Assembly (NCBI RefSeq): GCF_041320665.1
Contig: NZ_CP166730.1
Coordinates: 3,906,001-3,970,000 of the forward strand
Length of the DNA: 64,000 bases
Direction of reading: 5' to 3'
Origin: Comamonas sp. GB3 AK4-5
GTDB lineage: Bacteria; Pseudomonadota; Gammaproteobacteria; Burkholderiales; Burkholderiaceae_C
Under the pieces are notes generated by a model, which worked only from the letters and a program-made list of their open reading frames with translations, was not told the DNA's origin and searched no databases. Made by a program: the position numbers and the translations under genes. Positions 1-64,000 of the stretch are shown here, piece by piece; within the stretch, counting starts at the first letter, position 1, and the number at the start of each line of letters is the position of its first letter.

Positions 1-1231
1 CGAACGCCTCTTTGGAATATCCATCCATATAGGCCCAGTCTGTGGTCAGACTGGTGTGGCGTGGCAGTCCCAGGTCGGCGCCTGTGCTGTAGCGTGGCAG
101 GCCTGCGCCGTTGCCATTTTCATGCAGGCGCTGCTCACGCATGCCCAAGGCCAGCGTGGCTGTCGGCCCAAGGTCGGCTTCGAGCACCCCGTAGAAGAAG
201 GGTTTCTCGCTGGAGCGACGGTCCGTGAAGTATTTGCGGTTTTCATAAGCGATGACGGCTCGGCCACGCAATTTCCCATCAAAAGCCAAGGGGCCCGATG
301 CATCGAATTCCGTGCGGTAGTTGTTCCAGCTGCCTGCACTTGCCGTGAAGCTGAACTGAGGCGTCGCTGTCGGCATCTTCCGTACAAGGTTCACCGCTCC
401 CCCCGGATTTCCGGTGCCATTGAGCAAACCAGCCGCACCGCGCAACAACTCAATGCGATCGTATTCAGCCAGGTCATAGGCCACGTTGGCATACAGACCT
501 GTGTCCATGGGTGCGCCGCCGTCCAGCTGGATGCTGTTGATCTGAAAACCACGCGAGTAGATGTTGGGCAATCGGTAATTGTTGTCCGTTACGGTCATAC
601 CCACGGCCTGTTCAGCAGCCTTGCCCAGGTCGGTGATGTTCTGGTCATCCAGCCGCTGCCGGGTCATCACCGCCACCGACTGCGGCATCTCACGCATCGC
701 CTGTGCAGTCTTTCCCACGGTGATCGCATCACTGGTGTAGGAACCTGTGCCCTCCGTTTCCCCCAAGCGTTGGGCCGCAACGCGTACTTCGCGCAGGCTG
801 TAGTCCACCGGCACATGCACTTCTGCCACGGGCTGCAGCATATAGCTGCCATCGGGTCTGCGCAGTGCTTGCAGCCCGGTGTTATGCAACAGCGCTGCGA
901 TCCCCTTTGCCTGCGTATGCCGCCCTTCCAGCCCCGGGCTGCGCAGGCCCTGCACCTGCTCCTGGGTGAAGGACAGCAACAGGCCCGAGGCGCGGCCGAA
1001 GCGGTTGAGTGCCTCATCCAGCGGGCCGGCGGGAATGCGGTAGTCGCGCAGGGCATCGGCCGCAGCGGCGGAAGGTGCAGGTGCCGCATTTTCTGCAGCC
1101 ACCTGCGCCGCAGCGCTGGCGCACAGGCCGGCAGCAGCCAGGGCCAGCACCAGACGGTGAACAGCCCATGCAGGGGCCGTAGAGGAAGAGGAGAAATGCG
1201 CAGAATGCGCCTGCGCCAAAAGATCAGCCAT
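1..1231 (-). CDS. TonB-dependent ferric-siderophore receptor with STN signalling domain (partial, 3' end outside window)
   Basis: Outer-membrane receptor that would import a ferric siderophore using TonB energy and report substrate to the FecR encoded upstream. About 410 codons are visible and the frame stays open to the left edge, so the C-terminal barrel is missing. A signal peptide (residues about 20-48) is followed by an STN domain (YRIPAGPLDEALNRF onwards, about 57-105). Next come a TonB-box-like SLREVRV and a plug domain containing MPQSVAVMTRQRLDDQ, IYSRGF, LDGGAP and LLRGAAGLLNG. The ATG at 1231 is the first start that gives a signal peptide. It is the third gene of a fecI-fecR-receptor cassette. 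The STN domain marks it as a transducer type rather than a plain importer. The substrate cannot be named from sequence alone. Confidence 0.9.
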   Translation of the reverse strand, partial: MADLLAQAHSAHFSSSSTAPAWAVHRLVLALAAAGLCASAAAQVAAENAAPAPSAAAADALRDYRIPAGPLDEALNRFGRASGLLLSFTQEQVQGLRSPGLEGRHTQAKGIAALLHNTGLQALRRPDGSYMLQPVAEVHVPVDYSLREVRVAAQRLGETEGTGSYTSDAITVGKTAQAMREMPQSVAVMTRQRLDDQNITDLGKAAEQAVGMTVTDNNYRLPNIYSRGFQINSIQLDGGAPMDTGLYANVAYDLAEYDRIELLRGAAGLLNGTGNPGGAVNLVRKMPTATPQFSFTASAGSWNNYRTEFDASGPLAFDGKLRGRAVIAYENRKYFTDRRSSEKPFFYGVLEADLGPTATLALGMREQRLHENGNGAGLPRYSTGADLGLPRHTSLTTDWAYMDGYSKEAF

Positions 1232-1563
1232 GGTGGTCAGGGCCCGAAGGCCGAAAAAATGAAGTGCAACCCACCGGCAAAAGACCGCACCGGGTTGGCC
1301 CACAGGCGGTGCGCACCGCCTTCCTTAGCCATGTCCCGCAAGCTGCCAAAACAGCCCACCTCGGCTGAAAAAATGGGGGAAATGCGTGCATGTGCTGCCC
1401 AGGGCCACCGAAGCGGCTTTCTTTTTTCATAGCTGCCTGTGCAATAAACACCATAGTTTCAGCAGCTTTTAAGGCGAAGACTCCGACAGCATCTGCGCAA
1501 GCCGCTATCAGCTCCATAGCACTGCAATTTCGGCAGCTTGCGAGCACTTGCCGCAATGGCGCT
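1232..1563. other. Intergenic region between receptor 1 and fecR1
   Basis: 332 bp without a convincing gene. It should hold the promoter of receptor 1, read leftward and expected to be FecI-dependent, but I could not pick out a reliable -35/-10 pair. A stretch at about 1431-1475 (containing CATAGCTGCCTGTGCAATA) resembles a degenerate dispersed repeat seen in Comamonadaceae intergenic DNA. That resemblance is from memory and is weak. Confidence 0.4.
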
Positions 1564-2577
1564 CTACAACGCGCCCACCGGGCCTATGGCCAGCTCCTGA
1601 CTGCCCCACCAGCGGGTCAGCGTGCGCACTTCCAGGTGCAGCAAGCTGCCCAAGGCCAGCATCACCCGGGGCACATCGTCCAGCGGATAAGTACCGGACA
1701 CCTGCAGCCCCGCAACTGCCGGGTGGCAGACCAGGGTGGCGGTGCTGGCAGGCTGCAAGGCCTGCAACACGGCGTCCAGCCGCATGCCGCGCGCCACCAG
1801 CATGCCATCCACCCAGGCCCAGGCATCTTCCCGCGCGGGTTCGGGCGTTTGCACCTGGTGGGCATCCAGCCAGGCCTGCTGGCCGGCCGGCAGCACCTGC
1901 CCAGGTGCCAGGCGAGGCTGCAGCTGCACTGCACCTTCGTAGACGGCAACCAGGCTGCGGCCATCCTCCTCGGTGCGCACGGTGAAGCGGGTGCCCAGGG
2001 GGCGCATCTCACCCGCCATGGTCTGCACCACGAGGGGGCGTGCGGGCTGCTGGGTGTCGGGGGCCGAGGTGACATAGACCTCACCGGCGCGCAGCAGCAG
2101 CCGGCGTTCGCTGCGGTCATAGACCACATCCAGCGCGCTGCCGCCCTGCAGCACCAGCTGCGTGCCGTCATCCAGGGTCAGGCGCCGGCGTTCGCCACGC
2201 GGCGTGCGCACATCGGCCACCCAATTGCGCCAAGAATTGCGCCAGGGCATGTGCGACTCCATCTGCCAGGCCGCTCCACCACCAAACACCAGCAACACCA
2301 GGGCCTGGACCGCACGACGCCGGCCCGCACCGCGCCGAGGGGCCAGAGCGGCATGCGCCAAGGCCGTGTGCGGCGCATCCACCACGCCCTGCAGCCGCTG
2401 CTGCACCGCCTCAACGCGCTGCCAGGCCTGTTCATGCAAGGGGTTCTGGCAGCGCCAGGCCTGCCATTGCTGGTGCATGGCAGCGCTGTCCGGCGCTTCC
2501 TGCAGCTGCAGCCACCACTCCACGGCCTGCTGGGCAATGGCCTGCGGCAGGGCCTCCAAACCGGCCGGGGCGCTCAT
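1564..2577 (-). CDS. fecR: FecR-family anti-sigma factor / transmembrane signal relay (cassette 1)
   Basis: Inner-membrane regulator that binds its cognate FecI in the cytoplasm and senses the STN domain of the loaded receptor in the periplasm. The 337-residue protein starts MSAPAGLEALPQ. This ATG overlaps the fecI1 stop as ATGA, so I prefer it to an in-frame start 10 codons upstream. The N-terminal cytoplasmic part has the family's AVEWWLQLQ and HEQAWQRVEAVQQ helices. One membrane segment lies near residues 88-105 (AVQALVLLVFGGGAAW). The periplasmic FecR domain contains GERRRLTLDDGTQLVL and PLGTRFTVRTEEDG. The C-terminal STN-interacting segment includes VSGTYPLDDVPRVM. It is translationally coupled to fecI1. 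Confidence 0.92.
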   Translation of the reverse strand: MSAPAGLEALPQAIAQQAVEWWLQLQEAPDSAAMHQQWQAWRCQNPLHEQAWQRVEAVQQRLQGVVDAPHTALAHAALAPRRGAGRRRAVQALVLLVFGGGAAWQMESHMPWRNSWRNWVADVRTPRGERRRLTLDDGTQLVLQGGSALDVVYDRSERRLLLRAGEVYVTSAPDTQQPARPLVVQTMAGEMRPLGTRFTVRTEEDGRSLVAVYEGAVQLQPRLAPGQVLPAGQQAWLDAHQVQTPEPAREDAWAWVDGMLVARGMRLDAVLQALQPASTATLVCHPAVAGLQVSGTYPLDDVPRVMLALGSLLHLEVRTLTRWWGSQELAIGPVGAL

Positions 2578-3092
2578 GCGGGTTCTGCGGCGATGGCCGC
2601 CATGCAATGCATGCCGGCCTGCACCAGATAGCGTTTGACGGTGGTCAGCGACAGATTCAGGGTGGTGGCGATATCGGCCTGCTTCATGCCATCGAGCTGG
2701 GCCAGCAAAAAGGCGCGGCGCACGGGCTCCGGCAGCCCGTCGAGCATGCGGTCTATGGCGTCCAGCGCCTCCAGCAGCAGGGCCCGCTCCTCGGGCGATG
2801 GGGCCATGGCCTGTGGCAACTGGGCCAGCGCCTCCAGATAGGCCCGTTCGAGTTTCTGACGGCGGTAGTGGTTAGCCAGCACGCGCTGCGCCACCGTGGT
2901 CAAAAAGGCCCGGGGCTCCCGCGCCTGCACCGGCTCCTCGCGCGCCAGCAGGCGCACAAAGGTGTCCTGCGCCAGGTCGGCAGCCTGGTGCACATCACCC
3001 AGCTTTTTGCGCAACCAGCCCTGCAACCAACCATGGTGGTCGGTGTAGAGGGTGGTGACTTCGCGGTGCAAAGCAGTTTCGGCGGCGGGCAT
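2574..3092 (-). CDS. fecI: FecI-type ECF sigma factor (cassette 1)
   Basis: Extracytoplasmic-function sigma factor that directs RNA polymerase to the cognate receptor gene when FecR relays the siderophore signal. The 172-residue protein has sigma region 2 at about 10-75 (LYTDHHGWLQGWLRKKLG, DLAQDTFVRLL). Region 4 lies at about 105-160 (LPEPVRRAFLLAQLDGMKQA, LNLSLTTVKRYL). The pattern is shared with the three other FecI proteins in the window. The stop codon overlaps the fecR1 start by 4 bp. A Fur-box-like site lies 30-51 bp upstream of the start, so iron repression is expected. No strong Shine-Dalgarno sequence is visible before the ATG. Confidence 0.93.
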   Translation of the reverse strand: MPAAETALHREVTTLYTDHHGWLQGWLRKKLGDVHQAADLAQDTFVRLLAREEPVQAREPRAFLTTVAQRVLANHYRRQKLERAYLEALAQLPQAMAPSPEERALLLEALDAIDRMLDGLPEPVRRAFLLAQLDGMKQADIATTLNLSLTTVKRYLVQAGMHCMAAIAAEPA

Positions 3093-3121
3093 GGGGAGCA
3101 GCGATGGATCTGGGAAACATC

Positions 3122-3143
3122 AAATGATATCAATTCTCATTTA
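3122..3143. promoter_or_regulatory. Fur-box-like operator upstream of fecI1
   Basis: AT-rich imperfect dyad containing AATGATATCAATTCTCATTT in otherwise GC-rich DNA, just upstream of fecI1. It resembles the alternating NATWAT hexamers of Fur boxes and sits where comparable sites precede the other three fecI genes. Assignment to Fur is by resemblance and position only. Confidence 0.65.
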
Positions 3144-3308
3144 ATGTTTCCAGCTATGCAGAATTCTTTCTGCTCCGGCCCCACCGCCGGCTTTGCACGA
3201 TGCAACTGCTTCAATGCAAAAACAAGAGCACCATGCGCTTTCATTTATTGGATCGTAGCCATAAAGGCACTTGAATCCCGGGTATGGAAAGCACAAGCCG
3301 CTCGCTTT

Positions 3309-5756
3309 TTAGAAGTCGTAGCGCATGCCCACATTGACGCTACGCGGTGCGCCCCAGGTGTACTGGATGCGGCCGGCGTCCCGCATGCTGGCGAAGTAGC
3401 TTTTGTCGAAGGCGTTTCTGACATTGAGGCTCAGGCTCAGGTACTGGTTCACGCGGTAGCGCGCCATCAGGTCCACAACCCAGAATGCGGGCTGCTCCAG
3501 CGCCCTGGCCGATGTCTTGCTTTGCCAGCGTGTGGATACACCTGCGGTCAGGCCACCCAATGCGCCGCCGAACTGGTAGGTTGTGCCCAGCTTGAATTGG
3601 TTTTTGGGAAGATAACTTGCGCTGCTCAGGCTGCTGCTGTTCATCACATAGCCGCCCTGTGCCTGCCAGCCACGGGCCAGTTCGCCCGAAAGCTCCAGCT
3701 CATAACCGTGCCGAGAGACGCCCGAGACGGAGCGGTAGATGCTGGTGCCATCTGGCATTTGGTCTCCGGTCAGCTCGGCTACGTTGTCGGTCTTCATCCA
3801 GAAATGGGCAATGCTGGCATTCAGGCGTTTGTCAAAGAACTCGCCCTTGGCGCCCACCTCATAGGTCTGGCCTTCTTCGGGGTCCAGCATCCGGCCTTGC
3901 GCGTCAATGGCGCTTTGCGGCTTGAAGATGCTGGCATAGCTGCCATAGAGCGAGACGTTCTCGTGCATGTCCAGCACCAACCCGGCATAGGGCGTGATGA
4001 CGCCATTTTTCTTGTAGTCATTGTTCGACCAGGCATAGGGCGTGAGGTCGTACTGCTGGTAGTTTGTGATGCGCGCCCCCGTAATCAACTTGAGCGGATC
4101 GGCCAGGCTGAAGCGGCCTGTAGCGTAGAAAGAACTGCGCTTGGAGCTGAAATGGCTGTGGTTGTCTTCCGGGTAGCTGTCCAGATCGGGGCGCGCAATA
4201 GCGCCGCCACCGTTGGCGTAATCCAGCCCCAGATTGCTGAGACGGTCGCTGCCTGAATGGGCATCGGAGCGGGTGCGCGCAAAGTCGGCCCCGAACATCA
4301 CTTCATGCCTGCGGCCGAAAAGCTGGAAGGGCCCTTGGAGTTCAAGCGCTAGCCCGCGGTTGCGGTTGGTGTAATCGCGCGTCCAGGACACATCGATGGC
4401 CTCGGGCACCGCAGTCCACCAGTAGCCCGATTCCGCATAGGGATTTTTCGTCTGCTCTTCGCTAGCCCGCAGCTTGGCTGTCCAGCCGCCGCCAAAGCGA
4501 TGCTCCAGATTGGCAAAAAGCGTATGGGCGTCTTGTTCATAACCCGACCAGGGCGCCGCCACATTGAAGGAGCGCGGCCCCAGCCCCAGGTACTGGCCGT
4601 TGGCCGCATAGGCCTGGATCATGGCGGTGTCGCCTGCGCCGTAATACTCGCGGTGCCGGTAGATGAAGCCGACATTGAGCAGTGTGTCCGACGTCAAATC
4701 GACATCCAGCGTGCCGAAAAGCGTCTGGTTCTTGCGCTTGACGTTATCGCGAAAATCCTTGCCGTCCGCCGCCGCAGCCACGATGCGGCCACGCACCGTG
4801 CCGCTGGCGTTGAGCGGCCCACCCAAGTCCACGTCGGTGCGGTAGTTGCCCCAGCTTCCCGCGCTGGCCCCCACACTGGCCTTGAATTCATGTGTCGGGC
4901 GCTTTCGAACCATGTTGACGGTGGCCCCGTACTTGCCATCTCCATTCATCAAACCCGACGAGCCCTTGAGCACTTCGATGCGGTCGATCTCCACCATGTC
5001 GTCCATCGAATACTGTTTGTGCGTATCAACAGCCCAGCCGCCCGCCATCTGGCGCATCCCATCGACTTGCAGGTTGACGTTTTCACCACGCACAAAAAAG
5101 TTGTTGGCATCACCCTGGTGGTCAACGAACAGGCCTGGTGTCTGCTCCATCACATCCGTGAGCGTCTCCAGCTTGAAGTCGTCCATGCGCTGGCGTGTCA
5201 TCACGCTGACGGACTGTGGCGTCTCGCGCAGCGACAGCGCCAGGCCCGTGGCCGTGCGGCTGGGGCCGGTCTGGGTGTAGCTGCCCGTGTCCTCGGTAGT
5301 GCCGCTGCGCTCGGCCTGGGCCTGCACCCGCACTTCGGCCAGCGTGGCGCCCGCAGCCGCTCCGGCCGGGAGCACTTCTGCAACGGCACGCAGCACATAG
5401 CTGCCCTGCCCGGCCGCCTCGGCCTGCAGGTCTGAGCCAGCGAGCAGCCGCTCCAGTGCCTCCCGCACGGTATAGCGCCCCTGCAGTCCTGCCGTGCGCT
5501 TTCCCTGCACCAACGCGGGCGGCACACTCACGCTCACGCCGGCATCGGCGGCAAATGCCGTCAGAGCCTGGGCCAGTGGCCCGGGTGGCACCAGGAACTG
5601 GCGTGGCGCCGACGCAGCTGCCTGTGTCTGCATCACCGGCTGGGCCAGGGCCATGCCTGGTGAGACCGCGAGCACAAGGCCCACGGCCATCAGCACGGCC
5701 AGGCCTGCCTGGGAAATGGGGTGAAGCGGAAAAGGTGCGCTGGACTGCGAAACCAT
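3309..5756 (-). CDS. TonB-dependent siderophore receptor with STN domain (cassette 2)
   Basis: Outer-membrane ferric-siderophore transducer of 815 residues. It has a signal peptide ending near residue 39 (GMALAQP) and an STN domain at about 53-105 (FLVPPGPLAQALTAFAADAG). A TonB-box-like LAEVRVQAQ lies near 139. The plug (about 165-290) contains LRETPQSVSVMTRQRMDD, FFVRGE and EVLKGSSGLMNGDG. The barrel ends in the terminal aromatic MRYDF expected of OmpF-type proteins. It is served by fecR2 and fecI2 immediately upstream. A 7-bp inverted repeat lies just before the start. The plug sequence GLFVDHQGDANNFFVRGENV differs from receptors 3 and 4, pointing to a different ligand, which I cannot name. 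Confidence 0.93.
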   Translation of the reverse strand: MVSQSSAPFPLHPISQAGLAVLMAVGLVLAVSPGMALAQPVMQTQAAASAPRQFLVPPGPLAQALTAFAADAGVSVSVPPALVQGKRTAGLQGRYTVREALERLLAGSDLQAEAAGQGSYVLRAVAEVLPAGAAAGATLAEVRVQAQAERSGTTEDTGSYTQTGPSRTATGLALSLRETPQSVSVMTRQRMDDFKLETLTDVMEQTPGLFVDHQGDANNFFVRGENVNLQVDGMRQMAGGWAVDTHKQYSMDDMVEIDRIEVLKGSSGLMNGDGKYGATVNMVRKRPTHEFKASVGASAGSWGNYRTDVDLGGPLNASGTVRGRIVAAAADGKDFRDNVKRKNQTLFGTLDVDLTSDTLLNVGFIYRHREYYGAGDTAMIQAYAANGQYLGLGPRSFNVAAPWSGYEQDAHTLFANLEHRFGGGWTAKLRASEEQTKNPYAESGYWWTAVPEAIDVSWTRDYTNRNRGLALELQGPFQLFGRRHEVMFGADFARTRSDAHSGSDRLSNLGLDYANGGGAIARPDLDSYPEDNHSHFSSKRSSFYATGRFSLADPLKLITGARITNYQQYDLTPYAWSNNDYKKNGVITPYAGLVLDMHENVSLYGSYASIFKPQSAIDAQGRMLDPEEGQTYEVGAKGEFFDKRLNASIAHFWMKTDNVAELTGDQMPDGTSIYRSVSGVSRHGYELELSGELARGWQAQGGYVMNSSSLSSASYLPKNQFKLGTTYQFGGALGGLTAGVSTRWQSKTSARALEQPAFWVVDLMARYRVNQYLSLSLNVRNAFDKSYFASMRDAGRIQYTWGAPRSVNVGMRYDF

Positions 5757-5783
5757 GGTGTGTGTTTCCTTGAAAAATACGGG

Positions 5784-5806
5784 TCGATGAAATGGCTTGT
5801 CATCGA
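5784..5806. promoter_or_regulatory. 7-bp inverted repeat upstream of receptor 2
   Basis: TCGATGA and TCATCGA form perfect arms around a 9-nt spacer, 28-50 bp upstream of the receptor 2 start. It could be an operator or a 5'-UTR hairpin. No equivalent was noticed before the other receptors. Confidence 0.4.
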
Positions 5807-5862
5807 ACAGGACACACCGGTTTCGGAAAAGGGGCCAAGCCTGGCTCCATCAGGGCAAAAAA

Positions 5863-6846
5863 TCAGGCAGCGGGCAGCAAGGTGACCCAGTAGCGCGTGC
5901 GGTACAGCAGGCGCACGGGCAGCAGTTGCATGAGGTTGTGCAGCACGACCTCGGTATCGGCCAGCTGGAAGGCGCCCGTGAGGCGCAGGCCGGCCACGGC
6001 CGGATCACAGCGCAGCAAACCGTGGCGGTAGCGGCCCAGCTCGGCCACAAAATCGTCCAGACGCACATCGTCCACAGCCAGCACGCCGTGCACCCACTGG
6101 CCGGCGCCACTGGCCGCTGGCTGTGCCGCCTCAACCTGGTCGCGGTCAAAAGCCGCCTGCTCGCCAGCTTGCAGCCGCAGCACCGTCGCGCTATGGCGCG
6201 GGCACAGCTCCACCGCGCCCTGCTGCACAGCCACCTGGCTGCGCTCACCCTCTGTGCGCACGCTGAAGCGCGTGCCTATGGCCCGCACCCGGCCCTGGGG
6301 GGTCAACACCAGCAGGGGGCGGTGTACAGGTTGGGGGTCGGGCGCCGTTTCCAGCCAAACTGCCCCAGAGCGCAGATGGATAGTGCGCTGGTAGCTATCA
6401 AATTCAATGTCCACCGCGCTGGCCGTGTCCAGGGTCATGCGGCTGCCGTCGGCCAAGGTCCAGCCGCGCCATTCCCCCGTGGCCGTGGCGTGGCTGGCCG
6501 ACCAGCGCTGCCAGGGCTCGACCCGCCAGGCCAGCCAGCCCGCAGGCGCGGCCACCATCAACACCGCCAGTGCACGGGCCGCATCGCGGCGCGCCAGGCG
6601 CTGGGGCCGGCGCAGGCTGGCACTGCCCAGTGCGGGCGGCACCCCAGCGGCGCGCTGGCTCACGGCCAGGGCACGCTGCCAGGCCAGCTCATGCTCGGGC
6701 GCCCGGGCACGCCAGGCCGCGCAGGCCTGGTGGTCGGCGGCAGGGGCATCACCCGCCTGCAGCCGCACAAACCATTCGGCGGCCTGCAGGGCCACTGCAC
6801 GCGTCAGCACCGGCGGCATCTCAGCAACTGGGCCGGTCCGGTTCAT
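5863..6846 (-). CDS. fecR: FecR-family anti-sigma factor (cassette 2)
   Basis: Inner-membrane signal relay for cassette 2, 327 residues when started at the ATG (MNRTGP) that overlaps the fecI2 stop as ATGA. The cytoplasmic N-terminus shows AAEWFVRLQAGD and HELAWQRALAVSQ. A membrane segment follows (RALAVLMVAAPAGWLAWRV). The FecR domain has GEWRGWTLADGSRMTLDTA and RAIGTRFSVRTEGE. The C-terminal STN-like part has LRLTGAFQLADTEVVLHNL and ends in YRTRYWVTLLPAA. The YWVTL ending is shared with FecR3 and nearly with FecR4. This suggests cassettes 2-4 are closer to each other than to cassette 1. Confidence 0.92.
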   Translation of the reverse strand: MNRTGPVAEMPPVLTRAVALQAAEWFVRLQAGDAPAADHQACAAWRARAPEHELAWQRALAVSQRAAGVPPALGSASLRRPQRLARRDAARALAVLMVAAPAGWLAWRVEPWQRWSASHATATGEWRGWTLADGSRMTLDTASAVDIEFDSYQRTIHLRSGAVWLETAPDPQPVHRPLLVLTPQGRVRAIGTRFSVRTEGERSQVAVQQGAVELCPRHSATVLRLQAGEQAAFDRDQVEAAQPAASGAGQWVHGVLAVDDVRLDDFVAELGRYRHGLLRCDPAVAGLRLTGAFQLADTEVVLHNLMQLLPVRLLYRTRYWVTLLPAA

Positions 6847-7367
6847 GGCGCCAGCAAAATGCATTCGGCCATGGCCTGGGCCATATAGCGCTTGACGGAG
6901 CGCAGGCCCATGCCCAGCTCCTCGGCAATGGCCGCATAGGTGAGCCCATCGACCTGGGACAACACAAACACGGCCCTCACCTTGGGCGGCAGGCCATCGA
7001 GCATGGCATCCAGCTCCTGCAGGGCCTGCAAAATCACCAACTGCTGCTCGGGCGAAGGCGCCTGGGGTTCAGGCAAGGCGGCCAGCGCGGCCAGATAGGT
7101 CTGCTCCAGCGACTGGCGGCGCAGGTGGTTGATCAGCAGCCGCCGCGCCACCGTGGCCAGGTAGGCACGCGGCTCACGCAGCGGCGCTGCCTGCAGCCCG
7201 GACTGGCCCGCAGGCGTGGCCAGCAGGCGCACAAAGGTGTCCTGGGCCAGGTCTGCGGCCTCCCAGGCATTGCCCAGACGTCGGCGCAGCCAACCCTGCA
7301 GCCAGCCATGGTGGTCGGTGTAGAGGGTGGCGACTTCGCGGTGCAAAAGGCTGGGTGAAGAGGTCAT
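6843..7367 (-). CDS. fecI: FecI-type ECF sigma factor (cassette 2)
   Basis: ECF sigma factor of 174 residues starting MTSSPSLLHREVATLYTDHH. The reading frame extends 13 codons further up to 7406. That start would lie right beside the Fur-box-like site, and the MTSS start aligns with the other FecI N-termini, so 7367 is preferred. Region 2 carries DLAQDTFVRLLATPAGQ with an insertion before the next helix (QSGLQAAPLREPRAYLATV). Region 4 carries LPPKVRAVFVLSQVDGL and LGMGLRSVKRYMAQAM. It is coupled to fecR2 by a 4-bp overlap. Confidence 0.92.
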   Translation of the reverse strand: MTSSPSLLHREVATLYTDHHGWLQGWLRRRLGNAWEAADLAQDTFVRLLATPAGQSGLQAAPLREPRAYLATVARRLLINHLRRQSLEQTYLAALAALPEPQAPSPEQQLVILQALQELDAMLDGLPPKVRAVFVLSQVDGLTYAAIAEELGMGLRSVKRYMAQAMAECILLAP

Positions 7368-7410
7368 GGCGAGAGCCCGGGTGTATTGCAGGCCCGGGTA
7401 CCGCAATCAA

Positions 7411-7433
7411 ACAAGAATCATTCTTATTCAATT
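7411..7433. promoter_or_regulatory. Fur-box-like operator upstream of fecI2
   Basis: ACAAGAATCATTCTTATTCA lies 44 bp upstream of the chosen fecI2 start. The same 26-bp AT-rich string recurs before fecI3 and, with a few changes, before fecI4. The AGAATCATTCT core resembles proteobacterial Fur sites. It also lies between fecI2 and the end of receptor 3. Confidence 0.72.
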
Positions 7434-7466
7434 GTACCTATAAGACCATCCCCACCGGCACCACGC

Positions 7467-9980
7467 TCAGAAGACGTAGCGCAGATTGGCCTTGAAACTG
7501 CGTGGCGCGCCCCAGAAAACCGAGTTGTAGTTGCCAATGCCCGCGTAGTAGTACTTGTCGAACAGATTGTCGACGCTGAAGGTGGCCTTGAGCTGGCGGC
7601 TCAGCTGCACCCCAGCCACCAGCCCCACGACGGTGTAAGCGGGTTGGCTGAAGCGCCGGTCTGCTCCCGCAATCTGCTGCGTGAAATAAGTCCCGCTTTG
7701 CCACTGGACATTGCCTCCCACGCTCACATGCTTCCAGGTCCCAGGCAGGCGATACATCGTGGCCAGCTTGAAGGTCTTCTCGGGCTGGTTCGCACTGACA
7801 CGCTTGCCATAGGCATCGCGCGGCTGGATATAGGTGATGCCTGCGCCCAGCTGCCAGCCCGGCTGCAGCTCACCAAAGACCTCCAGCTCCACGCCCTTGG
7901 TGGTCACACCTTGAATGGCCACAGAGGCCACGCCGCCGTCGGGCCGTGTGGCACCACTGGGGTCGTTGATGGCGTAGTTGTCCTGCTTCAGCTGAAACAG
8001 TGCCGCGCTGGCGTTGAGTTTGTTCTCAAGGTAGCTGCCCTTGATACCGAGCTCATAGCTTTTGCCCGTCAAGGGGTTCAGCTGGCGATCCTGGGCATCG
8101 TAGTTGTATGCCTGGGGCTTGAAGACATCGGTGTAGGAGGCATAGACCGTGTGCTGGCCATCCACATCCAGGGTCACGCCCGCATAGGGGATGAACTTGC
8201 CATGGATCTTGGTGGAAGCGTAGCTGGAGCGCCCCAGCGCATTGATGCTGGCCAAACTCCACGCGTAGTCGGTGACACGGCCACCCAGGATCAGCGACAG
8301 CCGATCGGAAGGCTGCAGCACAGTGGCCGCATAGGCAATCTTCTGGCGGGCATTCACGTCAAACCGCGACCACCATTCATAAGCCGTGGGCTGGCTGGCG
8401 TTGTTGTCCCAGTGAAAAACATCCGGAATCAGGGCATCGGTATCGCCATCCGAGCGATTCGATACGGCCTTGGTACGCGCGCTGCCATAGCCCAGCACCA
8501 GCTTGTGATCACGCCCGCCCAAGGCGTATTTGCCGGACAGCTGCAGGTCCATGCTGTCTTCCGTCGTATCGGTATTGAACTGGGAAGCACCACCCGCATA
8601 AAACCCGTGGTCCACGCTGTGCGTAGTGGCGTCAATGGTGGCACTGCTGATGCCCGAGATGACCTCCCGCGACTGGTAGGTGCGCCGCCCCAGATGGGCC
8701 TTCAGATTCCAGCCGCTGCCCAGCTCATGCTCCAGCGTGGCAAACAGATGCTGTGTATCTTGGTCACGGTGCGCCCAGCGATCGGCCGCATTTGTGGAGC
8801 GGGAGAACCGCGCCACCGTCCCATCCGAGAAGAAGGCCGGCAGATGGCTGTTGGTCGTTCCCTGGCCTTTGTTCTGCTGGATGTTGAAGCCCAGCGACAG
8901 CGTGGTCGACGCCGCCAGATCGGCTTCCACAATGCCGTACAGCAGCGATTTGCGCGTCTTCAGGTAGTCGATAAAGCTGCGGCTGTCCTGGGCTGCAGCC
9001 ACCAGGCGCCCACGGATGCGGCCATCTGCGCTCAAGGGGCTGGAGAGATCCACCTCGCTGCGGTAGTCATCCCAGGAGCCGACATCCACGGATGCATGCC
9101 CCTGAAAATCCGCCGTGGGCCGCTTGCGCACCAGGTTGATGACCCCGGAAGGATCACCCACGCCATTCACCAGGCCTGTTGCGCCCTTGAGGATTTCGAC
9201 ACGGTCATAAATGGCAGAGTCGGTCAGACTGTAGTTGTCACGCACATTGCCGCCGGCGCTGGACAGGCTGGGCACGCCGTCGAACTGAAAGTTCTCCACC
9301 TGAAAGCCCCGGGCATAAAAGCTGTAGCCCTCGGTGTTGTCGCGGTTCACCGCAATGCCTGGCGTCTGCCGCAGCACGTCGGCAATGCCCTGCAGGCCCT
9401 GGTCGTCCATTTGCTGGCGCGTGATCACCGTGATGGACTGCGGTGTCTTTTGCAAAGCCAAATCCAGCTTGGTGGCCGATTCACTGGAGCGGGCGATATA
9501 GCGCCCCGATCCCTCCGTGGGCATGCTGCGTCCGGCCTCGGCCGTCACCTTCACTTCGCCCAGCATGGCCCCCGGCCCTGCCGCAGCGCCCGGCACCACC
9601 ACCGGCAAGGCCCGCAGGGTATAGACACCGCCGCTGCCGGCCACCGCCTCCAGCCCCGTGCCAGCCAGCAGGCCGGCCAGGCCATCGCGCAGGCCATAAC
9701 GGCCCTGCAGGCCGGGCGAGGTCTTGCCCTGCACCAGGGCCGGCGGCATGGTGATGCTGATGCCCGCGCGCACGGCAAAGCTGGCCAGGGCCTCATCCAG
9801 TGCGCCCAGCGCGATCTGGTAGTTCTGCATGGTCTCGGCCTGCGCCGCAGCAGATGCGGCCAAGGTCTGCGCCTGGCCTGTGCCCGCCGTGCAGGCCATG
9901 GCAATCAGGGCGCAACGCGCCGCCAGCGCCAAGGCATGGCGCGGGGTTGCAGGGTGAAGGTGAAAAAACGGGCGTGCCAT
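7467..9980 (-). CDS. TonB-dependent siderophore receptor with STN domain (cassette 3)
   Basis: Outer-membrane transducer receptor of 837 residues. The signal peptide ends around residue 38 (GTGQAQT). The STN domain runs about 52-105 (YQIALGALDEALASFAVRAG). A TonB-box-like LGEVKVTAEAGRS follows. The plug carries QKTPQSITVITRQQMDDQG, FYARGFQVENFQFDGVPS and VEILKGATGLVNGVGDPSG. A 22-strand-type barrel ends in FKANLRYVF. The ARGFQVENFQFDGVP signature is shared with receptor 4 (SRGYSIENFQFDGVP) but not receptor 2. This suggests a recent paralogous pair with related ligands. The gene follows fecI3-fecR3 after a 333-bp gap that holds dispersed repeats. Confidence 0.93.
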   Translation of the reverse strand: MARPFFHLHPATPRHALALAARCALIAMACTAGTGQAQTLAASAAAQAETMQNYQIALGALDEALASFAVRAGISITMPPALVQGKTSPGLQGRYGLRDGLAGLLAGTGLEAVAGSGGVYTLRALPVVVPGAAAGPGAMLGEVKVTAEAGRSMPTEGSGRYIARSSESATKLDLALQKTPQSITVITRQQMDDQGLQGIADVLRQTPGIAVNRDNTEGYSFYARGFQVENFQFDGVPSLSSAGGNVRDNYSLTDSAIYDRVEILKGATGLVNGVGDPSGVINLVRKRPTADFQGHASVDVGSWDDYRSEVDLSSPLSADGRIRGRLVAAAQDSRSFIDYLKTRKSLLYGIVEADLAASTTLSLGFNIQQNKGQGTTNSHLPAFFSDGTVARFSRSTNAADRWAHRDQDTQHLFATLEHELGSGWNLKAHLGRRTYQSREVISGISSATIDATTHSVDHGFYAGGASQFNTDTTEDSMDLQLSGKYALGGRDHKLVLGYGSARTKAVSNRSDGDTDALIPDVFHWDNNASQPTAYEWWSRFDVNARQKIAYAATVLQPSDRLSLILGGRVTDYAWSLASINALGRSSYASTKIHGKFIPYAGVTLDVDGQHTVYASYTDVFKPQAYNYDAQDRQLNPLTGKSYELGIKGSYLENKLNASAALFQLKQDNYAINDPSGATRPDGGVASVAIQGVTTKGVELEVFGELQPGWQLGAGITYIQPRDAYGKRVSANQPEKTFKLATMYRLPGTWKHVSVGGNVQWQSGTYFTQQIAGADRRFSQPAYTVVGLVAGVQLSRQLKATFSVDNLFDKYYYAGIGNYNSVFWGAPRSFKANLRYVF

Positions 9981-10313
9981 GGACGATCGGGCTCCTGAAG
10001 CTTGTTGTGCAAAGTTCTCCTAGGCTTCACACGCCAGAAAAATAAAAGGGACAGATTTTTTGCAAAAAATGCATCGCATTTGCTTTCCGTAATGTCTGGA
10101 ATCAAGCGCTGTGGTTTTCGAGGCTGCCCCTCACCCCCACCCTCTCCCCGAAGGGGCGAGGGAGTCACACCAGGGGGCAGTACGCAAAACCGGCACAGCG
10201 CTGGCAGTACCCCAAAGCCAGAGCTGCCGCGCAAGGGCCGCCCCGCAGCGCGGGCAGCGTCCCCCTGCCCGCGAGCGCAGCGACGCGAGAGCGGGGGGAA
10301 GGCGCACAGCGCC
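9981..10313. repeat. Intergenic region with two dispersed GC-rich repeat elements
   Basis: This 333-bp gap separates receptor 3 from fecR3. At 10056-10069 lies a perfect 14-bp palindrome (TTTTTTGCAAAAAA). At about 10125-10160 is a hairpin element (CCCTCTCCCCGAAGGGGCGA) of the same family as the one at 23451-23551. From about 10210 to 10326 runs a second GC-rich element (GCAAGGGCCGCCCC to GCGCCTCAGGGGGGTG) that continues into the last codons of fecR3. A partial copy in opposite orientation lies at about 17060-17135. A promoter for receptor 3 is presumably here but was not identified. Confidence 0.6.
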
Positions 10314-11294
10314 TCAGGGGGGTGTCACCAGAGTCACCCAGTAGCGAGTGCGATAGCGCAGGGCCACGGGCAGTACCTGGGGCAGGCTTTCCAGCACGGC
10401 CGTGGTGTCGCCCTGCAGCTGAAAAGTCCCCGAGATACGCAACTCGGCCACGGCGGGGTCACAGTGCAGCACGCCGGGGCGGTAGCGGCCCAGCTCGGCC
10501 GCAAAGTCCGCCAGCCGCATATTGCGCACCTGGAGCACACCATGGGCCCAGCCCTCCGCGTCGGGCGTTACCACCTCCGCAGCAGCGATGGACTGTGCCG
10601 TCATACGGGTTTGCTGGCCGGCCTGCAGCACCAGCACCTGCTCGGGTGCTGCGCGCGGGCGCAGCTCCACCGCGCCGTCGAGCACGGCCACGCGCGTGGT
10701 ATCGCCGTCCTGGCGCACGGTAAAGCGCGTACCCAGGGCACGCATGCGCCCCTGGGCCGTGGCCACCACCAGGGGGCGCGGCGGGAGGTGCGCATCGGCT
10801 GCAGTTTCTATGTAAATCGCCCCGTGCAGCAGGTGCAGCAAGCGTAGATCGCTATCAAACCTGATGTTGACGGCGCTGGCCGTGTCCAGCTGCAGCCGGC
10901 TGCCATCGGCCAGTTGCAGCGTGCGGCGCTCGCCCGTGGCGGTGTGCAGATCGGCCAGCAGGTCGGCAGCACCACCGTGGCGCCAGGCCAGCCAGCCCGT
11001 GGGCGCGGCCACCAGCAGCAGGGCCAAGGCCTTGACGGCCCGGCGCCTTTGCGCGGCAGCGCGGTTCAACACCGGCAGCGCCAGCGAGGGCGGCAGCCGG
11101 GCAAAGGTTTGCCCCACATGTTGTGCGCGCTCCCAGGCTACGGCATGCGCGGGATGGGCCGCATGCCAGTGCTGCCAGCGCTGCCGGTCCTGGCCGCTGG
11201 CCGCGCCGGACTGCAGCAGAAAAAACCACTCGGCCGCCTGCAGCGCCATCTGCTCGCTGATGGCCTCCGGGGCCACGGTCTGCACCCCGCTCAT
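10314..11294 (-). CDS. fecR: FecR-family anti-sigma factor (cassette 3)
   Basis: Inner-membrane regulator of 326 residues. The ATG overlaps the fecI3 stop as ATGA, which fixes the start. The N-terminal helices contain LQAAEWFFLLQSGAAS and HAVAWERAQHVGQ. A membrane segment lies near 88-103 (ALALLLVAAPTGWLAW). The FecR domain shows GERRTLQLADGSRLQLDTA and MRALGTRFTVRQDGDT. The C-terminal STN-like part contains LRISGTFQLQGDTTAVLESL and ends YRTRYWVTLVTPP. The last codons lie inside a dispersed GC-rich repeat, so the extreme C-terminus may have been supplied by the repeat. Confidence 0.92.
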   Translation of the reverse strand: MSGVQTVAPEAISEQMALQAAEWFFLLQSGAASGQDRQRWQHWHAAHPAHAVAWERAQHVGQTFARLPPSLALPVLNRAAAQRRRAVKALALLLVAAPTGWLAWRHGGAADLLADLHTATGERRTLQLADGSRLQLDTASAVNIRFDSDLRLLHLLHGAIYIETAADAHLPPRPLVVATAQGRMRALGTRFTVRQDGDTTRVAVLDGAVELRPRAAPEQVLVLQAGQQTRMTAQSIAAAEVVTPDAEGWAHGVLQVRNMRLADFAAELGRYRPGVLHCDPAVAELRISGTFQLQGDTTAVLESLPQVLPVALRYRTRYWVTLVTPP

Positions 11295-11818
11295 GGCTGC
11301 AGCAGAATGCAGCGCGCCATGGCCTGTGCCATATAGCGCTTGACGGTGCGCTCGCTCAGGCCCAGGCGGGCGGCGATCTCGGCATAGCCCAGGCCTTCGA
11401 GCTGGGCCAGCAAAAAGGCGGCGCGCACGGCTGGCTTGAGGCCGTCCAGCATGGCGTCCACCTGCTGCAGCGTCTCCAGGATGATGGCCTGGTCTTCGGG
11501 CGAAGGCGCCATGGGCTCGGGCAGTTGGGCCAGGGCCTCCAGATAGGCCTGCTCCAGCGAGCGGCGCCGGTACAGATTCGCCAGCAGGCGCTTGGCAATC
11601 AGCGTCAGATAGGCGCGCGGCTCGCGCAGCTGCCAGCCGCCCTGCTTCTCGGGCGTGGCGTCTGGCGCATCCAGCAGACGCACAAACGTGTCCTGCGCCA
11701 GATCGGCCGCATCGCCTGCATGGCCCAGCCTGCGGCGCAGCCAGCCCTGCAACCAGCCATGGTGGTCGGTGTACAGAGCGGCAATATGCTGATGGTCAGG
11801 GCTGTGCGCGGCAGACAT
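11291..11818 (-). CDS. fecI: FecI-type ECF sigma factor (cassette 3)
   Basis: ECF sigma factor of 175 residues starting MSAAHSPDHQHIAALYTDHH. The open frame reaches up to 11908, but that extension would translate the Fur-box-like operator, so 11818 is preferred. Region 2 has DLAQDTFVRLLDAPDATPEK and LREPRAYLTLIAKRLLANLY. Region 4 has LKPAVRAAFLLAQLEGLGYA and LGLSERTVKRYMAQAMARC. The stop overlaps the fecR3 start. Confidence 0.92.
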   Translation of the reverse strand: MSAAHSPDHQHIAALYTDHHGWLQGWLRRRLGHAGDAADLAQDTFVRLLDAPDATPEKQGGWQLREPRAYLTLIAKRLLANLYRRRSLEQAYLEALAQLPEPMAPSPEDQAIILETLQQVDAMLDGLKPAVRAAFLLAQLEGLGYAEIAARLGLSERTVKRYMAQAMARCILLQP

Positions 11819-11856
11819 GGCGTCCCGGTTCCTTGGCGGGACAACAGCCCCAATTA

Positions 11857-11881
11857 AACAAGAATCATTCTTATTCAATTG
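11857..11881. promoter_or_regulatory. Fur-box-like operator upstream of fecI3
   Basis: ACAAGAATCATTCTTATTCA, starting 39 bp upstream of fecI3, is identical over at least 25 bp to the site before fecI2. The duplicated operator fits cassette duplication and shared iron control. Confidence 0.72.
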
Positions 11882-11935
11882 TAGCCGTTTCGCGCTGACC
11901 GCGAACATGGCTTCTTACCGCGGCTGCCAAGCGCC

Positions 11936-14413
11936 TCAAAAGTGGTAGCGGGCCGTCAGGTTCACATTGCGCTTGTCGCCATAGACGCCGGTGCCGTAGG
12001 AGCCCAGGCCGGGCATATAGGTCTTGTCGAACAGGTTGTTGATGTTCAGCGCCAGCGACCATTGCTTGTCCACCTCATAGCGCGCCATCAGTCCCACCAA
12101 TGCATAGGCGCGCTGGTCCGCACGCCAGTAAGGGGCACTCGACTGCTGGAAGTAGGTCAGGCTCTGCCAGGTCAGCGAGCCGCCCACGGTCCAGCGCTGG
12201 CCCACGCCGGGCAGGCGGTAGCTGGTGCTGAGCTTGAACAGATGTTTGGGCTGGTTGGTGTTGACCGCGCTCAGAATCACATCGGGCTGCGCCGGCGCCT
12301 TCGATGTCCGATAGGTGTAGCCACCATAGACATTCCAGCCCGGTGTGATGGTGCCGGAGACCTCCATCTCCACGCCCTTGCTGGTCACCCCGTCCATGAC
12401 CACATAGGCTTCCTCGCCAGAGCCGGGGTTGGTGCCGACAAACTGCGGCGCATTGCGCTGCTGGATATGGAACAGCGCCAGCGAGGTGTTGAGCTTGCCA
12501 TCCAGCAACTCGCCCTTGACCCCCACCTCCTTGCTCTTGCCCGTCAACGGCGGCAGGGGATTGCCGGCCCGGTCCTTGTAATAGGTCTGGGGGTTGAAGA
12601 TGTCGGTATAGCTGGCGTAGAGCGAGAACTGCGAGTCCAGGTCATACACCACGCCGGCATAGGGCACGGTCTTGTGTGCCACGCGCAGCTGATTGCCCAC
12701 GCTGTAGCTGCCATTGAGGCCCGTGGTGTCGTCCAGCATGTCGTACCAGCTCACACGCGAACCCAGAATGACAGACAGCGCATCCGTAGGCCGCAGGCGT
12801 GCCGCCGCAAAAGCCCCCTTCTCCACAATGCGGGTCATGCGGTGGTTGCGCAGCACAAAGTTGGGCCGTGGCGCCGAGCCATCCCATTCAAAGTAATTGC
12901 CCACAGGGCCATAGGCGTTGTTGTAGCCGGGCGCATGCCGGCGCTGGCGCGACCAGCTGGTGCCAAAGCTCAGCTCATGCTCGCGCCCCAGCAGCTCAAA
13001 CGGCCCGGACAGCACGGCATTCACCGCATGGGTTGTCGCATCCGAAGGAATCTTGTTGGACAGCATGTTCACCCCCAGCCCGGTGACCGGGTCCACCATG
13101 CCGTGGGCCGCCACGCCGACTTCCACATCACGCGACTGGCGCAAGCGGCCGGCCGAGACATCCAGCTTCCAGCCGTTGGCAAAACCATGTTTGAGCTCGG
13201 CAAACACATTGGTGCTGTCGTTGTCCCAGTACGACCAGCGCGCAGCGGGATTGAACGAGGTCGGGAAATGCGTGCGGCTGCCGTCCGTGAAGAACAAGGG
13301 AATGTGGCCAAAGCTCGCGCCCCGGGCGCGGGTCTGCATATGGTCCAGCCCCAGGCTCAGGGTGGTGTGTGCCGCCAGATCGGCTTCCACAATGGCGTAG
13401 AGATTGCGTGCATTGCGGCTGTAGTCATCCACCTGTGACTTGGCGTTCTGGGCCACGGCCACCACGCGGCCACGCACGCGCCCATCGGCCGTGATGGGGG
13501 TAGAGATGTCGGCTACGCCGCGCAAGCGCTCATGGCTGCCTATGCCGGCCTCCACCGAAGCCTGGAACTCACGGCTCGGGCGCTTGCGCACCAAATTCAC
13601 CACGGCCGAGGGGTAGCCCGCCCCCGTCAGCAAGCCGGTTGCGCCCTTGACCACTTCCACCCGGTCATAGATGGCGCTGTCGGCCAGCGAGGTGGTGTAT
13701 TGGTTGGCCGCGTCCATGGTGTTGGGCACACCATCGAACTGGAAGTTCTCTATGGAGTAACCACGTGAATAAAAGGTCGTGCGCTCGCTGTCATTGCGGC
13801 CCACGGTGACGCCCGTGGTCTTTTCCAGCACCTCGGGCAGGCTGGTCAGCCCTTGCTCGTCCATCATCTGCCGGGTGATCACCGTGGCAGACTGCGGCGT
13901 CTCGCGCAGCGACAAGCCCATGCGCGTGGCCGTTCCACTCTGGCGCACGGTGTAGGAGCCCGAGCCTTCGGTGGCCGTGCTGCGTTCCGCCTGGGCCGTC
14001 ACCTTCACCTCGGCCAGGCTGCTGCCCGCATGCAGTGGCTGCGCCTTTTTTTCCAGGCTGTAGCTCCCGCTGGGCCGCTGCACCAGTTGCAAACCGCTGC
14101 CAGCCAGCAGGCGCTGCAGCGCCTCGTACGCAGTGAAGCTGCCCGCCACGGCGGGGCTGTGCAGGCCCTGGGTCAGCGCGGGGTCGAAAGACAGGGCCAT
14201 GCCCGCGCCGGCGGCCACTTCGGCCAGGCTCAGGCCCAGCGGGCCGGCGGCGATGCGGTAGCTCTGGACAGTCTGGCTGGCTGCGGGCGCCTGCAGGGCG
14301 GCATCGGCCGCAGCATGGGCCGTGCCAGCAGCCAGGGCCATGCCCAGCAGGCTCAGACGGACAGCAGCCGCCACGGGGTGGTAAACAGGGCGCGGGGCCA
14401 GGGAAACAGACAT
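11936..14413 (-). CDS. TonB-dependent siderophore receptor with STN domain (cassette 4)
   Basis: Outer-membrane transducer of 825 residues. The frame is open up to 14668, but the upstream part overlaps fecR4. The ATG at 14413 has AAGGA 9 nt before it and starts a signal peptide (MSVSLAPRPVYHPVAAAVRL, then a hydrophobic stretch ending AGTAHAAA). The STN domain is at about 50-100 (YRIAAGPLGLSLAEVAAGAG). The TonB-box-like LAEVKVTAQAERS and plug motifs SLRETPQSATVITRQMMDEQ, FYSRGYSIENFQFDGVPN and VEVVKGATGLLTGAG follow. The barrel ends in LTARYHF. It is most like receptor 3 in the plug. It completes cassette 4 (fecI4-fecR4-receptor). Confidence 0.93.
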   Translation of the reverse strand: MSVSLAPRPVYHPVAAAVRLSLLGMALAAGTAHAAADAALQAPAASQTVQSYRIAAGPLGLSLAEVAAGAGMALSFDPALTQGLHSPAVAGSFTAYEALQRLLAGSGLQLVQRPSGSYSLEKKAQPLHAGSSLAEVKVTAQAERSTATEGSGSYTVRQSGTATRMGLSLRETPQSATVITRQMMDEQGLTSLPEVLEKTTGVTVGRNDSERTTFYSRGYSIENFQFDGVPNTMDAANQYTTSLADSAIYDRVEVVKGATGLLTGAGYPSAVVNLVRKRPSREFQASVEAGIGSHERLRGVADISTPITADGRVRGRVVAVAQNAKSQVDDYSRNARNLYAIVEADLAAHTTLSLGLDHMQTRARGASFGHIPLFFTDGSRTHFPTSFNPAARWSYWDNDSTNVFAELKHGFANGWKLDVSAGRLRQSRDVEVGVAAHGMVDPVTGLGVNMLSNKIPSDATTHAVNAVLSGPFELLGREHELSFGTSWSRQRRHAPGYNNAYGPVGNYFEWDGSAPRPNFVLRNHRMTRIVEKGAFAAARLRPTDALSVILGSRVSWYDMLDDTTGLNGSYSVGNQLRVAHKTVPYAGVVYDLDSQFSLYASYTDIFNPQTYYKDRAGNPLPPLTGKSKEVGVKGELLDGKLNTSLALFHIQQRNAPQFVGTNPGSGEEAYVVMDGVTSKGVEMEVSGTITPGWNVYGGYTYRTSKAPAQPDVILSAVNTNQPKHLFKLSTSYRLPGVGQRWTVGGSLTWQSLTYFQQSSAPYWRADQRAYALVGLMARYEVDKQWSLALNINNLFDKTYMPGLGSYGTGVYGDKRNVNLTARYHF

Positions 14414-14520
14414 GGGAAACAGTCCTTGCGCAAAAGCCATATGAAAGGGTTCACAGGCTTTGCCAAGCGAGAACGCAAAAGGTCTCAGCTGCGGTGCAAT
14501 TTTTTTCAGGTGTGCGGCAT

Positions 14521-15501
14521 TCACCGGGCCAGCAGCGTGACCCAGTGGCCACGCCAGCGGCGCGCCACCTGCAGCGGGTAGGTGGACTCCAGCATGGCCA
14601 GGGCCTGGTCGGTATCGGTCAGCGGGTAGGCCCCCGAGATGCGCAGCTGCGCCACCTCGGGCGCGCATTGCAAGACACCGGAGCGGTAGCGCGACAGCGC
14701 GGCGCAGACCGCATGCAACGGCATGGCGTCCGCCACCAGCATGCCTTGCACCCAGGCCTGTTGGGCAGCTGATACGGGCTGCAGCGCCTCCAGGCCTTGC
14801 GCCGTCAGCACGGTTTGCTGCCCGGCCTGCACCACCATGGCGGGAGCCAGGGCCTGGCTGGGCGTGGCCTCTACCGCCCCCTCGGTCACGGCCAGGTGCA
14901 CGGCCGCATCGCTGCAGCGCACCGTAAAGCGCGTACCCAGGGCGCGCAGCAGCCCCAGCGCGGTGTGCACGGCAAAGGGCCGCTGCGCGCCACTGGGATC
15001 GGCCGCGGTTTGAATAGAAATCGCCCCCTTGCGCAAGTAGATCAAGCGCTGGCTGCTATCAAAAACAATGTCTACCGCCGTGGCCGTGTCCAGCAGCAGG
15101 CGGCTGCCATCGGCCAGGGTGAGGTGGCGTTGCTCGCCGATGGCGGTGTGCGCATCGGCCGTCCAGCCCTGCTGCTGTACCAGGCTCCAGCCCAGCCAGC
15201 CTGCAGGGGCCACGGCCAGCAAGGCGGCCAGCTTGGCCACCACGGCGCGGCGCTGGCGGTGGCCATGGCGCACCGACCGGTCCAGGGCCGGCATGGCCAG
15301 GGCGGCGGGCAAACCACCCAGCTTGCCCATCAGCGACTCGGCCCTGGCCCAGGCCTGGTGGTGGGCAGAGCTGGTCTGGCTCCAGCGCTCGAAGTCCGCG
15401 CGCTCGGCGGGGCTGAGCGCACCGCCATGCAGGCGCACCAACCAATCGGCAGCCTCGTCCAGCAGGCTTTCTGCCATGGCCTCTGGCGCCACGGCGCTCA
15501 C
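14521..15501 (-). CDS. fecR: FecR-family anti-sigma factor (cassette 4), probable GTG start
   Basis: Inner-membrane regulator, 326 residues if started at the GTG at 15501. That GTG overlaps the fecI4 stop as GTGA, matching the ATGA overlaps of the other three cassettes, and VSAVAPEAMAES aligns with the FecR3 start. An ATG six codons upstream (15519) lies inside fecI4 and is the alternative. The N-terminal DEAADWLVRLHGG and HHQAWARAESLMG helices are present. The membrane segment is KLAALLAVAPAGWLGWSLV. The FecR domain has GEQRHLTLADGSRLLLDTAT and LRALGTRFTVRCSD. The C-terminal part contains LRISGAYPLTDTDQALAML and ends RGHWVTLLAR. Confidence 0.9.
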   Translation of the reverse strand: MSAVAPEAMAESLLDEAADWLVRLHGGALSPAERADFERWSQTSSAHHQAWARAESLMGKLGGLPAALAMPALDRSVRHGHRQRRAVVAKLAALLAVAPAGWLGWSLVQQQGWTADAHTAIGEQRHLTLADGSRLLLDTATAVDIVFDSSQRLIYLRKGAISIQTAADPSGAQRPFAVHTALGLLRALGTRFTVRCSDAAVHLAVTEGAVEATPSQALAPAMVVQAGQQTVLTAQGLEALQPVSAAQQAWVQGMLVADAMPLHAVCAALSRYRSGVLQCAPEVAQLRISGAYPLTDTDQALAMLESTYPLQVARRWRGHWVTLLAR

Positions 15502-16004
15502 GCCGTCAACGCCAGGCATTGGCGAAAGGCCTGGGCCATATAGCGTTTCACGCTGCTCAGCGACACGCCCAGCTGCTGGGCGATGTCTTCGTACTTCATG
15601 CCATCGAGCTGCGAGAGCAGAAAAGTCCGCCGCACCAGGGGCGGCAGCGCATCCAGCATGGCGTCGATCTCGTTGAGCGTCTCCAGCACCAGAGCACGCT
15701 GCTCGGGCGAAGGCGCCTCGGGCTCGGGCAGCAGGGCCAGCGCCTCCAGATAGGCCTGCTCCAGCGCCTGGCGCCGGTACCAGTTGACCAGCACGCCCTT
15801 GGCCACCGTGGTCAGGTAGGCACGCGGGGTTTGGAGGACGCCCACATCACGCGCTCGCAAAATGCGCACAAAAGTGTCCTGCGCCAGATCGGCCGCATCG
15901 CAGCTATTGCCCAGGCGCCGGCGCAACCAGCTCTGCAGCCAGCCATGGTGGTCAACATAGAGGGTGGCGACTTCGCCATGCGTGGCGCAGGAGGAAGAGT
16001 TCAT
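15498..16004 (-). CDS. fecI: FecI-type ECF sigma factor (cassette 4)
   Basis: ECF sigma factor of 168 residues starting MNSSSCATHGEVATLYVDHH. Region 2 contains DLAQDTFVRILRARDVG and TPRAYLTTVAKGVLVNWYRR. Region 4 contains LPPLVRRTFLLSQLDGMKYE and LGVSLSSVKRYMAQAF. It is the furthest upstream gene of the four-cassette array. Its promoter region is shared back to back with the plus-strand BtuF-like gene. The stop overlaps the fecR4 GTG. Confidence 0.92.
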   Translation of the reverse strand: MNSSSCATHGEVATLYVDHHGWLQSWLRRRLGNSCDAADLAQDTFVRILRARDVGVLQTPRAYLTTVAKGVLVNWYRRQALEQAYLEALALLPEPEAPSPEQRALVLETLNEIDAMLDALPPLVRRTFLLSQLDGMKYEDIAQQLGVSLSSVKRYMAQAFRQCLALTA

Positions 16005-16046
16005 GGCGGATGCCCGGGTCCTGTGCGGAGCCTGGCATCCGCATCA

Positions 16047-16068
16047 AACAAGAATCATTACTATTTGT
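16047..16068. promoter_or_regulatory. Fur-box-like operator between fecI4 and the BtuF-like gene
   Basis: AACAAGAATCATTACTATTT is a variant of the sites before fecI2 and fecI3. It lies 43 bp upstream of fecI4 and 93 bp upstream of the divergent BtuF-like gene, so it may control both. Confidence 0.68.
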
Positions 16069-16160
16069 GGATTCTAGCCTGGGCAGGCCCTGGGCTATCA
16101 TCGCGGCCTTTTCCTTCCCCACACGCCGACAGCGTTTTTACGCGGCAGCCGCGCGACGAT

Positions 16161-17051
16161 ATGAGCGACTATCTCAAGGCCCTGGCGCTGTCCTCGGCGC
16201 TTTCCCTGGCAAGCGCCCCCACCCAGGCCGCGCCGCCCCAGGGCATACGGCTGCAGGACGCCAGGCACAAAGCGATTGCCCTGCCTCGCCCGGCCCAGCG
16301 CATCGTCTCGCTGCAGCCCTCGTTCACCGAGGCCATCTGCGCCCTGGGCGGCTGCGATGCCCTGGTGGGCGTGGACCGCTATTCCACCTGGCCGGCACAG
16401 GCCACCGCCCTGCCCCAGGTGGGCAGCATCCGGGACCCGGACATAGAACGCATCATCGCCCTCAAGCCCGATGTGGTGCTGGCCCGGCCCAACCACCGTG
16501 TGGACGAGCGCCTGGAGCGCCTGGGCATCACCGTGCTGACCCTGAATGCCCAGACCTATGAGGACATGGAGCGCGAGCTGGAAACCCTGGCCCAACTGCT
16601 GGGCCGCCCGGGTGACGGCACCAGGCTGTGGCGGCAGACGCGGGAGCGGCTGGAAGCCCTGCGCCGCCAGATGCCGGCGCAGTGGCAGGGGAAAAAAGTC
16701 TATTTCGAGCTGCACAGCGGCATGGCGGCTGCGGGCGAGGCCTCGTTCATAGGACAGACGCTGCAAAGCCTGGGCCTGGTCAACATCGCCGGGCGCGACC
16801 TGCCCATGTACCCCAAGCTCAGCCCCGAATATGTGGTGCGCGCCAACCCCGATCTGATCATCACCATGGCCGACCTGCCCGTGCCGCCCCCCGAGCGCCA
16901 GGGCTGGGGCCGCGTCACGGCCTTGCGCGGCAACCACTACTGCCGCATTCCCAATGCCGAGTTCGATGTGCTGGTGCGCCCCGGGCCCCGCATCGACGAG
17001 GCGGCGCGGCAAATCGTGCAATGCCTGCAGAAAATGAAAGTCTCCCCCTGA
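16161..17051 (+). CDS. BtuF-like periplasmic corrinoid/metal-chelate binding protein
   Basis: Substrate-binding protein of the helical-backbone (BtuF/FepB type) family, 296 residues. It would deliver a corrinoid or iron chelate to an ABC importer. A short hydrophobic leader (LKALALSSALSLASA, residues 5-19) looks like a signal peptide. Family motifs are RIVSLQPSFTEAICALGG, LVGVDRYSTWPAQA, LPQVGSIRDPDIERIIALKP and ANPDLIITMADLP. It is shorter than, and clearly different from, the two BtuF lipoproteins further right, and has no lipobox. The start is the only ATG giving a leader; no Shine-Dalgarno sequence is visible. No permease or ATPase lies beside it. Its promoter faces the Fur-box-like site of fecI4, so iron control of a B12-type binding protein is possible. 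Confidence 0.82.
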   Translation: MSDYLKALALSSALSLASAPTQAAPPQGIRLQDARHKAIALPRPAQRIVSLQPSFTEAICALGGCDALVGVDRYSTWPAQATALPQVGSIRDPDIERIIALKPDVVLARPNHRVDERLERLGITVLTLNAQTYEDMERELETLAQLLGRPGDGTRLWRQTRERLEALRRQMPAQWQGKKVYFELHSGMAAAGEASFIGQTLQSLGLVNIAGRDLPMYPKLSPEYVVRANPDLIITMADLPVPPPERQGWGRVTALRGNHYCRIPNAEFDVLVRPGPRIDEAARQIVQCLQKMKVSP

Positions 17052-17135
17052 ATCGCGATGCGCCGGAGGGGGACGACACCAGCGCGGCGGGGCGGCCCTT
17101 GCGCAGTGTCCCTGGCCTTGGTGTGCGCCAGTCTT
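17052..17135. repeat. Partial copy of a dispersed GC-rich intergenic repeat
   Basis: The segment from about 17060 (CGCCGGAGGGGGACGACACC) through GGGGCGGCCCTTGCGC to the next element reads like the reverse complement of the repeat at about 10190-10240. It starts within a few bases of the BtuF-like stop codon. Confidence 0.5.
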
Positions 17136-17403
17136 AGAACGTGTTCAACGTCTCCTCGCGGCGCGCCAATGTCTTTGCGGGATGGGATACAAGGCGCGAT
17201 ACCGCAGCAATAGCCGCGCTATTGCGAAGATTCGCAACACAGTAGACCGCCCGCAAAGCCACTGGCCCGAAGGGTTGGAGCGAAATCGGGCGATTTCATC
17301 GCGCTGGCGCTTGCTTGCACACGAGTGCAAGCTGCGCCCCATCGCTTCGAACTCCTCCCGATTGCGCTCCAACGCGCCTGCGTAGAGACTTTGAACACGT
17401 TCT
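17136..17403. repeat. 268-bp element bounded by 19-bp inverted repeats (MITE-like)
   Basis: The left end AGAACGTGTTCAACGTCTC and the right end GAGACTTTGAACACGTTCT are inverted copies with one mismatch. The interior is rich in short dyads (AATAGCCGCGCTATT, GCACACGAGTGC) and has no credible gene. This looks like a non-autonomous mobile or palindromic intergenic element of the kind common in Comamonadaceae. Only one copy is in the window. No clear target-site duplication was established. Confidence 0.65.
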
Positions 17404-17577
17404 TAGACGCTACGCAGCATATTTCACGCGCTGTGCTCGCAGGTTGTTCAGAGCATTCCAGAAAATGACGTCGCCTGCCGGGGCGAGACCCGGTCTCGGA
17501 ATGCAAACTCAGCACAACAACCCAATTCGGCGCCAAGGCTCATCTCAGGCATGGCAGGCGATCAACCCCATCCATCC
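17404..17577. other. Intergenic remainder downstream of the chlD locus
   Basis: 174 bp between the MITE-like element and the end of chlD. The inverted pair GCGAGACCCGGTCTCG at about 17490-17510 could form a hairpin. No gene is supported. Confidence 0.35.
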
Positions 17578-18297
17578 TCACTCCGGCAACACCAAGCCCA
17601 CCGCATCCGGCCAGGCCCGTACCAAGCGCTGTGCCCCAGCAAACTGCGGCCTGGCCGCCGGTGACTCGCAATCCACCAGCACCTGAGACAGGCCTTGGGG
17701 GCCGCGCTGCTGCTCCAGCGCCAGCACATCGGGGCTGCGAAAGTCGCTGAGTAGCCACAGGCAGGCGGGCTGGCCCTGCTGCTGCGCACGCCGGGCCAGC
17801 AGTTCCCAGGCCTGGTGCACGGCCAGGGCCAAAGGCGTGCCGCCGCCGCCACCTAAGGGTTCGATCAGCGCGGCATTCCAGCGCGGTGCGCGGCCGGGTG
17901 GCAGCCGCCAATGCACCTGGCCGGCGCCAAAGCACAGCAAGGCCACGGGCATGCGCTGCAAATAGGCCCAGCGCATCCATTGCAACACCAGGCCCTTGGC
18001 GCGCGCCAGGGCACCGCTGGCCATGGAGGCCGAACAGTCCAGGGCAAACACATGCAGGGTCTGGGGTGTCGTCAGGGCCTGGCGCCAGCGCAAATGCGCG
18101 GGCTGGAGGCCTGCCTCGGGGTCGGCCTCCAGCAGGCGGGCACGCAGGCTGGCCGGCCAGTCCAGCATGGCGCCGGCATCGCCGGGCATCACACCCGGGC
18201 GCGTCTGGCCGGCCAGGGCCGCACCCTGGGCTGGCGTGTTGGCTCGCCCTCGCCCCCGGCCCGCAGGGCTTAACGCGGCAGGCCGGGGGCGCGGGCT
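17578..18297 (-). CDS. chlD: chlD, VWA part reached by -1 frameshift (ChlD-like medium subunit of cobaltochelatase)
   Basis: This is the -1-frame continuation of the AAA+ frame at 18270-19484. Slippage on the A7 run at 18303-18297 would continue the protein through 239 more residues, giving about 635 residues in total, the usual ChlD size. The segment begins with an Arg/Gly/Pro-rich linker (SPAGRGRGRANTPAQGAAL) and then a von Willebrand A domain. Its metal-ion site has DCSASM, GGGGTPLA and LLSDFRS. Internal GTG-ATG starts at 18192/18189 could allow separate initiation of a 204-residue VWA protein. However, they would drop the linker, which is itself chlD-like. With CobN and the AAA+ domain it would form an ATP-driven chelatase inserting cobalt into hydrogenobyrinic acid a,c-diamide. 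Confidence 0.8.
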   Translation of the reverse strand, partial: SPRPRPAALSPAGRGRGRANTPAQGAALAGQTRPGVMPGDAGAMLDWPASLRARLLEADPEAGLQPAHLRWRQALTTPQTLHVFALDCSASMASGALARAKGLVLQWMRWAYLQRMPVALLCFGAGQVHWRLPPGRAPRWNAALIEPLGGGGGTPLALAVHQAWELLARRAQQQGQPACLWLLSDFRSPDVLALEQQRGPQGLSQVLVDCESPAARPQFAGAQRLVRAWPDAVGLVLPE

Positions 18298-18318
18298 TTT
18301 TTTGCGGCCAGGGCCTCC
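18251..18318 (-). promoter_or_regulatory. dnaX-type -1 programmed ribosomal frameshift signal in chlD
   Basis: Reading the minus strand, three elements occur in order. The first is a Shine-Dalgarno-like GGAGG (18318-18314), with exactly 10 nt to the next element. The second is a slippery A AAA AAA G (18303-18297) in the codon phase GCA AAA AAA. The third, after 5 nt, is a perfect 11-bp stem, CGCCCCCGGCC with GGCCGGGGGCG (18291-18281 and 18261-18251). The zero-frame stop TAA (18272-18270) lies in the loop. Spacing and order match the E. coli dnaX signal. The -1 frame joins exactly the missing VWA half. Confidence 0.85.
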
Positions 18319-19484
18319 ATGGCGGCCTGGGCCAGGGCATCACCCAGCGGGGGCGCGCAGAGGGTACTTGCCTGGGGCAGGGGCTGACCCCAGCCCTGGG
18401 GAGGTTGTTCCAGGGCCTGGGGGGCGCTGCCAGCCTGGCCTTTTTGATCCGCACCAGGAGCCGGCGCCGGACTGTGCATGGACTGCGCCGGGGACGGTGC
18501 GGGTGCAGCAGCTGGCTTACTCGCGGCGCTCTGCGATGCCAGCACCTGCTGAGGCTGCGCATCGGAAGCCGGCGCGGACTGTGGCTGTGGCGGCTGGGTC
18601 AACGTCGGCTGCTGCGGCTCTGCCCCACGGTGGGCCAGCACCAGGGGCGCGACCCGGGCCACATGCTCGGCCTCTATGGCCGGGCTTTGCTCCCAGGCCG
18701 CCAGGGCCCGGGCCGCGCGCAGCATCACCAGATCGGCACGCAGGCCGTCCACCTGGGCCGCAATGCATTGCTGAGCCACGGCCTCGTGGATGGCATCGCT
18801 CCAGGGCAGTTCGTCGGGGTTGGCGCAGCGTGCACGCGCCACGCGCAAACGCTCTGCCAGCGCGGCCTGCTGGGGCGCATGCTCCCGGGCAAAGCCTGCA
18901 GGGTCCAGCTCAAAGCGCAGCCTGGATTTGACGATGGCGCTGCGCAGCTGCACGTCCTGGGCATTGGCCAGCTGCACGCACAGGCCCAGCCGGTCCAGCA
19001 GCTGCGGGCGCAGCATGCCTTCCTCGGGGTTCATGGTGCCTATCAGCACAAAGCGCGCCGCATGGCTGTGGGAGATGCCGTCGCGCTCCACACGGTTCAC
19101 GCCCGAGGCGGCCACATCCAGCAGCACATCGACGATGGCATCGGGCAGCAGATTGATTTCGTCCACATAGAGCACGCCGCCATGGGCCTTGGCCACCATG
19201 CCGGGGGCGAACACCAGTTCGTTGCCGGCCAGGGCCTTGCCCAGGTCCAGGCTGCCCAGCACATGCTCCACCGAGGCCCCCAGCGGCAGCGTGGCAAACG
19301 GTGCGGGCGCCAGCAGCTCGGCCAGGGCCCGCGCCGCCGTGGACTTGGCCGTGCCGCGCGGCCCCTGTATCAGCACGCCCCCCAGGGCGGGCTCAATGGC
19401 AGCCAGCAGCAGGGCTTGAACCAGTTGAGGCTGCCCCTGAATGGCCACCAATGGAAACACTGGCGGTAATGTGGAGACCGTCAT
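18270..19484 (-). CDS. chlD: chlD zero-frame product: ChlI-like AAA+ ATPase (small subunit form)
   Basis: AAA+ ATPase related to magnesium chelatase subunits I and D, 404 residues in the zero frame. Start: the ATG (MTVSTLPPVFPL) overlapping the cobN stop as ATGA; the frame is open 28 codons further up but that part lies inside cobN. Walker A is GPRGTAKST (about 39-47). Walker B is GGVLYVDEINLLPD. The arginine-finger/sensor region has GTMNPEEGMLRPQLLDRLGL. Residues from about 290 to the end are Pro/Ala/Gln-rich linker, as in ChlD. Ribosomes that do not shift would release a ChlI-like protein; shifted ones make the full ChlD. No separate chlI, cobS or cobT is in the window. This gene and cobN form the end of the riboswitch-controlled operon A. 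Confidence 0.9.
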   Translation of the reverse strand: MTVSTLPPVFPLVAIQGQPQLVQALLLAAIEPALGGVLIQGPRGTAKSTAARALAELLAPAPFATLPLGASVEHVLGSLDLGKALAGNELVFAPGMVAKAHGGVLYVDEINLLPDAIVDVLLDVAASGVNRVERDGISHSHAARFVLIGTMNPEEGMLRPQLLDRLGLCVQLANAQDVQLRSAIVKSRLRFELDPAGFAREHAPQQAALAERLRVARARCANPDELPWSDAIHEAVAQQCIAAQVDGLRADLVMLRAARALAAWEQSPAIEAEHVARVAPLVLAHRGAEPQQPTLTQPPQPQSAPASDAQPQQVLASQSAASKPAAAPAPSPAQSMHSPAPAPGADQKGQAGSAPQALEQPPQGWGQPLPQASTLCAPPLGDALAQAAMEALAAKKARAPGLPR

Positions 19485-22400
19485 TGCGATGCCCGTCCTT
19501 CCATGAATTCTTCCTGCTCCAGCATGTGCGTCAGCAGTGTCTGGTGCATGTCCTCGGGTCGCTCCCACATGCCACGGTCTATGGCCTCCAGCAGGCGATT
19601 CACGATATCGCTCAAGGCCTGGGGATTGTGCGCGCGCAAAAAGCCGCGCACGGCCTCGTCTTCCACATAGGCCTGGGCCACCATCTGGTAGTGGCGGTCG
19701 GAGACCAGGGCCGTGGTGGCGTCAAAGCCAAACAGATAGTCCACCGTGGCCGCCATCTCAAAGCCGCCCTTGTAGCCGTGGCGCATGGCGCCGGCAATCC
19801 ATTTGGGATTGGTCACGCGGGCGCGCACCACGCGGCCGATTTCCTCGGCCAGCGAGCGGATCTTGGCCGAAGCGGGATTGCCATGGTCGCCGTGGTAAAT
19901 GGCCGGTTCACTGCCACCCAGATGGCGCACGGCGGCCACCATGCCGCCCTGGTGCTGGTAGTACTCGCTGGAGTCCAATAAATCGTGCTCGCGGCTGTCC
20001 TGGTTTTGCAGCACCACGTCCAGGGCCTGCAGGCGCGTTTCCAGTGCCTGGCGCGCGGGCAGGCCGTCGGCCTGCTGGCCGTAGGCATAGGCGCCCCAGT
20101 GCAGGTAGTGGCGGGCGAAATCGCCGGCATCGGTCCACTGCCCGGTGCGCAGCATCTCGTGCATGCTGGCGCCATAGCTGCCTGCGGGTGCGCCAAACAC
20201 GCGCCACAGCGCCTGCTCGTGGGCCTGGTCTGCGTCCATGCCCTGGGCGGCCCAGGCGGCGGCATCGCGCTGCACGCGCGCACGCAGCGGGTTGTCTTCC
20301 GCGTCTTCTTCCTGCGCGGCCACGGCACGCACGGCGGCGTCGAACATCTGCACCACATTCGGAAAGGCATCGCGGAAAAAACCGCTGATGCGCAGCGTCA
20401 CATCCACGCGCGGGCGCTGCAGGCCCACGCGGGGGATGACCTCAAAGTCCAGCACGCGCTGGCTGCCCGGCGCCCATTTGGGGCGCACACCGATCAGCGC
20501 AAAGGCCTGGGCGATATCGTCGCCGCCGGTGCGCATGGTGGCCGTGCCCCAGACCGAGATGCCTATGGCCTGGGGATACTCTCCATGCTCTTGCAGATAG
20601 CGCTCTATCAGCCGCTGCGCCGATTGCTGGCCCAGGGCCCAGGCGGTCTGCGTGGGAATGGCACGCGTATCCACGGTGTAGAAATTGCGGCCCGTGGGCA
20701 GGGTGTCGCAGCGCCCGCGCGAAGGCGATCCGCTGGGCCCGGGCGGCACAAAACGGCCCTGCAGCGCGCGCGAGAACTGGCGCAACTCTTCGCTGCCGCA
20801 GGCATCCAGGGCCGGCGCCACCTCCCGCCCCAGGCGTTCCAGCACGGCCTGGGTGTGAGGCCAGTCTTTTGCTATTTGTGGATCCTCCAGCAGCTGCAGG
20901 GCCAGCAGCTCCAGGCGCTCGCGCGTATCGCCGCCATGGCGCCAAGGGCCGGCATCAATGGCCGCCAGCAGCGCCGGGCGCGGGCCGGCCCAGGGGGCCG
21001 CCGCATCCATGTCCAGCGGGTTCCAATCGCAACCCGGTAAATCGGAAAAGAGATCGGCCACCAGCGCATGCAGCAAACCTTGGGCGCTGTCGCCCTTGCC
21101 GGCGCTGGGATAGCGGGCCAGGGACAGCAGCGTGGAGGTGCGCAGCGATCCCTCGGGCGAACGGCCAAAGATATGCAGGCCGTCGCGGATCTGGGTTTCC
21201 TTCAGCTCGCACAGATAGGAATCGATGCGCTCCAACAGTTGCGCGTCCGCATCGACCTTCTGCTCGGCGCTTGGACCGTCGCTCTGTACCTCGGCCTTGG
21301 CCTCCAGCCCCAGCTCGCGCAGCAAATCCTGCTCGCGGGCAAGCTCCAGAATCTGGCGGCGCAGCATGGTGGCGCGGCGCTGGTCCACCAGCAGGGCCTC
21401 GTAGTACTCGTCCACCAGCCGCTCCAGCTCCTGCATAGGGCCGTGGTTTTCAGCGCGCGTGAGCGGCGGCATCAGGTGGTCGATGATCACGGCCTGGCTG
21501 CGGCGCTTGGCCTGCGCACCCTCGCCGGGGTCATTGACGATAAAGGGATAGACATGGGGCAGCGGCCCCAGGATGGCATCGGGCCAGCATTGGCTGGACA
21601 GGGCCAGGCTTTTGCCCGGCAGCCATTCCAGATTGCCATGCTTGCCCACATGGACCATGGCGTCCACACCAAAGCTGTCGCGCAGCCAGAAGTAGAACGC
21701 CAGGTAATGGTGGGGCGGCACCAGCTCGGCGTCGTGGTAACTGGCGTAGTCGTTCTTGCCATCCAGCGCGCGTGTGGGCTGTATGCCCACAAACACATGA
21801 CCCAGCTGCAGCCCCGCCACCATGAACCAGCCCTGGCGCAGCATGGGGTCTTGCTCGGGCGCGCCCCATTGGGCCTCCAATGCCGTGCGCATGGCCTCGG
21901 GCAGCTGCTGCAGGCGCTGGCGGTAGGCCGCCAGCGAATAGCCCTGGCGGGCCGGGCGCAACGCCCATTGTTTGGGGTCGTTGGCAATGCCTTGCTGCAG
22001 CTGCTCCATCAGCGCCAGGCCGCTGGTGGGGCGCGCTGCGGCATCGCCCAGGTTCCAGCCATCGCGCTCCAGCTGGGCCAGCAGCTGCATCACGGATTCG
22101 GGCGTATCCAGGCCCACGCCGCTGCCCATGCGGGCCTCGCTGCCGGGGTAGTTGGCCAGCACCAGGGCCACACGCTTGGCTGCGGCCGGCTTGCTGCGCA
22201 GCAGGCACCAGCGGGCCGCCAGCTCGGCAATCCATTGCACGCGGTCGGGCTCGGCCTGGTAGGCCACAACATCGGTCTGGGTCAGCTCGCAACGGTGCAC
22301 CAGGCCTTTGAAACTCATGGCCCGGGTCATGATGCGGCCGTCCATTTCGGGCAGCACCACCTGCATGGCGATATCGCGCGGGCGCAGGCCCTGGGTGTCG

Positions 22401-23374
22401 GCCAGCCAGTCCTCGCGGTTGCTGCCGCTGGCAATCACCTGCAGCACGGGAATATCGCCGGCCAGGGTGTCGATCTCGCCCCCCGTCACGCCTGCGGCCC
22501 GAGCGTGTTCGCCCAGGGCCGCAAAAGCCGTGGTGTTGAGGATGAGCTGCACCTGGTGGGCGGTGCACAGCGTGCGCAGCGTTTGCAGGCACAGCCCGTC
22601 CTTGAGCGACTCCAGCGCCAGCGGCAGCGGGTTCAGGCCCTGGGCCAGCAAGGCCTGGGCCATGGCATCGAAGGCCTCGGTGTTGGCCGCCAGCAGATGC
22701 GAGCGATAGAACACCAGCATCACCACGGGTGCGCCCGGCGTCCAGCGGGACTGCAGATCGTCCAGGCCGGGAAGATGCGTGGCGCCGCCTTGTACCCCGC
22801 CTTGCACCCAATCCAGCGGCACATGCACGGCCACCGGCGGCAGCAGGCGCACGGGCGCCCCCTCTACCGCCCTGCCCAGGCCCCAGGCCGCGGCCATGCG
22901 CAAGAATTCGCGCGCATTGCCCAGGCCGCCCGCACGCAGGTATTGCCACAGCGCCCGGCTTTGCTCGGGCGCCAGCGTGCCCCTGGCCAACAGCTCGGCG
23001 TCTTCCTGGCTGTCGCCCGAGAACAGCGCCAGCTTCTGGCCTTTTTGCAGGGCAAGCTTGCGCAGCTGCTCTATGCCATAAGGCCAGCCCGACTCGGCGC
23101 CCAGGTGGTCGACGATGACGGTCTTGGCGTGCTGCAAGACCTCGTCGATGTACAGATCCAGCGAGGCGTTCTGGCGCAGATGCAGCAGATTCGCCAGGCG
23201 CAGCGAAGGAGCGTCAGGCTCGGCCTGCTGCCAGATACGGTAGGCATCGGCCAGCAGGGACAGCGTGGTGTCGGCCGAACTCAGCACCACGATCTCGGCC
23301 GGGGTCTGATCGAGGCGGTTGATGATGCTGTCGTCTTCGACAAAGCCACCGGGGCGGGTGCTGAGCAGGTGCAT
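19481..23374 (-). CDS. cobN: CobN, large subunit of aerobic cobaltochelatase
   Basis: Porphyrin/corrin-binding H-type subunit, 1297 residues, the usual length for CobN. It holds hydrogenobyrinic acid a,c-diamide for ATP-dependent cobalt insertion in the late-insertion aerobic B12 pathway. Recognisable family segments include HVGKHGNLEWLPGKSLALS, VYPFIVNDPGEGAQAKRR and FGRSPEGSLRTSTLLSLARY. Others are LPTGRNFYTVDTRAIPT, ISVWGTATMRTGGDDIAQAF and RVGLQRPRVDVTLRISGFFR. The C-terminal part (KGGFEMAATVDYLFGFDATT) is intact. The start is an ATG (MHLLSTRPGGFVED). It overlaps chlD by 4 bp. It lies 196 bp after cobW across a palindromic repeat, so it may also have its own promoter. Confidence 0.96.
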   Translation of the reverse strand: MHLLSTRPGGFVEDDSIINRLDQTPAEIVVLSSADTTLSLLADAYRIWQQAEPDAPSLRLANLLHLRQNASLDLYIDEVLQHAKTVIVDHLGAESGWPYGIEQLRKLALQKGQKLALFSGDSQEDAELLARGTLAPEQSRALWQYLRAGGLGNAREFLRMAAAWGLGRAVEGAPVRLLPPVAVHVPLDWVQGGVQGGATHLPGLDDLQSRWTPGAPVVMLVFYRSHLLAANTEAFDAMAQALLAQGLNPLPLALESLKDGLCLQTLRTLCTAHQVQLILNTTAFAALGEHARAAGVTGGEIDTLAGDIPVLQVIASGSNREDWLADTQGLRPRDIAMQVVLPEMDGRIMTRAMSFKGLVHRCELTQTDVVAYQAEPDRVQWIAELAARWCLLRSKPAAAKRVALVLANYPGSEARMGSGVGLDTPESVMQLLAQLERDGWNLGDAAARPTSGLALMEQLQQGIANDPKQWALRPARQGYSLAAYRQRLQQLPEAMRTALEAQWGAPEQDPMLRQGWFMVAGLQLGHVFVGIQPTRALDGKNDYASYHDAELVPPHHYLAFYFWLRDSFGVDAMVHVGKHGNLEWLPGKSLALSSQCWPDAILGPLPHVYPFIVNDPGEGAQAKRRSQAVIIDHLMPPLTRAENHGPMQELERLVDEYYEALLVDQRRATMLRRQILELAREQDLLRELGLEAKAEVQSDGPSAEQKVDADAQLLERIDSYLCELKETQIRDGLHIFGRSPEGSLRTSTLLSLARYPSAGKGDSAQGLLHALVADLFSDLPGCDWNPLDMDAAAPWAGPRPALLAAIDAGPWRHGGDTRERLELLALQLLEDPQIAKDWPHTQAVLERLGREVAPALDACGSEELRQFSRALQGRFVPPGPSGSPSRGRCDTLPTGRNFYTVDTRAIPTQTAWALGQQSAQRLIERYLQEHGEYPQAIGISVWGTATMRTGGDDIAQAFALIGVRPKWAPGSQRVLDFEVIPRVGLQRPRVDVTLRISGFFRDAFPNVVQMFDAAVRAVAAQEEDAEDNPLRARVQRDAAAWAAQGMDADQAHEQALWRVFGAPAGSYGASMHEMLRTGQWTDAGDFARHYLHWGAYAYGQQADGLPARQALETRLQALDVVLQNQDSREHDLLDSSEYYQHQGGMVAAVRHLGGSEPAIYHGDHGNPASAKIRSLAEEIGRVVRARVTNPKWIAGAMRHGYKGGFEMAATVDYLFGFDATTALVSDRHYQMVAQAYVEDEAVRGFLRAHNPQALSDIVNRLLEAIDRGMWERPEDMHQTLLTHMLEQEEFMEGRASQ

Positions 23375-23450
23375 GCTTCAATAATAAGAGCTGTTGATGC
23401 TCTAGGGATAAGCGTTAGAGGCCGATTTTCCTTGTGAGGGCACGAGGCTC

Positions 23451-23551
23451 CCCCTCACCCCTGCCCTCTCCCGCAAGCGGGAGAGGGGGCGCAGACAGCG
23501 TGGTTTTTCTCCCTCGCCCGCCTGGGCGGGAGAGGGTTGGGGTGAGGGTGG
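23451..23551. repeat. Inverted pair of dispersed palindromic repeats between cobW and cobN
   Basis: CCCCTCACCCCTGCCCTCTC at the left and GAGAGGGTTGGGGTGAGGG at the right are near-complementary. Each half also contains its own small hairpin (CTCTCCCGCAAGCGGGAGAG and CTCGCCCGCCTGGGCGGGAG). The whole could fold into a stem of about 100 nt. One copy of the same motif is at 10125-10160. It could attenuate transcription between cobW and cobN, but it lacks a terminator U-run. Confidence 0.65.
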
Positions 23552-23570
23552 AGGGATGCGTCACCAGGCT

Positions 23571-24617
23571 TCAAGCCGCAGCGTGCGCCAACTCCTGCTG
23601 CAGCACCTCGGCATTCAAACCCTTGCCAATAAACACCAGACGCGTTGCGGCCTTCTCATCCTCACGCCAGGCGCGGTCGAAGTAAGCGTCAAAGCGGCGG
23701 CCCACGCCCTGCACCAGCAGACGCATCTTCTTGCCCGGCAGGGCCACAAAGCCCTTGACGCGCAGCACCGCGTGCTTTTGCACAATGGCTTGCAGCGCCT
23801 GCATCAAACGGTCGCGGTCCACGGCGCCCAGGTCGATGAACAGCGAGTCGAATTCATCGTGGTCATGGTCTTCGTCATGGTCGTGGTTGGAGTGGCGCGC
23901 ATCGATATGCAGCTCGGCCGCACGCTGCTGGCCCAGCAACACCGACAGGGGCACGCTGCCCTGCACGGCTTCGATCATCTTCACCTCGGCCGGCACCTCT
24001 TCGGCCACCAAGGCGCGCACCTGGGCCAGTTGCTCGGGCGTGACCAAGTCGGCCTTGGACAGCACCACCAGGTCGGCGGCCGAGAGCTGGTCTTCAAACA
24101 GCTCGTGCAGGCTGGCGTCATGGTCGAGGTTGGGATCGTCCTTGCGCTGGACGTCCACGGCATGGGGGTCATGGGCAAACTGGCCGGCGGCAGTGGCGGG
24201 GGTATCGACCACGGTGACCACGGAATCCACGGTGAACACGCTGGCAATCTCGGGCCACTGGAAGGCCTGAACCAGGGGCTTGGGCAGGGCCAGACCGCTG
24301 GTTTCGATCAGCAGCACATCGATGTCCGCGCGGCGCTCGGCCAGGGCCTTCATCACCGGGAAGAACTCCTCCTGCACCGTGCAGCACATGCAGCCATTGG
24401 CCAGCTCATAGATCTGCCCTGCCTGGCCCCCCTCTTCTGCGCAGCCTATGGCGCAGGTCTTGAGGATTTCGCCATCAATGCCCAGCTCGCCAAACTCGTT
24501 GACGATGACGGCCACACGCAGACCCTTGGCCTGCTCCAGGATATGGCGCATCAGCGTGGTCTTGCCGCTGCCGAGAAAGCCGGTGACGATGGTGGCGGGG
24601 ATTTTGGTGGTTTGCAT
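23571..24617 (-). CDS. cobW: CobW-type GTP-dependent metal chaperone
   Basis: COG0523 G3E-family GTPase, 348 residues. It is thought to supply cobalt to the cobaltochelatase CobN. The P-loop GFLGSGKTT is at about 13-21. The metal-binding GCMCC motif lies near 74-78 (ELANGCMCCTVQEEF). The base-recognition motif LSKADLV follows at about 193. A His/Asp-rich stretch (HSNHDHDEDHDHDEFDS), typical of metal-storing loops in this family, separates the GTPase domain from the C-terminal CobW_C domain (LRVKGFVALPGKKMRLLVQG). AGGAGC stands 8 nt before the ATG. It lies 3 bp downstream of the CbiX/ferredoxin gene and upstream of cobN. Confidence 0.94.
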   Translation of the reverse strand: MQTTKIPATIVTGFLGSGKTTLMRHILEQAKGLRVAVIVNEFGELGIDGEILKTCAIGCAEEGGQAGQIYELANGCMCCTVQEEFFPVMKALAERRADIDVLLIETSGLALPKPLVQAFQWPEIASVFTVDSVVTVVDTPATAAGQFAHDPHAVDVQRKDDPNLDHDASLHELFEDQLSAADLVVLSKADLVTPEQLAQVRALVAEEVPAEVKMIEAVQGSVPLSVLLGQQRAAELHIDARHSNHDHDEDHDHDEFDSLFIDLGAVDRDRLMQALQAIVQKHAVLRVKGFVALPGKKMRLLVQGVGRRFDAYFDRAWREDEKAATRLVFIGKGLNAEVLQQELAHAAA

Positions 24618-24620
24618 GGA

Positions 24621-25532
24621 TCAAGCTCCTGAAGAGGTTTCGCGAGGAATCGGGGAAAGCGGTGGGGAAGATGTGGCGGATGCGGGATCGGTTTCTGTAG
24701 GCTGACCCGGCAGGCCATGCACACACAGCCTGCCATCAACCTCACCGTGCAGCACATGGCGGCTGAGCACGGTCTGCATCTCGCCTGCGTCGGTGATGGG
24801 CCCATACCAGGCGCCTTGGGGGTAGACAATCATCAGCGGGCCGTGGTTGCAGGGGTATTGGCAGCTGGTCTGCAGCAGCATGAGGCGCTTTTTGAGCTGT
24901 GGATTCTCGCGCACCACGCGCGCCAAATCCGGCCACAGCTGCACCGCCCCCTTGGCCGCACAGCGCGGCCCCATGCACCACAGCACATGGTGGCTGTGCT
25001 CCGGCACGCTGGACCAGCCCTTGGGGTCATGCTCCCAGGCATCGTCGCCCACCACGGCGGGCACATCGGCCGTATCGGGTGCAGACAGCAGCTGCCGCAC
25101 CGTGCCTGCCAGCGTCTCGGCCAATTGGGGGGCCTCGGGCAGCGGGGGCGCAAAAATCAGCCTTGGGGTGCTTTCATGTTCACCACGCCCGACACGTCCA
25201 GCGCGCCAGCGCATGATGAGCTTGTGCATCCAGCGGCGCAGTGCGGGCTCGTCGGGCACCATGACCGGCACGATGACCACGGTGTGCGCGGCCTGGCAGG
25301 CGTCCAGGGCCTCGGGCAAGGCCGGCTGGTAACGGTCCACAAAGGCAGGCTGCACCACGATCTGCGTCCAGGTCGGCTCCATGCCCTGTGCCTGCATACC
25401 GGCCTGCAAGCTGGCATGCACATGCTCTGCCAGCAGCGCCAACTCGGCCTCGCTGGCGGCATAGACCGCACCACGTCCGAGCAGGATGACGGCCAGCGAA
25501 TTCGAATGCGGAGGAGAGAGGACGGTGTTCAA
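24621..25532 (-). CDS. CbiX-like domain fused to thioredoxin-fold [2Fe-2S] ferredoxin domain
   Basis: Two-domain protein of 303 residues. The N-terminal half (about 10-145) resembles a CbiX/chelatase-type domain (LAVILLGRGAVYAASEAELA, VVIVPVMVPDEPALRRWMHK). The C-terminal half (about 180-280) has the paired cysteines of thioredoxin-like [2Fe-2S] ferredoxins. These are CMGPRCAAKG, then after about 30 residues TSCQYPCNHGPLMIVYPQG. Such fusions accompany aerobic cobalamin operons and may give electrons for cobalt reduction, but that role is inference. The usual CbiX metal-binding histidines are not obvious: GRG stands where HG is common. So the N-terminal half may be non-catalytic. The start overlaps the upstream btuF stop as ATGA. 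Confidence 0.82.
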   Translation of the reverse strand: MNTVLSPPHSNSLAVILLGRGAVYAASEAELALLAEHVHASLQAGMQAQGMEPTWTQIVVQPAFVDRYQPALPEALDACQAAHTVVIVPVMVPDEPALRRWMHKLIMRWRAGRVGRGEHESTPRLIFAPPLPEAPQLAETLAGTVRQLLSAPDTADVPAVVGDDAWEHDPKGWSSVPEHSHHVLWCMGPRCAAKGAVQLWPDLARVVRENPQLKKRLMLLQTSCQYPCNHGPLMIVYPQGAWYGPITDAGEMQTVLSRHVLHGEVDGRLCVHGLPGQPTETDPASATSSPPLSPIPRETSSGA

Positions 25533-26578
25533 CGCTCGGCCTCCTGGTTGAAGTGCACAGCGTTGACGGTGATCTGCCGCTCGGGATGCAGCGCGGCCGC
25601 CAGCCGCTGCGCCGTCTCCACATTGCGCGGACCGGGCGTGGCCTCGGCATAGCTCATCACAAAAAAGCGGCGATGGCGAATCGCACTCACCGCTTCCAGC
25701 TCTTTTTTCTGCAGCAAAAAGTCAATCTTTCCCTGTGCATTGGGTGTGCCGTAGTCCACGATGATGATCCACTCGGGGTTGCGGTCGATCACATCTTCCC
25801 AGTTGCCCTTGGGCCAGTTATTGGCCAGGTCGGCAAAGATGTTGCTGGCGCCGGCCTCATCCATCATGGCCTGGGGCATGCCAAAGCGGCCCACGGTGGT
25901 GGGGAGTTTCTCGCCGCTGTCAAAGACAAAGACGCGGGGGCGCTGCGCCACACCCTGCATCTGCTGCCTCAGCTGCTGCAGCGCTGCGCGCAGCGGCGCC
26001 ATGCGCGCCTCGGCCTGCGGCCGGATGCCAAAGATGCTGGCCACGTTCTCCATGTCCTGAAAGCCATCGTCCAACGCCACGCGCTCGCGCTGCTGTACGC
26101 GAATGCAGGACTCGGACAGCACATAGGACGCCACACCATGCTCGGCCAGGCGCTCGGGGGTGACGCCGCCCGGGCGAAAGCCGTAGCCCCAGCCGGCAAA
26201 AACAAAGTCGGCGTTCACGCCCAGCAGGCTCTCCATATTCATGCCCTGGGCCGACAGATTGGGCACCCGTTCCAGCCAAGGCGAGAGCTGTGGGCTGATG
26301 GTTTTTTGCGACGAGATACCGCCATAGCCTGCCAGCTTCTCGCCCAAACCAAGGAACAGAAACATCTCTGCAATATTCACATCATGTGTGACGGCGCGCT
26401 GGGGCACGCGGTCATAGCGTGCGGGCTGGCCGCACACATCGATGACCACGGGAGGATCATGCCGCTGAACATGGGCCTGCTCGCCTGCAGGCTGCTGCGC
26501 CTGCTGCTCGCCGCACCCGGCTGCGAGTACAGCCAGGGGCAGCATGCAGGCTTGAAACCAAAATCTGCGCATGCCCAT
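25529..26578 (-). CDS. btuF: BtuF-like cobalamin-binding lipoprotein, operon A
   Basis: Periplasmic lipoprotein of the helical-backbone binding-protein family that would hand cobalamin or a precursor to BtuCD. About 349 residues when begun at the ATG whose first base is the last base of the btuB1 stop (TGATG); a second ATG two codons on is possible. The lipobox is LAVLAAGC. Family features are VCGQPARYDRVPQRAVTHDV, LGEKLAGYGG, ADFVFAGWGYGF, FVFDSGEKLPTTVGRFGMPQ and NPEWIIIVDYG. It is a clear paralogue of the lipoprotein at 31080-32141 (shared PQRAVTH, YVLSESCIR and EATPGPRNV). No permease is in this operon, so it may use BtuCD of operon B. Confidence 0.88.
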   Translation of the reverse strand: MGMRRFWFQACMLPLAVLAAGCGEQQAQQPAGEQAHVQRHDPPVVIDVCGQPARYDRVPQRAVTHDVNIAEMFLFLGLGEKLAGYGGISSQKTISPQLSPWLERVPNLSAQGMNMESLLGVNADFVFAGWGYGFRPGGVTPERLAEHGVASYVLSESCIRVQQRERVALDDGFQDMENVASIFGIRPQAEARMAPLRAALQQLRQQMQGVAQRPRVFVFDSGEKLPTTVGRFGMPQAMMDEAGASNIFADLANNWPKGNWEDVIDRNPEWIIIVDYGTPNAQGKIDFLLQKKELEAVSAIRHRRFFVMSYAEATPGPRNVETAQRLAAALHPERQITVNAVHFNQEAER

Positions 26579-28719
26579 CAGAAACGCAGCTGCGCCATCA
26601 GCTCCACGCTGCGGCTGGTGCCCAGAATCCACTGGGTGTTGTAGGCCGAGGTGGCATAAACGCGGTTGGTGAGGTTGCGACCAATCAGACTCAGCGTGGT
26701 CTTGGGGTTCACATTCCAGCTCACCACCGCATCCACCAGGGTGTAGGCAGGCAGGCGCTTGGCATCGCTGTTGGCGTTGTCGCCAAAGCGCTGGCCCACA
26801 TGGCGCAGGCCCAGCGAGGTGCGCCAATCACCCATGCGGTAATGGCCCCACAAATTGGCCGTGACCTTGGGCACATTGGAGGGACGGTTGCCGGCGCGGT
26901 TGGCGCCTCCTGCCTCGATCAACTCGTCAAATTTGGCGCGGGTATAGGCCGCATTGGCTTCCAGGCGGAAGGCCGGGGTCACATTGAAGGCACCCGCCAG
27001 TTCCAGCCCATTCGAGGACTGCTTGCCGCCCTGAATCGACAGGGCCGAATTGTTCGGGTCGCGCGTGATGATGTCGTTCTTGGTGATCTGGAACAGCGCC
27101 GCCGTCCATTCACCACGGCCTGCTGCCAGTTGCTGCTTGAAGCCCAGCTCCTGCTGGCGGCCCTTGCTCAGCGTAAAGCCCGTCTGCGACTCTGCAAGAG
27201 ACAACAGGCTGGTGACAGGATCATGCCCAGTGCTCATTTGCGCATAGACGCTGGACGCTTCGTCCAGCTTATAGGTCGCACCCAGACGCCATGAGGTGCC
27301 GTTCAAGTCTTTGTCAAAACCCGTATTGGCAGGCAAGTTCCGGCGCGAGAACTCATACCAGTCGCGCCGTATGCCGCCCATGAGCAGCCATTGCGCATTG
27401 ATCTTCCAGGCATCTTCTATGAACAGCGCGTTCTGGCGCAGCGTAGAGTCCATGCGCGGCGTATAGGCGTTGGCGCTGATCCAGGAGCCCGGCACGGGAT
27501 CGAACGCCGACACATTGGAAGTGCCGGTGTACGGCGAGTTGTTGCTGTTGCGGAAGTTGGTGTGAGACACATCCCAGCCCAGTGCCACCTGGTGGGCGCC
27601 GGCCTTCCAGTCCAACGCCATGCGATTGCCGTTTTGCTGCAGCGCATGACCAATCTCCAGATAGTCCGAGCGCGCCACCGTCCCTGCCAAGGGATCGTAC
27701 TTATAAGCTTCAATGTTCTTCCAATGCCGGTCAGAACTGAAGTGGTAAAGCTCGTTGCGCAGGCTCAGTGCTTCATTGACCTGCCAACTGGCCTTGGCCT
27801 TGAAGCGCCGGTCACGGTAGTGAATATCGCTGTCCTCGGAGTTATAGCCCTGGTCCTTCAGCTCCCGCGCCAGGCGGCCATCCACCACCGGGGTGCCGTA
27901 GTAACGCGAAGGTGCCTGGCTGCTGATATCGGCCGTCAAATCGAAGGTGAGATCGCTGCGTGGCTGCCAGCGCAACGCACTCATCAGCTTGGCGCTCTTG
28001 CTGTCGTCAAAGGGGCGCGAACCATCGCTGCTGGCGCCATAGGCATCCACACGGTAGCTCAGGGTGTCGCTGATGGCACCGGTGCTGCCCACACCCACAC
28101 GGGCCGTGCCGTGGTTGCCGCCGGTGAGCATGAGCTCGGTGGAGCGCTCGCGGCTGGGTTGCTTGCGGATGGCATTGACCGTGGCGCCCATGGTACCGCT
28201 GCCATACATCAACGAGGCCGGGCCGCGCAGCACCTCCAGGCGCTCATAGCCCCAGGTGTCCGAGGGATAGTTGATCGTGCCCGAGCCCACGCCCAGCATG
28301 ATGCCGTCCTCGGCCACACCCACCGAATTCACGCCGGCAAAGCCACGACTGGAAAACGACAGCCCGCCATTGCCCGGCGAGCCAGCAGCCGTCAGGCCCA
28401 CGGTGCGGGTCACCGCATCTACCGTGCCCCGGTCGGCGCGTTCTTCCATTTGCTCGGCCGACACGCCGCTGACACTGGCGGGCAGGTCCAGCACACGCAC
28501 ATCCACATGCGAGGCCGATGTGGCAGGACGGTTGGTGTCCAGGGCCGCTTCGACCTGGCGGGCCTCCTGCACCGTCACCTCGGGCAGAGCTTGCTGGGCC
28601 AGCACGGCTGCTGGCCACAGCAGCGCCAGTTGCAGCGCTGCGCTGCCGGTGCAAAGGGAAAAAGGAGGGGCCTTGCCGGAGAACGTAGAAGCGGCGAGAA
28701 GAGTTTGTGTATTGCGCAT
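26578..28719 (-). CDS. btuB: TonB-dependent cobalamin receptor (BtuB-like), operon A
   Basis: Outer-membrane receptor without an STN domain, about 713 residues from the ATG at 28719. An upstream TTG would add 22 unlikely residues. The signal peptide ends LLWPAAVLAQQ. A TonB box LPEVTVQEAR follows. The plug has LDLPASVSGVSAEQMEERA, SFSSRGFAGVNSVGVAEDG and LEVLRGPASLMYGSGTMGA. The barrel ends VELMAQLRF. The strongest functional evidence is the cobalamin riboswitch 157-373 nt upstream and the cobalamin genes downstream. It is a paralogue of the receptor at 32189-34405, sharing DGWGYERVEVLRGPAS-type plug motifs. It could recognise a corrinoid or, less likely, another chelate needed with B12. Confidence 0.85.
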   Translation of the reverse strand: MRNTQTLLAASTFSGKAPPFSLCTGSAALQLALLWPAAVLAQQALPEVTVQEARQVEAALDTNRPATSASHVDVRVLDLPASVSGVSAEQMEERADRGTVDAVTRTVGLTAAGSPGNGGLSFSSRGFAGVNSVGVAEDGIMLGVGSGTINYPSDTWGYERLEVLRGPASLMYGSGTMGATVNAIRKQPSRERSTELMLTGGNHGTARVGVGSTGAISDTLSYRVDAYGASSDGSRPFDDSKSAKLMSALRWQPRSDLTFDLTADISSQAPSRYYGTPVVDGRLARELKDQGYNSEDSDIHYRDRRFKAKASWQVNEALSLRNELYHFSSDRHWKNIEAYKYDPLAGTVARSDYLEIGHALQQNGNRMALDWKAGAHQVALGWDVSHTNFRNSNNSPYTGTSNVSAFDPVPGSWISANAYTPRMDSTLRQNALFIEDAWKINAQWLLMGGIRRDWYEFSRRNLPANTGFDKDLNGTSWRLGATYKLDEASSVYAQMSTGHDPVTSLLSLAESQTGFTLSKGRQQELGFKQQLAAGRGEWTAALFQITKNDIITRDPNNSALSIQGGKQSSNGLELAGAFNVTPAFRLEANAAYTRAKFDELIEAGGANRAGNRPSNVPKVTANLWGHYRMGDWRTSLGLRHVGQRFGDNANSDAKRLPAYTLVDAVVSWNVNPKTTLSLIGRNLTNRVYATSAYNTQWILGTSRSVELMAQLRF

Positions 28720-28875
28720 TTCAAAAAAGGCTGGAACCGCCTGATGGGAAAGCTGCGCAGACAAAGGCTTCGCCGGGGACGGCAATGCGCTCTGGAATTC
28801 CGGCCGCCATCCGCACCCCGCAGACAGTTATAGCAAGCGCCAGTCGCTGGGCGACGGCGCGCTGTGGCGTTTCTA

Positions 28876-29092
28876 CAGGCCGGTCTCCGGGCTCACAGGC
28901 AGCGCATCACTGCGCCTTCTCACTCCGCCTTCCCGGGTGGCTCGCACACATGTTTTTGTGAGCAAACCGGCCCAGTGGCCGCAAGCGCGTGAAGCGACTT
29001 GCATGGGGTGTTTTCCTGCATACCGTTGCGGGGGCAGCCAAGGCATGGCGGTCTCAGAACATGTTCTCAAACCGGACCTTGTTCCCGTTTCA
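28876..29092 (-). ncRNA. Cobalamin (adenosylcobalamin-class) riboswitch, operon A leader
   Basis: Minus-strand leader with the conserved cobalamin-aptamer core. The distal start is AAACGGGAACAAGG. The strongly conserved GCTGCCCCCGCAACGGTA follows (around 29024-29041). CCGGGAAGGCGG comes next. The B12 box AGCCCGGAGACCGGCCTG is at 28893-28876. High cobalamin should reduce expression of the btuB1-btuF1-cbiX-cobW-cobN-chlD operon. About 156 nt separate it from the btuB1 start; the expression platform was not resolved. Confidence 0.95.
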
Positions 29093-29110
29093 CTTGCTGC
29101 AAAGCAAGCA

Positions 29111-29141
29111 CCTGCTAAAACAACGTGTCCCTAAGGGCACG
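29111..29141 (-). terminator. Probable intrinsic terminator of btuCD operon B
   Basis: On the minus strand CGTGCCC TTA GGGACACG forms a short stem with a one-base bulge, followed by TTGTTTTAG. It lies 75 bp after the btuD stop and just before the operon A riboswitch. Confidence 0.6.
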
Positions 29142-29215
29142 GGGCAGGAGTCTATCAGCCGATCCCGCGACCTGCCGGGGCAACCGTTGCGGGCCGAGGT
29201 CATTACCAGGGCCGG

Positions 29216-30004
29216 TTACAGCAGCGCTTGCGGCACATACTCGATCAAGAGCTTGCCCGTGCGCGGGCTGGTGCTGACCAGAGCGCGCACGCCGTAGACC
29301 TGGGCAATGGTGTCCGCCGTCAGCACCTGGGCTGGTGTGCCCTGGGCCACCAGGGCGCCGCCTTGCAACAGGTAAAGGCGGTCGCAGTAGTGTGCTGCCA
29401 TCTGCAGCTCGTGCAGCGCGGCCAGCGTGGTCAGGCCCAGGCTGCGTATCAGATTCATCAGCTCGAACTGGTGGCGCACATCCAGGTGGTTGGTGGGCTC
29501 GTCCAGCACCAGCATGGGAGCCTGCTGGGCCAGGGCGCGGGCCATGAGCACGCGCTGCTTTTCTCCGCCGGAAAGCGTGGAAAACATGCGTTGGGCGAGG
29601 CTCTGCGCGTCCACGCGCTGCAAGGCCTGCGCGACGATGTCCAAATCCTCTTGGCTGTCGCGCGCCCATGCGGCCTGGTGGGGGATACGGCCCATCAACA
29701 CCACGTCCTGCACGCTGAGGGCGAACTCGCTGCCGTTCTCCTGGGCCAGCACGGCCATGGCGCGCGCATTCTCGCGGGCACTGCTGCGCCAGACATCACG
29801 CCCCTCTAGCAGCACGCTGCCACTGGCAGGCTGGAGGATGCGGTAGATCATGCGCAGCAACGTGGATTTGCCACTGCCGTTGGGGCCCAGCAGACCCACA
29901 AACTCACCCCGGCCCACATGCAGGCTGACATCGCGCACGATATGGGCCGCCGCCGCCTGCCAGTGCAGGCCCTGGGCCTGCAGTTGCATGTCTAACTCGC
30001 TCAT
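29216..30004 (-). CDS. btuD: BtuD-like ABC transporter ATPase for cobalamin/iron chelates
   Basis: Cytoplasmic ATPase that powers uptake by BtuC, 262 residues from the ATG (MSELDMQLQ) overlapping the btuC stop as ATGA. Walker A is GPNGSGKST. The Q-loop region is MAVLAQENGS. The signature is TLSGGEKQRV, Walker B is MLVLDEPTNHLD, and the switch histidine is in AALHELQMA. All catalytic motifs are intact, unlike the ATPase at 37300. It is the last gene of operon B, followed by a probable terminator. Confidence 0.93.
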   Translation of the reverse strand: MSELDMQLQAQGLHWQAAAAHIVRDVSLHVGRGEFVGLLGPNGSGKSTLLRMIYRILQPASGSVLLEGRDVWRSSARENARAMAVLAQENGSEFALSVQDVVLMGRIPHQAAWARDSQEDLDIVAQALQRVDAQSLAQRMFSTLSGGEKQRVLMARALAQQAPMLVLDEPTNHLDVRHQFELMNLIRSLGLTTLAALHELQMAAHYCDRLYLLQGGALVAQGTPAQVLTADTIAQVYGVRALVSTSPRTGKLLIEYVPQALL

Positions 30005-31083
30005 AGGCCCAGACCTTTGCTGCTGTTTTTGCGGCACAGCATCCAGACAAAAAATGGGCCCCCCAGCAGCGAGGTGATGACGCCCACCGGCACCTCGGCC
30101 GGCGCAAAGCTGATGCGCGAAACAACATCCACCCAGACCAGAAAGATGGCACCCAGCAGCGCTGCCACGGGCAGCACGCGCCGGTGCTCGGCACCCACCA
30201 GCATGCGGGTGATGTGGGGCACCATCAGGCCGACAAAACCGATGGGGCCGGTGAGCGCCACCAGCACACCGGTGACCATGGAGACCAACACAAACAGCCA
30301 GCGCCGCGTGCGCGTGGTGTCCACACCCAGCGTGGCCGCGCTTTCCTCGCCGGCCAGCAAGGCATTGAGAGCGCGCGCCTGCCCCAGCAACAAACCCATG
30401 CCCAGCAGCAGCAGGGCCGCAGGCAGGCCCAGATCATCCCAGCGTGTGCCGGCCAGGCTGCCCAAAGTCCATGTCAACACGGAGTTGGCGAGCTCGCGCT
30501 GGCCCGAGGTCAGCACCATCAGGCTGGTAACGCCGCCCAGGCAATAGGCCACGGCCACCCCGCCCAGAATCAGGCGCGAAGCCAGCAACTGCCCCTGGAC
30601 ATGGGCCAGCAGATAGACCGCCGTACAAGCCGTCAGCGCACCCGCAAAAGCCCCCAGTGGCAAGGCCAGATCGCCCGCAAACGCCAGCACGCCGAAGGCC
30701 AGCACAGCGACCGCCCCCACCGAGGCGCCCGAAGACACGCCCAGCAAATAGGGATCGGCCAGCGGGTTGCGCACCATGGCCTGCATGGCCACGCCCACCA
30801 GGGCCAGGCCGGCCCCAGCCAGGGCCGCCAGCAGCACGCGCGGCAGCCGTATGCGCCAGACGATTTGGTATTGGGACAGACTCCAGTCACCGGGCGGCAG
30901 CTCCAGGCCCAGCCGCAGCCCCAGCTCCTGGGCAGCGATATGCCAGGCCTGCTGCGGCGCGATGCGCACAGGGCCCAGGGTGATGGCCAGCGTCAGCGAC
31001 AAGGCCAGCAGAGCCAGCAGGGCCAACAGCCAGTAGCGCAGGCGGCGGCGCTGCAGCGCGAAGTGCAAGCTGCTCATACTCAT
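30001..31083 (-). CDS. btuC: BtuC/FecCD-type ABC transporter permease
   Basis: Inner-membrane permease of the cobalamin/iron-chelate family, 360 residues with about 10 predicted membrane helices, the normal size. Family motifs include RLPRVLLAALAGAGLALVGV, MQAMVRNPLADPYLLGVSSG, ALTGPIGFVGLMVPHITRML and RRVLPVAALLGAIFLVWVD. It is coupled by 4-bp overlaps both to the upstream btuF2 and to the downstream btuD. It is the only BtuC-type permease in the window. So it may serve three binding proteins: this operon's BtuF, the operon A BtuF and the lone protein at 16161. Confidence 0.94.
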   Translation of the reverse strand: MSMSSLHFALQRRRLRYWLLALLALLALSLTLAITLGPVRIAPQQAWHIAAQELGLRLGLELPPGDWSLSQYQIVWRIRLPRVLLAALAGAGLALVGVAMQAMVRNPLADPYLLGVSSGASVGAVAVLAFGVLAFAGDLALPLGAFAGALTACTAVYLLAHVQGQLLASRLILGGVAVAYCLGGVTSLMVLTSGQRELANSVLTWTLGSLAGTRWDDLGLPAALLLLGMGLLLGQARALNALLAGEESAATLGVDTTRTRRWLFVLVSMVTGVLVALTGPIGFVGLMVPHITRMLVGAEHRRVLPVAALLGAIFLVWVDVVSRISFAPAEVPVGVITSLLGGPFFVWMLCRKNSSKGLGL

Positions 31084-32141
31084 GGCTGCGCCACCCGCTC
31101 AGGGTGCAAGGCCTGGGCGATGCGGCGCACGGCCTGCACATTGCGAGGACCGGGCGTGGCCTCGGCAAAGTCCAGCAGCACAAAGCGCTGCTCGCGTATG
31201 GCCTTGAGATGGGAGAGCTCGGGCTTGCGCAGCAGAAATTCTTTTTTGCCCCCGGGCGTGGGCCTGTCGTTGTCGACGATGACGATCCAGTCCGGATCGC
31301 GGTCAACCACATCCTCCCAGTTGCCGCGCATCCAGCTGCTGCCCAGATCGTCAAAGATGTTGCTGCCGCCTGCAGCCTCGATCATGGCCTGGGGCATGGC
31401 GTAGCGGCCTGTGGTCACGGGAATGTCGGTGCCGCTGTCAAACACAAACACCTTGGGCCACTGCGTAATGCCTTGCAGGGCCTGGGCCAGGACCCGCAGC
31501 TCGGCGCGCTGCCCATCGACCAGATCCTGGGCACGCTCGGCAATGCCGAAGATACGGCCCAGGTTGAGCAGGTCGTCAAACGTGTCCTCCAGCGATACGC
31601 GCTCGCGCTGGATCTTGCGTATGCAGGATTCACTGAGCACGTAGCTGGCAATGCCCAGCTCGGCCAGGCTGGCAGGCGTGATCTGGCCTTCGCGAAAGCC
31701 ATAGGACCAGCCGCTGAAGACAAAATCCGGCTGGGCATGGATCAGTGTTTCCAGGTTCATGTCCTGGCTGGACAGATCGGGGACCTGGGCCAGCTGGGCA
31801 CGCATCTCCGGCGGCAGCCGACTCAGGTCACGCAGGCCCCCATAGCCCACCAGGCGATCGCCCAGGCCCAGGGCCAGAAACATCTCGGTGATGTTGATGC
31901 CATGGGTGACTGCGCGCTGGGGTATGCGCTCGTAGAGCACGGGCTGGCCACAGACCTGGAGGCGCAGTGGCGCGCGCGCTGCGGCCACCGCTGGGTCTGC
32001 GGGTGCAGCCGTCTCCAAGGCCTGCGCCGCTGGTTTTTCGCAGCCCGCAAGCCCCAGGGCCGCAGCACAGAGCAAAACGGGGCGTAGCAAAGACAGGAGC
32101 TGCATGCGCGCGTACTTTCTAGGTTTCACGGTGTTTTCCAT
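31080..32141 (-). CDS. btuF: BtuF-like cobalamin-binding lipoprotein, operon B
   Basis: Periplasmic lipoprotein of 353 residues with lipobox ALGLAGC (Cys near residue 34). Family motifs are VCGQPVLYERIPQRAVTHGI, LGDRLVGYGGL, PDFVFSGWSYGF, FVFDSGTDIPVTTGRYAMPQ and DPDWIVIVDND. An internal ATG at residue 13 (MQLLSLLRP) would give a more usual signal peptide; no Shine-Dalgarno sequence decides between them. Its stop overlaps the btuC start. It is a close paralogue of the operon A lipoprotein, so the receptor-lipoprotein pair seems to have been duplicated as a unit. Confidence 0.9.
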   Translation of the reverse strand: MENTVKPRKYARMQLLSLLRPVLLCAAALGLAGCEKPAAQALETAAPADPAVAAARAPLRLQVCGQPVLYERIPQRAVTHGINITEMFLALGLGDRLVGYGGLRDLSRLPPEMRAQLAQVPDLSSQDMNLETLIHAQPDFVFSGWSYGFREGQITPASLAELGIASYVLSESCIRKIQRERVSLEDTFDDLLNLGRIFGIAERAQDLVDGQRAELRVLAQALQGITQWPKVFVFDSGTDIPVTTGRYAMPQAMIEAAGGSNIFDDLGSSWMRGNWEDVVDRDPDWIVIVDNDRPTPGGKKEFLLRKPELSHLKAIREQRFVLLDFAEATPGPRNVQAVRRIAQALHPERVAQP

Positions 32142-32188
32142 CTGAATTCAAGTCCACATACGCACTAACAGCTATGGTTTTACTGCAC

Positions 32189-34405
32189 TCAGAAGGTGAA
32201 CTGCGCGCTCAGATCCACACGCCTTCCCTCACCAGGGTAGGCCTGGGCAGCTGCGGCATTCGACACCGCCGAATAGGTGTAGAGCTTGTCCGTGAGATTG
32301 CGCAGGCTGAGACGGTAGGTGGTGCCGGGCTTGGGCCGCCAGCTCAGCGCCGCATCCCAGACGGTGTAGCCTGCGCTGCTGGCGGTGTTGACATCATTCG
32401 CATAGCGCTGGCCCACGGCTCGCGCCCCCAACGAGGCCTGCCAACGGCCCCAGCGGCTGTCCGTGCTGTAGTGGGCCCAGAGATTGGCCATATGGCGCGG
32501 CACATTCAAAGGCCGCTTGCCTGCAAAGTCCACACCATCCTTGAGCAGCTCGTCGTACTGGGCATCGACCAAGGCGTAGTTGCCCTCCAGCCGCCAGTTC
32601 GGGCTCAGACGCAGCACGGCGCTGAGTTCCAGACCCTGAGACGATTGCTTGCCACCTTGAACCGATTTGGTTTTGTCGTACGTGTCTTGCGTGACGATGT
32701 CGGTTTTTTCAATGCGATAGGCTGCCGCAGTCCACTCGCCCCGTCCTTGCGCAAACTGCTGCTTGAGCCCCACCTCAAGCTGGCGTGCCTTGGTCAGCTT
32801 GTACCGGCTGTTAGCGAGATTCAGTGTGGCGATATTGCCCACCGGGTCATGACCCTGGGAGACCTGGCCGTAAACACTGGTGGCGGCGTCGAGCTTGTAG
32901 GTCAGCCCCAGGCGCCAGGCCGTGCCGCCCAAGGTGGTGTCAAACGATGAGGCCCCCAGCAGATCGCGGCGCGACATATCGGTCAGATCGCGGCGTATGC
33001 CGGCCAGCAGCAGCCACTGTGGGCTCAGCGTCCAGGCATCTTCGGCGTAGAAGTCATGCGTGGTGGTGGTGGTCTGAAAACGATCCACCATGGGGCTTGG
33101 ACTGTCCCAAGGGCCATGGGGAGAGCTGTCCACTGGCAGGTCGATTTTTCGATTGTCGGAGTTGCCCGAGTAGCCAAACTTGGTCCGGCTCACCTCCCAG
33201 CCCAGCGCCAGCTGGTGGGCACCCGCATTGATGCGCGACTCCAGCCGGTTGCCGGTCTGTTCCAGGTCATGGGCCAACTCCAGATAGTCGCCGCGCTTGA
33301 CCATACCGGTACTGCGATCGTAGCGATAGGACTCAATGTTGCGCCAATAGCGGTCGGCCTTGAAGTGGTAGAGCTCGTTGCTCACGTTCAGCCAGTCGTT
33401 GACCTGGTAGTTCACACGACCACGCACGCGCTGGTCTTTGATGCTGATGGCGCTGTCATCGGTGTTGTAGTTGCGGCCCAGCAGTTCCTTGACGATCTTG
33501 CCATTCTCCGTGGGCGTGCCAAAGTAGCGCGCTGGTTTTTGGTCGCTGTAATCGGCCAGCAGCTCCATGCGCAGCGCTGCGCTGGGCTGCCAGCGCAGCG
33601 TGCTCATCAGCTTGCCGCCATGGGCACGGGCCATGTCGTGCTCGCCATTGGTGTAGTGGCCATAGGCGTCCACCCGGTAGCTCAAGGTCTCGCCCAGCGG
33701 GCCTGCAGCGCCCAGGCCCAGCTTGGCCGCACCGTCCGAGCCCGCGCCCAACAGCACTTCGCGCACCGGCTCGCGGCTGGGCTGTTTGCGCACCAGATTG
33801 GCTGTGGCTCCCACCGTGCCGCTGCCATAAACAATGGAAGCGGGGCCGCGCAGTACTTCCACGCGCTCATAGCCCCAGCCATCGCTGGGATAAGGCACGG
33901 TGCTGGAGGCCACGCCCAGGCGCACGCCATCTTCGGCAATGCCCACGGAGTTGGTGCCGGTAAAACCACGCGCGCCAAACGACAGGCTGCTGTAACTGGT
34001 GGGCGACAAAGGTGCCATGCCCACGCTGCGGCCGATGATGTCGGCCGTGCGGATGTCGCCACGCTCCTGCCAGGTCTCGCTGTCCACCACATCCAGGCTG
34101 GCGGGCAAATCGCGCGTGACGATGCCGGTACGGCTGCCCGAAGTCGACGGCAGGGACAGGCCCAGACCGCCCTCGGAAGTCACGGGTGCCGACTTGACCT
34201 GCACGGTGGGCAGACTGGCATCAGCCTGGGCGGACGTCCTGGGCTTGCTTGCGGCGCCTTCAGCCGCCTCGGCTTCGGCAGCCTGGGCTGGCACGGCCAG
34301 GCCCAGCGAGGCCAATAGCGCAGCGCAGGTCCAGGAATTCCAGGTGGGTGAAGAAAATGGCAGCGCCTTGGCATGGCGGGCTGCGGGGTAAAGCTGGTGC
34401 TTCAT
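32189..34405 (-). CDS. btuB: TonB-dependent cobalamin receptor (BtuB-like), operon B
   Basis: Outer-membrane receptor without STN domain, 738 residues from MKHQLYPAARHAKAL. The frame is open to 34624, but the extension has no signal-peptide character and crosses the untranslated leader. The signal peptide ends LGLAVPAQA. The TonB box region is LPTVQVKSAP. The plug has RDLPASLDVVDSETWQERGD, SFGARGFTGTNSVGIAEDG and VEVLRGPASIVYGSGTVGA. The terminal strand is VDLSAQFTF. It is headed by the second cobalamin riboswitch and followed by btuF-btuC-btuD. Its plug is closely similar to that of the operon A receptor. Confidence 0.88.
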   Translation of the reverse strand: MKHQLYPAARHAKALPFSSPTWNSWTCAALLASLGLAVPAQAAEAEAAEGAASKPRTSAQADASLPTVQVKSAPVTSEGGLGLSLPSTSGSRTGIVTRDLPASLDVVDSETWQERGDIRTADIIGRSVGMAPLSPTSYSSLSFGARGFTGTNSVGIAEDGVRLGVASSTVPYPSDGWGYERVEVLRGPASIVYGSGTVGATANLVRKQPSREPVREVLLGAGSDGAAKLGLGAAGPLGETLSYRVDAYGHYTNGEHDMARAHGGKLMSTLRWQPSAALRMELLADYSDQKPARYFGTPTENGKIVKELLGRNYNTDDSAISIKDQRVRGRVNYQVNDWLNVSNELYHFKADRYWRNIESYRYDRSTGMVKRGDYLELAHDLEQTGNRLESRINAGAHQLALGWEVSRTKFGYSGNSDNRKIDLPVDSSPHGPWDSPSPMVDRFQTTTTTHDFYAEDAWTLSPQWLLLAGIRRDLTDMSRRDLLGASSFDTTLGGTAWRLGLTYKLDAATSVYGQVSQGHDPVGNIATLNLANSRYKLTKARQLEVGLKQQFAQGRGEWTAAAYRIEKTDIVTQDTYDKTKSVQGGKQSSQGLELSAVLRLSPNWRLEGNYALVDAQYDELLKDGVDFAGKRPLNVPRHMANLWAHYSTDSRWGRWQASLGARAVGQRYANDVNTASSAGYTVWDAALSWRPKPGTTYRLSLRNLTDKLYTYSAVSNAAAAQAYPGEGRRVDLSAQFTF

Positions 34406-34411
34406 CGTTGT

Positions 34412-34456
34412 CAGAGGCTCACGACTTGCACATGCCGCATGCACGCAAGGCCTCTG
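34412..34456 (-). promoter_or_regulatory. Hairpin before btuB2 start, candidate riboswitch expression platform
   Basis: CAGAGGC (34412-34418) can pair with GCCTCTG (34450-34456), and CTTGC with GCAAG inside it. On the mRNA the 3' arm covers positions about -7 to -13 relative to the btuB2 ATG, where a ribosome binds. It could therefore block translation when cobalamin is bound. Confidence 0.5.
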
Positions 34457-34661
34457 GTGTCCAGGGGCTGGCCTTGCTGTATGACGGCTTGCACAGTCTT
34501 GGCGCAGCGACGCCTGCCTGCCCATGACCGCCCCATGCCGAGGGCCACACGCCACCATGGCGCCAGCCGCAAAGCCTGTTGCTGCCACACTGCACCCCGC
34601 AGGCGTTTGCTGCAAATGCCGCACGCCACGGGTCCCTCAACCCATGGTGTGCGACGCTCAA

Positions 34662-34918
34662 CAGGCCGGTCTCCGGGCTTGCAGACAGGCCACCAGAAGG
34701 TCCGGGGCCTTAGTCGCTTCGCCTTCCCAATGCCGCCGCGCAGCTCGCAGGAGCTCACGTAGGACATCAGTGGCCGGCGCCTGTCTTGCAGGACGCCATG
34801 AAGCGGTTCCATACGCTGCATCCACCATCGGGCCAGCAGGCCTTTGTGTGGATGGATGCCGCGTAATGTCTGTTTACCGTTGCGGGGGCAGCCAGGGCTT
34901 TGCACCCTGTTCCCGTTT
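34662..34918 (-). ncRNA. Cobalamin riboswitch, operon B leader
   Basis: Minus-strand aptamer with GAAACGGGAACAGGGTG at its start. GGCTGCCCCCGCAACGGTAA follows (around 34895-34876). CACTGATGTCC, GGGAAGGCGAAGCGACTAAG and the B12 box AGCCCGGAGACCGGCCTG (34679-34662) complete the core. It is about 40 nt longer than the operon A copy because of a larger variable arm. It controls btuB2-btuF2-btuC-btuD. Confidence 0.95.
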
Positions 34919-35098
34919 CACCCGGAGCAAGCCCCGGGCACCTGTTGCATGACTGGTGAAGACGGGCCAGATCGGCCCCTTCCCAATGCGTCGCGCAGTA
35001 TAAGGCCAGGTCTTGCGCCCACCGGGCTGGGCTGGCCTTGGTGGACGGCGGAGCAAAGCGCCCACCGATGCGGGCGGACATCCTCAGGCCTGCTGCTT
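34919..35098. other. Region upstream of riboswitch 2
   Basis: 180 bp of non-coding DNA that should contain the promoter of operon B, read leftward. No clear -35/-10 pair was picked out. The MITE-like repeat follows at 35099. Confidence 0.35.
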
Positions 35099-35222
35099 AG
35101 AGCGTGTTCACACGGCCCAGCAAATCGAAGATTTGCGTTTGAGACGAGGCGCGAAGTCGCAGGCAGTACAGAGGTACGACAAGACGAAGCAACGACGTAT
35201 CAAGGGTTGTGTGAGCGGGTCT
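35099..35222. repeat. Dispersed intergenic element with imperfect inverted ends, abutting a stop codon
   Basis: The left end AGAGCGTGTTCACAC and the right end GTGTGAGCGGGTCT are imperfect inverted copies about 124 bp apart. Inside, CAAATCGAAGATTTG can fold. The right end touches the permease stop codon at 35222. The ends resemble those of the element at 17136 (GTGTTCA core) but the interior differs. Confidence 0.55.
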
Positions 35223-35986
35223 CAGCGCAGCCAGCGCGCACTCACCCAACGGGCCAGCAGGTCGAGCGCAAAGCCCAGGCAGCCGATCAGCACAATACCC
35301 GCCATCAGCTCGTCATAGGCCAGGCGGTCCCGGGTGTCGAGAATAAAGTAACCCATGCCGGCCGAGACGCCCAGCATTTCTGCCGGCACCAGCACGATCC
35401 AGCCAATGCCCAGGGCCAGGCGAAAGCCGGTGAGCACGTGAGAGACGATGCCGGGCAACACAATCCGCCACACCACTTCAAGGCGTGTGGCTGACAGGCT
35501 GTGCGCCAGCTGCAGCCAGCTTTTGTCCAGCGCCGCCACGCCGGCTGCGGTGTTGAGCATGATGGGCCAGACTGCGGCAAAGCTGAGCAGAAAAATCACC
35601 GGTGCCTCGCCCACGCCCAGGGCCATCACGGCCAGCGGCATCCAGGACAGGGGCGAGACCATGCGCAGAAACTGGAACAAGGTGCCCGTGAGCTTGGCAA
35701 ACAGCGGCGACAAGCCCAGCCAGATGCCCAGCGGCACGCCTATCAGCAGTGCCAGCAGCAGAGACAAGCCGATGCGCTGCAGGCTCAGCGCCATGTGCAG
35801 CCATATCAGCCCGTCCTGCAGCAGCCGCCACAGGGCGGAAAAACCTGCCTGGGGGCCGAAGGCCTGGCGCAGGGCATCCACATCAGACAGCTGCCGGGCG
35901 CCCAGGGCCCACAGGGCGACGGCCAGCAGCAGCCCCAGCACGGGCCAGCCCAGCCGACTCAGCCACGCAGTGCGCACCTGCCTCAT
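35222..35986 (-). CDS. ABC transporter permease, taurine/nitrate/sulfonate type
   Basis: Inner-membrane permease of the SsuC/TauC/NrtB family, 254 residues with about six helices. The family EAA-type loop is seen as LAHSLSATRLEVVWRIVLPG. Other motifs are LLALLIGVPLGIWLGLSPLF, SPLSWMPLAVMALGVGEAP and AEMLGVSAGMGYFILDTRDR. The start overlaps the upstream binding-protein stop as ATGA. The stop lies at the end of a dispersed repeat. The substrate is unknown. The companion ATPase lacks its signature motif, so activity of this system is uncertain. Confidence 0.9.
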   Translation of the reverse strand: MRQVRTAWLSRLGWPVLGLLLAVALWALGARQLSDVDALRQAFGPQAGFSALWRLLQDGLIWLHMALSLQRIGLSLLLALLIGVPLGIWLGLSPLFAKLTGTLFQFLRMVSPLSWMPLAVMALGVGEAPVIFLLSFAAVWPIMLNTAAGVAALDKSWLQLAHSLSATRLEVVWRIVLPGIVSHVLTGFRLALGIGWIVLVPAEMLGVSAGMGYFILDTRDRLAYDELMAGIVLIGCLGFALDLLARWVSARWLR

Positions 35987-37224
35987 ACCGCGATCACCTC
36001 TTTGCGCGTAAAGCTCTCGGCATGGCCAAAGGCCTTGAGGCCGCCCACCTGCTGCAGGGCTTTTTTGACAAAGCGGTCGTCCACCAGGTCCTTGGCCACA
36101 AAGCCGGGATCGAGTTGGTGCAGAAATTCCACATTGCCTTCCAGCTGCGTGGTCTGCAAGGCCTTGACCAGGGCCTCGGTGTAGGAGGCATAGGGATAGG
36201 GCTGAAAGTCGATACGGCGCTGGTTCCAGGCCGGGTGGTGGATGACGCCATCGCGCTGGTATTGCGCCATTTCGGTGGCCACCAGCACCTTGGACAGCAC
36301 GGGCAGGCTATGGGGCGTGTAGCGCCCTTCCCCGCTGCTGGCCAGCAGCTTGGCCGTGTCCAGCTGGTTGTTGCGTGTCCACAGCTGGGCCTTGACCATG
36401 GCATTGGTCACGCGCTGGGCCCACTCGGGGCGCTCGGCGATGTCGCGCTCGGCCAGGGTCAGCAGGCAGCAGGCGTGGTTCTGCCAGACATCCCCCACAA
36501 AGCGCAGCACCTTGCCCACGCCAGCCACCTCGGCCGCCGCCACAAAAGGCTCGGCCACGATGTAGCCGGCCACCGCCTTGGAGGCCAGGGCCGAGACCAT
36601 TTCGGCCGGCGGCAACACCAGCAGATTGACCTCATCCGCCGCCAGGCTGGCCTGGCGCGCACGGCTGACGGCCTTGAGGCCGTTGGCCCGCAACAGCTGC
36701 TGCAGCACCACGTTGTGGATGGAATACCAGAACGGAATCGCCACCTGCTGGCCGCCCAGATCCTTCACCGACTGAATGTGTTTGGCCACGGCCAGAGCCG
36801 AGCCATTCATGTGATTCCAGGCCACGACCTTGGCACCAAACTTCGAGCCATAGCGCACAAACAGGGTGGAGGGCGAAAGCAGGTGCACCACATTCACCTG
36901 GCCGGCCACAAAGGCTTCGATGATTTGCGCCCAGGTGCGGAACATGCGCGGCTTTTCGGTGCGCAGGCCCTCGGCCTCGAACAATTGGCGGCTGTGGGCC
37001 ACCAGCAGCGGCGTGGCGTCGGTGATGGGCAAATAGCCTATGCGCACCGGCACATCGTCACCCTTGCTGGCTTGCGCGGCCGCATCGCCGGCGCGCAGCA
37101 AGGGACTGGCGGCCGCGCCGCTGAGGGCGGCAATGCGCAGCCAGTCGCGGCGGCTGATGCCGCAGTCGCAGGTGGAAGCGGCGCAGACATGCTGGTAGGT
37201 GGAACGCAGAGATTCGTCGTGCAT
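35983..37224 (-). CDS. Tat-exported NrtA/SsuA-type ABC substrate-binding protein
   Basis: Periplasmic binding protein of 413 residues from MHDESLRSTY, with GGGAG 8 nt before the ATG; an earlier in-frame start has no leader value. The twin-arginine motif SRRDWLRIAALSGAA (about 25-40) is preceded by a cysteine cluster, CAASTCDCG. The mature part is NrtA/CmpA-like (VRIGYLPITDATPLLVAHSR, SPSTLFVRYGSKFGAKVVAW, EPFVAAAEVAGVGKVLRFVG). Folded export through Tat suggests either fast folding or a cofactor. The operon partners are a permease and an ATPase of the same class. The ligand cannot be told from sequence. Confidence 0.88.
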   Translation of the reverse strand: MHDESLRSTYQHVCAASTCDCGISRRDWLRIAALSGAAASPLLRAGDAAAQASKGDDVPVRIGYLPITDATPLLVAHSRQLFEAEGLRTEKPRMFRTWAQIIEAFVAGQVNVVHLLSPSTLFVRYGSKFGAKVVAWNHMNGSALAVAKHIQSVKDLGGQQVAIPFWYSIHNVVLQQLLRANGLKAVSRARQASLAADEVNLLVLPPAEMVSALASKAVAGYIVAEPFVAAAEVAGVGKVLRFVGDVWQNHACCLLTLAERDIAERPEWAQRVTNAMVKAQLWTRNNQLDTAKLLASSGEGRYTPHSLPVLSKVLVATEMAQYQRDGVIHHPAWNQRRIDFQPYPYASYTEALVKALQTTQLEGNVEFLHQLDPGFVAKDLVDDRFVKKALQQVGGLKAFGHAESFTRKEVIAV

Positions 37225-37299
37225 GGAAAAGACTCCCGGGTCAAACAGGAAGAAAAAACAGAGCAAGGTATGCGCAGCGCCAAAGCCGCGCGGGCCGAT

Positions 37300-38085
37300 T
37301 CAGCGCGGACAGCTGACGTCGGATGTGTTGGCGGGGCGGGCTTCTGCCGCGCCGTGCAGCGTGCGCAGGGCCGCCAGGATTTCCAGCCGCAGTGCGGTGA
37401 CCGCGACCGTCGCCTCCACGCGGGGATGGGGGATGTCCACCTTCCACATCCGCACGATGTGGCCGGCATGCGGCCCAAAGCGGCCCATCAGCACGATGCG
37501 GTCGGCCACCAAAATAGCTTCGTCAATATCGTGGGTGACCAGCAAGGCGGCGGTGTGCCAGCGCTGAACCAGCTCTACCAGCAGCTCCTGCATCTCGGCG
37601 CGGGTGATGGCGTCGAGTGCGGAAAACGGCTCGTCCGCCAGCAGCAGCTGCGGCTGCCGCGCCAGGGCGCGTGCCAGGGCCACGCGCTGGCGCAAACTGG
37701 CGGCATCCAGTGCCGGCTGGTGTTTGAAGTCCAGGCCAAAAGCCACGTTGTGCCAGACACTCAACCAGGGCAGCAAGCTGGCTTGCTGAAACACCACGGC
37801 AGCGCGGGGATGGGGCTGCGTCAGCGCCGTGCCCAGAAACTCCACCAGGCCTTGCGTGGGAGCTTGCAGGCCGGCCAAGGTGCGCAACAAGCTGGACTTT
37901 CCGCAGCCGCTGCCGCCCAACAGGCAGACGATTTCCTGGGCGTGAATGTCCAGATCAATGCCGCTGAACACCGGCGCACCCGGTGCATAGCCAAAGCCCA
38001 GGCCGCGCGCCTGCAAGGCCAGCGGGGCTGTGCGGGGCTGGGCAGCCAGCGCCGTCAGCTCCGCATCGGCCAGGGGCGCATTCAT
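37300..38085 (-). CDS. SsuB/TauB-like ABC ATPase lacking the LSGG(Q) signature
   Basis: ATPase of 261 residues. Present are Walker A GGSGCGKSS (57-65), a Q-loop (VVFQQASLLPW, near 97-107), Walker B LLLADEPFSALD (147-158) and the switch histidine in VTHDIDEA. The signature motif normally just before QRVALARAL is absent: the sequence runs VAFGLDFKHQPALDAASL directly into RQRVALARALA. Compared with SsuB-type proteins about 20-30 residues of the helical subdomain are missing, an in-frame deletion. Total length is kept near normal by N- and C-terminal extensions. A signature-less ATPase should be poorly active as a homodimer. It overlaps the upstream flavoprotein stop (ATGA). Confidence 0.88.
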   Translation of the reverse strand: MNAPLADAELTALAAQPRTAPLALQARGLGFGYAPGAPVFSGIDLDIHAQEIVCLLGGSGCGKSSLLRTLAGLQAPTQGLVEFLGTALTQPHPRAAVVFQQASLLPWLSVWHNVAFGLDFKHQPALDAASLRQRVALARALARQPQLLLADEPFSALDAITRAEMQELLVELVQRWHTAALLVTHDIDEAILVADRIVLMGRFGPHAGHIVRMWKVDIPHPRVEATVAVTALRLEILAALRTLHGAAEARPANTSDVSCPR

Positions 38086-39191
38086 GCGGCAACACCGGGT
38101 GCAGCAGCTGCGGTGGCCGCCTGGGCTTGCCGCTGCAACTCGCCTTGCAGCTGCGTCAGGCTGGGCGTGACCACGGGCACAAAGGCCGACTCCTGCAGGC
38201 GGCGGCCAAAGTCGGGCAGCTGGTCACGCAGATAGGCTCGGCCACCCGAGCCCTGCAGCTCCAGCTGTATGGCTTCCTGCACCAACGCGGCCAGTTGCAG
38301 GCGCACCTGAAACAGCGCGGCGGCGTCGGCCTCGAAGCGGCCGCTTTCCAGGCCTTCACCCAGCGTGGCTTGCAAGCCCTCAAGCAGCTCCCAGGCATGG
38401 GCAATGCGCGGGCGCAGCACATCGCGTGCGGAGCCTACCTGCTCGGCCGCACGCAATGCCGCACGCACCAGGCCCACCGACATGCCGCATTGCAGGCTCA
38501 AAAACATGGGCCGGGCGCGCTTGAGAAAGGCCGGGCCATTCACCGCCAGCACCCCATGCAGGGGCACGGCCACATCGCTCAGCGTGATGGCGGCCGTGTT
38601 GCTGCCGCACAGGCCCAGCAGATCCAGGTCAGCCGAGCGCTGCACGCCCGCGGCCTGGCTGTCCAAGGTCACCACCAGGGGTGGGCTGCCGGCTTGCTCG
38701 GCCTGTACCGCAGCTGCCACCGTGAAATGGGGACTGCGCAAATTGGTCACCCAGGGCAGACGCCCCGAGACCCTGCGCTCGCCCTGGGGCGCAGCGTGCT
38801 CCTGTACCTGCAAGGGCTCCAGCGCCGAAAGAAACTTCATGGCGTTGGACAGGCCCGTGGCCCCCGCCGTGTGGCCGCTCAGCAGGCCGGGCAGCCAGGC
38901 CTCGCGTGCCACGGGGTTGTCGGTCACGCACAGATAGTCCACAAAGGCACGCTGGGCCCACAGCACAAACGCTGCCGTGAGTGAATGCTCGGCCACCTGA
39001 GAAAGTGCCTCCACCGCATGGCGGGCCTCACCGCCGGCGCCGCCCCACTTGGCTGGCACGCCAATGTGGGTCAGCCCGGCCTGGGTGAGCTGGGGCAACA
39101 CGGCATCGGCCGCCTCGTTGCTGCTGTGCAGCGATTGCGCATGGCTTGCCAGCCAGGTTTGCAGCGCTGGCGCCACCCATTGCGTGCTCAT
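38082..39191 (-). CDS. Acyl-CoA-dehydrogenase-like flavoprotein
   Basis: Protein of 369 residues resembling the acyl-CoA dehydrogenase fold, including the monooxygenase-type branch. Start is the ATG (MSTQWVAPALQTWL) that overlaps the AhpD-like stop as ATGA. The N-terminal helical domain contains LTHIGVPAKWGGAGGEARHA. The middle beta domain has GATGLSNAMKFLSALEPLQV, RRVSGRLPWVTNLRSPHFTV and DLLGLCGSNTAAITLSDVAV. The C-terminal helices contain AAALFQVRLQLAALVQEAIQ. In sulfonate/sulfone-type operons such proteins act as flavin-dependent oxygenases. Here that is inference from the neighbouring transporter. The catalytic base is not assignable. Confidence 0.78.
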   Translation of the reverse strand: MSTQWVAPALQTWLASHAQSLHSSNEAADAVLPQLTQAGLTHIGVPAKWGGAGGEARHAVEALSQVAEHSLTAAFVLWAQRAFVDYLCVTDNPVAREAWLPGLLSGHTAGATGLSNAMKFLSALEPLQVQEHAAPQGERRVSGRLPWVTNLRSPHFTVAAAVQAEQAGSPPLVVTLDSQAAGVQRSADLDLLGLCGSNTAAITLSDVAVPLHGVLAVNGPAFLKRARPMFLSLQCGMSVGLVRAALRAAEQVGSARDVLRPRIAHAWELLEGLQATLGEGLESGRFEADAAALFQVRLQLAALVQEAIQLELQGSGGRAYLRDQLPDFGRRLQESAFVPVVTPSLTQLQGELQRQAQAATAAAAPGVAA

Positions 39192-39748
39192 GATGCAAAC
39201 ACGCCGGGGGCAAACGGCTGCAGCTCGGGGTTGATGGCGGGCTGGCCCAGGTTGTTGGCAAAGTTGCACAGCGTGGCCAGGCTCACGCCCAGCACCACCT
39301 CCAGGGCCTGCTGGTCGTCATAGCCTGCAGCCTTGAAGGCGGCCAGTGCCTCGTCAGAAACGGCACCACGGCTGGCGATCACCGCCTTGGTAAAGGTTTG
39401 CACCGTATCCAGCCTGGCATCGCCTGTGGCTTGGCCGCGCTGCAGCTGCAAGCTGGTGGAACGATCCAGGCCCAGCTTCTTGGTGACGATGGCGGTGTGG
39501 CCCGCCAGGCAGAAATCACAGCCGTGGGTGTGGGCGGCGGTCAGTTGCACCACTTCACGTTCGGCCAGAGACAGGCTGGCGCGGGCGTTGATACCGGACA
39601 CCGTCAAATAGGTTTCCAGTGCCGCCGGAGCGTTGGCCAGCAGCGCAATCAGATTGGGCACAAAGCCGTTGTTGGTCAGCGCCTTCTCCACCAGGGGCTT
39701 GCTGGCCTCCGGGACCGTGGCGAGGGTTTGCAGGGGAATTCTGGACAT
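39188..39748 (-). CDS. AhpD/carboxymuconolactone-decarboxylase-family protein
   Basis: Alkylhydroperoxidase-like helical protein of 186 residues. The AhpD active site is seen as LAEREVVQLTAAHTHGCDFC followed by LAGH, giving the E...C-x2-C-x3-H pattern (CDFCLAGH). The family acts as a disulfide reductase/peroxidase. It is the first gene of the operon AhpD-flavoprotein-ATPase-binding protein-permease and is coupled to the flavoprotein by a 4-bp overlap. It could protect against peroxide made by the flavoprotein, but that is a guess. Confidence 0.86.
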   Translation of the reverse strand: MSRIPLQTLATVPEASKPLVEKALTNNGFVPNLIALLANAPAALETYLTVSGINARASLSLAEREVVQLTAAHTHGCDFCLAGHTAIVTKKLGLDRSTSLQLQRGQATGDARLDTVQTFTKAVIASRGAVSDEALAAFKAAGYDDQQALEVVLGVSLATLCNFANNLGQPAINPELQPFAPGVFAS

Positions 39749-40220
39749 ACGACGCTCTCACTTCAAAGGACCGGACCATGGCATGCCAAAAATCAAGCCA
39801 TAGAAAAATTGCAGCGATTATGCGTCGACCAGAAACCGAGATTCAAAGAATATTTATTTATTAGTATATAAAATATAAAAAGCGCATATGCTGTTTATAA
39901 ATATGATTTCCAAATTATTAATCAATATATAAATACACCAGGCAGCAGTTATTCAATTCACTGAAATTTAATCAGTTTCGCATCCCAAGATGTACAGAAG
40001 CGTTGGAAGTGCTGCGGAGAGAGGCATATCCACTGCGCTTACCGAATGCCACCTGCCATATGCCACTGGCGGATCTTGGCACCAGGATCTTGGCACCAGG
40101 ATCATTCAGCCATGCACAAGCCGTTGCCTGCCGCCGTCGCCCATAGGCAGCGCTGAAATGGGCTCAGTCCGGCTTTCTACCTGCAGGGATGCTGCGGCCA
40201 ACGGCCATTTCCTTGGCCGG
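39749..40220. other. Intergenic region with AT-rich segment and 14-bp tandem repeat
   Basis: 472 bp without a credible gene. Positions about 39795-39985 are far richer in A+T than the surroundings (TTATTTATTAGTATATAAAA) and presumably hold the promoter of the AhpD-headed operon. At 40071-40103 GGATCTTGGCACCA occurs twice in tandem plus a partial third unit. At 40202-40219 CGGCC and GGCCG form a short hairpin directly after the small fimbrial-operon gene, a possible weak terminator. Confidence 0.5.
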
Positions 40221-40643
40221 TCAAATCGATTTGGAATAGCAGTGAAAGCCAATGGAGGTGCGCTTTCTGCGCCGCTCTCTGCGGACTTCCTGAGGGGCTT
40301 CCACGGAAGGCGACATCGAAAGCTCGACCTTGCCCACCGCCACGTCAAACACCACCGAACAAGCCCCGTCTTTTCGGCTGAAATACACCAACGTTGCATC
40401 ACAGCAGCCTTCGAAGGCGCCCAACACGATCTGCCCGCCCTGCTCCTGGAACACGGCTCTGGCGCTTGCACCCTGGCTCACCACCACCCTGTCACCCAGC
40501 TGGATCGCCTGCCCCACCTGGGCGGAGAAGACCTTGCCGTTGCGCATGATCCGCACCCCTTCGCTGCTTTCAATCAGCATCGCGTCGGGCTTGTCCTTTT
40601 TCAAGCTGGCCAATGGCGGCGAAGCGGCAAAACATGCACTCAC
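40221..40643 (-). CDS. Small FecR-domain-like protein, last gene of chaperone-usher operon
   Basis: A 140-residue protein starting at a GTG that overlaps the usher stop as GTGA (VSACFAASPPLASLKKDK). The middle (about 30-90) resembles a FecR-type beta domain: GVRIMRNGKVFSAQVGQAIQ, LGDRVVVSQGASARAVFQ, GGQIVLGAF. The C-terminal tail is strongly basic (VRRERRRKRTS). There is no clear signal peptide, so its location is uncertain. Cysteines at GCCDATLVYF and GACSVVF could pair. No two-domain adhesin or minor pilin is found in the operon, and this gene stands where one is often encoded. I do not recognise a described function. Confidence 0.7.
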   Translation of the reverse strand: MSACFAASPPLASLKKDKPDAMLIESSEGVRIMRNGKVFSAQVGQAIQLGDRVVVSQGASARAVFQEQGGQIVLGAFEGCCDATLVYFSRKDGACSVVFDVAVGKVELSMSPSVEAPQEVRRERRRKRTSIGFHCYSKSI

Positions 40644-43426
40644 AGTTGCGCCTCCTTGCGCGTTGTTTCGGCCTCGGCAATGGAGCGGCCACGGGGGCCC
40701 GAGCTTTCGATGCAGTCGATCGACAGGCGCTGGTAGTTGGCATCTTCGGTGACGGGGGGCAACTGGTAAGAAGCCTTGCAGGCCTTGCCCTCCCACTCCA
40801 CGGTCAGCTCTCCTTGCTGGCTTTCCGCCGGGAGCATGACCAGCACACGGCCTCGGGTATCGGTCAGGCCAATGCGCTTGCCCCACAGGCCGACCTGGGC
40901 CCCAAAAGGAAAAGGCTTTCCTTCGGCGGTGCGCAGCTCGAACTGGACGCGGCGCCCCGTCTCTGCCTTGAAATGCGCCACGGTCATGGCGCCACGTGTG
41001 GGCACGAGATGCTGCGCAGCGTTGTCAAAGTCGACATTCTTGGGCGCACCACGCGTATCCAGGCTGACCAGGTTGGTGCGATAGGGGTTGGCATTCGGGA
41101 TCACCGCGTAGCCATTGGAGCCGGTTTCCACGCCGGCATAGCTGGAGATGCCCACACCGGGCACCGGCGGCTCCACCTTGGCCAGGATAAAGGTTTCCCC
41201 CAGCGATTGGCTGACATTGACGCCGCCGCCGTGCGCCACCACCGAGCCGGCTGCGGCAAAGCTACCGGAGTGGTAGCCGCTGCCGTAGGAGTAGCCAGCG
41301 TCCATGCGGGCAAACGATGTCAGCATGCCCATGGAGGCTGCAGCATTCGCCTGGCCTTCGGCCGTGCGGCCACCGGACACCATGTAAGAGATTTCGCGCT
41401 CCGTGGGCAGCAACCCGGAAACACCGGCCTGCACCGACGTTCCATTCTTGTCACGGCTCAGGTTGCTGAATCCCTGCGGAGCCTTGGCATGTCGGCCCAG
41501 CGGGATATTCAGCGTCAGCATCAGGCTGTGGTTGTTGCCACTTTGGCTGCTGCCATAAGTGGAATAGATGTTGCGCGAATAGGTGTAGCCCAGGTTGTAG
41601 CTGACCTGGCCCCAGGTATTGCCATAGCTCAGCGACAGACTGCGCGCATTGGCGCCGCTCCAGCCCTTGTCAAAGGAGCCGCTGAAGTACAGATTGCCCT
41701 GCCCGATCTGCTGCGCCAGGCTGATATCCAGGCGCTGGCGCGAGGAACCTTGCCCCCAGAACATCCCGGGGCCGAACTGTGCTTCGCTGGCCAGCACGTG
41801 ATCGCTCAGGGTTCTATAGCCCTGGCTCAGGCTGCGCTGAAGGTTGACGGAAATATTGGAGCGGCTGCTTTCGATGAATTTGCCGTAGCGCATCTTCAGA
41901 CGCTCGCCACTGGCTCGCTCGCCATGCACGCTGCTGCTGGAGTGCGTCCCGTCCACGGAGATGGCACCCCAAGCGGTGTTCAGCCCCACGCCCAGAGAAT
42001 AGGCACTGAAGCCTTCGGAGGCATTCAGACCCATGGCCAGCGTGGTGCTGGTGTTGAGGCCATACAAGGCCGAGCCGCTCAGGAAACTCGGCTTGGTCTG
42101 CATGTCGTTGTTCAGGCGCACCTGCCCCATCGCGGCGTCGTATTTGATACGGCCTTCACGCACCATCAAGGGCGGGCTCGAAAAGGCCTGACGCAGCGTG
42201 CGCCGCGTGCCATTGGCTTCGATGATGATGATCTCCAGGTCGCCGCTGCCGCCCGAAGGAGAAAGGTCTTGTATCTCGAAAGGGCCTGCCGCCACATTGG
42301 CGCTATAGATCAGATAGCCGTTTTGGCGCACCTCCACGGTGGCATTGCTTTCCGCCGTACCGCGAATCACCGGCGCATAGCCTTGCTCGCTATCGGGCCG
42401 CATGGCTTCGTCCGAGATCAGTTGCGCGCCCAGGAATCGCACGTTGTCAAACAGCTGCGAGCGGGTGTAGCTCTCGCCCAGTTGCAGCTGGGCGCTGAGC
42501 TTGGCAATGCCGCGCTGCGCATAGGTGTTCTGGCTGGTGAACTTGGTGGACTGCCCGCTGCCCGAGGTCACATAGGAGTTGTTGCGCACGCGCCAGGCAC
42601 CCAGGTTGGCCCCCATTTGCAAGCCCGCGCTGATGCTGTTGTTGGAGCCTTCACCATCTGCCTTGTCCTGGCGTACGTTGACGTTGTAGTTGAGAAAGCC
42701 CGCACGCTCCCCATCGTCCCACAGCGATGGGTCCACATAGCCACGGCGGCTGACGGCCAGATAAAGCTGTGGAATGTCCAGGTTCAGGCGCAGGTTTGCC
42801 ATGTCATAAACCGCCGTGGCACCGGGCACCCACTCGGGCAGGCGCAGGCAGCTTGCATCGGCATCCGGGGTCTGCGGCAGCTTGTCAAAATCCACCCCCA
42901 TCTGCAGCAGCATTTCGGGGGTCAGGCAGGGCTCGACTTCACCCGTCTGCGGGTTATGGCTGAACTCAATATCACGCCGGCCCACCAGCAACTGGTTGAC
43001 ATGCAGCTCCGTACGCTGCACGCCTTCAGGCACACCGCTGCCGGCCAGCAAGGCCTGCAGGTCCGTCATGGACGCGCTGCCATACAAAAAGGCCATGTTG
43101 AAACTCTGGGAGATGGCGCCACTCAAGGCCGCCATCTGCACCACGCCCGGCGACTCGGGTGCCTGTGCTCCCGCCAGCAGCGCCCCGGCAGCCACAGAGG
43201 TGTTGGGCAGCACCAGCTCGGCCACCTGAATCACGTCCGCAGGCAAGGATGCGGATTTTTGGAGGGAATATGCGCCGGCATCGGCGGCCGCGACCTCCTG
43301 CTGGCCTGCTTCCAGCGCAGCCCAAGCGGCAGGCACCATCACAAACGGCAGCACGCCCACGCAAACCGCCTGGAGCAGTTGCTGGCGAACCGTCAGCGAA
43401 GAGGAAACAACAGCGTTTGGGGACAT
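40640..43426 (-). CDS. Fimbrial outer-membrane usher (FimD/PapC-like)
   Basis: Outer-membrane assembly platform that accepts chaperone-pilin complexes and polymerises the fimbria. About 928 residues from the ATG at 43426, which begins a signal peptide ending MVPAAWAA. A GTG 16 codons upstream is an alternative. The N-terminal domain has SFNMAFLYGSASMTDLQALL and PEGVQRTELHVNQ. The barrel/plug region has RGTAESNATVEVRQNGYLIY, AGPFEIQDLSPSGGSGDLEI and REGRIKYDAAMGQVR. The C-terminal domain has the usual cysteine pair (GKACKASY and LSIDCIES). It is translationally coupled to the FecR-like gene. It is slightly longer than classical ushers because of about 60 extra residues before the N-terminal domain. 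Confidence 0.94.
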   Translation of the reverse strand: MSPNAVVSSSLTVRQQLLQAVCVGVLPFVMVPAAWAALEAGQQEVAAADAGAYSLQKSASLPADVIQVAELVLPNTSVAAGALLAGAQAPESPGVVQMAALSGAISQSFNMAFLYGSASMTDLQALLAGSGVPEGVQRTELHVNQLLVGRRDIEFSHNPQTGEVEPCLTPEMLLQMGVDFDKLPQTPDADASCLRLPEWVPGATAVYDMANLRLNLDIPQLYLAVSRRGYVDPSLWDDGERAGFLNYNVNVRQDKADGEGSNNSISAGLQMGANLGAWRVRNNSYVTSGSGQSTKFTSQNTYAQRGIAKLSAQLQLGESYTRSQLFDNVRFLGAQLISDEAMRPDSEQGYAPVIRGTAESNATVEVRQNGYLIYSANVAAGPFEIQDLSPSGGSGDLEIIIIEANGTRRTLRQAFSSPPLMVREGRIKYDAAMGQVRLNNDMQTKPSFLSGSALYGLNTSTTLAMGLNASEGFSAYSLGVGLNTAWGAISVDGTHSSSSVHGERASGERLKMRYGKFIESSRSNISVNLQRSLSQGYRTLSDHVLASEAQFGPGMFWGQGSSRQRLDISLAQQIGQGNLYFSGSFDKGWSGANARSLSLSYGNTWGQVSYNLGYTYSRNIYSTYGSSQSGNNHSLMLTLNIPLGRHAKAPQGFSNLSRDKNGTSVQAGVSGLLPTEREISYMVSGGRTAEGQANAAASMGMLTSFARMDAGYSYGSGYHSGSFAAAGSVVAHGGGVNVSQSLGETFILAKVEPPVPGVGISSYAGVETGSNGYAVIPNANPYRTNLVSLDTRGAPKNVDFDNAAQHLVPTRGAMTVAHFKAETGRRVQFELRTAEGKPFPFGAQVGLWGKRIGLTDTRGRVLVMLPAESQQGELTVEWEGKACKASYQLPPVTEDANYQRLSIDCIESSGPRGRSIAEAETTRKEAQL

Positions 43427-43625
43427 GGCTCTGCGCAATGGGGACGAAAGAGGGAACAACGCGGTGCGCAGCACCTAGCTGTCCTCGGACTCAGGCCAGG
43501 GAGGCATTCGTGATGCTGATCCGTGATGTGTCGTTGCTGCGCCCTGCCGCTGGGATGGGTAGGGAGCTGCTTGCAGCTTTCAGTGCATCCGGCGAGGACG
43601 CTTTGGCTGCTTGGCGCGTACCGAA

Positions 43626-44378
43626 TTACTTGGCCGCAGACTCCACAGCCTTGGCCTGCGCCTTGGATTCACCGGCCAGCTGGACCTCATAGGACTCGGC
43701 ACTGCCGTAGTCACTGATGGCCTTGAAGCTGAGCTTGGTATTGCCTGCCAGCGCAAACGGCAGCAGGCGGGTCTGGCCGGGCTCGACCATGCCCGGGCTT
43801 TTCAGCTCCTTGCCGCCAACGCTCTGCAGCAGGCTCATGGACACATGAAACGCGCTGGGGTTGTGAATCTGCAGCATGGACGCACCGTCCTTTTTCACCA
43901 CAGACCATTGCAGGTCCGTCGGGGCCTGCTCTACCGTCCCCGGAAGCCCGGATGGACGAAAGAAAAGTTTGATTCGCTGGCGTATGGCGATTTGCAGATG
44001 GTTCTCTTCATCGCTGGCCTGCGGGATTTCCTGCACATTCAGCCAAACAACGGTTTCCCTGTCGCGAGGCAAATCATTTTTGCCACCCGCATAGAGGACA
44101 CGCATGACCTGCTGTCCCTGGGGAAGCATCTTGGCCAGCGCCGGGCTGATGGCAAATGGCAGCTCTGCGCTGTCATTTTCAGAATTGGTTTCCAACCAGG
44201 ATTGAATCAATACGGGAGATTCTTCATTGCGAACGACAATGGAGGCCTCTTGCTGTTTTTCCAGCAAGACCATACGGGTAGCGCTCAACGATATGGACGC
44301 CAATGCACTGCTGGCATGCAACATGGCTGCTGCAGTCAGGATTGCCGAGAACGTTTTTTTCATTGTTGAGGCTGCCAT
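43626..44378 (-). CDS. PapD-like periplasmic fimbrial chaperone
   Basis: Periplasmic immunoglobulin-fold chaperone that donates a G1 strand to pilin subunits. 250 residues from the ATG preceded by GGAG at 7 nt (MAASTMKKTFSAIL), with a signal peptide ending SSALAS. Conserved features are SLSATRMVLLEKQQEASIVV (with the anchoring Arg), LIQSWLE and RETVVWLNVQEIP. The G1/anchor region is IAIRQRIKLFFRPSGLPG (with the anchoring Lys). A C-terminal extension (ESKAQAKAVESAAK) is unusual. It lies between the pilin and usher genes. Confidence 0.93.
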   Translation of the reverse strand: MAASTMKKTFSAILTAAAMLHASSALASISLSATRMVLLEKQQEASIVVRNEESPVLIQSWLETNSENDSAELPFAISPALAKMLPQGQQVMRVLYAGGKNDLPRDRETVVWLNVQEIPQASDEENHLQIAIRQRIKLFFRPSGLPGTVEQAPTDLQWSVVKKDGASMLQIHNPSAFHVSMSLLQSVGGKELKSPGMVEPGQTRLLPFALAGNTKLSFKAISDYGSAESYEVQLAGESKAQAKAVESAAK

Positions 44379-44449
44379 TATTTTTCTCCGATGATTCAAA
44401 ATAAAAACCTTGGCAGGCGGCTGAATGTCCTGCCAAGGTTGACCAGGCC

Positions 44450-45016
44450 TTACTCGTAAGACAGGGTGTAGGCCACGGTGGCCTTGGCCGCACCGGCCTT
44501 CACATCAGCAGTCGACTTGCCGGCTTGCAAGGTGTAGTAAGCCGTCAGCGGGATGCTGAAAGTGCTGCTGCCGTTGTCAGGAGCGTCCACGGTTGCCATG
44601 CCGGAGGTGAAGTCCAGAACGGTGTCGTCGCTCACCAGCATGATCTGCACGCCCTGCGCGCCGCCGGCCACGGCAATACCCTTGCCCACGCGTGCCGAGG
44701 GCTTCAGATCCAGCGAAACCTTGGTGCCGCTGGCGCACTCGACGTTCAGGTCGATGTTCTTGGCAATGGTGCTCAGCTTGCCGCCAGACACTGCGGGGTT
44801 GGCTTCCGTGCCCAGCGTTTCAGCGGAGTGCGGGCCCATGGAAACCAGCATGTTGGCGCCCGAAGAAGAAGCTCCGGTGCTGGTCACCTTGCAGGAGTCC
44901 GCCGTGATGCTGCCTTCGAAGGTGATGGTCCCTGTCGCGCCGATAACGGGGGCAGCTTGTGCGCCGGTGATGGCAAAGGCGGAGAAAATGGCCATGCTGA
45001 TGAATGATTTTTTCAT
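44450..45016 (-). CDS. Type 1-like major fimbrial subunit
   Basis: Secreted pilin of 188 residues. The signal peptide is MKKSFISMAIFSAFAITGAQ with cleavage near AQA. The mature protein has a donor-strand region (ATGTITFEGSITADSCKVTS), the conserved cysteine pair (DSCKV and VECASG) and a penultimate-aromatic C-terminus (YTLSYE) for chaperone recognition. It is the only pilin in the operon and stands first, as expected for the major rod subunit. The upstream DNA is extremely AT-rich and holds two RcsAB-box-like sites. Confidence 0.93.
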   Translation of the reverse strand: MKKSFISMAIFSAFAITGAQAAPVIGATGTITFEGSITADSCKVTSTGASSSGANMLVSMGPHSAETLGTEANPAVSGGKLSTIAKNIDLNVECASGTKVSLDLKPSARVGKGIAVAGGAQGVQIMLVSDDTVLDFTSGMATVDAPDNGSSTFSIPLTAYYTLQAGKSTADVKAGAAKATVAYTLSYE

Positions 45017-45147
45017 GATTGAACTTCTCTTTTATTAAATGAATCGGCAAGCCTTTTCAATCTGGACCACAAGGCCATCCAAGGCTTATCGGCATATGCT
45101 TTTATCAAGCACACCGCCAGTGTAAAAAAGAAGATATGAAAATAATC

Positions 45148-45161
45148 TAGGAAAATTCCTA
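45148..45161. promoter_or_regulatory. RcsAB-box-like site 1 (fimbrial operon / kinase divergent region)
   Basis: TAGGAAAATTCCTA is an inverted repeat with 6-bp arms. It matches the enterobacterial RcsAB box as I recall it (TAAGAATATTCCTA) at 12 of 14 positions. It lies 132-145 bp upstream of the pilin start. The regulator at 52728 is RcsB-like. Confidence 0.5.
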
Positions 45162-45232
45162 AAACCAAAATCCTAGAAATAAAATAAAAATCCCAAAAAA
45201 ATAAAAAGTCAAATATCTTTAACAGAATAATT

Positions 45233-45246
45233 TCAGAATATTCTTA
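45233..45246. promoter_or_regulatory. RcsAB-box-like site 2, close to the hybrid kinase start
   Basis: TCAGAATATTCTTA matches the same recalled consensus at 12 of 14 positions, with an AGAATATTCT core palindrome. It lies 35-48 bp upstream of the kinase start, suggesting autoregulation as well as control of the divergent fimbrial operon. Confidence 0.5.
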
Positions 45247-45280
45247 TTTGACAAATTTTTATAATTCATAGCATGAGAGC

Positions 45281-48091
45281 ATGCAAAAAAATAGCACTGG
45301 GCTACTTCCGGATCCCCAGAAGCCCCCGCGCATGCTCAACTTGCTGCTGCAGATGTTTGTCATCGCACTGATTACCTGCTCCATCATGGCAGTGGGTGCC
45401 TATGTATATGCGTCGGTGATGAGTACTGTTTCAGAGTACCGCAGGCTTTTGAATTCCGGTGCCTACAACGCGCAAATGTTCCTGAACCAGCGGGAGATGC
45501 TGCTGCGCTCGCTCGCAGCATCTGCGGTGCGGCCTCCCCCACCGTCCGCGCTGCGTTCTGCAGACCTGTCAGACAAAGTGGCGCCACAGCTGATGCTGCT
45601 GCCGTTTCCTTCACAGAATCAAGGCAATGATTGGGCACTGGCACTGACACCACGCCTGCACAGCGGCATAGAGCGCTCGAATGCGCGCCTGATCTTCAGC
45701 GCCCCCTCTCCCAACCGCAGCTATGCGCTGGAAAGCGACGCCAGCGGCAAGCTGCGCTGGGTGCCGCGCGAGCCGGAGCTGGTGTGCAGCATCCTGCATT
45801 TCGCCAACCTGCCTGAAAACGCCAACCACCCCGTGGTCTGGCTGCGCCAGCCCGGGGCCCGCGAGCGCATGGCCGTTTACGCCCCGATTGACCGCAACGA
45901 CACCAGCAACGGCTGGCTGGGCATGGAGCTCAAGGATTTGCACCAGCTGCTGCTGCTCCAGCAGCCTTTGGAGAGCAACTACACCTTGATAGACAGCCAC
46001 GGCAGCGTGGTGCTGCAAAGCCCCAATGCCGCCAACCTGGATGCCATGGAGCTGCATCAGGAGCTCGATCATTTCGGCTTCTCCGGCCCTGGGTGGATAC
46101 CGCAGCACATCGTGTTGAGCAAGTCCATTGGCTCGGGTGGTCTGCGCGTGATTTATTCCATTCCCATTCGCCAATTGGTGCACGACAGCAAAGGTCGGCT
46201 GTACAAGGTGGCCTTGGCCGAGCTCATTTTCGTGGCTTATGTGCTGCTGGGCGTGCACGCACTCAGGCGTTTGTTTTTTATCCCGGCACAGCACCAATAT
46301 GAGCAGCTGGTGGACAGCGTGGCACTCAACCGGGAGCTGATCACCGCAGCCCCCGTGGGACTGGCGCTGGTCAGCAGCGCCGAGCACAGCGTGTTGCGCG
46401 AGAACCCGCAGGCACGCGACTGGATAGAGCATGACCCAGGCTGGACCAGCCGCCTCGCCAAGCATGGTGCGCAAAGCATGCACAGCGATGTCGACCTGAG
46501 TGATGGACGCATTGTCCACGTCACCTCTATCGCGCTGACTTACCGTGGACAGCCTATTTCGCTGTGCACCGTCACCGACGTCACGGCACGCAAGCAGGTG
46601 GAAGCCTCGCTGATCAATGCGCGCCAGCTGGCAGAGGACGCCAGCCGGGCAAAAACCCGGTTTCTCGCCACGATGAGCCACGAGATCCGCATTCCCTTGT
46701 ATGGCATCACCGGTGCAGTGGAGCTGCTGGACATGACAGAGGTCAGCGCGCAGCAACGGCACTACCTGGGAACCTTGCGCCGCTCCATGACCACGTTACG
46801 CCGCACGGTCGACGATTCGCTGGATCTGTCCCGCATCGAGGCAGGCCATGTGGAACTGGTGCAGCAGGATTTCTGTCTGCTGGAACTGGCGGATGAGGTG
46901 ATTTCTGCTTTTGCGCCACATGCAGAAAGCAAAGGGCTGCGTATTTACGCCATTGTCGAACCCATGCAGGAAACCCGCTTGCATGGTGACCCACAGCGCA
47001 TACGCCAGGTGCTGGACAACCTGATCAGCAACGCCGTCAAATTCACGGATGCGGGGCAGGTCGTGCTGCGCATCAAACAGCTCACGGCCGACAGCAGCGC
47101 ACCCACCATCTTCTTCCAGGTCAGCGACACCGGCATCGGCGTGGAGGCCGAGCTGATGCCGCGCCTGTTTGATCCTTACTTCCGCTCCGACTCCGTGCAG
47201 GCCCAGCATATCCACGGGACTGGCCTGGGACTGGCCATTTGCCAGCATCTGGTGAAATTGATGCACGGCAGCTTGCGCACCATCAGCCAGCCGGGTCTGG
47301 GCACCAGTATTTCTTTTTCACTGCCGTTGCTGCCCGCCTTGGACAGTGGCGGGGTTCAAGCGCCTCGCCTGGAACCCGGCCCTGTCTATGTGGACGGTCT
47401 GCTGCCCGATGTGGTGCGCAACCTCTGCCAATGGCTGCGCCATTGGGGCGCGCTGGCCATTGCCTACCAGGGGCCCCAGCATGTGCTGTCTCCACATGGT
47501 GTTTTGGTCCAGGCATGGCCGCCATCGGGGCAGACACCGGATTGGTCTGGCCCGAGCGTCCTGGCCAGACCCTCCCCTGGAGCACCAGGGAACACCGAGA
47601 GTGTGGCCCCGGCCTATTCGCTGCGCGGCATCGCCGAAGCCGTGCAGCGTGCCCAGCAGGGACGGCCGTCGTTTCAGCAACCGCACCGACTCATCGGCCA
47701 GCAGCCGCAGCTGGGGCTGCGACTGCTGGTGGTGGATGACAGCCCTATCTGCCAGCAGATCTTGCAGGAACAGCTGGAAGCATTGCATTGCAGTGCCATC
47801 GCTGTGTACGAAGGACGTCAGGCACTGGGCCGCAATGACCTGCGGAACTTCGATGCCGTCATCGTCGACCTGAACATGCCCGGCATGTCGGGCTACCAGG
47901 TGGCTTCGGCTCTGCGAAGCCACGGCTACACCAGACCCATTGTGGGCATGACGGCCAATGCCTGGCCGGACCCCCAGTATCTGTGGCAAGCCGCCGGGAT
48001 GAACAGCCTGCTGATCAAACCCCTCAGCCTGTCGATGCTGCACGAGCAACTGCAATCCATCACCAACAAGGAGACACCCCCTCATGCTTGA
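45281..48091 (+). CDS. Hybrid sensor histidine kinase (HK-REC, no HPt)
   Basis: Membrane sensor kinase of 936 residues. Two membrane segments (about 19-48 and 308-335) bound a periplasmic sensor of roughly 260 residues. A PAS-like segment follows (ELITAAPVGLALVSSAEHS). The HisKA phosphoacceptor is His467 in MSHEIRIPLYG, with Ile where Thr is usual. The HATPase domain has DNLISNAVKF, DTGIG and GTGLGLAICQHL. The C-terminal receiver has Asp863 in VDLNMPGMSG and the conserved Lys in LIKPLS. No HPt domain follows, so phosphate must pass to another HPt, probably that of the second kinase at 49434. It is the first gene of the signalling operon and overlaps the REC-EAL gene by 8 bp. Confidence 0.93.
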   Translation: MQKNSTGLLPDPQKPPRMLNLLLQMFVIALITCSIMAVGAYVYASVMSTVSEYRRLLNSGAYNAQMFLNQREMLLRSLAASAVRPPPPSALRSADLSDKVAPQLMLLPFPSQNQGNDWALALTPRLHSGIERSNARLIFSAPSPNRSYALESDASGKLRWVPREPELVCSILHFANLPENANHPVVWLRQPGARERMAVYAPIDRNDTSNGWLGMELKDLHQLLLLQQPLESNYTLIDSHGSVVLQSPNAANLDAMELHQELDHFGFSGPGWIPQHIVLSKSIGSGGLRVIYSIPIRQLVHDSKGRLYKVALAELIFVAYVLLGVHALRRLFFIPAQHQYEQLVDSVALNRELITAAPVGLALVSSAEHSVLRENPQARDWIEHDPGWTSRLAKHGAQSMHSDVDLSDGRIVHVTSIALTYRGQPISLCTVTDVTARKQVEASLINARQLAEDASRAKTRFLATMSHEIRIPLYGITGAVELLDMTEVSAQQRHYLGTLRRSMTTLRRTVDDSLDLSRIEAGHVELVQQDFCLLELADEVISAFAPHAESKGLRIYAIVEPMQETRLHGDPQRIRQVLDNLISNAVKFTDAGQVVLRIKQLTADSSAPTIFFQVSDTGIGVEAELMPRLFDPYFRSDSVQAQHIHGTGLGLAICQHLVKLMHGSLRTISQPGLGTSISFSLPLLPALDSGGVQAPRLEPGPVYVDGLLPDVVRNLCQWLRHWGALAIAYQGPQHVLSPHGVLVQAWPPSGQTPDWSGPSVLARPSPGAPGNTESVAPAYSLRGIAEAVQRAQQGRPSFQQPHRLIGQQPQLGLRLLVVDDSPICQQILQEQLEALHCSAIAVYEGRQALGRNDLRNFDAVIVDLNMPGMSGYQVASALRSHGYTRPIVGMTANAWPDPQYLWQAAGMNSLLIKPLSLSMLHEQLQSITNKETPPHA

Positions 48092-49310
48092 CAACTACCA
48101 CATCCTCATCCTCGATGACAGTCCTGTGCAATGCATGCATGTAGCGGCCATGTTGAAGGAAGTCGGCTTCAGCCGCATTGTTCAAGCCCACACGGCGGGG
48201 GAAGGTCTGGAGCGCATGCGACGGCAACCGGATCAGATCGTGGTCCTGGACCTGGACATGCCCGATACCGATGGGGTTCAGTTCATCGACCGAATTGCCA
48301 GCTGCGGATTCACGCCCATGCTGGCCATCTCCAGCTCGCACTCACGCCGCATTGTCAAAAGCGTCAGCCTGATGGCCAAGGAGCGCGGCTTCCCCGTCAT
48401 CGGACATTTCCCCAAGCCCTTTTCGCTGCAACACGCCCATCAGCTGCGACGCCAGTGCCTGGCCTTTTGCGAAGCCAATCTCGATGCAGCGCCACAGCCT
48501 CCCGCGCTCCTGGCCCCCCTGCCTGCCGCACCGGATGCGCTGTGGAACATCGACATGCTGCGCCAAGCGCTGCGTGGAGACACCATACAAGGCAGGTTTC
48601 AGCCCAAGATGAGTCTGCACACGGGCCGCATCGTCGGCGCCGAGGTGCTGGCGCGCTACATCCCCGCGCATGGTCAGGAGACCCTCCCCGAGTTTTTTCT
48701 TCCGGCGGTTCGCCAACATGGACTGGAGCAGGAGCTGCTGTTCAAAATGCTCCATGACGGCCTGCAAGCCCACTGCACCTGGCGCAAGCTTGGCTACCAC
48801 GTCCCGGTTGCGGTGAACCTGTCCGTTCCCCTGCTGCAGATTGCCGACCTGCCCGACCGCCTGCATGCCGTGGTGATCGCTGCCGGCGTCGCGCCTGGCA
48901 GCGTCACCTTCGAGCTGCTGGAGGACGATGCCGTCAACGCACCCAGCCTCTATCACATGGGCGCGAGCCGCATGCGCCTGAAAGGTTTTGGCTTGGCCCA
49001 GGATGATTTCGGCCGCGGACACAGCACCATGTACAACCTGATCTCCACCCCCTTTACCGAGCTCAAGATAGACCGGGCCTTTGTCAGCGGCGCCTGGAAC
49101 GATGAAGTCCGTTCTGCCGCCCTGATGTGCGCTGTCACGCTGGGCAAGGAACTGGGCTTGAGTGTGACCGCCGAGGGGGTGGAAACCCAGGAGGACATGG
49201 ACCTCATCAAACGCATCGGCTGCGATTATGCTCAGGGCTTCTTCATTGCGGCAGCAGTCAACACCGCCCAGTTTTTTCGCGTGCTCGAGCAGCCATCGAC
49301 CATGGTGTGA
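48084..49310 (+). CDS. Response regulator with EAL c-di-GMP phosphodiesterase domain (RocR-like)
   Basis: REC-EAL protein of 408 residues, the architecture of Pseudomonas RocR. The receiver (1-120) has Asp56 in VVLDLDMPDTDG and Lys in FPKPF. The EAL domain (about 155-400) carries the metal/substrate motifs in variant but mostly intact form: GAEVLARYI (Glu187; EVL for EAL), VNLSVPLL, FELLEDD, DDFGRGHST, LKIDRAFV and EGVETQ. Phosphodiesterase activity is therefore likely. It would lower c-di-GMP or modulate the phosphorelay by competing for phosphate. It is embedded between two hybrid kinases next to fimbrial genes, as Roc proteins are functionally linked to cup fimbriae in P. aeruginosa. Confidence 0.9.
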   Translation: MLDNYHILILDDSPVQCMHVAAMLKEVGFSRIVQAHTAGEGLERMRRQPDQIVVLDLDMPDTDGVQFIDRIASCGFTPMLAISSSHSRRIVKSVSLMAKERGFPVIGHFPKPFSLQHAHQLRRQCLAFCEANLDAAPQPPALLAPLPAAPDALWNIDMLRQALRGDTIQGRFQPKMSLHTGRIVGAEVLARYIPAHGQETLPEFFLPAVRQHGLEQELLFKMLHDGLQAHCTWRKLGYHVPVAVNLSVPLLQIADLPDRLHAVVIAAGVAPGSVTFELLEDDAVNAPSLYHMGASRMRLKGFGLAQDDFGRGHSTMYNLISTPFTELKIDRAFVSGAWNDEVRSAALMCAVTLGKELGLSVTAEGVETQEDMDLIKRIGCDYAQGFFIAAAVNTAQFFRVLEQPSTMV

Positions 49311-49433
49311 ACCACTTCCCCTGGTTGCTCCGGCCGGTCTTTTGCACCAAAGCAAGCAAGTTCCTGGCTAACCTGCGATGCTGGTGGTCACTATCACCCC
49401 CAAAAAAACCAGCTTCATCGACGCTATCCAGGG

Positions 49434-52400
49434 ATGCCGAACACCTCTTTCAACGTCATCACACGGCATTTGCGCCGGCAAAGTCTGACCATACTCGGCA
49501 GCATCGTCATGATGCTGGTGCTTTGCGGCTTGCTACTCGCTGGTGCGCAGAACATCATCGAGCGCAAGCGCGACGCCTTGACCGACGACTTCGCCAACAC
49601 CGTTTCCTACGTGCAGGAGCAGGAGCAATTCCTGCTGCAGCTCCGGGTCCAGAACGGACGCCTCACGTCGCTGTTCGACTCCCGCAGCATCCGGCCCGGC
49701 GCGGAAGGCCAAGCCAGCCATGTCGCCCTGGATCGCAGCCTGTATAGCGGCGACCTCCCTTTCTCCGTCATAGAAGAGACGCAAACCAGCAGTGAGAATC
49801 CGGCACCGCACCAGGTCTATCTGTCGCTGGGCCGCTATCTGGCCGACCACTATTTTTCATTCTGGGCCTTCTCCTACTTTCCCTCTCCCAGCGTGATGCT
49901 GCTGAATGAAAGCGATGACGTCCGCATCAGTGTTCCTGCCATCAGCGCACCGGGGTTTTCAGAGACCATGCGCTCGCAGGAGTTCGACCAGATTCTGTCG
50001 TTGATCCGCAAGCAAACCCAGGCAGCGGCCAGCAGCGCGCTGCAGCCGCCTTTGTCTGCACAGAGCACACAGGTCCTGTGGATCGCCATGCCCGGCCTGC
50101 CCAACAAAATGCTCGCTCTGGTGTCTGCCAATCTGCCATCGCAGGCATGGCAGGAGGCCATAGGGCATCGCCCGCAGACCTATCTGGCCTCTTTGATGAG
50201 CCGCCAACGCCTGAGCACGGCCGATGATGTCGAGCCTTTTGCATTCGAGAACGATTTCTGGCTCAGCCATGCCGAGCAAGGGCTGCTGCTGGGGTCGCCC
50301 GACCTGCCACAAACCCGTAGCGATGGATTCACGCTGACCGCCAAAGGCTTGGTGCTGCGCCTGCACAGCCGGCAAGGAGACTGGACGGGCCATTACCTCA
50401 TCGGCTACGGCAGCTTCTTCCGGTCCAGTGCCTGGTGGCTTCCCGTGATTGGCCTGTGCATTGTGGCGCTGGCCCTGCTGATGGGGCTGGGCTATATACG
50501 CTGGTACCGACACAGCGTCATTGACCCTGCCCAGAAGGCCCAGAGCGATTTGCTGGAAAGCGAGTCCTTCAATCGCACCCTGATTGACACGGCCCCCATT
50601 GCGCTGTGCCTGCTCACACGCAGCCAGGGCGAGGTGGTGTTTGCCTCCAGCCAGGCCCAAAACTGGCTGCCGCTTGCACAGACATCGCTGCTGCCGCACC
50701 AGCCCGATCTCGAGACCGTGCGCAGACAGATCCTTCACGCCACACAGCCAGGCGTCATCGAACAACTCGACCTGGAAAACGGCCGCAGCCTGCATATTGC
50801 CTACGCACCCACGCGCTACCAAAAGCAGGACGTGGTGCTCTGCGCCATCACCGACCTCACGACCCGTGCGGAAGAGCAGCGTGCCTTGGAGCGCGCCAAG
50901 ACGGCCGCCGACCAGGCCAATGAGGCCAAGACCACGTTCCTCGCCACCATGAGCCACGAGATTCGCACCCCGCTGTACGGGGTGATTGGCACGCTCGAGC
51001 TGCTGGCCCTCAGCAAGCTGGACCGGCAGCAAAGCCTGCATGTACAACGCATACAGGCCTCCTCGCAACTGCTGCTGCGGCAAATCAGCGACATATTGGA
51101 CGTCAGCAAAATCGAAGCGGGCCAGCTGCAGCTGGAGATTGCCCCCTTCGATCCCCGCGAACTCGTTCAGCAGTGCACCGCGTCCTATGCGGCCATGGCG
51201 CAGCAAAAGAAGCTGCTGCTGTTTTCCTGCATCGACCCCGACATCCCGGAGCAGTTGCTGGGCGATGCCTCCCACCTCCGGCAGATCCTCACCAACCTCA
51301 TCAGCAACGCCATCAAGTTCACGCAAGTCGGCCATGTCATTGTCCGCCTGCGTCTGGTGCAGCATGCAGGCTCGCAGTGCCTGCTGCGGCTGCAGGTGGC
51401 CGACACCGGCATGGGCATCACCAAAGACCAGATGGCCGAGCTGTTCACCCCCTTCTACCGTGCCCACACGGGCAAGCACACGGTTGGGGGAACCGGTCTC
51501 GGTTTGTCCATCTGCAACCGCTTGGCCCAGCTGATGCAAGGGCAGCTTCAAGTGACCAGTGAGCCCGGTCTGGGCAGCAGCTTCACGCTGGAGCTGAATC
51601 TGCTGCGCAGCAGCGCCGAGCCCAGCCAGCCACCGGATCTCCAAGGGATTGAGTTGCTGGTGCGCACCCCCCACAAGGAGCTGTCGGAGCATGTCTGTCG
51701 CTGGCTGAACCTGTGGGGCGCCAAGGCCCAGATCGCCCAAAGCGCCCTGCCTCCGGCAGCCGATGGACTGTGGCTGCTCGACCTCCTGATGCCCGCCAGC
51801 CAAGCACCCTCTGCAGACTGGCGCCCGCGCTACCTCAACCTGCCGCCCAGCACCATGCCCTCATCCCACCCAGACATCGACAGCTACAGCGTGGACAGCA
51901 TTGCCAGAGGGCTGGAGCGCCTGGCGCGGCAGCGCGCACCGCAGGCACCCGCTGCACCGGACACCTTCGCCCTCAGCTCTCCATTGCATGTACTCATCGC
52001 AGAAGACAATCCGATCAACCAGGCCACGCTGAGCAACCAGCTGGAGCAGCTGGGTTGCACGGTCAGCATCGCAGGCAACGGCGAAGAAGCGCTGACGCAG
52101 TGGAACATAGAGCCGCACGACCTGGTGCTCACCGACGTCAACATGCCCTGCATGAATGGCTATGAGCTCACGCAGCAACTGCGTGCCATGGGGGTCAGCG
52201 CGCCCATCATTGGCGTGACGGCCAACGCCATGCGTGACGAAGAGCAGCGCTGCATGCAAAGTGGCATGAATGCCTGGTTGGTCAAACCCATAGAGCTCAA
52301 AGACCTGTACAAACTGCTGTGCCAGTTCACGCCGCAGTCCACAGAGAATGCGCGTGCCCTTGAGCCTGCGACGGCGGCTGCAGTGCAGCGCCAGCAGATG

Positions 52401-52682
52401 CTCTCCATCCCAGTGCCCGAGCAATACCGCAGCGTCTTTCGCAGTACCATGCAAAAAGACATTGCGCTGTTCGGGCAAAGCCTGCGGGAGCGCGACATTG
52501 CAACGGCCCTTCAGAAGCTGCACCGCATGCGGGGCGCTTTGGCCGCAGTCGGCAGCCTGGAGTTCGCCAATTTTCTGGGGCAACTGGAAGACAAGCTCTC
52601 CCAACAAGGCTGGGAGGCTAATATGGCCGATCAGCTGGCTGTCGCACATGACATGCTGGAAGAAATGCTGGCCAACACCTAA
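49434..52682 (+). CDS. Hybrid sensor histidine kinase with receiver and HPt domains (BvgS/RcsC-RcsD-like)
   Basis: Unorthodox kinase of 1082 residues. A membrane helix (about 16-37), a long periplasmic region and a second helix (WWLPVIGLCIVALALLMGLG, about 340) are followed by a PAS-like segment. HisKA has His508 in MSHEIRTPLYG. The ATPase domain has TNLISNAIKF, DTGMG and GTGLGLSICNRL. A degenerate receiver-like stretch (PPDLQGIELLVRTPHKELSE) precedes the true receiver, which has Asp901 in VLTDVNMPCMNG and Lys in LVKPIE. The C-terminal HPt has His1030 in KLHRMRGALAAVG. It holds every relay module needed to phosphorylate the RcsB-like regulator 46 bp downstream and could also serve the first kinase. 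Confidence 0.93.
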   Translation: MPNTSFNVITRHLRRQSLTILGSIVMMLVLCGLLLAGAQNIIERKRDALTDDFANTVSYVQEQEQFLLQLRVQNGRLTSLFDSRSIRPGAEGQASHVALDRSLYSGDLPFSVIEETQTSSENPAPHQVYLSLGRYLADHYFSFWAFSYFPSPSVMLLNESDDVRISVPAISAPGFSETMRSQEFDQILSLIRKQTQAAASSALQPPLSAQSTQVLWIAMPGLPNKMLALVSANLPSQAWQEAIGHRPQTYLASLMSRQRLSTADDVEPFAFENDFWLSHAEQGLLLGSPDLPQTRSDGFTLTAKGLVLRLHSRQGDWTGHYLIGYGSFFRSSAWWLPVIGLCIVALALLMGLGYIRWYRHSVIDPAQKAQSDLLESESFNRTLIDTAPIALCLLTRSQGEVVFASSQAQNWLPLAQTSLLPHQPDLETVRRQILHATQPGVIEQLDLENGRSLHIAYAPTRYQKQDVVLCAITDLTTRAEEQRALERAKTAADQANEAKTTFLATMSHEIRTPLYGVIGTLELLALSKLDRQQSLHVQRIQASSQLLLRQISDILDVSKIEAGQLQLEIAPFDPRELVQQCTASYAAMAQQKKLLLFSCIDPDIPEQLLGDASHLRQILTNLISNAIKFTQVGHVIVRLRLVQHAGSQCLLRLQVADTGMGITKDQMAELFTPFYRAHTGKHTVGGTGLGLSICNRLAQLMQGQLQVTSEPGLGSSFTLELNLLRSSAEPSQPPDLQGIELLVRTPHKELSEHVCRWLNLWGAKAQIAQSALPPAADGLWLLDLLMPASQAPSADWRPRYLNLPPSTMPSSHPDIDSYSVDSIARGLERLARQRAPQAPAAPDTFALSSPLHVLIAEDNPINQATLSNQLEQLGCTVSIAGNGEEALTQWNIEPHDLVLTDVNMPCMNGYELTQQLRAMGVSAPIIGVTANAMRDEEQRCMQSGMNAWLVKPIELKDLYKLLCQFTPQSTENARALEPATAAAVQRQQMLSIPVPEQYRSVFRSTMQKDIALFGQSLRERDIATALQKLHRMRGALAAVGSLEFANFLGQLEDKLSQQGWEANMADQLAVAHDMLEEMLANT

Positions 52683-52727
52683 CACTCCGATACCCAGGAT
52701 TTCTGCATATAAAGATTCAGCAACGTT

Positions 52728-53378
52728 ATGCAAAAAATACGTGTCATCATCGCCGATGACCATCCTTTGATGGTCATGGGAGTCAAAGATTTACTCGCCA
52801 AGGATGCCAATATCAGCGTTGAGGCCGAAGTATTCACGCCCACAGAGCTCTTCAATCAGCTGGAAAAATCCCTTCCGGATGTGGTCATTACCGACTACAC
52901 CATGCCCGATGACGAATGCTACGGCGATGGCATCAAGTTCATTCAACTCCTTCTGCGCCGCTTTCCTGAAGTCAAGCTGATTGTGCTGACCATGCTGTCC
53001 AATCCCCTGATTATTTCCTCGCTTTACGAAGCCGGTGTGCAGGCAGTCGTGCTGAAAAAGCACAACCTCAATGAAATCAACCGCGCCCTGCATATGACGA
53101 GCATGGGCATCCAGTATTACCCACCAGGCTTTCAAAAAGAAATGCGTTCAGAGCATGGCAGTGCGGTGCAAGAGCGTATCAAAAACCTCTCCCCCAAGGA
53201 GTTTGAAGTCCTGCGTCTCTTCTACCAGGGCAAGACCGTCGGTGAAATTGCCGAACACCTGAACCGCAGCATCAAAACCGTCAGCACGCAAAAAACCACG
53301 GCCATGCGCAAGCTGGATGTGAAAAACAACCAGGACCTGATCACCTTCTGCATGGAGCATGGGCTTTTTCAGCACTGA
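52728..53378 (+). CDS. RcsB/BvgA-like LuxR-type response regulator
   Basis: Cytoplasmic transcription regulator of 216 residues. The receiver has acidic IIADDHP and phosphoacceptor Asp56 in VVITDYTMPDDECYGDGIKF, plus VLTMLSNP and LKKHN. The YGDG-IKFIQ-RRFP pattern and the position of Asp56 are strikingly RcsB-like. The C-terminal LuxR HTH has LSPKEFEVLRLFYQGKTVGE and LNRSIKTVSTQKTTAMRKLD. It is the likely output of the two kinases. By family resemblance it should bind RcsAB-box-like dyads, two of which lie in the fimbrial/kinase intergenic region. Confidence 0.93.
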   Translation: MQKIRVIIADDHPLMVMGVKDLLAKDANISVEAEVFTPTELFNQLEKSLPDVVITDYTMPDDECYGDGIKFIQLLLRRFPEVKLIVLTMLSNPLIISSLYEAGVQAVVLKKHNLNEINRALHMTSMGIQYYPPGFQKEMRSEHGSAVQERIKNLSPKEFEVLRLFYQGKTVGEIAEHLNRSIKTVSTQKTTAMRKLDVKNNQDLITFCMEHGLFQH

Positions 53379-53928
53379 ACACTGAAACTGCTATCGACTC
53401 CCGTCTTGCGCAAAAGCTTCAGGTTTTCTTCTGAAATTTTTCTCCCCTTTCCGCATCAAATTTCCGGAAAGCATAAACACGGGAATCAACGCCATGTGTT
53501 GCCAATCTCGGGCATCCCACCCCGGAGGTTTGCCTGCTCATATATGAGCACCGCAAAAAATATAAATATTTGATATGCGTGATGCCGGGCGAAACCAAGG
53601 CCGTGGTCACCTTCATGTAGGGCTACGCCCTGTCGTGCGTTTCTGACATACCCAGAATATGTGCCCAACCACACCGTCCGTCGGACGCTCGACATTTCCT
53701 TACGTATACTCTGAAAGAGACCCTTCATCTCTGGCCAAGGTGACCATGTTGCGCATGCACAGAGCGCCCACGCAGCAAGACTGCAGGCCGCTCCATGCAC
53801 CTGGAGACTGGCCACATTGCGTGGCCTGACCAGACATGCATTCCTGCACCACCGGATGGACCGGCTCACGCTCGCTCCCCAACCGCCCACGAAAACCGCC
53901 TAAACCGCGTTTTGCCCAGGAGGAATAC
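53379..53928. other. Intergenic region with weak terminator and 16-bp palindrome
   Basis: 550 bp between the regulator and the amidohydrolase. TTCAG/CTGAA followed by ATTTTTCTCC (53418-53445) is a weak terminator candidate. TGCTCATATATGAGCA at 53535-53550 is a perfect 16-bp palindrome. An AT-rich patch (AAAAAATATAAATATTTGAT) follows it and may contain a promoter. A minus-strand frame at 53486-53890 has no recognisable domain and is not called. Confidence 0.5.
53535..53550. promoter_or_regulatory. Perfect 16-bp palindrome TGCTCATATATGAGCA
   Basis: Self-complementary over all 16 bases and next to an AT-rich patch, about 380 bp upstream of the amidohydrolase. It has the form of a dimeric-regulator operator. 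No regulator gene is adjacent. Confidence 0.4.
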
Positions 53929-55407
53929 ATGCACCCCGCCCAAGCCCCCCAATTCAATCTGCCCTGGACCCTGGGCCGGATACAGCCCCAGGCCTGCAGC
54001 TGCGGCAGTGTGGTGTGCCACCTGCTGTGTGAGCGGGTAATGGCCGATATGTCCCGGCGCATGTTCGTCGGTGGTGTGGCCGCCACGCTGGCACCTTTTG
54101 CCGCGGCCGCCCAGCCTGGCAGCGATGCCAAGGAAAGCCCCAAGCAAGGCCCGCGCCCGCTGCTGTTCACCAATCTGCGGCTTTTCGACGGTTCGGGCAA
54201 GGCCCCCCGCACCAGTGTGCAAGTGCTGGTCGAAGGCAAGCTGATCACGGCCCTGCCCTCTGCAGCGGAAAAGGTCGAAGGCGCCCAGGTGATCGACTGC
54301 CAGGGCAAGCTGCTGATGCCCGGGCTCATCGACACCCACTGGCACACCATGCTGGCCGCCATCCCCCAGACCACGGCCATGACGGCCGATCTGGGCTATC
54401 TGTACCTGGCTGCGGCGCAGGAAGCCAAGCGCACGCTGCTGCGCGGTTTTACCTCGGTGCGTGATGCGGGCGGTCCGGCCTTTGCGCTGAAGCGCGCCAT
54501 TGACGAGGGCATGGTGCCCGGCCCGCGCATCTACCCCAGCGGGGCCATGATTTCCCAGACCTCGGGCCATGGCGACTTCCGCCTGCGCAGCGAAGTCCCC
54601 CGCGCAGCCAACGAGCCACTGAGCCTGGTGGAACGCGTGGGCGTCTCCATGATTGCCGATGGCGAAGCCGAGGTGCTGCGCCGCGTGCGCGAGCAGCTGA
54701 TGCTGGGCGCCTCCCAGATCAAGATGCTGGCCGGCGGCGGCGTGGCTTCGCTGTACGACCCGCTGGACAGCACGCAGTTCTCCGAACGTGAGCTGCGTGC
54801 CGGCGTGGAAGCGGCGGCGGACTGGAACACCTATGTGATGGCCCATGTCTACACCCCCAAGGGCATACAGCGCGCCATCCGGGCCGGCGTCAAGAGCATC
54901 GAGCACGGCCAGCTGGCAGACGAAGCCTCGGTGCGCATGATGCGCGACGAAGGCGTGTGGTGGAGCCTGCAGCCCTTTCTGCAGGACGAAGACAGCAATG
55001 CCTACCCCGACGCTGCACGGCGCGAAAGCCAGCGGCAGGTGGCCCAGGGCACCATCAAGGCCTATGAAATGGCCCAGAAATACGGCATCAAGACCGGCTG
55101 GGGCACGGACATTTTGTTCAACCCCAAGAACACGGCCACGCAAGGCCGCCAGCTGGCCAAGCTCACGCGCTTTTATGACCCGCTGACGCTGCTGAACCAG
55201 GCCACGGGCAAGAACGCCGATCTGCTGGCACTGTCGGGCGAGCGCAACCCTTACCCCAAGGCCCTGGGGCGCATTGTCCCCGGCGCATTCGCCGATCTGT
55301 TGATTGCCGATGGCGACCCCTCTGCCAACCTCGACTTCCTGGCCGATCCCGAGCGTAATCTGCGTTTGATCATGAAGGATGGCGCCATCCACAAGAACAC
55401 ACTCTGA
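53929..55407 (+). CDS. Tat-exported metal-dependent amidohydrolase (imidazolonepropionase-like)
   Basis: Amidohydrolase-superfamily enzyme of 492 residues. Start: ATG with AGGAGG 7 nt upstream (MHPAQAPQFNLPWTLG). The twin-arginine leader MSRRMFVGGVAATLAPFAAA begins near residue 40, after a cysteine-rich stretch (CSCGSVVCHLLCERV). Metal ligands follow family order: HxH in LIDTHWHT, Lys in ASQIKMLAGGG, His in MAHVYTP and SIEHGQL, and Asp in GWGTDI. The substrate is unknown (prolidase-, imidazolonepropionase- and peptidase-like activities occur in this group). A barrel protein follows 9 bp downstream, so both may act at the envelope. Confidence 0.88.
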   Translation: MHPAQAPQFNLPWTLGRIQPQACSCGSVVCHLLCERVMADMSRRMFVGGVAATLAPFAAAAQPGSDAKESPKQGPRPLLFTNLRLFDGSGKAPRTSVQVLVEGKLITALPSAAEKVEGAQVIDCQGKLLMPGLIDTHWHTMLAAIPQTTAMTADLGYLYLAAAQEAKRTLLRGFTSVRDAGGPAFALKRAIDEGMVPGPRIYPSGAMISQTSGHGDFRLRSEVPRAANEPLSLVERVGVSMIADGEAEVLRRVREQLMLGASQIKMLAGGGVASLYDPLDSTQFSERELRAGVEAAADWNTYVMAHVYTPKGIQRAIRAGVKSIEHGQLADEASVRMMRDEGVWWSLQPFLQDEDSNAYPDAARRESQRQVAQGTIKAYEMAQKYGIKTGWGTDILFNPKNTATQGRQLAKLTRFYDPLTLLNQATGKNADLLALSGERNPYPKALGRIVPGAFADLLIADGDPSANLDFLADPERNLRLIMKDGAIHKNTL

Positions 55408-55416
55408 GTCACTTGC

Positions 55417-56175
55417 ATGCCTACATCCTCTTTTTCACACACGCTGCGCAGCACCGCGGCCTGGACCACGGGGCTGCTGATGCTGGGCACGGCATCGGCC
55501 CAGACTGCCGCAGAGGAGAGCTGGCGCGTCCAGCTCACGCCCTATGTATGGATGACGGGACTGGAAGGGCATATCCGCCCCGTCGAAGGCGCACCCACGG
55601 CCCATGTGGACAACTCCTTTTCCGACGTCCTGCAGAACCTGGATGCAGCCTTTTTCCTCACCGGGACTGCCCGCAAGGGCCGGCTGGTGCTGCAGGGGGA
55701 TTTCAGCTATGCATCCACCTCGGACAGCGCCAGCCTGCCGCTGGGGCTGTCGGCCCATGCCAAGGTGCGCCAGACCTCGGCCACCCTGACCGGAGGCTAT
55801 AACTGGCCGCTCACGCCCAGCTCCAGCGTGGACCTCATGGCTGGCATGCGCCTGTGGGACATCAAGGCCCATGTGCGCGTGCCCGGCCTGGCAGCCACGC
55901 AATCTACCACCCACTTTGTCGACCCCATCGTGGCTGCACGCTGGCGCCAGGATTGGGCTGCGCAATGGTCCACCCTGGTCTACCTGGATGTGGGCGGCTT
56001 TGGCATGGGCTCCGACTCCACCTGGCAGGCAGTGGGTGCGGTCAATTACCAATGGAGCGAGAACCTCTTCTTCTCGCTCGGCTACCGGCATCTGCATGTC
56101 AACTACCGCGATGACGGCAAGCGCCTGGATTTCAACCAAAGCGGACCCATGCTGGGCGCCACGCTGAAGTTCTGA
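55417..56175 (+). CDS. Outer-membrane beta-barrel protein of unknown function
   Basis: 252-residue secreted protein with a signal peptide (WTTGLLMLGTASAQT, cleavage near residue 29). It has alternating amphipathic strands (WRVQLTPYVWMTGLEGHI, FFSLGYRHLHVNYRDDGK) and a terminal Phe (LGATLKF), all typical of an 8- to 10-strand barrel. It lies 9 bp after the amidohydrolase and is probably co-transcribed. No specific family function is recognised. A GC-rich hairpin follows the stop. Confidence 0.8.
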   Translation: MPTSSFSHTLRSTAAWTTGLLMLGTASAQTAAEESWRVQLTPYVWMTGLEGHIRPVEGAPTAHVDNSFSDVLQNLDAAFFLTGTARKGRLVLQGDFSYASTSDSASLPLGLSAHAKVRQTSATLTGGYNWPLTPSSSVDLMAGMRLWDIKAHVRVPGLAATQSTTHFVDPIVAARWRQDWAAQWSTLVYLDVGGFGMGSDSTWQAVGAVNYQWSENLFFSLGYRHLHVNYRDDGKRLDFNQSGPMLGATLKF

Positions 56176-56187
56176 AGGTCTGAAATT

Positions 56188-56220
56188 CCCCCTGTGGCCG
56201 CTGCGCTCATGGCACGGGGG
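56188..56220 (+). terminator. GC-rich hairpin after the barrel protein gene
   Basis: CCCCCTGTGGCC and GGCACGGGGG can pair with a bulge, 13 bp after the stop codon. There is no U-run, so it is a possible Rho-type or processing stem rather than a classic intrinsic terminator. Confidence 0.4.
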
Positions 56221-56686
56221 GTGGGCTGATCTCCCCGCTGCTTCACGCGCTCCTGCATGCCGAGCGCGAAAACAGCGCTGCGGCACCCCAAACGCATGTG
56301 GCGCGCACACACCTTCTCGCCAGCCCACCATGGCCCCTATGCGGCCCATGTCCGGCCCCACACAGCGCATGCACATACCGGATCTATACCAAGGTATATC
56401 CGCGCCTTCCCAAAAGTGGCTAGACGCTGTCGGAGGGAATCTAGAGAATTACCCGTATTGTTCAAGCAGCGTTCTGCCTCCCCCCGGCCGCTGTCTTGTG
56501 TTCTTCCCTCTCCATGGAGATACCGCTATGGAACCCGGCCCTCATAGGTGCTTGTGCACCGCCTCTTCCCCGACCAGCACATGGCGCAGCGCGTGCCATG
56601 GCTCATCCATCTGGCTGCAGCCCGAAGGCCTTTGATCGCTTTGTGACAGGGGGTCTTCGCTCAGCCGCAATGACTGCGAGACCCTC
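56221..56686 (+). promoter_or_regulatory. Structured leader region upstream of the metal-transport operon
   Basis: About 466 bp with no confident gene. TATACCAAGGTATA (56386-56399) is a dyad with 2-nt spacer, extended by GGAT and ATCC outside it. A short frame from the ATG at 56514 (MEIPLWNPALIGACAPPLPR) ends at 56690, overlapping the next ORF start as ATGA. GGGTCTTCGC (56651-56660) and GCGAGACCC (56676-56684) form a stem ending 2 nt before the ATG of the 105-aa ORF, where a ribosome-binding site would be. Together this suggests post-initiation control of the operon. Confidence 0.45.
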
Positions 56687-57004
56687 ATGACCCGTCAACA
56701 ACTCAATATCGCCCTGCGCGCCGCCCTGATGTCGCGCAATGTGCACCAAGTCCGCGCCCTGCTGGCCACCTATGGCCTGCCTGCTTTCGCCAATGCAGTG
56801 GCGCATTGCTCCCCCCGCGTCGCTGCCGACGCCCTGAGCCTGCTCCCCCAAGACAACCGCAACGCCGTGCTGCGCCATCTGCCGCGCCAGCTGTGCGACA
56901 GCCTGCTGCCGCTGGGTATTGCCGTGACCACGCCCTATCCCACCCGCCGCATGCGCTGGGGCCTGCTGACCTGGAGCGATGCAGCAGCCCGCATCCACGC
57001 CTGA
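56687..57004 (+). CDS. Small protein with MgtE-N-like helical pattern, possible leader ORF
   Basis: 105-residue protein starting MTRQQLNIALRAALMSRNVH. The pattern ALLATYGLPAFANAVAHCSP...ALSLLPQDNRNAVLRHLP resembles the repeating helices of the MgtE cytosolic N-domain, a magnesium-sensing module. The similarity is judged by eye only. No Shine-Dalgarno sequence is visible, and the ATG abuts a hairpin. A strong terminator begins 6 nt after its stop codon, ahead of a metal efflux/MgtA operon. It may thus work as a regulatory leader or sensor rather than an enzyme. Confidence 0.6.
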   Translation: MTRQQLNIALRAALMSRNVHQVRALLATYGLPAFANAVAHCSPRVAADALSLLPQDNRNAVLRHLPRQLCDSLLPLGIAVTTPYPTRRMRWGLLTWSDAAARIHA

Positions 57005-57010
57005 CTCTCT

Positions 57011-57057
57011 AGGCCACCTCCACCGCAGCGTGGGGGTGGCCTTTGCCTTTTTCTTTT
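57011..57057 (+). terminator. Strong intrinsic terminator/attenuator ahead of the efflux-mgtA operon
   Basis: AGGCCACCTCCAC and GTGGGGGTGGCCT form a 13-bp stem with one G-U pair and a 6-nt loop, followed by TTTGCCTTTTTCTTTT. It lies between the 105-aa ORF (stop at 57002-57004) and the adaptor gene at 57074. A ribosome terminating at that stop would cover part of the 5' arm. Confidence 0.75.
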
Positions 57058-57073
57058 CCCGCAAGGAACTCCC

Positions 57074-58207
57074 ATGACTTTCCGTATGGCCGCCATGCTG
57101 CGACCTGGCTCTGCCCTGCTCCTGGGCAGCCTGCTCAGCGCCTGTCACCCCAACACCGCCTCTACCGACGCCCAGACCGCGGAAGTGCCGGCCCTGCGCC
57201 GCCAGGGCAATGTCATCGAAGTTCCCCAGGGCTCGCCGCTGTTGGCCAAGCTGCAGGTGGAGGCCGTGACCACGGCCGAACTCTCCACCCCGGTCAGCGC
57301 ACCGGCCAGCATCGAGGCTGCGCCGGAAAAGCTGGTGAAGCTGGCCCCGCCGGTGGCTGGCCGCCTGGTGCAAATCCACCGCGCACTGGGTGATGCCGTG
57401 CGCGCAGGCGATCCGCTGTTCACCATGGACTCGGCCGATATGGCCAATGTGCGCGCCGACCAGGCCAAGGCCCAGGCCACGCTGCTGCACGCCCAGCGCG
57501 AAGCCGATCGCCAGAAGCTGCTGCTGGATGCGGAAATCGCCGCCCGCAAGGACTACGAGGCCGCCGAGCTGGAGCTGGCCACAGCCCGTGCCGATGTGGC
57601 CGCCGTAGCCGACCAACTGGCACAAATGGGCGCGCCTTCCAAGGCCGGCAGCCGTGGTGCTTATGTGCTGCGCTCGCCCATCAACGGCCGTGTGGTGGAA
57701 ATGAATGGCGCACAAGGTGCGTACTGGAACGACATCAACGAATCCGTGATGACGGTGGCCGATCTGTCCACCGTCTGGCTCAGCGCCAGCGTGAACGAGC
57801 GTGACCTGGCCAGCGTCACCGTGGGGCAGAACACCCACATCAGCCTGAACGCCTACCCCAACCAGACACTGGAGGGCAAGGTGCGCTACGTGGGTGAGCT
57901 GCTGGACCCCGAAACCCGCAGCGTGAAGGTGCGCGTGGCTGTGGACAACCAGGATGGCCGCCTGCGCCCGGGCATGTTCGCCCAGGTGCGTTTTGACGGC
58001 CCGGTCCACCAGGCCACCGTGGTGCCCACCTCGGCCCTGCTGCAAAGCGGTGTGGGCACACGCGTTTTTGTGGAGCAATCCGCAGGCCACTTTGTCCCGC
58101 GTGAAGTGCAGGTCGGTGCCCAACAAGGCCAGCAGGTGGAAATCACCGATGGCCTGAAGGCAGGCGAGCGCGTGGTCGTCAACGGAGGAGTGCTCCTCCA
58201 TGATTGA
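57074..58207 (+). CDS. RND efflux periplasmic adaptor lipoprotein (CzcB-like)
   Basis: Membrane-fusion protein of 377 residues linking the inner-membrane pump to the outer-membrane channel. AAGGAACTCCC stands before the ATG. The lipobox is LLSAC (Cys24). A barrel-sandwich part has PPVAGRLVQIHRALGDAVRA. An alpha-helical hairpin follows (DQAKAQATLLHAQREADRQK onwards). The second half has YVLRSPINGRVVEMNGAQGA, DLSTVWLSASVNERDLASV and ETRSVKVRVAVDN. The C-terminal part has VVPTSALLQSGVGTRVF. The heavy-metal subfamily assignment rests on the adjoining pump. It overlaps the pump start by 8 bp. Confidence 0.92.
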   Translation: MTFRMAAMLRPGSALLLGSLLSACHPNTASTDAQTAEVPALRRQGNVIEVPQGSPLLAKLQVEAVTTAELSTPVSAPASIEAAPEKLVKLAPPVAGRLVQIHRALGDAVRAGDPLFTMDSADMANVRADQAKAQATLLHAQREADRQKLLLDAEIAARKDYEAAELELATARADVAAVADQLAQMGAPSKAGSRGAYVLRSPINGRVVEMNGAQGAYWNDINESVMTVADLSTVWLSASVNERDLASVTVGQNTHISLNAYPNQTLEGKVRYVGELLDPETRSVKVRVAVDNQDGRLRPGMFAQVRFDGPVHQATVVPTSALLQSGVGTRVFVEQSAGHFVPREVQVGAQQGQQVEITDGLKAGERVVVNGGVLLHD

Positions 58208-61200
58208 GCGCATCGTCACCCTGTGCTTTCAGCGGCGCAGCCTGGTCTGGCTGGTGTTCGCCTTTGCCGCCCTGTATGGCGCCTTCAGCTGGAAGCAGCT
58301 GCCCATCGAGGCCTACCCCGACATTGCCGACACCACTTCGCAGATCGTGGTCCAGGTGCCGGGCCTGGCTGCCGAGGAAATCGAGCAGCAAATCACCGTG
58401 CCACTGGAGCGCGCCATGCTGGCCACGCCGGGCATGCATGTGCTGCGCTCGCGCAGCCTGTTTGCGCTGTCGCTGATCACCGTGGTGTTTGAAGACGGCG
58501 TGGAGGGCTACTGGGCGCGCCAGCGCCTGCAGGAGCGCATCAACGAAGTCGAGCTGCCCTATGACGCCAAGGCCGAGCTGGACCCCTACAGCTCGCCCAC
58601 CGGCGAGGTCTATCGCTACACCTTGGAGAGCCCCACACGCAGCCTGCGTGAGCTGTCCGAGCTGCAGAACTGGACCGTCATTCCGCGCCTGAAAAAGGCG
58701 GCCGGCGTGGTGGATGTGACCAACTTCGGCGGTCTGACCACGCAGTACATGCTGGAGCTGCAGCCGCAGCGCCTGCTGCAGTACGGCGTGACACTGGCCG
58801 AGGTGGTGGAAGCCATCAACGACAACAACGCCAGCGGCGGGGGCAGCGTGCTGGACCGCGGTGAAATCTCCTATGTGATCCGCGGCGTGGGCCTGCTGCG
58901 CTCGCTGGACGATATGGGCCAGGTGGTCGTCAAGGCCACGGATGCCGGCGTGCCGGTGCTGGTGAAAGACCTGGGCCGCTTGACCTATGGCGAAGTGGAA
59001 CGCCGCGGCGTGCTGGGCAAGGATGACGACAGCGACGCCGTCAGCGGCATCGTGCTGCTGCTCAAGGACACCAACCCCTCCCAGGCATTGGAAGGCATTC
59101 ACGCGGCGGTCAATGAGCTCAACAGCCGCATGCTGCCCGCCGACGTCAAGGTCGTCCCCTACCTGGACCGCACCACGCTGATCGAGCGCACCATGGACAC
59201 CGTAGGCCACACGCTGATTGAAGGCCTGGTCGTGGTCACCCTGGTGCTGCTGCTGTTCCTGGGCAGCCCGCGTGCCGCGCTGATCGTGGCGCTGACCATT
59301 CCCATGTCGCTGCTGCTGGCCTTTGTGTTCATGCACCACGCCCGCATCCCGGCCAATTTGCTGTCGCTAGGTGCCATCGACTTCGGCATCTTGGTGGATG
59401 GCGCCGTGGTGGTCGTCGAAGGCATGCTGCGCCTGCGTGAACGACATGCCGGCCGCCCGCTGTCCCCGCGCGACGCCGTGTCGGCCACTTTGCAGGTGGC
59501 CCGCCCCATCTTCTTTGGCATGTGCGTGATCGCTGCTGCCTACCTGCCCTTGTTCGCCTTTGAGCGCATCGAGTACAAGCTGTTCGCGCCCATGGCCAGC
59601 GCCGTGGCCGCTGCCCTGGCAGGCGCCCTGGCCGTGGCCTTGCTGCTGACACCAGCGCTGGCCTGGCTGGCCTTCCGCCGCCCGCGCAAGATCTTCCACA
59701 ACCCGGCGCTGCACGCCATGGAAACGCGCTACAGCCGCTTTCTGCAGCGTGCCGTGGGCCGTGGCCGCTGGTGGGTGGCCACCTTGAGCGTGGCCCTGCT
59801 GACCCTGGTGGGCCTGGGTGCCACCATTGGCCGCGACTTCCTGCCCTATCTGGACGAGGGCTCGATCTGGCTGCAGGTACAGCTGCCACCGGGCATCACG
59901 CTGGACAAGGCCCAGCACATGGCCGACGAGCTGCGCAGCGCAGCCCGCGAGTTCCCCGAAGTCTCTTATGTCGTCACCCAGACCGGGCGCAATGACGACG
60001 GCACCGACTACTGGACTCCCTCGCACATCGAGGCCAGCGTGGGTCTGCACCCCTACAAGAGCTGGAAGTCCGGCTGGACCAAGCAGGAGCTGATCTCCCA
60101 CATGGAAGCACGCTTTGCCCGCATGCCTGGCTATAGCGTGGGCTTTATGCAGCCCATGATCGATGGCGTGCAGGACAAGCTTTCCGGCGCGCACAGCGAC
60201 CTGACGCTCAAGGTCTTTGGTGACGATCTGGACAACGACCGCCGTGTGGCCGACCAGGTGGTGGCCTTGCTCAAGAGCGTTCCCGGTGCCGCCGACGTGG
60301 CCGTGGACATCGAGCCGCCGCTGCCCAATCTGCGCATAGAACTGGACCGTCCCGCTGCAGCCCGCCTGGGTGTCAACGCGGCCGACGTGGCCCAGTTGAT
60401 CTCCACCGGCATCGGTGGTGCCAGCATCGGCGATCTGTACGTGGGCGAGAAAAGCTACGACATCGCCGTGCGCTTCCCCCTGGAAGCACGGGGCAGCGTG
60501 GACGCCATCTCCCAGCTGCGCCTGACCTCAGCCAGCGGAGCCCAGGTGCCGCTGGCCGACGTGGCGCGCATCACCACCACCCAGGGCCAAAGCGTGATCG
60601 TGCGCGAAGGCGGCGAGCGCCACATCCTGGTCAAGCTCAATGTGCGAGGCCGCGATCTGTCCAGCTTCCTGGACGAGGCCCGCGCCGCCATTGACCAGCA
60701 GATCACGTTCGACCCGCAACATATCCGCCTGGAATGGGGTGGCCAGTTCGAGAACCTGCAGCGCGCCGAAGCGCGTATGGCCGTGATCCTGCCCCTGACG
60801 CTGAGCCTGATGCTGGTGCTGCTGTTCGGCGCCTTCGGCAATCTGCGCCAACCGCTGATGGTGTTGGGCATGGTGCCCCTGGCCATGATCGGTGGCCTGG
60901 CCGGCCTGCACCTGCGTGGCATGACGCTCAACGTCTCCAGCGCCGTGGGCTTTATTGCCCTGTTCGGTGTGGCCGTGCTGTCGGGCGTACTGCTGGTGTC
61001 GCAGATCAACCGCCTGCGCCAGGAAGCGGGCCTCTCGCTGCGCGAAGCCGTGCTCGAAGGTGCGGCCAGCCGCATGCGCCCGGTGCTGATGACTGCCACC
61101 GTGGCTGCCTTCGGCCTGATGCCGGCCATGCTGGCCTCCGACCTGGGCAGCGACGTGCAGCGCCCGCTGGCCACCGTGGTGGTCTGCGGCCTGATCAGCG

Positions 61201-61376
61201 CCACCGCGCTGACGCTGCTGCTGCTGCCCGCGATTTACTACGCCGTCGAAGCCCGGGCCGAGCGCCTGGCCCAACGCCGCGCTGCCCGCTCTGCGGCCCG
61301 TGGCGACATCGACTGGGACCTGCTGGATGCGCAAGCCGATGCAGACCTCCCCGTGCAAACCCACACCGGCCATTGA
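58200..61376 (+). CDS. Heavy-metal efflux RND pump (CzcA-like)
   Basis: Inner-membrane proton-driven pump of 1058 residues with 12 helices and two large periplasmic loops. The helix-4 motif DFGILVDGAVVVVEG (from Asp394) fits the HME family pattern DFGxxxDGAxxxxEN, except that the final Asn is Gly. Other family segments are QLPIEAYPDIADTTSQIVVQ, GLAAEEIEQQITVPLERAML, GRDFLPYLDEGSIWLQVQLP and GFIALFGVAVLSGVLLVSQI. The periplasmic domain includes LSGAHSDLTLKVFGDDLDND. The HME class exports divalent cations such as Zn, Co, Ni or Cd; the exact ion is not readable. It is flanked by adaptor and channel genes and by mgtA. Confidence 0.93.
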   Translation: MIERIVTLCFQRRSLVWLVFAFAALYGAFSWKQLPIEAYPDIADTTSQIVVQVPGLAAEEIEQQITVPLERAMLATPGMHVLRSRSLFALSLITVVFEDGVEGYWARQRLQERINEVELPYDAKAELDPYSSPTGEVYRYTLESPTRSLRELSELQNWTVIPRLKKAAGVVDVTNFGGLTTQYMLELQPQRLLQYGVTLAEVVEAINDNNASGGGSVLDRGEISYVIRGVGLLRSLDDMGQVVVKATDAGVPVLVKDLGRLTYGEVERRGVLGKDDDSDAVSGIVLLLKDTNPSQALEGIHAAVNELNSRMLPADVKVVPYLDRTTLIERTMDTVGHTLIEGLVVVTLVLLLFLGSPRAALIVALTIPMSLLLAFVFMHHARIPANLLSLGAIDFGILVDGAVVVVEGMLRLRERHAGRPLSPRDAVSATLQVARPIFFGMCVIAAAYLPLFAFERIEYKLFAPMASAVAAALAGALAVALLLTPALAWLAFRRPRKIFHNPALHAMETRYSRFLQRAVGRGRWWVATLSVALLTLVGLGATIGRDFLPYLDEGSIWLQVQLPPGITLDKAQHMADELRSAAREFPEVSYVVTQTGRNDDGTDYWTPSHIEASVGLHPYKSWKSGWTKQELISHMEARFARMPGYSVGFMQPMIDGVQDKLSGAHSDLTLKVFGDDLDNDRRVADQVVALLKSVPGAADVAVDIEPPLPNLRIELDRPAAARLGVNAADVAQLISTGIGGASIGDLYVGEKSYDIAVRFPLEARGSVDAISQLRLTSASGAQVPLADVARITTTQGQSVIVREGGERHILVKLNVRGRDLSSFLDEARAAIDQQITFDPQHIRLEWGGQFENLQRAEARMAVILPLTLSLMLVLLFGAFGNLRQPLMVLGMVPLAMIGGLAGLHLRGMTLNVSSAVGFIALFGVAVLSGVLLVSQINRLRQEAGLSLREAVLEGAASRMRPVLMTATVAAFGLMPAMLASDLGSDVQRPLATVVVCGLISATALTLLLLPAIYYAVEARAERLAQRRAARSAARGDIDWDLLDAQADADLPVQTHTGH

Positions 61377-61393
61377 GGCCAGCGAGGACTGTC

Positions 61394-62815
61394 ATGCGTT
61401 TTGTCTTTTCCCAACTCCGTCTGACGCAGGCCATGCGGCTGGCCTTGGGCGGCCTGGGCCTGGCCTGTGCCACGGCCGCCCTGGCCGGCCCGGCCGCGCC
61501 CGCCGGCACCGCTGCTACCGCAGCGGCCAAAGCACCTGTAAGCACCACGGCCAGTGCCCTGGCCAGCGCCCAGCCCCTGAAGTCCGTGCATTTCTCGGAC
61601 TACCTGCAGGCCGTGGAAGCCCACAGCCTGGAGCTCAAGGCCCAGCAAACCACCATCACGGCTGCCGAGGCCGAAATTGGCATCGCCGGCCTGCGGCCCG
61701 ACCCCGAACTGTCCATGGAATGGGAGCGTGAGCGCGTGCGCACCGGCGAGCCTCGCCCCACCACCTTCACCCCCACCCTCAGTTGGGAAGTGGAAACCGG
61801 CGGCAAGCGCAACGCCCGCATTCGTGCGGCCAAGAGCCAGGCGCGGGTTACGCAGGCCGAGGTCGATGGCTTTCGCAACACCTTGTTCAACGATGCCGCC
61901 ACCGCCTTTACCGAGGCCTGCCGCACCCGCGATGTGCTGGCCCGCAAGGAGCAGACGCTGAAGGCATTGAGCGAGGTGGTGCGCGCCAACGAAGTGCGCC
62001 GCAAGGCGGGCGACGTGGGCGGCGTGGAGCTGCTGCAATCCCGCGTGGAACGCGACCAGTTCGCCGCCGACGTGACCTCTGCCCGGGCCGAGGCCCAGGC
62101 CGCCATGCTGGCCCTGTCGGTACCGCTGAGCCGTCGCATGGCCGAGGTGCTGGGCGCCGGCCAGGGCGATGTGGCGCTGTCCTGCGAGTTCACGCCCTTT
62201 GCCCAAGGCAATGATCTGCAGGCCCTGCTGCCCGAGGCCATGCGCGCCCGTGACGACATCCGCATCGCCGAAGCCACCCTGGCCAATGCCCGCGACAAGG
62301 CCGATCTGGCCCAGGCCGAGCGCTGGGTCAACCCCACGGTCTCCGTGGGCGTGGGCCGCACCCCCGGCCACGCTGGCGGCGTGGGCAGTGACGGCGAACC
62401 CTATGACGCTGCCATGCGTTCGCGCATGCTCAAGGTGGGCGTCAGCGTTCCGCTGCCGTTTTCACGCCTGAACAAGGGCACTTTGGTGCAGGCCGAGGCC
62501 GAGGTCACCCAGGCCATCCTGGAGCTGGACCAGGCCCGCCACAAGACCGAGGCCGAGGTGCGTGCCGCGCAATTCCGCTTCCTGGCCGCACATGAGAATG
62601 TGCAGCGCTATCGCAACGGCATGTTGGCCGATGCGCAAAAAGTGCTGGAGGGCATACGCTTGTCCTACCGCCATGGTGCAGCTTCGCTGCTGGAGTTGCT
62701 GGCTGCCCAGCACTCGGCCGATGAGGCCTACCAAGACTATTTGCAGGCCCAGGCCGATCTGGCCACTGCCACCGTAGAGTTACAGCTGAGCGTGGGACTG
62801 CGCCCAGCTCTTTGA
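61394..62815 (+). CDS. RND outer-membrane channel (TolC/CzcC-like)
   Basis: Outer-membrane factor of 473 residues from the ATG preceded by GAGG at 7 nt; the much longer open frame upstream overlaps the pump gene and is not used. The signal peptide ends ATAALAGP. The two TolC-type repeats are recognisable: SDYLQAVEAHSLELKAQQTT, LRPDPELSMEWERERVR, LSWEVETGGKRNARIRAAKS and, in the second half, AIRMRSRMLKVGVSVPLPF-like barrel strands, then LLELLAAQHSADEAYQDYLQ. It completes the CzcCBA-type tripartite pump, in the order B-A-C. Confidence 0.9.
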   Translation: MRFVFSQLRLTQAMRLALGGLGLACATAALAGPAAPAGTAATAAAKAPVSTTASALASAQPLKSVHFSDYLQAVEAHSLELKAQQTTITAAEAEIGIAGLRPDPELSMEWERERVRTGEPRPTTFTPTLSWEVETGGKRNARIRAAKSQARVTQAEVDGFRNTLFNDAATAFTEACRTRDVLARKEQTLKALSEVVRANEVRRKAGDVGGVELLQSRVERDQFAADVTSARAEAQAAMLALSVPLSRRMAEVLGAGQGDVALSCEFTPFAQGNDLQALLPEAMRARDDIRIAEATLANARDKADLAQAERWVNPTVSVGVGRTPGHAGGVGSDGEPYDAAMRSRMLKVGVSVPLPFSRLNKGTLVQAEAEVTQAILELDQARHKTEAEVRAAQFRFLAAHENVQRYRNGMLADAQKVLEGIRLSYRHGAASLLELLAAQHSADEAYQDYLQAQADLATATVELQLSVGLRPAL

Positions 62816-62837
62816 AAAGCCTTGCAAGGAGCGAGCC

Positions 62838-64000
62838 ATGCACTTCTTCACGTCCTGGTTTGGTGATTTTTTGCGCCGCCGCCACAACTTGCGGCTGTTT
62901 CGCCGCAGTGCGCTGCCAGGCATGGAACGTGGCCCCGGCGGCAAGCCCATCGCCCCGGCGGCCGTACCCGAACAGCTGACCCGCGCCCTGTGGCGTGCGG
63001 CCTGCGACGACATTCCCGGCGCGCTGGTGCGCCTGCAGTCCCATGAAGATGGGCTGAGCGATACCGAGGCGGCCGAGCGCCTGCAGCGCATAGGCCCCAA
63101 CGAGGTGGACCACGAAAAGCCCCTGCCCTGGTGGCAACACCTGTGGCAGTGCTACCGCAACCCTTTCAACGTGTTGCTGACGCTGCTGGCCATCGTCTCC
63201 TGGGCCACCGAGGACATCCAGGCCACCGTGGTCATTGGCGCCATGGTGCTGCTGTCCACGGTGATCCGCTTTGTGCAGGAAGGGCGCTCGCAGCGCAGTG
63301 CCGAGCAGCTCAAGGCCATGGTGAGCAGCACCGCCACCGTGATCCGCCGCGACCTGGGCACCGAGGCCGCCGAAGTGGCCGAGCGCTACTTTGATGCCCG
63401 CATCAACTCCCGCCGCCCGGCAGCACGGCGTGAAGTGGCCATGCGCGAGCTGGTGCCTGGCGACCATATCTGGCTGTCCGCCGGCGACATGATTCCCGCC
63501 GACTGCCGCGTGCTGACGGCCAAGGACCTGTTTGTGGCACAAGCCGCCATGACGGGAGAGTCGCTGCCGGTGGAGAAATTCGCCGAACGCCAGCAGCTGT
63601 CCGACGGCATTCTGGAGCAGACCAATCTGCTGTTCATGGGCACCAATGTGGTGTCGGGCGTGGCCACGGCCGTGGTGGTGGCCACAGGCAACCAGACCTA
63701 TTTCGGCCAACTGGCCCACCGCGCCATCGCCACCGACCGTGCGCCCACCTCTTTTCAGGCCGGAGTCAACAGCGTCTCCTGGTTGCTGATCCGCTTCGCC
63801 CTGGTCATGGTCCCCCTGGTGCTGCTGCTCAACGGCTTCACCAAGGGCGACTGGATGGAGGCCTTTCTCTTCGCGCTGTCCGTGGCCGTGGGCCTGACAC
63901 CGGAGATGCTGCCCATGATCGTCACCTCCACTCTGGCCAAGGGTGCGGTGGTGCTCTCGCGCCAGAAAGTCATCGTCAAGCGGCTGGACGCCATCCAGAA
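62838..64000 (+). CDS. mgtA: MgtA-type magnesium-translocating P-type ATPase (partial, 3' end outside window)
   Basis: Inner-membrane P-type ATPase of the IIIB (MgtA/MgtB) class; 387 codons are visible. AAGGAG lies 8 nt before the ATG. Present are the cation-ATPase N-domain (LSDTEAAERLQRIGPNEV), the first helices (NPFNVLLTLLAIVSWATED), the actuator motif in MTGESLPVEK and helix-4 PEMLPMIV (within SVAVGLTPEMLPMIVTS). The phosphorylation motif DKTGT lies beyond the window. It follows the efflux channel by 22 bp and is probably in the same operon, which is unusual for mgtA. Confidence 0.92.
   Translation, partial: MHFFTSWFGDFLRRRHNLRLFRRSALPGMERGPGGKPIAPAAVPEQLTRALWRAACDDIPGALVRLQSHEDGLSDTEAAERLQRIGPNEVDHEKPLPWWQHLWQCYRNPFNVLLTLLAIVSWATEDIQATVVIGAMVLLSTVIRFVQEGRSQRSAEQLKAMVSSTATVIRRDLGTEAAEVAERYFDARINSRRPAARREVAMRELVPGDHIWLSAGDMIPADCRVLTAKDLFVAQAAMTGESLPVEKFAERQQLSDGILEQTNLLFMGTNVVSGVATAVVVATGNQTYFGQLAHRAIATDRAPTSFQAGVNSVSWLLIRFALVMVPLVLLLNGFTKGDWMEAFLFALSVAVGLTPEMLPMIVTSTLAKGAVVLSRQKVIVKRLDAIQ

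What the first reader, a model, noticed from the sequence alone, without database searches (positions are those of the whole stretch)
17578..19484. chlD carries a complete dnaX-like -1 frameshift signal, letting one gene encode both small and medium cobaltochelatase subunits
The AAA+ frame ends at 18270 and the VWA frame lacks a good start, yet the two join perfectly by a -1 shift at A7 (18303-18297). GGAGG lies exactly 10 nt upstream and a perfect 11-bp stem begins 5 nt downstream, with the zero-frame stop in its loop. The predicted products are 404 and about 635 residues. Programmed frameshifting in CobN-linked chlD genes has been proposed in the literature, so the principle is known. This instance is unusually clean.
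Basis: partly seen in the sequence, partly recalled or inferred. Interest (0 to 1): 0.75.

Follow-up and report, generated by a model that had tools for sequence, protein, structure and literature searches.

The report
Frameshifting chlD gene of cobaltochelatase
A vitamin B12 gene in a Comamonas-like bacterium carries a conserved signal that makes some ribosomes slip back one base, so one gene very probably makes two parts of the cobalt-inserting enzyme; the trick is already known, and this is a clear example with a shifted stop codon.

Summary
Relatives exclude error or decay. In 68 of 68 examined loci of the same bacterial family the VWA half lies in the -1 frame, with an in-frame X_XXY_YYZ site (67 A_AAA_AAA, 1 C_CCA_AAA) and a stem of at least 6 bp starting 5-6 nt later, with compensatory changes. 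Both halves are under purifying selection. chlD follows cobN, ends a probable cobalamin-riboswitch operon, and no second ChlI, CobS or CobT was found above cut-off. The principle is published and measured in three other members (63, 40, 10%; PMC3711429), so this is a new member of a known kind. One derived feature: in 17 sister loci the stop of the short product lies in the hairpin at +25; in the 51 other family loci and 10 of 10 outgroup loci it is at +4. Side lead: four relatives keep cobN and this gene but lack CobH.

The parts
18270..19484 (-). zero-frame ORF, AAA+ (ChlI-like) product of 404 aa: the proposed small subunit
   Evidence: TIGR02442 best stretch 86-372 of 641, E 5.8e-107 (358.7 bits; a half alone does not reach the 779-bit cut-off); AAA_5, AAA_lid_2; Walker A GPRGTAKST
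18314..18318 (-). GGAGG, Shine-Dalgarno-like stimulator, 10 nt before the slip site
   Evidence: GGAGG in 16 of 17 sister loci; duplex energy <= -5.5 in 16 of 17 against 91 of 1217 control linker windows
18297..18303 (-). A_AAA_AAA slip site in the zero frame
   Evidence: A_AAA_AAA in 67 of 68 examined family loci, C_CCA_AAA in the other
18281..18291 (-). 5' arm of the stimulatory stem
18270..18272 (-). zero-frame TAA in the hairpin loop (+25), ends the short product
   Evidence: stop at +25 in 17 of 68 examined family loci (one clade), at +4 in the other 51
18251..18261 (-). 3' arm of the stimulatory stem
17578..18297 (-). -1 frame, 239 codons from the junction: VWA (ChlD C-terminal) half of the 635-aa long product, the proposed medium subunit
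   Evidence: TIGR02442 best stretch 425-583 of 641, E 5.6e-16 (58.1 bits, under the whole-protein cut-off); VWA_2 E 5.7e-7; MIDAS-type DCSAS
19481..23374 (-). cobN, large subunit of cobaltochelatase, stop overlaps the chlD ATG
   Evidence: TIGR02257, 1488.7 bits, cut-off 822; cobN end within 240 nt upstream of the chlD match in 66 of 68 family loci, 1.1 kb in L060, not found in L038
23571..24617 (-). cobW
   Evidence: TIGR02475, 486 bits, cut-off 332.1
24621..25532 (-). ORF with weak 2Fe-2S ferredoxin match in its C-terminal part
   Evidence: NF041612 E 3.7e-11, under its cut-off; no Pfam match
25529..26827 (-). BtuF-like periplasmic binding protein (true start probably further in)
   Evidence: PF01497, E 7.4e-16
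26578..28785 (-). TonB-dependent receptor, first gene after the riboswitch
   Evidence: PF00593, PF07715
28861..29130 (-). cobalamin riboswitch heading the probable operon that ends with chlD
   Evidence: RF00174, 87.5 bits, cut-off 31.5

Best explanation
It is an fs-chlD gene: one cistron read in two ways by programmed -1 ribosomal frameshifting. Ribosomes read the AAA+ domain; at A_AAA_AAA the GGAGG behind them and the GC-rich hairpin ahead make the two lysine tRNAs slip back one base. Ribosomes that do not slip melt the lower stem, stop at the TAA in its loop and release a 404-aa ChlI/CobS-like small subunit. Slipped ribosomes go on through KK-SPRPR into the VWA domain and make a 635-aa ChlD/CobT-like medium subunit. 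With CobN these would form the aerobic cobaltochelatase, and slip efficiency would set the small:medium ratio. Shown by sequence: signal, frames, conservation, covariation, purifying selection, gene order, missing alternative subunit genes. Inferred: that slipping happens in this cell, its rate, that it is ribosomal, that the genes share one transcript, and the subunit roles.
For: -1 relation in 68 of 68 examined family loci. In-frame heptamer at the junction in 68 of 68; the overlap window is only 34 nt in L035 and still holds it. Lys is otherwise mostly AAG: 159 AAG to 45 AAA in 12 window genes. Stem of at least 6 bp from +6/+7 in 68 of 68 against 32% in a swap control and 28% in a shuffle control; position +10 occurs as C-G, G-C, A-U, U-A and U-G. 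GGAGG-like element enriched: 16 of 17 and 28 of 51 against about 7-8% of linker windows. dN/dS of the own gene against two near relatives: AAA 0.06 and 0.08, VWA 0.14 and 0.17. No start codon of the VWA frame is shared by the family. Both halves match successive parts of one family model, TIGR02442. chlD and CobH/CbiC co-occur in the genus: 34 both, 4 chlD only, 1 CobH only, 14 neither. Reporter frameshifting in three other members, PMC3711429.
Against: No protein or reporter data for this gene. The only A7 cassette in PMC3711429 gave just 10% in E. coli; 9 and 11 As gave 40 and 63%. The upstream GGAGG is lost in 1 of 17 sisters (L014), and 23 of 51 others do not pass the energy threshold. Fourteen of 68 stems have only 6 bp, and in several loci (such as L045, L047, L049, L070) the 60-nt minimum-energy fold does not show the whole helix, in some because its 3' arm lies beyond base 60. 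Four of 38 genus genomes with the gene lack CobH, so a role in full B12 synthesis cannot be general. Sixteen of the 38 also hold a CobS-like protein at about 500 bits, under the 558.55 cut-off.
Confidence: 0.88

Rival explanations
1. Transcriptional slippage: RNA polymerase adds or drops bases in the A run, and the mixed mRNAs give both proteins by normal translation.
For: 67 of 68 examined family loci hold an A7 (A8 in L046). PMC3711429 names runs of more than 7 A as sites of transcriptional realignment, and poly-A length tracked shifted product in its reporters.
Against: Seven As lies under that length. Relatives keep the -1 relation with A_AAA_AAG (L092, L094, L095, L096) and C_CCA_AAA (L084), which fit tandem tRNA slipping better than base-run slipping. 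Fixed-distance stem and GGAGG are known as ribosomal stimulators.
Confidence: 0.06
2. Two separate genes: the VWA half is started on its own, or by coupled re-initiation after the TAA.
For: GTG at 18192 and ATG at 18189 lie in the VWA frame. Some close relatives share a start: an ATG at codon 36 after the junction in seven sisters (L013, L015-L020), a TTG at codon 47 in six others (L076-L081).
Against: Duplex energy with the anti-SD at the window's GTG and ATG is only -1.7 and -3.1, and between 0.1 and 1.2 at the shared ATG; L014 has no ATG/GTG/TTG in the first 75 codons; no position is shared by the 68 loci. It leaves A7, -1 phase and stem conservation unexplained.
Confidence: 0.04
3. Sequencing error or decayed gene.
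For: A homopolymer at a frame break is a usual error site (general knowledge).
Against: Same A7 and phase in genomes from nearest relatives (L007, L008) to other families; dN/dS well under 1 on both sides.
Confidence: 0.01

Closest known systems
fs-chlD / 'magnesium chelatase' recoding cluster (Antonov et al. 2013 PMC3711429; Antonov 2020 MBE msaa081, not held; Kuznetsov et al. 2022 PMC9227772)
   Same: -1 frame change between AAA+ and VWA halves, poly-A slip site, downstream structure, next to cobN, no separate small-subunit gene. Delftia, of the same family by recall, is in the 2013 cluster.
   Different: In this clade the zero-frame stop lies in the hairpin loop at +25, and GGAGG is nearly fixed 10 nt upstream. 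The parts of the held papers that I read do not describe either.
E. coli dnaX frameshift element (recalled)
   Same: A_AAA_AAR, Shine-Dalgarno-like element about 10 nt upstream, stem about 5 nt downstream.
   Different: By recall the dnaX shift makes the short product; here it makes the long one. No frameshift family of Rfam matched 18180-18380 even at E <= 10.
CobS/CobT and BchI/BchD, small and medium subunits from two genes
   Same: Same domain make-up and proposed roles.
   Different: One gene here, so the AAA+ domain is the same sequence in both products.
Fused single-frame ChlI-ChlD (TIGR02442)
   Same: Both halves match this model in order.
   Different: 17 of 47 order and class loci examined have both halves in one frame; none of the 68 examined in the family does.

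Membership tests
fs-chlD | AAA+ half followed by VWA half in the -1 frame | tested here: met
fs-chlD | in-frame slippery poly-A heptamer at the junction | tested here: met
fs-chlD | downstream stimulatory RNA structure (predicted) | tested here: met
fs-chlD | cobN present, no separate small-subunit gene | tested here: met
   no other match better than 1.4e-5; CobS at most 36.8 bits, cut-off 558.55; CobT none; CobN
fs-chlD | two products made in the cell | not testable with these tools
   needs mass spectrometry or a reporter; three other members measured in PMC3711429
dnaX-type signal | A_AAA_AAR with upstream SD-like element and downstream stem | tested here: met
   the dnaX spacing is recalled
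frameshift element as an Rfam family | match to an Rfam frameshift model | tested here: not met
   nine hits far under their gathering scores, none a frameshift element
aerobic cobaltochelatase CobNST-type | CobN over curated cut-off, genome with corrin-ring genes | tested here: met
   CobN 1488.7 bits; CobH/CbiC present; 8 TP methylases, 5 of them at 682-688 kb beside CobH; the other ring genes were not searched one by one
aerobic cobaltochelatase CobNST-type | cobalt insertion activity | not testable with these tools
   enzyme assay needed

The most novel reading that the evidence does not exclude
In the window's clade the end of the small subunit was moved for a reason: the stop beside the slip site (+4, ancestral) became an Arg codon, and a stop was fixed at +25 inside the hairpin. 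Every non-slipping ribosome then has to open the stimulator before it stops, so ribosome density on the riboswitch-controlled mRNA could feed back on the small:medium ratio. In two sister genomes (G017, G018) the operon, frameshift signal included, is kept under purifying selection without CobH and with few precorrin-type methylases, so this chelatase may metallate imported metal-free corrinoids.
Probability: 0.15. Interest if true: 0.6.

Novelty: new member of a known kind. Interest (0 to 1): 0.38.

Why it matters
It turns a one-genome observation into a family-wide, covariation-backed case that a two-subunit ratio in B12 synthesis is set by ribosome slipping. It also offers natural variants for testing what each part does: stop at +4 or +25, GGAGG present or lost, A_AAA_AAA, A_AAA_AAG or C_CCA_AAA. 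The triplex idea for these stems (PMC5009743, section 18) is not favoured here: the longest pyrimidine run in the 5' arm is 2-6 nt in 68 loci.

Tried and rejected
Triplex or cation-sensing stem (Atkins et al. 2016, section 18 read): pyrimidine runs of the paired 5' arm are 5 or less in 67 of 68 loci and 6 in one, so a long triplex is unlikely as a general rule.

A strict rule 'fs-chlD genomes lack CobS': rejected as general. In the genus 18 of 53 genomes hold a CobS-like protein near 500 bits, under the 558.55 cut-off; two of them (G034, G047) had no chlD match and no CobH, so that protein is probably not tied to B12.

The first script for the VWA half used the wrong frame for the C-terminal query; its results were dropped and redone.

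Rows dropped before counting: L063-L069 (seven named records whose match figures and junctions repeat those of L010, L011, L015, L020, L013, L008 and L007) and L071-L074 (Cytobacillus twice, Pelotomaculum, Bacillus; no VWA match). Of the 82 family matches I examined 32 (own, two already in the genus set, 29 more). The other 50 were not read: 49 have 40-52% identity and start at residue 40 or later, as separate ChlI/BchI would (nine of them run past residue 300), and G068 is a 75% match over 97 residues in a short frame; frameshifted or fused chlD among them cannot be excluded. Of the order and class searches (61 and 21 matches) only the best-scoring loci were held; 47 were examined.

Plasmid search: 37 records, 20 listed, best 71.5% over 38% of the query; not followed.

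Paper searches on a chelatase kept without the corrin pathway gave listings only; none of those papers was opened, so nothing is claimed about print there. One listed title (PMC12583661) names HmuS, a de-chelatase; its kinship to CobN is recalled.

No structure prediction and no homologous-protein search was made; sequence models sufficed.

Full report
OBSERVATION. On the minus strand chlD starts with ATG at 19484, overlapping the stop of cobN. The zero frame runs to TAA 18272-18270 (404 aa). The VWA frame is -1 to it, open from 18339 to 17578. Within the 70-nt overlap the only in-frame X_XXY_YYZ heptamer is A_AAA_AAA at 18303-18297. GGAGG (18318-18314) is 10 nt upstream. An 11-bp stem (18291-18281 with 18261-18251) begins 5 nt downstream, with the TAA in its 19-nt loop. 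The 61 nt after A7 fold at -47.8 kcal/mol, z -5.4. A longer stretch including A7 and the GGAGG gives -58.5, z -3.45, 1 of 200 shuffles as good.

PROTEINS. The zero-frame half matches TIGR02442 (putative cobaltochelatase) at model positions 86-372 and the -1 half matches the same model at 425-583. Each half alone stays under the model's 779-bit cut-off; the fusion was not scored. Pfam gives AAA families and VWA_2. A Walker A pattern occurs in 68 of 68 family loci and DxSxS in 67 of 68. The AAA+ domain is therefore of the complete ATPase type in both products.

RELATIVES. P0001 was searched in 53 genomes of the genus (38 match at E <= 1e-30), in 299 of the family (82 match), and in genome contigs (12 loci). 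Named hits are six Comamonas records, a MAG called Acidovorax, Diaphorobacter, and four distant records (two Cytobacillus, Pelotomaculum, Bacillus), so the window is from a Comamonas-like bacterium (inference). After dropping seven named duplicates and the four distant loci without VWA match, 68 loci remained: all 38 of the genus, 29 more of the family and L070. In all 68 the VWA half is in the -1 frame. The heptamer is A_AAA_AAA in 67 (within A8 in L046) and C_CCA_AAA in L084. The overlap in which the shift must happen is as short as 34 nt (L035).

STIMULATORS. A helix of 6-17 bp begins at +6 or +7 in 68 of 68; hybrid controls with another locus's downstream part give at least 6 bp in 32% and shuffles in 28%; at least 8 bp: 75% against 12% and 5%. 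The search takes the best helix in 80 nt, so the controls matter more than the raw count. Position +10 has all of C-G (23), G-C (17), A-U (14), U-A (8) and U-G (6). Within the window's own clade L016 has U-A where L013, L015 and L017-L020 have U-G and others C-G. These numbers count sequences, not independent events. The upstream SD-like element passes -5.5 kcal/mol in 16 of 17 loci of the window's clade and 28 of 51 others, against 91 of 1217 and 214 of 2764 control windows.

SELECTION. Pairwise dN/dS, own gene against L007 and L008: AAA 0.06 and 0.08, linker 0.41 and 0.32, VWA 0.14 and 0.17; seven further pairs give AAA 0.06-0.19, linker 0.20-0.44, VWA 0.17-0.30. No start codon of the VWA frame is common to the family, though an ATG at codon 36 is shared by seven sisters and a TTG at codon 47 by six others.

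TWO SIGNAL TYPES. In 51 family loci the zero-frame stop is at +4 (mostly A7 GCC TGA). In 17, the window's among them, that codon is Arg and the stop is at +25, as TAA, TGA or TAG, the short product ending KKARA(P/S)Gxxx. The 17 form one side of a branch with support 100/99 (tree rooted at midpoint only). All ten -1 loci from other families of the order and class have the stop at +4 (one search prints +3 because it counts from zero), with A_AAA_AAA in six (L093 within a run of ten A) and A_AAA_AAG in four. So +25 is derived (inference). That the stop codon identity varies while its place stays suggests selection for a stop there; drift after loss of the old stop is an equally simple reading.

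WIDER. Of 47 order and class loci examined, 10 have the halves adjacent in -1, 17 in one frame, 9 have a VWA match over 1 kb away as in BchI-BchD, and 11 have no VWA in the flank; one of these eleven (L111) is of the window's family.

CONTEXT. The cobN end lies within 240 nt upstream in 66 of 68, 1.1 kb upstream in L060, and was not found in L038. In the window the order is cobalamin riboswitch (28861-29130), TonB receptor, BtuF-like protein, a ferredoxin-like ORF, cobW, cobN, chlD; there is a 196-nt gap between cobW and cobN, so one transcript is inferred. No other ChlI-like gene was found (next best E 1.4e-5), CobS stays at 36.8 bits against a 558.55 cut-off, and CobT gave nothing. CobH/CbiC is at 688.0 kb beside five TP methylases, so the corrin pathway seems present, far from the window. 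PF07685 gives three matches, but it rings in all 14 control genomes and says little.

A LEAD. G005, G017, G018 and G038 keep the -1 chlD with cobN upstream but lack CobH at E <= 1e-5 and have 3-4 TP methylases against 7-8 in G000, G007 and G008 and 2 in G047. In G017 and G018 the region keeps full-length cobN (1277 and 1279 aa, 83% identical), a cobalamin riboswitch, TonB and BtuF-like genes; of the two, cobW came out of my ORF listing in G018 only. G038 has riboswitch, cobW and cobN (1270 aa, 56%). The G017-G018 chlD pair has dN/dS 0.10 (AAA) and 0.18 (VWA) (L009-L011). L064 (Comamonas odontotermitis) repeats the figures of L011, so G018 is probably that species. Either the ring pathway was lost recently or the chelatase has a use without it; only CobH and the methylase count were tested.

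LITERATURE. PMC9227772: parts 1-3 of 4 read. PMC3711429: passages and section 24: 23 fs-genes in six genera, three cassettes at 63, 40 and 10% for 11, 9 and 7 As. PMC5009743: passages and section 18. PMC8211752 and PMC7242693: passages only. Other papers were seen as listings only. Antonov 2020 is not held; I know it only from citations and recall. A search for Comamonas + chlD + frameshift found no held paper; subscription papers and the Chelatase DB could not be checked, so this very gene may already be listed there.

VERDICT. Programmed -1 frameshifting in a cobN-linked chlD: observation confirmed, interpretation supported, principle known. Interest is moderate; the derived loop stop and the operon kept without CobH are the new points.

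Noticed in passing
L142 (G017), L143 (G018), L144 (G038), L035 (G005): cobN and frameshifting chlD (with a cobalamin riboswitch in G017, G018 and G038) kept in genomes without CobH and with few precorrin-type methylases.
   Followed up: partly
G034, G047 and 16 other genus genomes: A CobS-like AAA+ protein near 500 bits to TIGR01650, under its cut-off, present also in two genomes without a chlD or CobH match; function probably not B12.
   Followed up: no
window 34647-34960: A second cobalamin riboswitch, before a TonB receptor and BtuF/BtuC-like genes at 30001-34624.
   Followed up: partly
window 23375-23570: The gap between cobW and cobN holds GC-rich inverted repeats around CTCTCCCGC and GCGGGAGAG, perhaps a repeated palindromic element.
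   Followed up: no
window 24621-25532: Operon ORF with only a weak 2Fe-2S ferredoxin match and no Pfam family.
   Followed up: no
window, six other A7 runs: Seven A7 runs in 64 kb against 1.33 expected from shuffles (2 shuffles reach 7); those at 14046, 14500 and 45285 lie inside listed ORFs.
   Followed up: no
L046: The only one of 68 VWA halves without a DxSxS motif, and its slip run is A8.
   Followed up: no
L145 13772-13851: SAH riboswitch within 20 kb of the corrin-ring gene cluster of the same genome.
   Followed up: no
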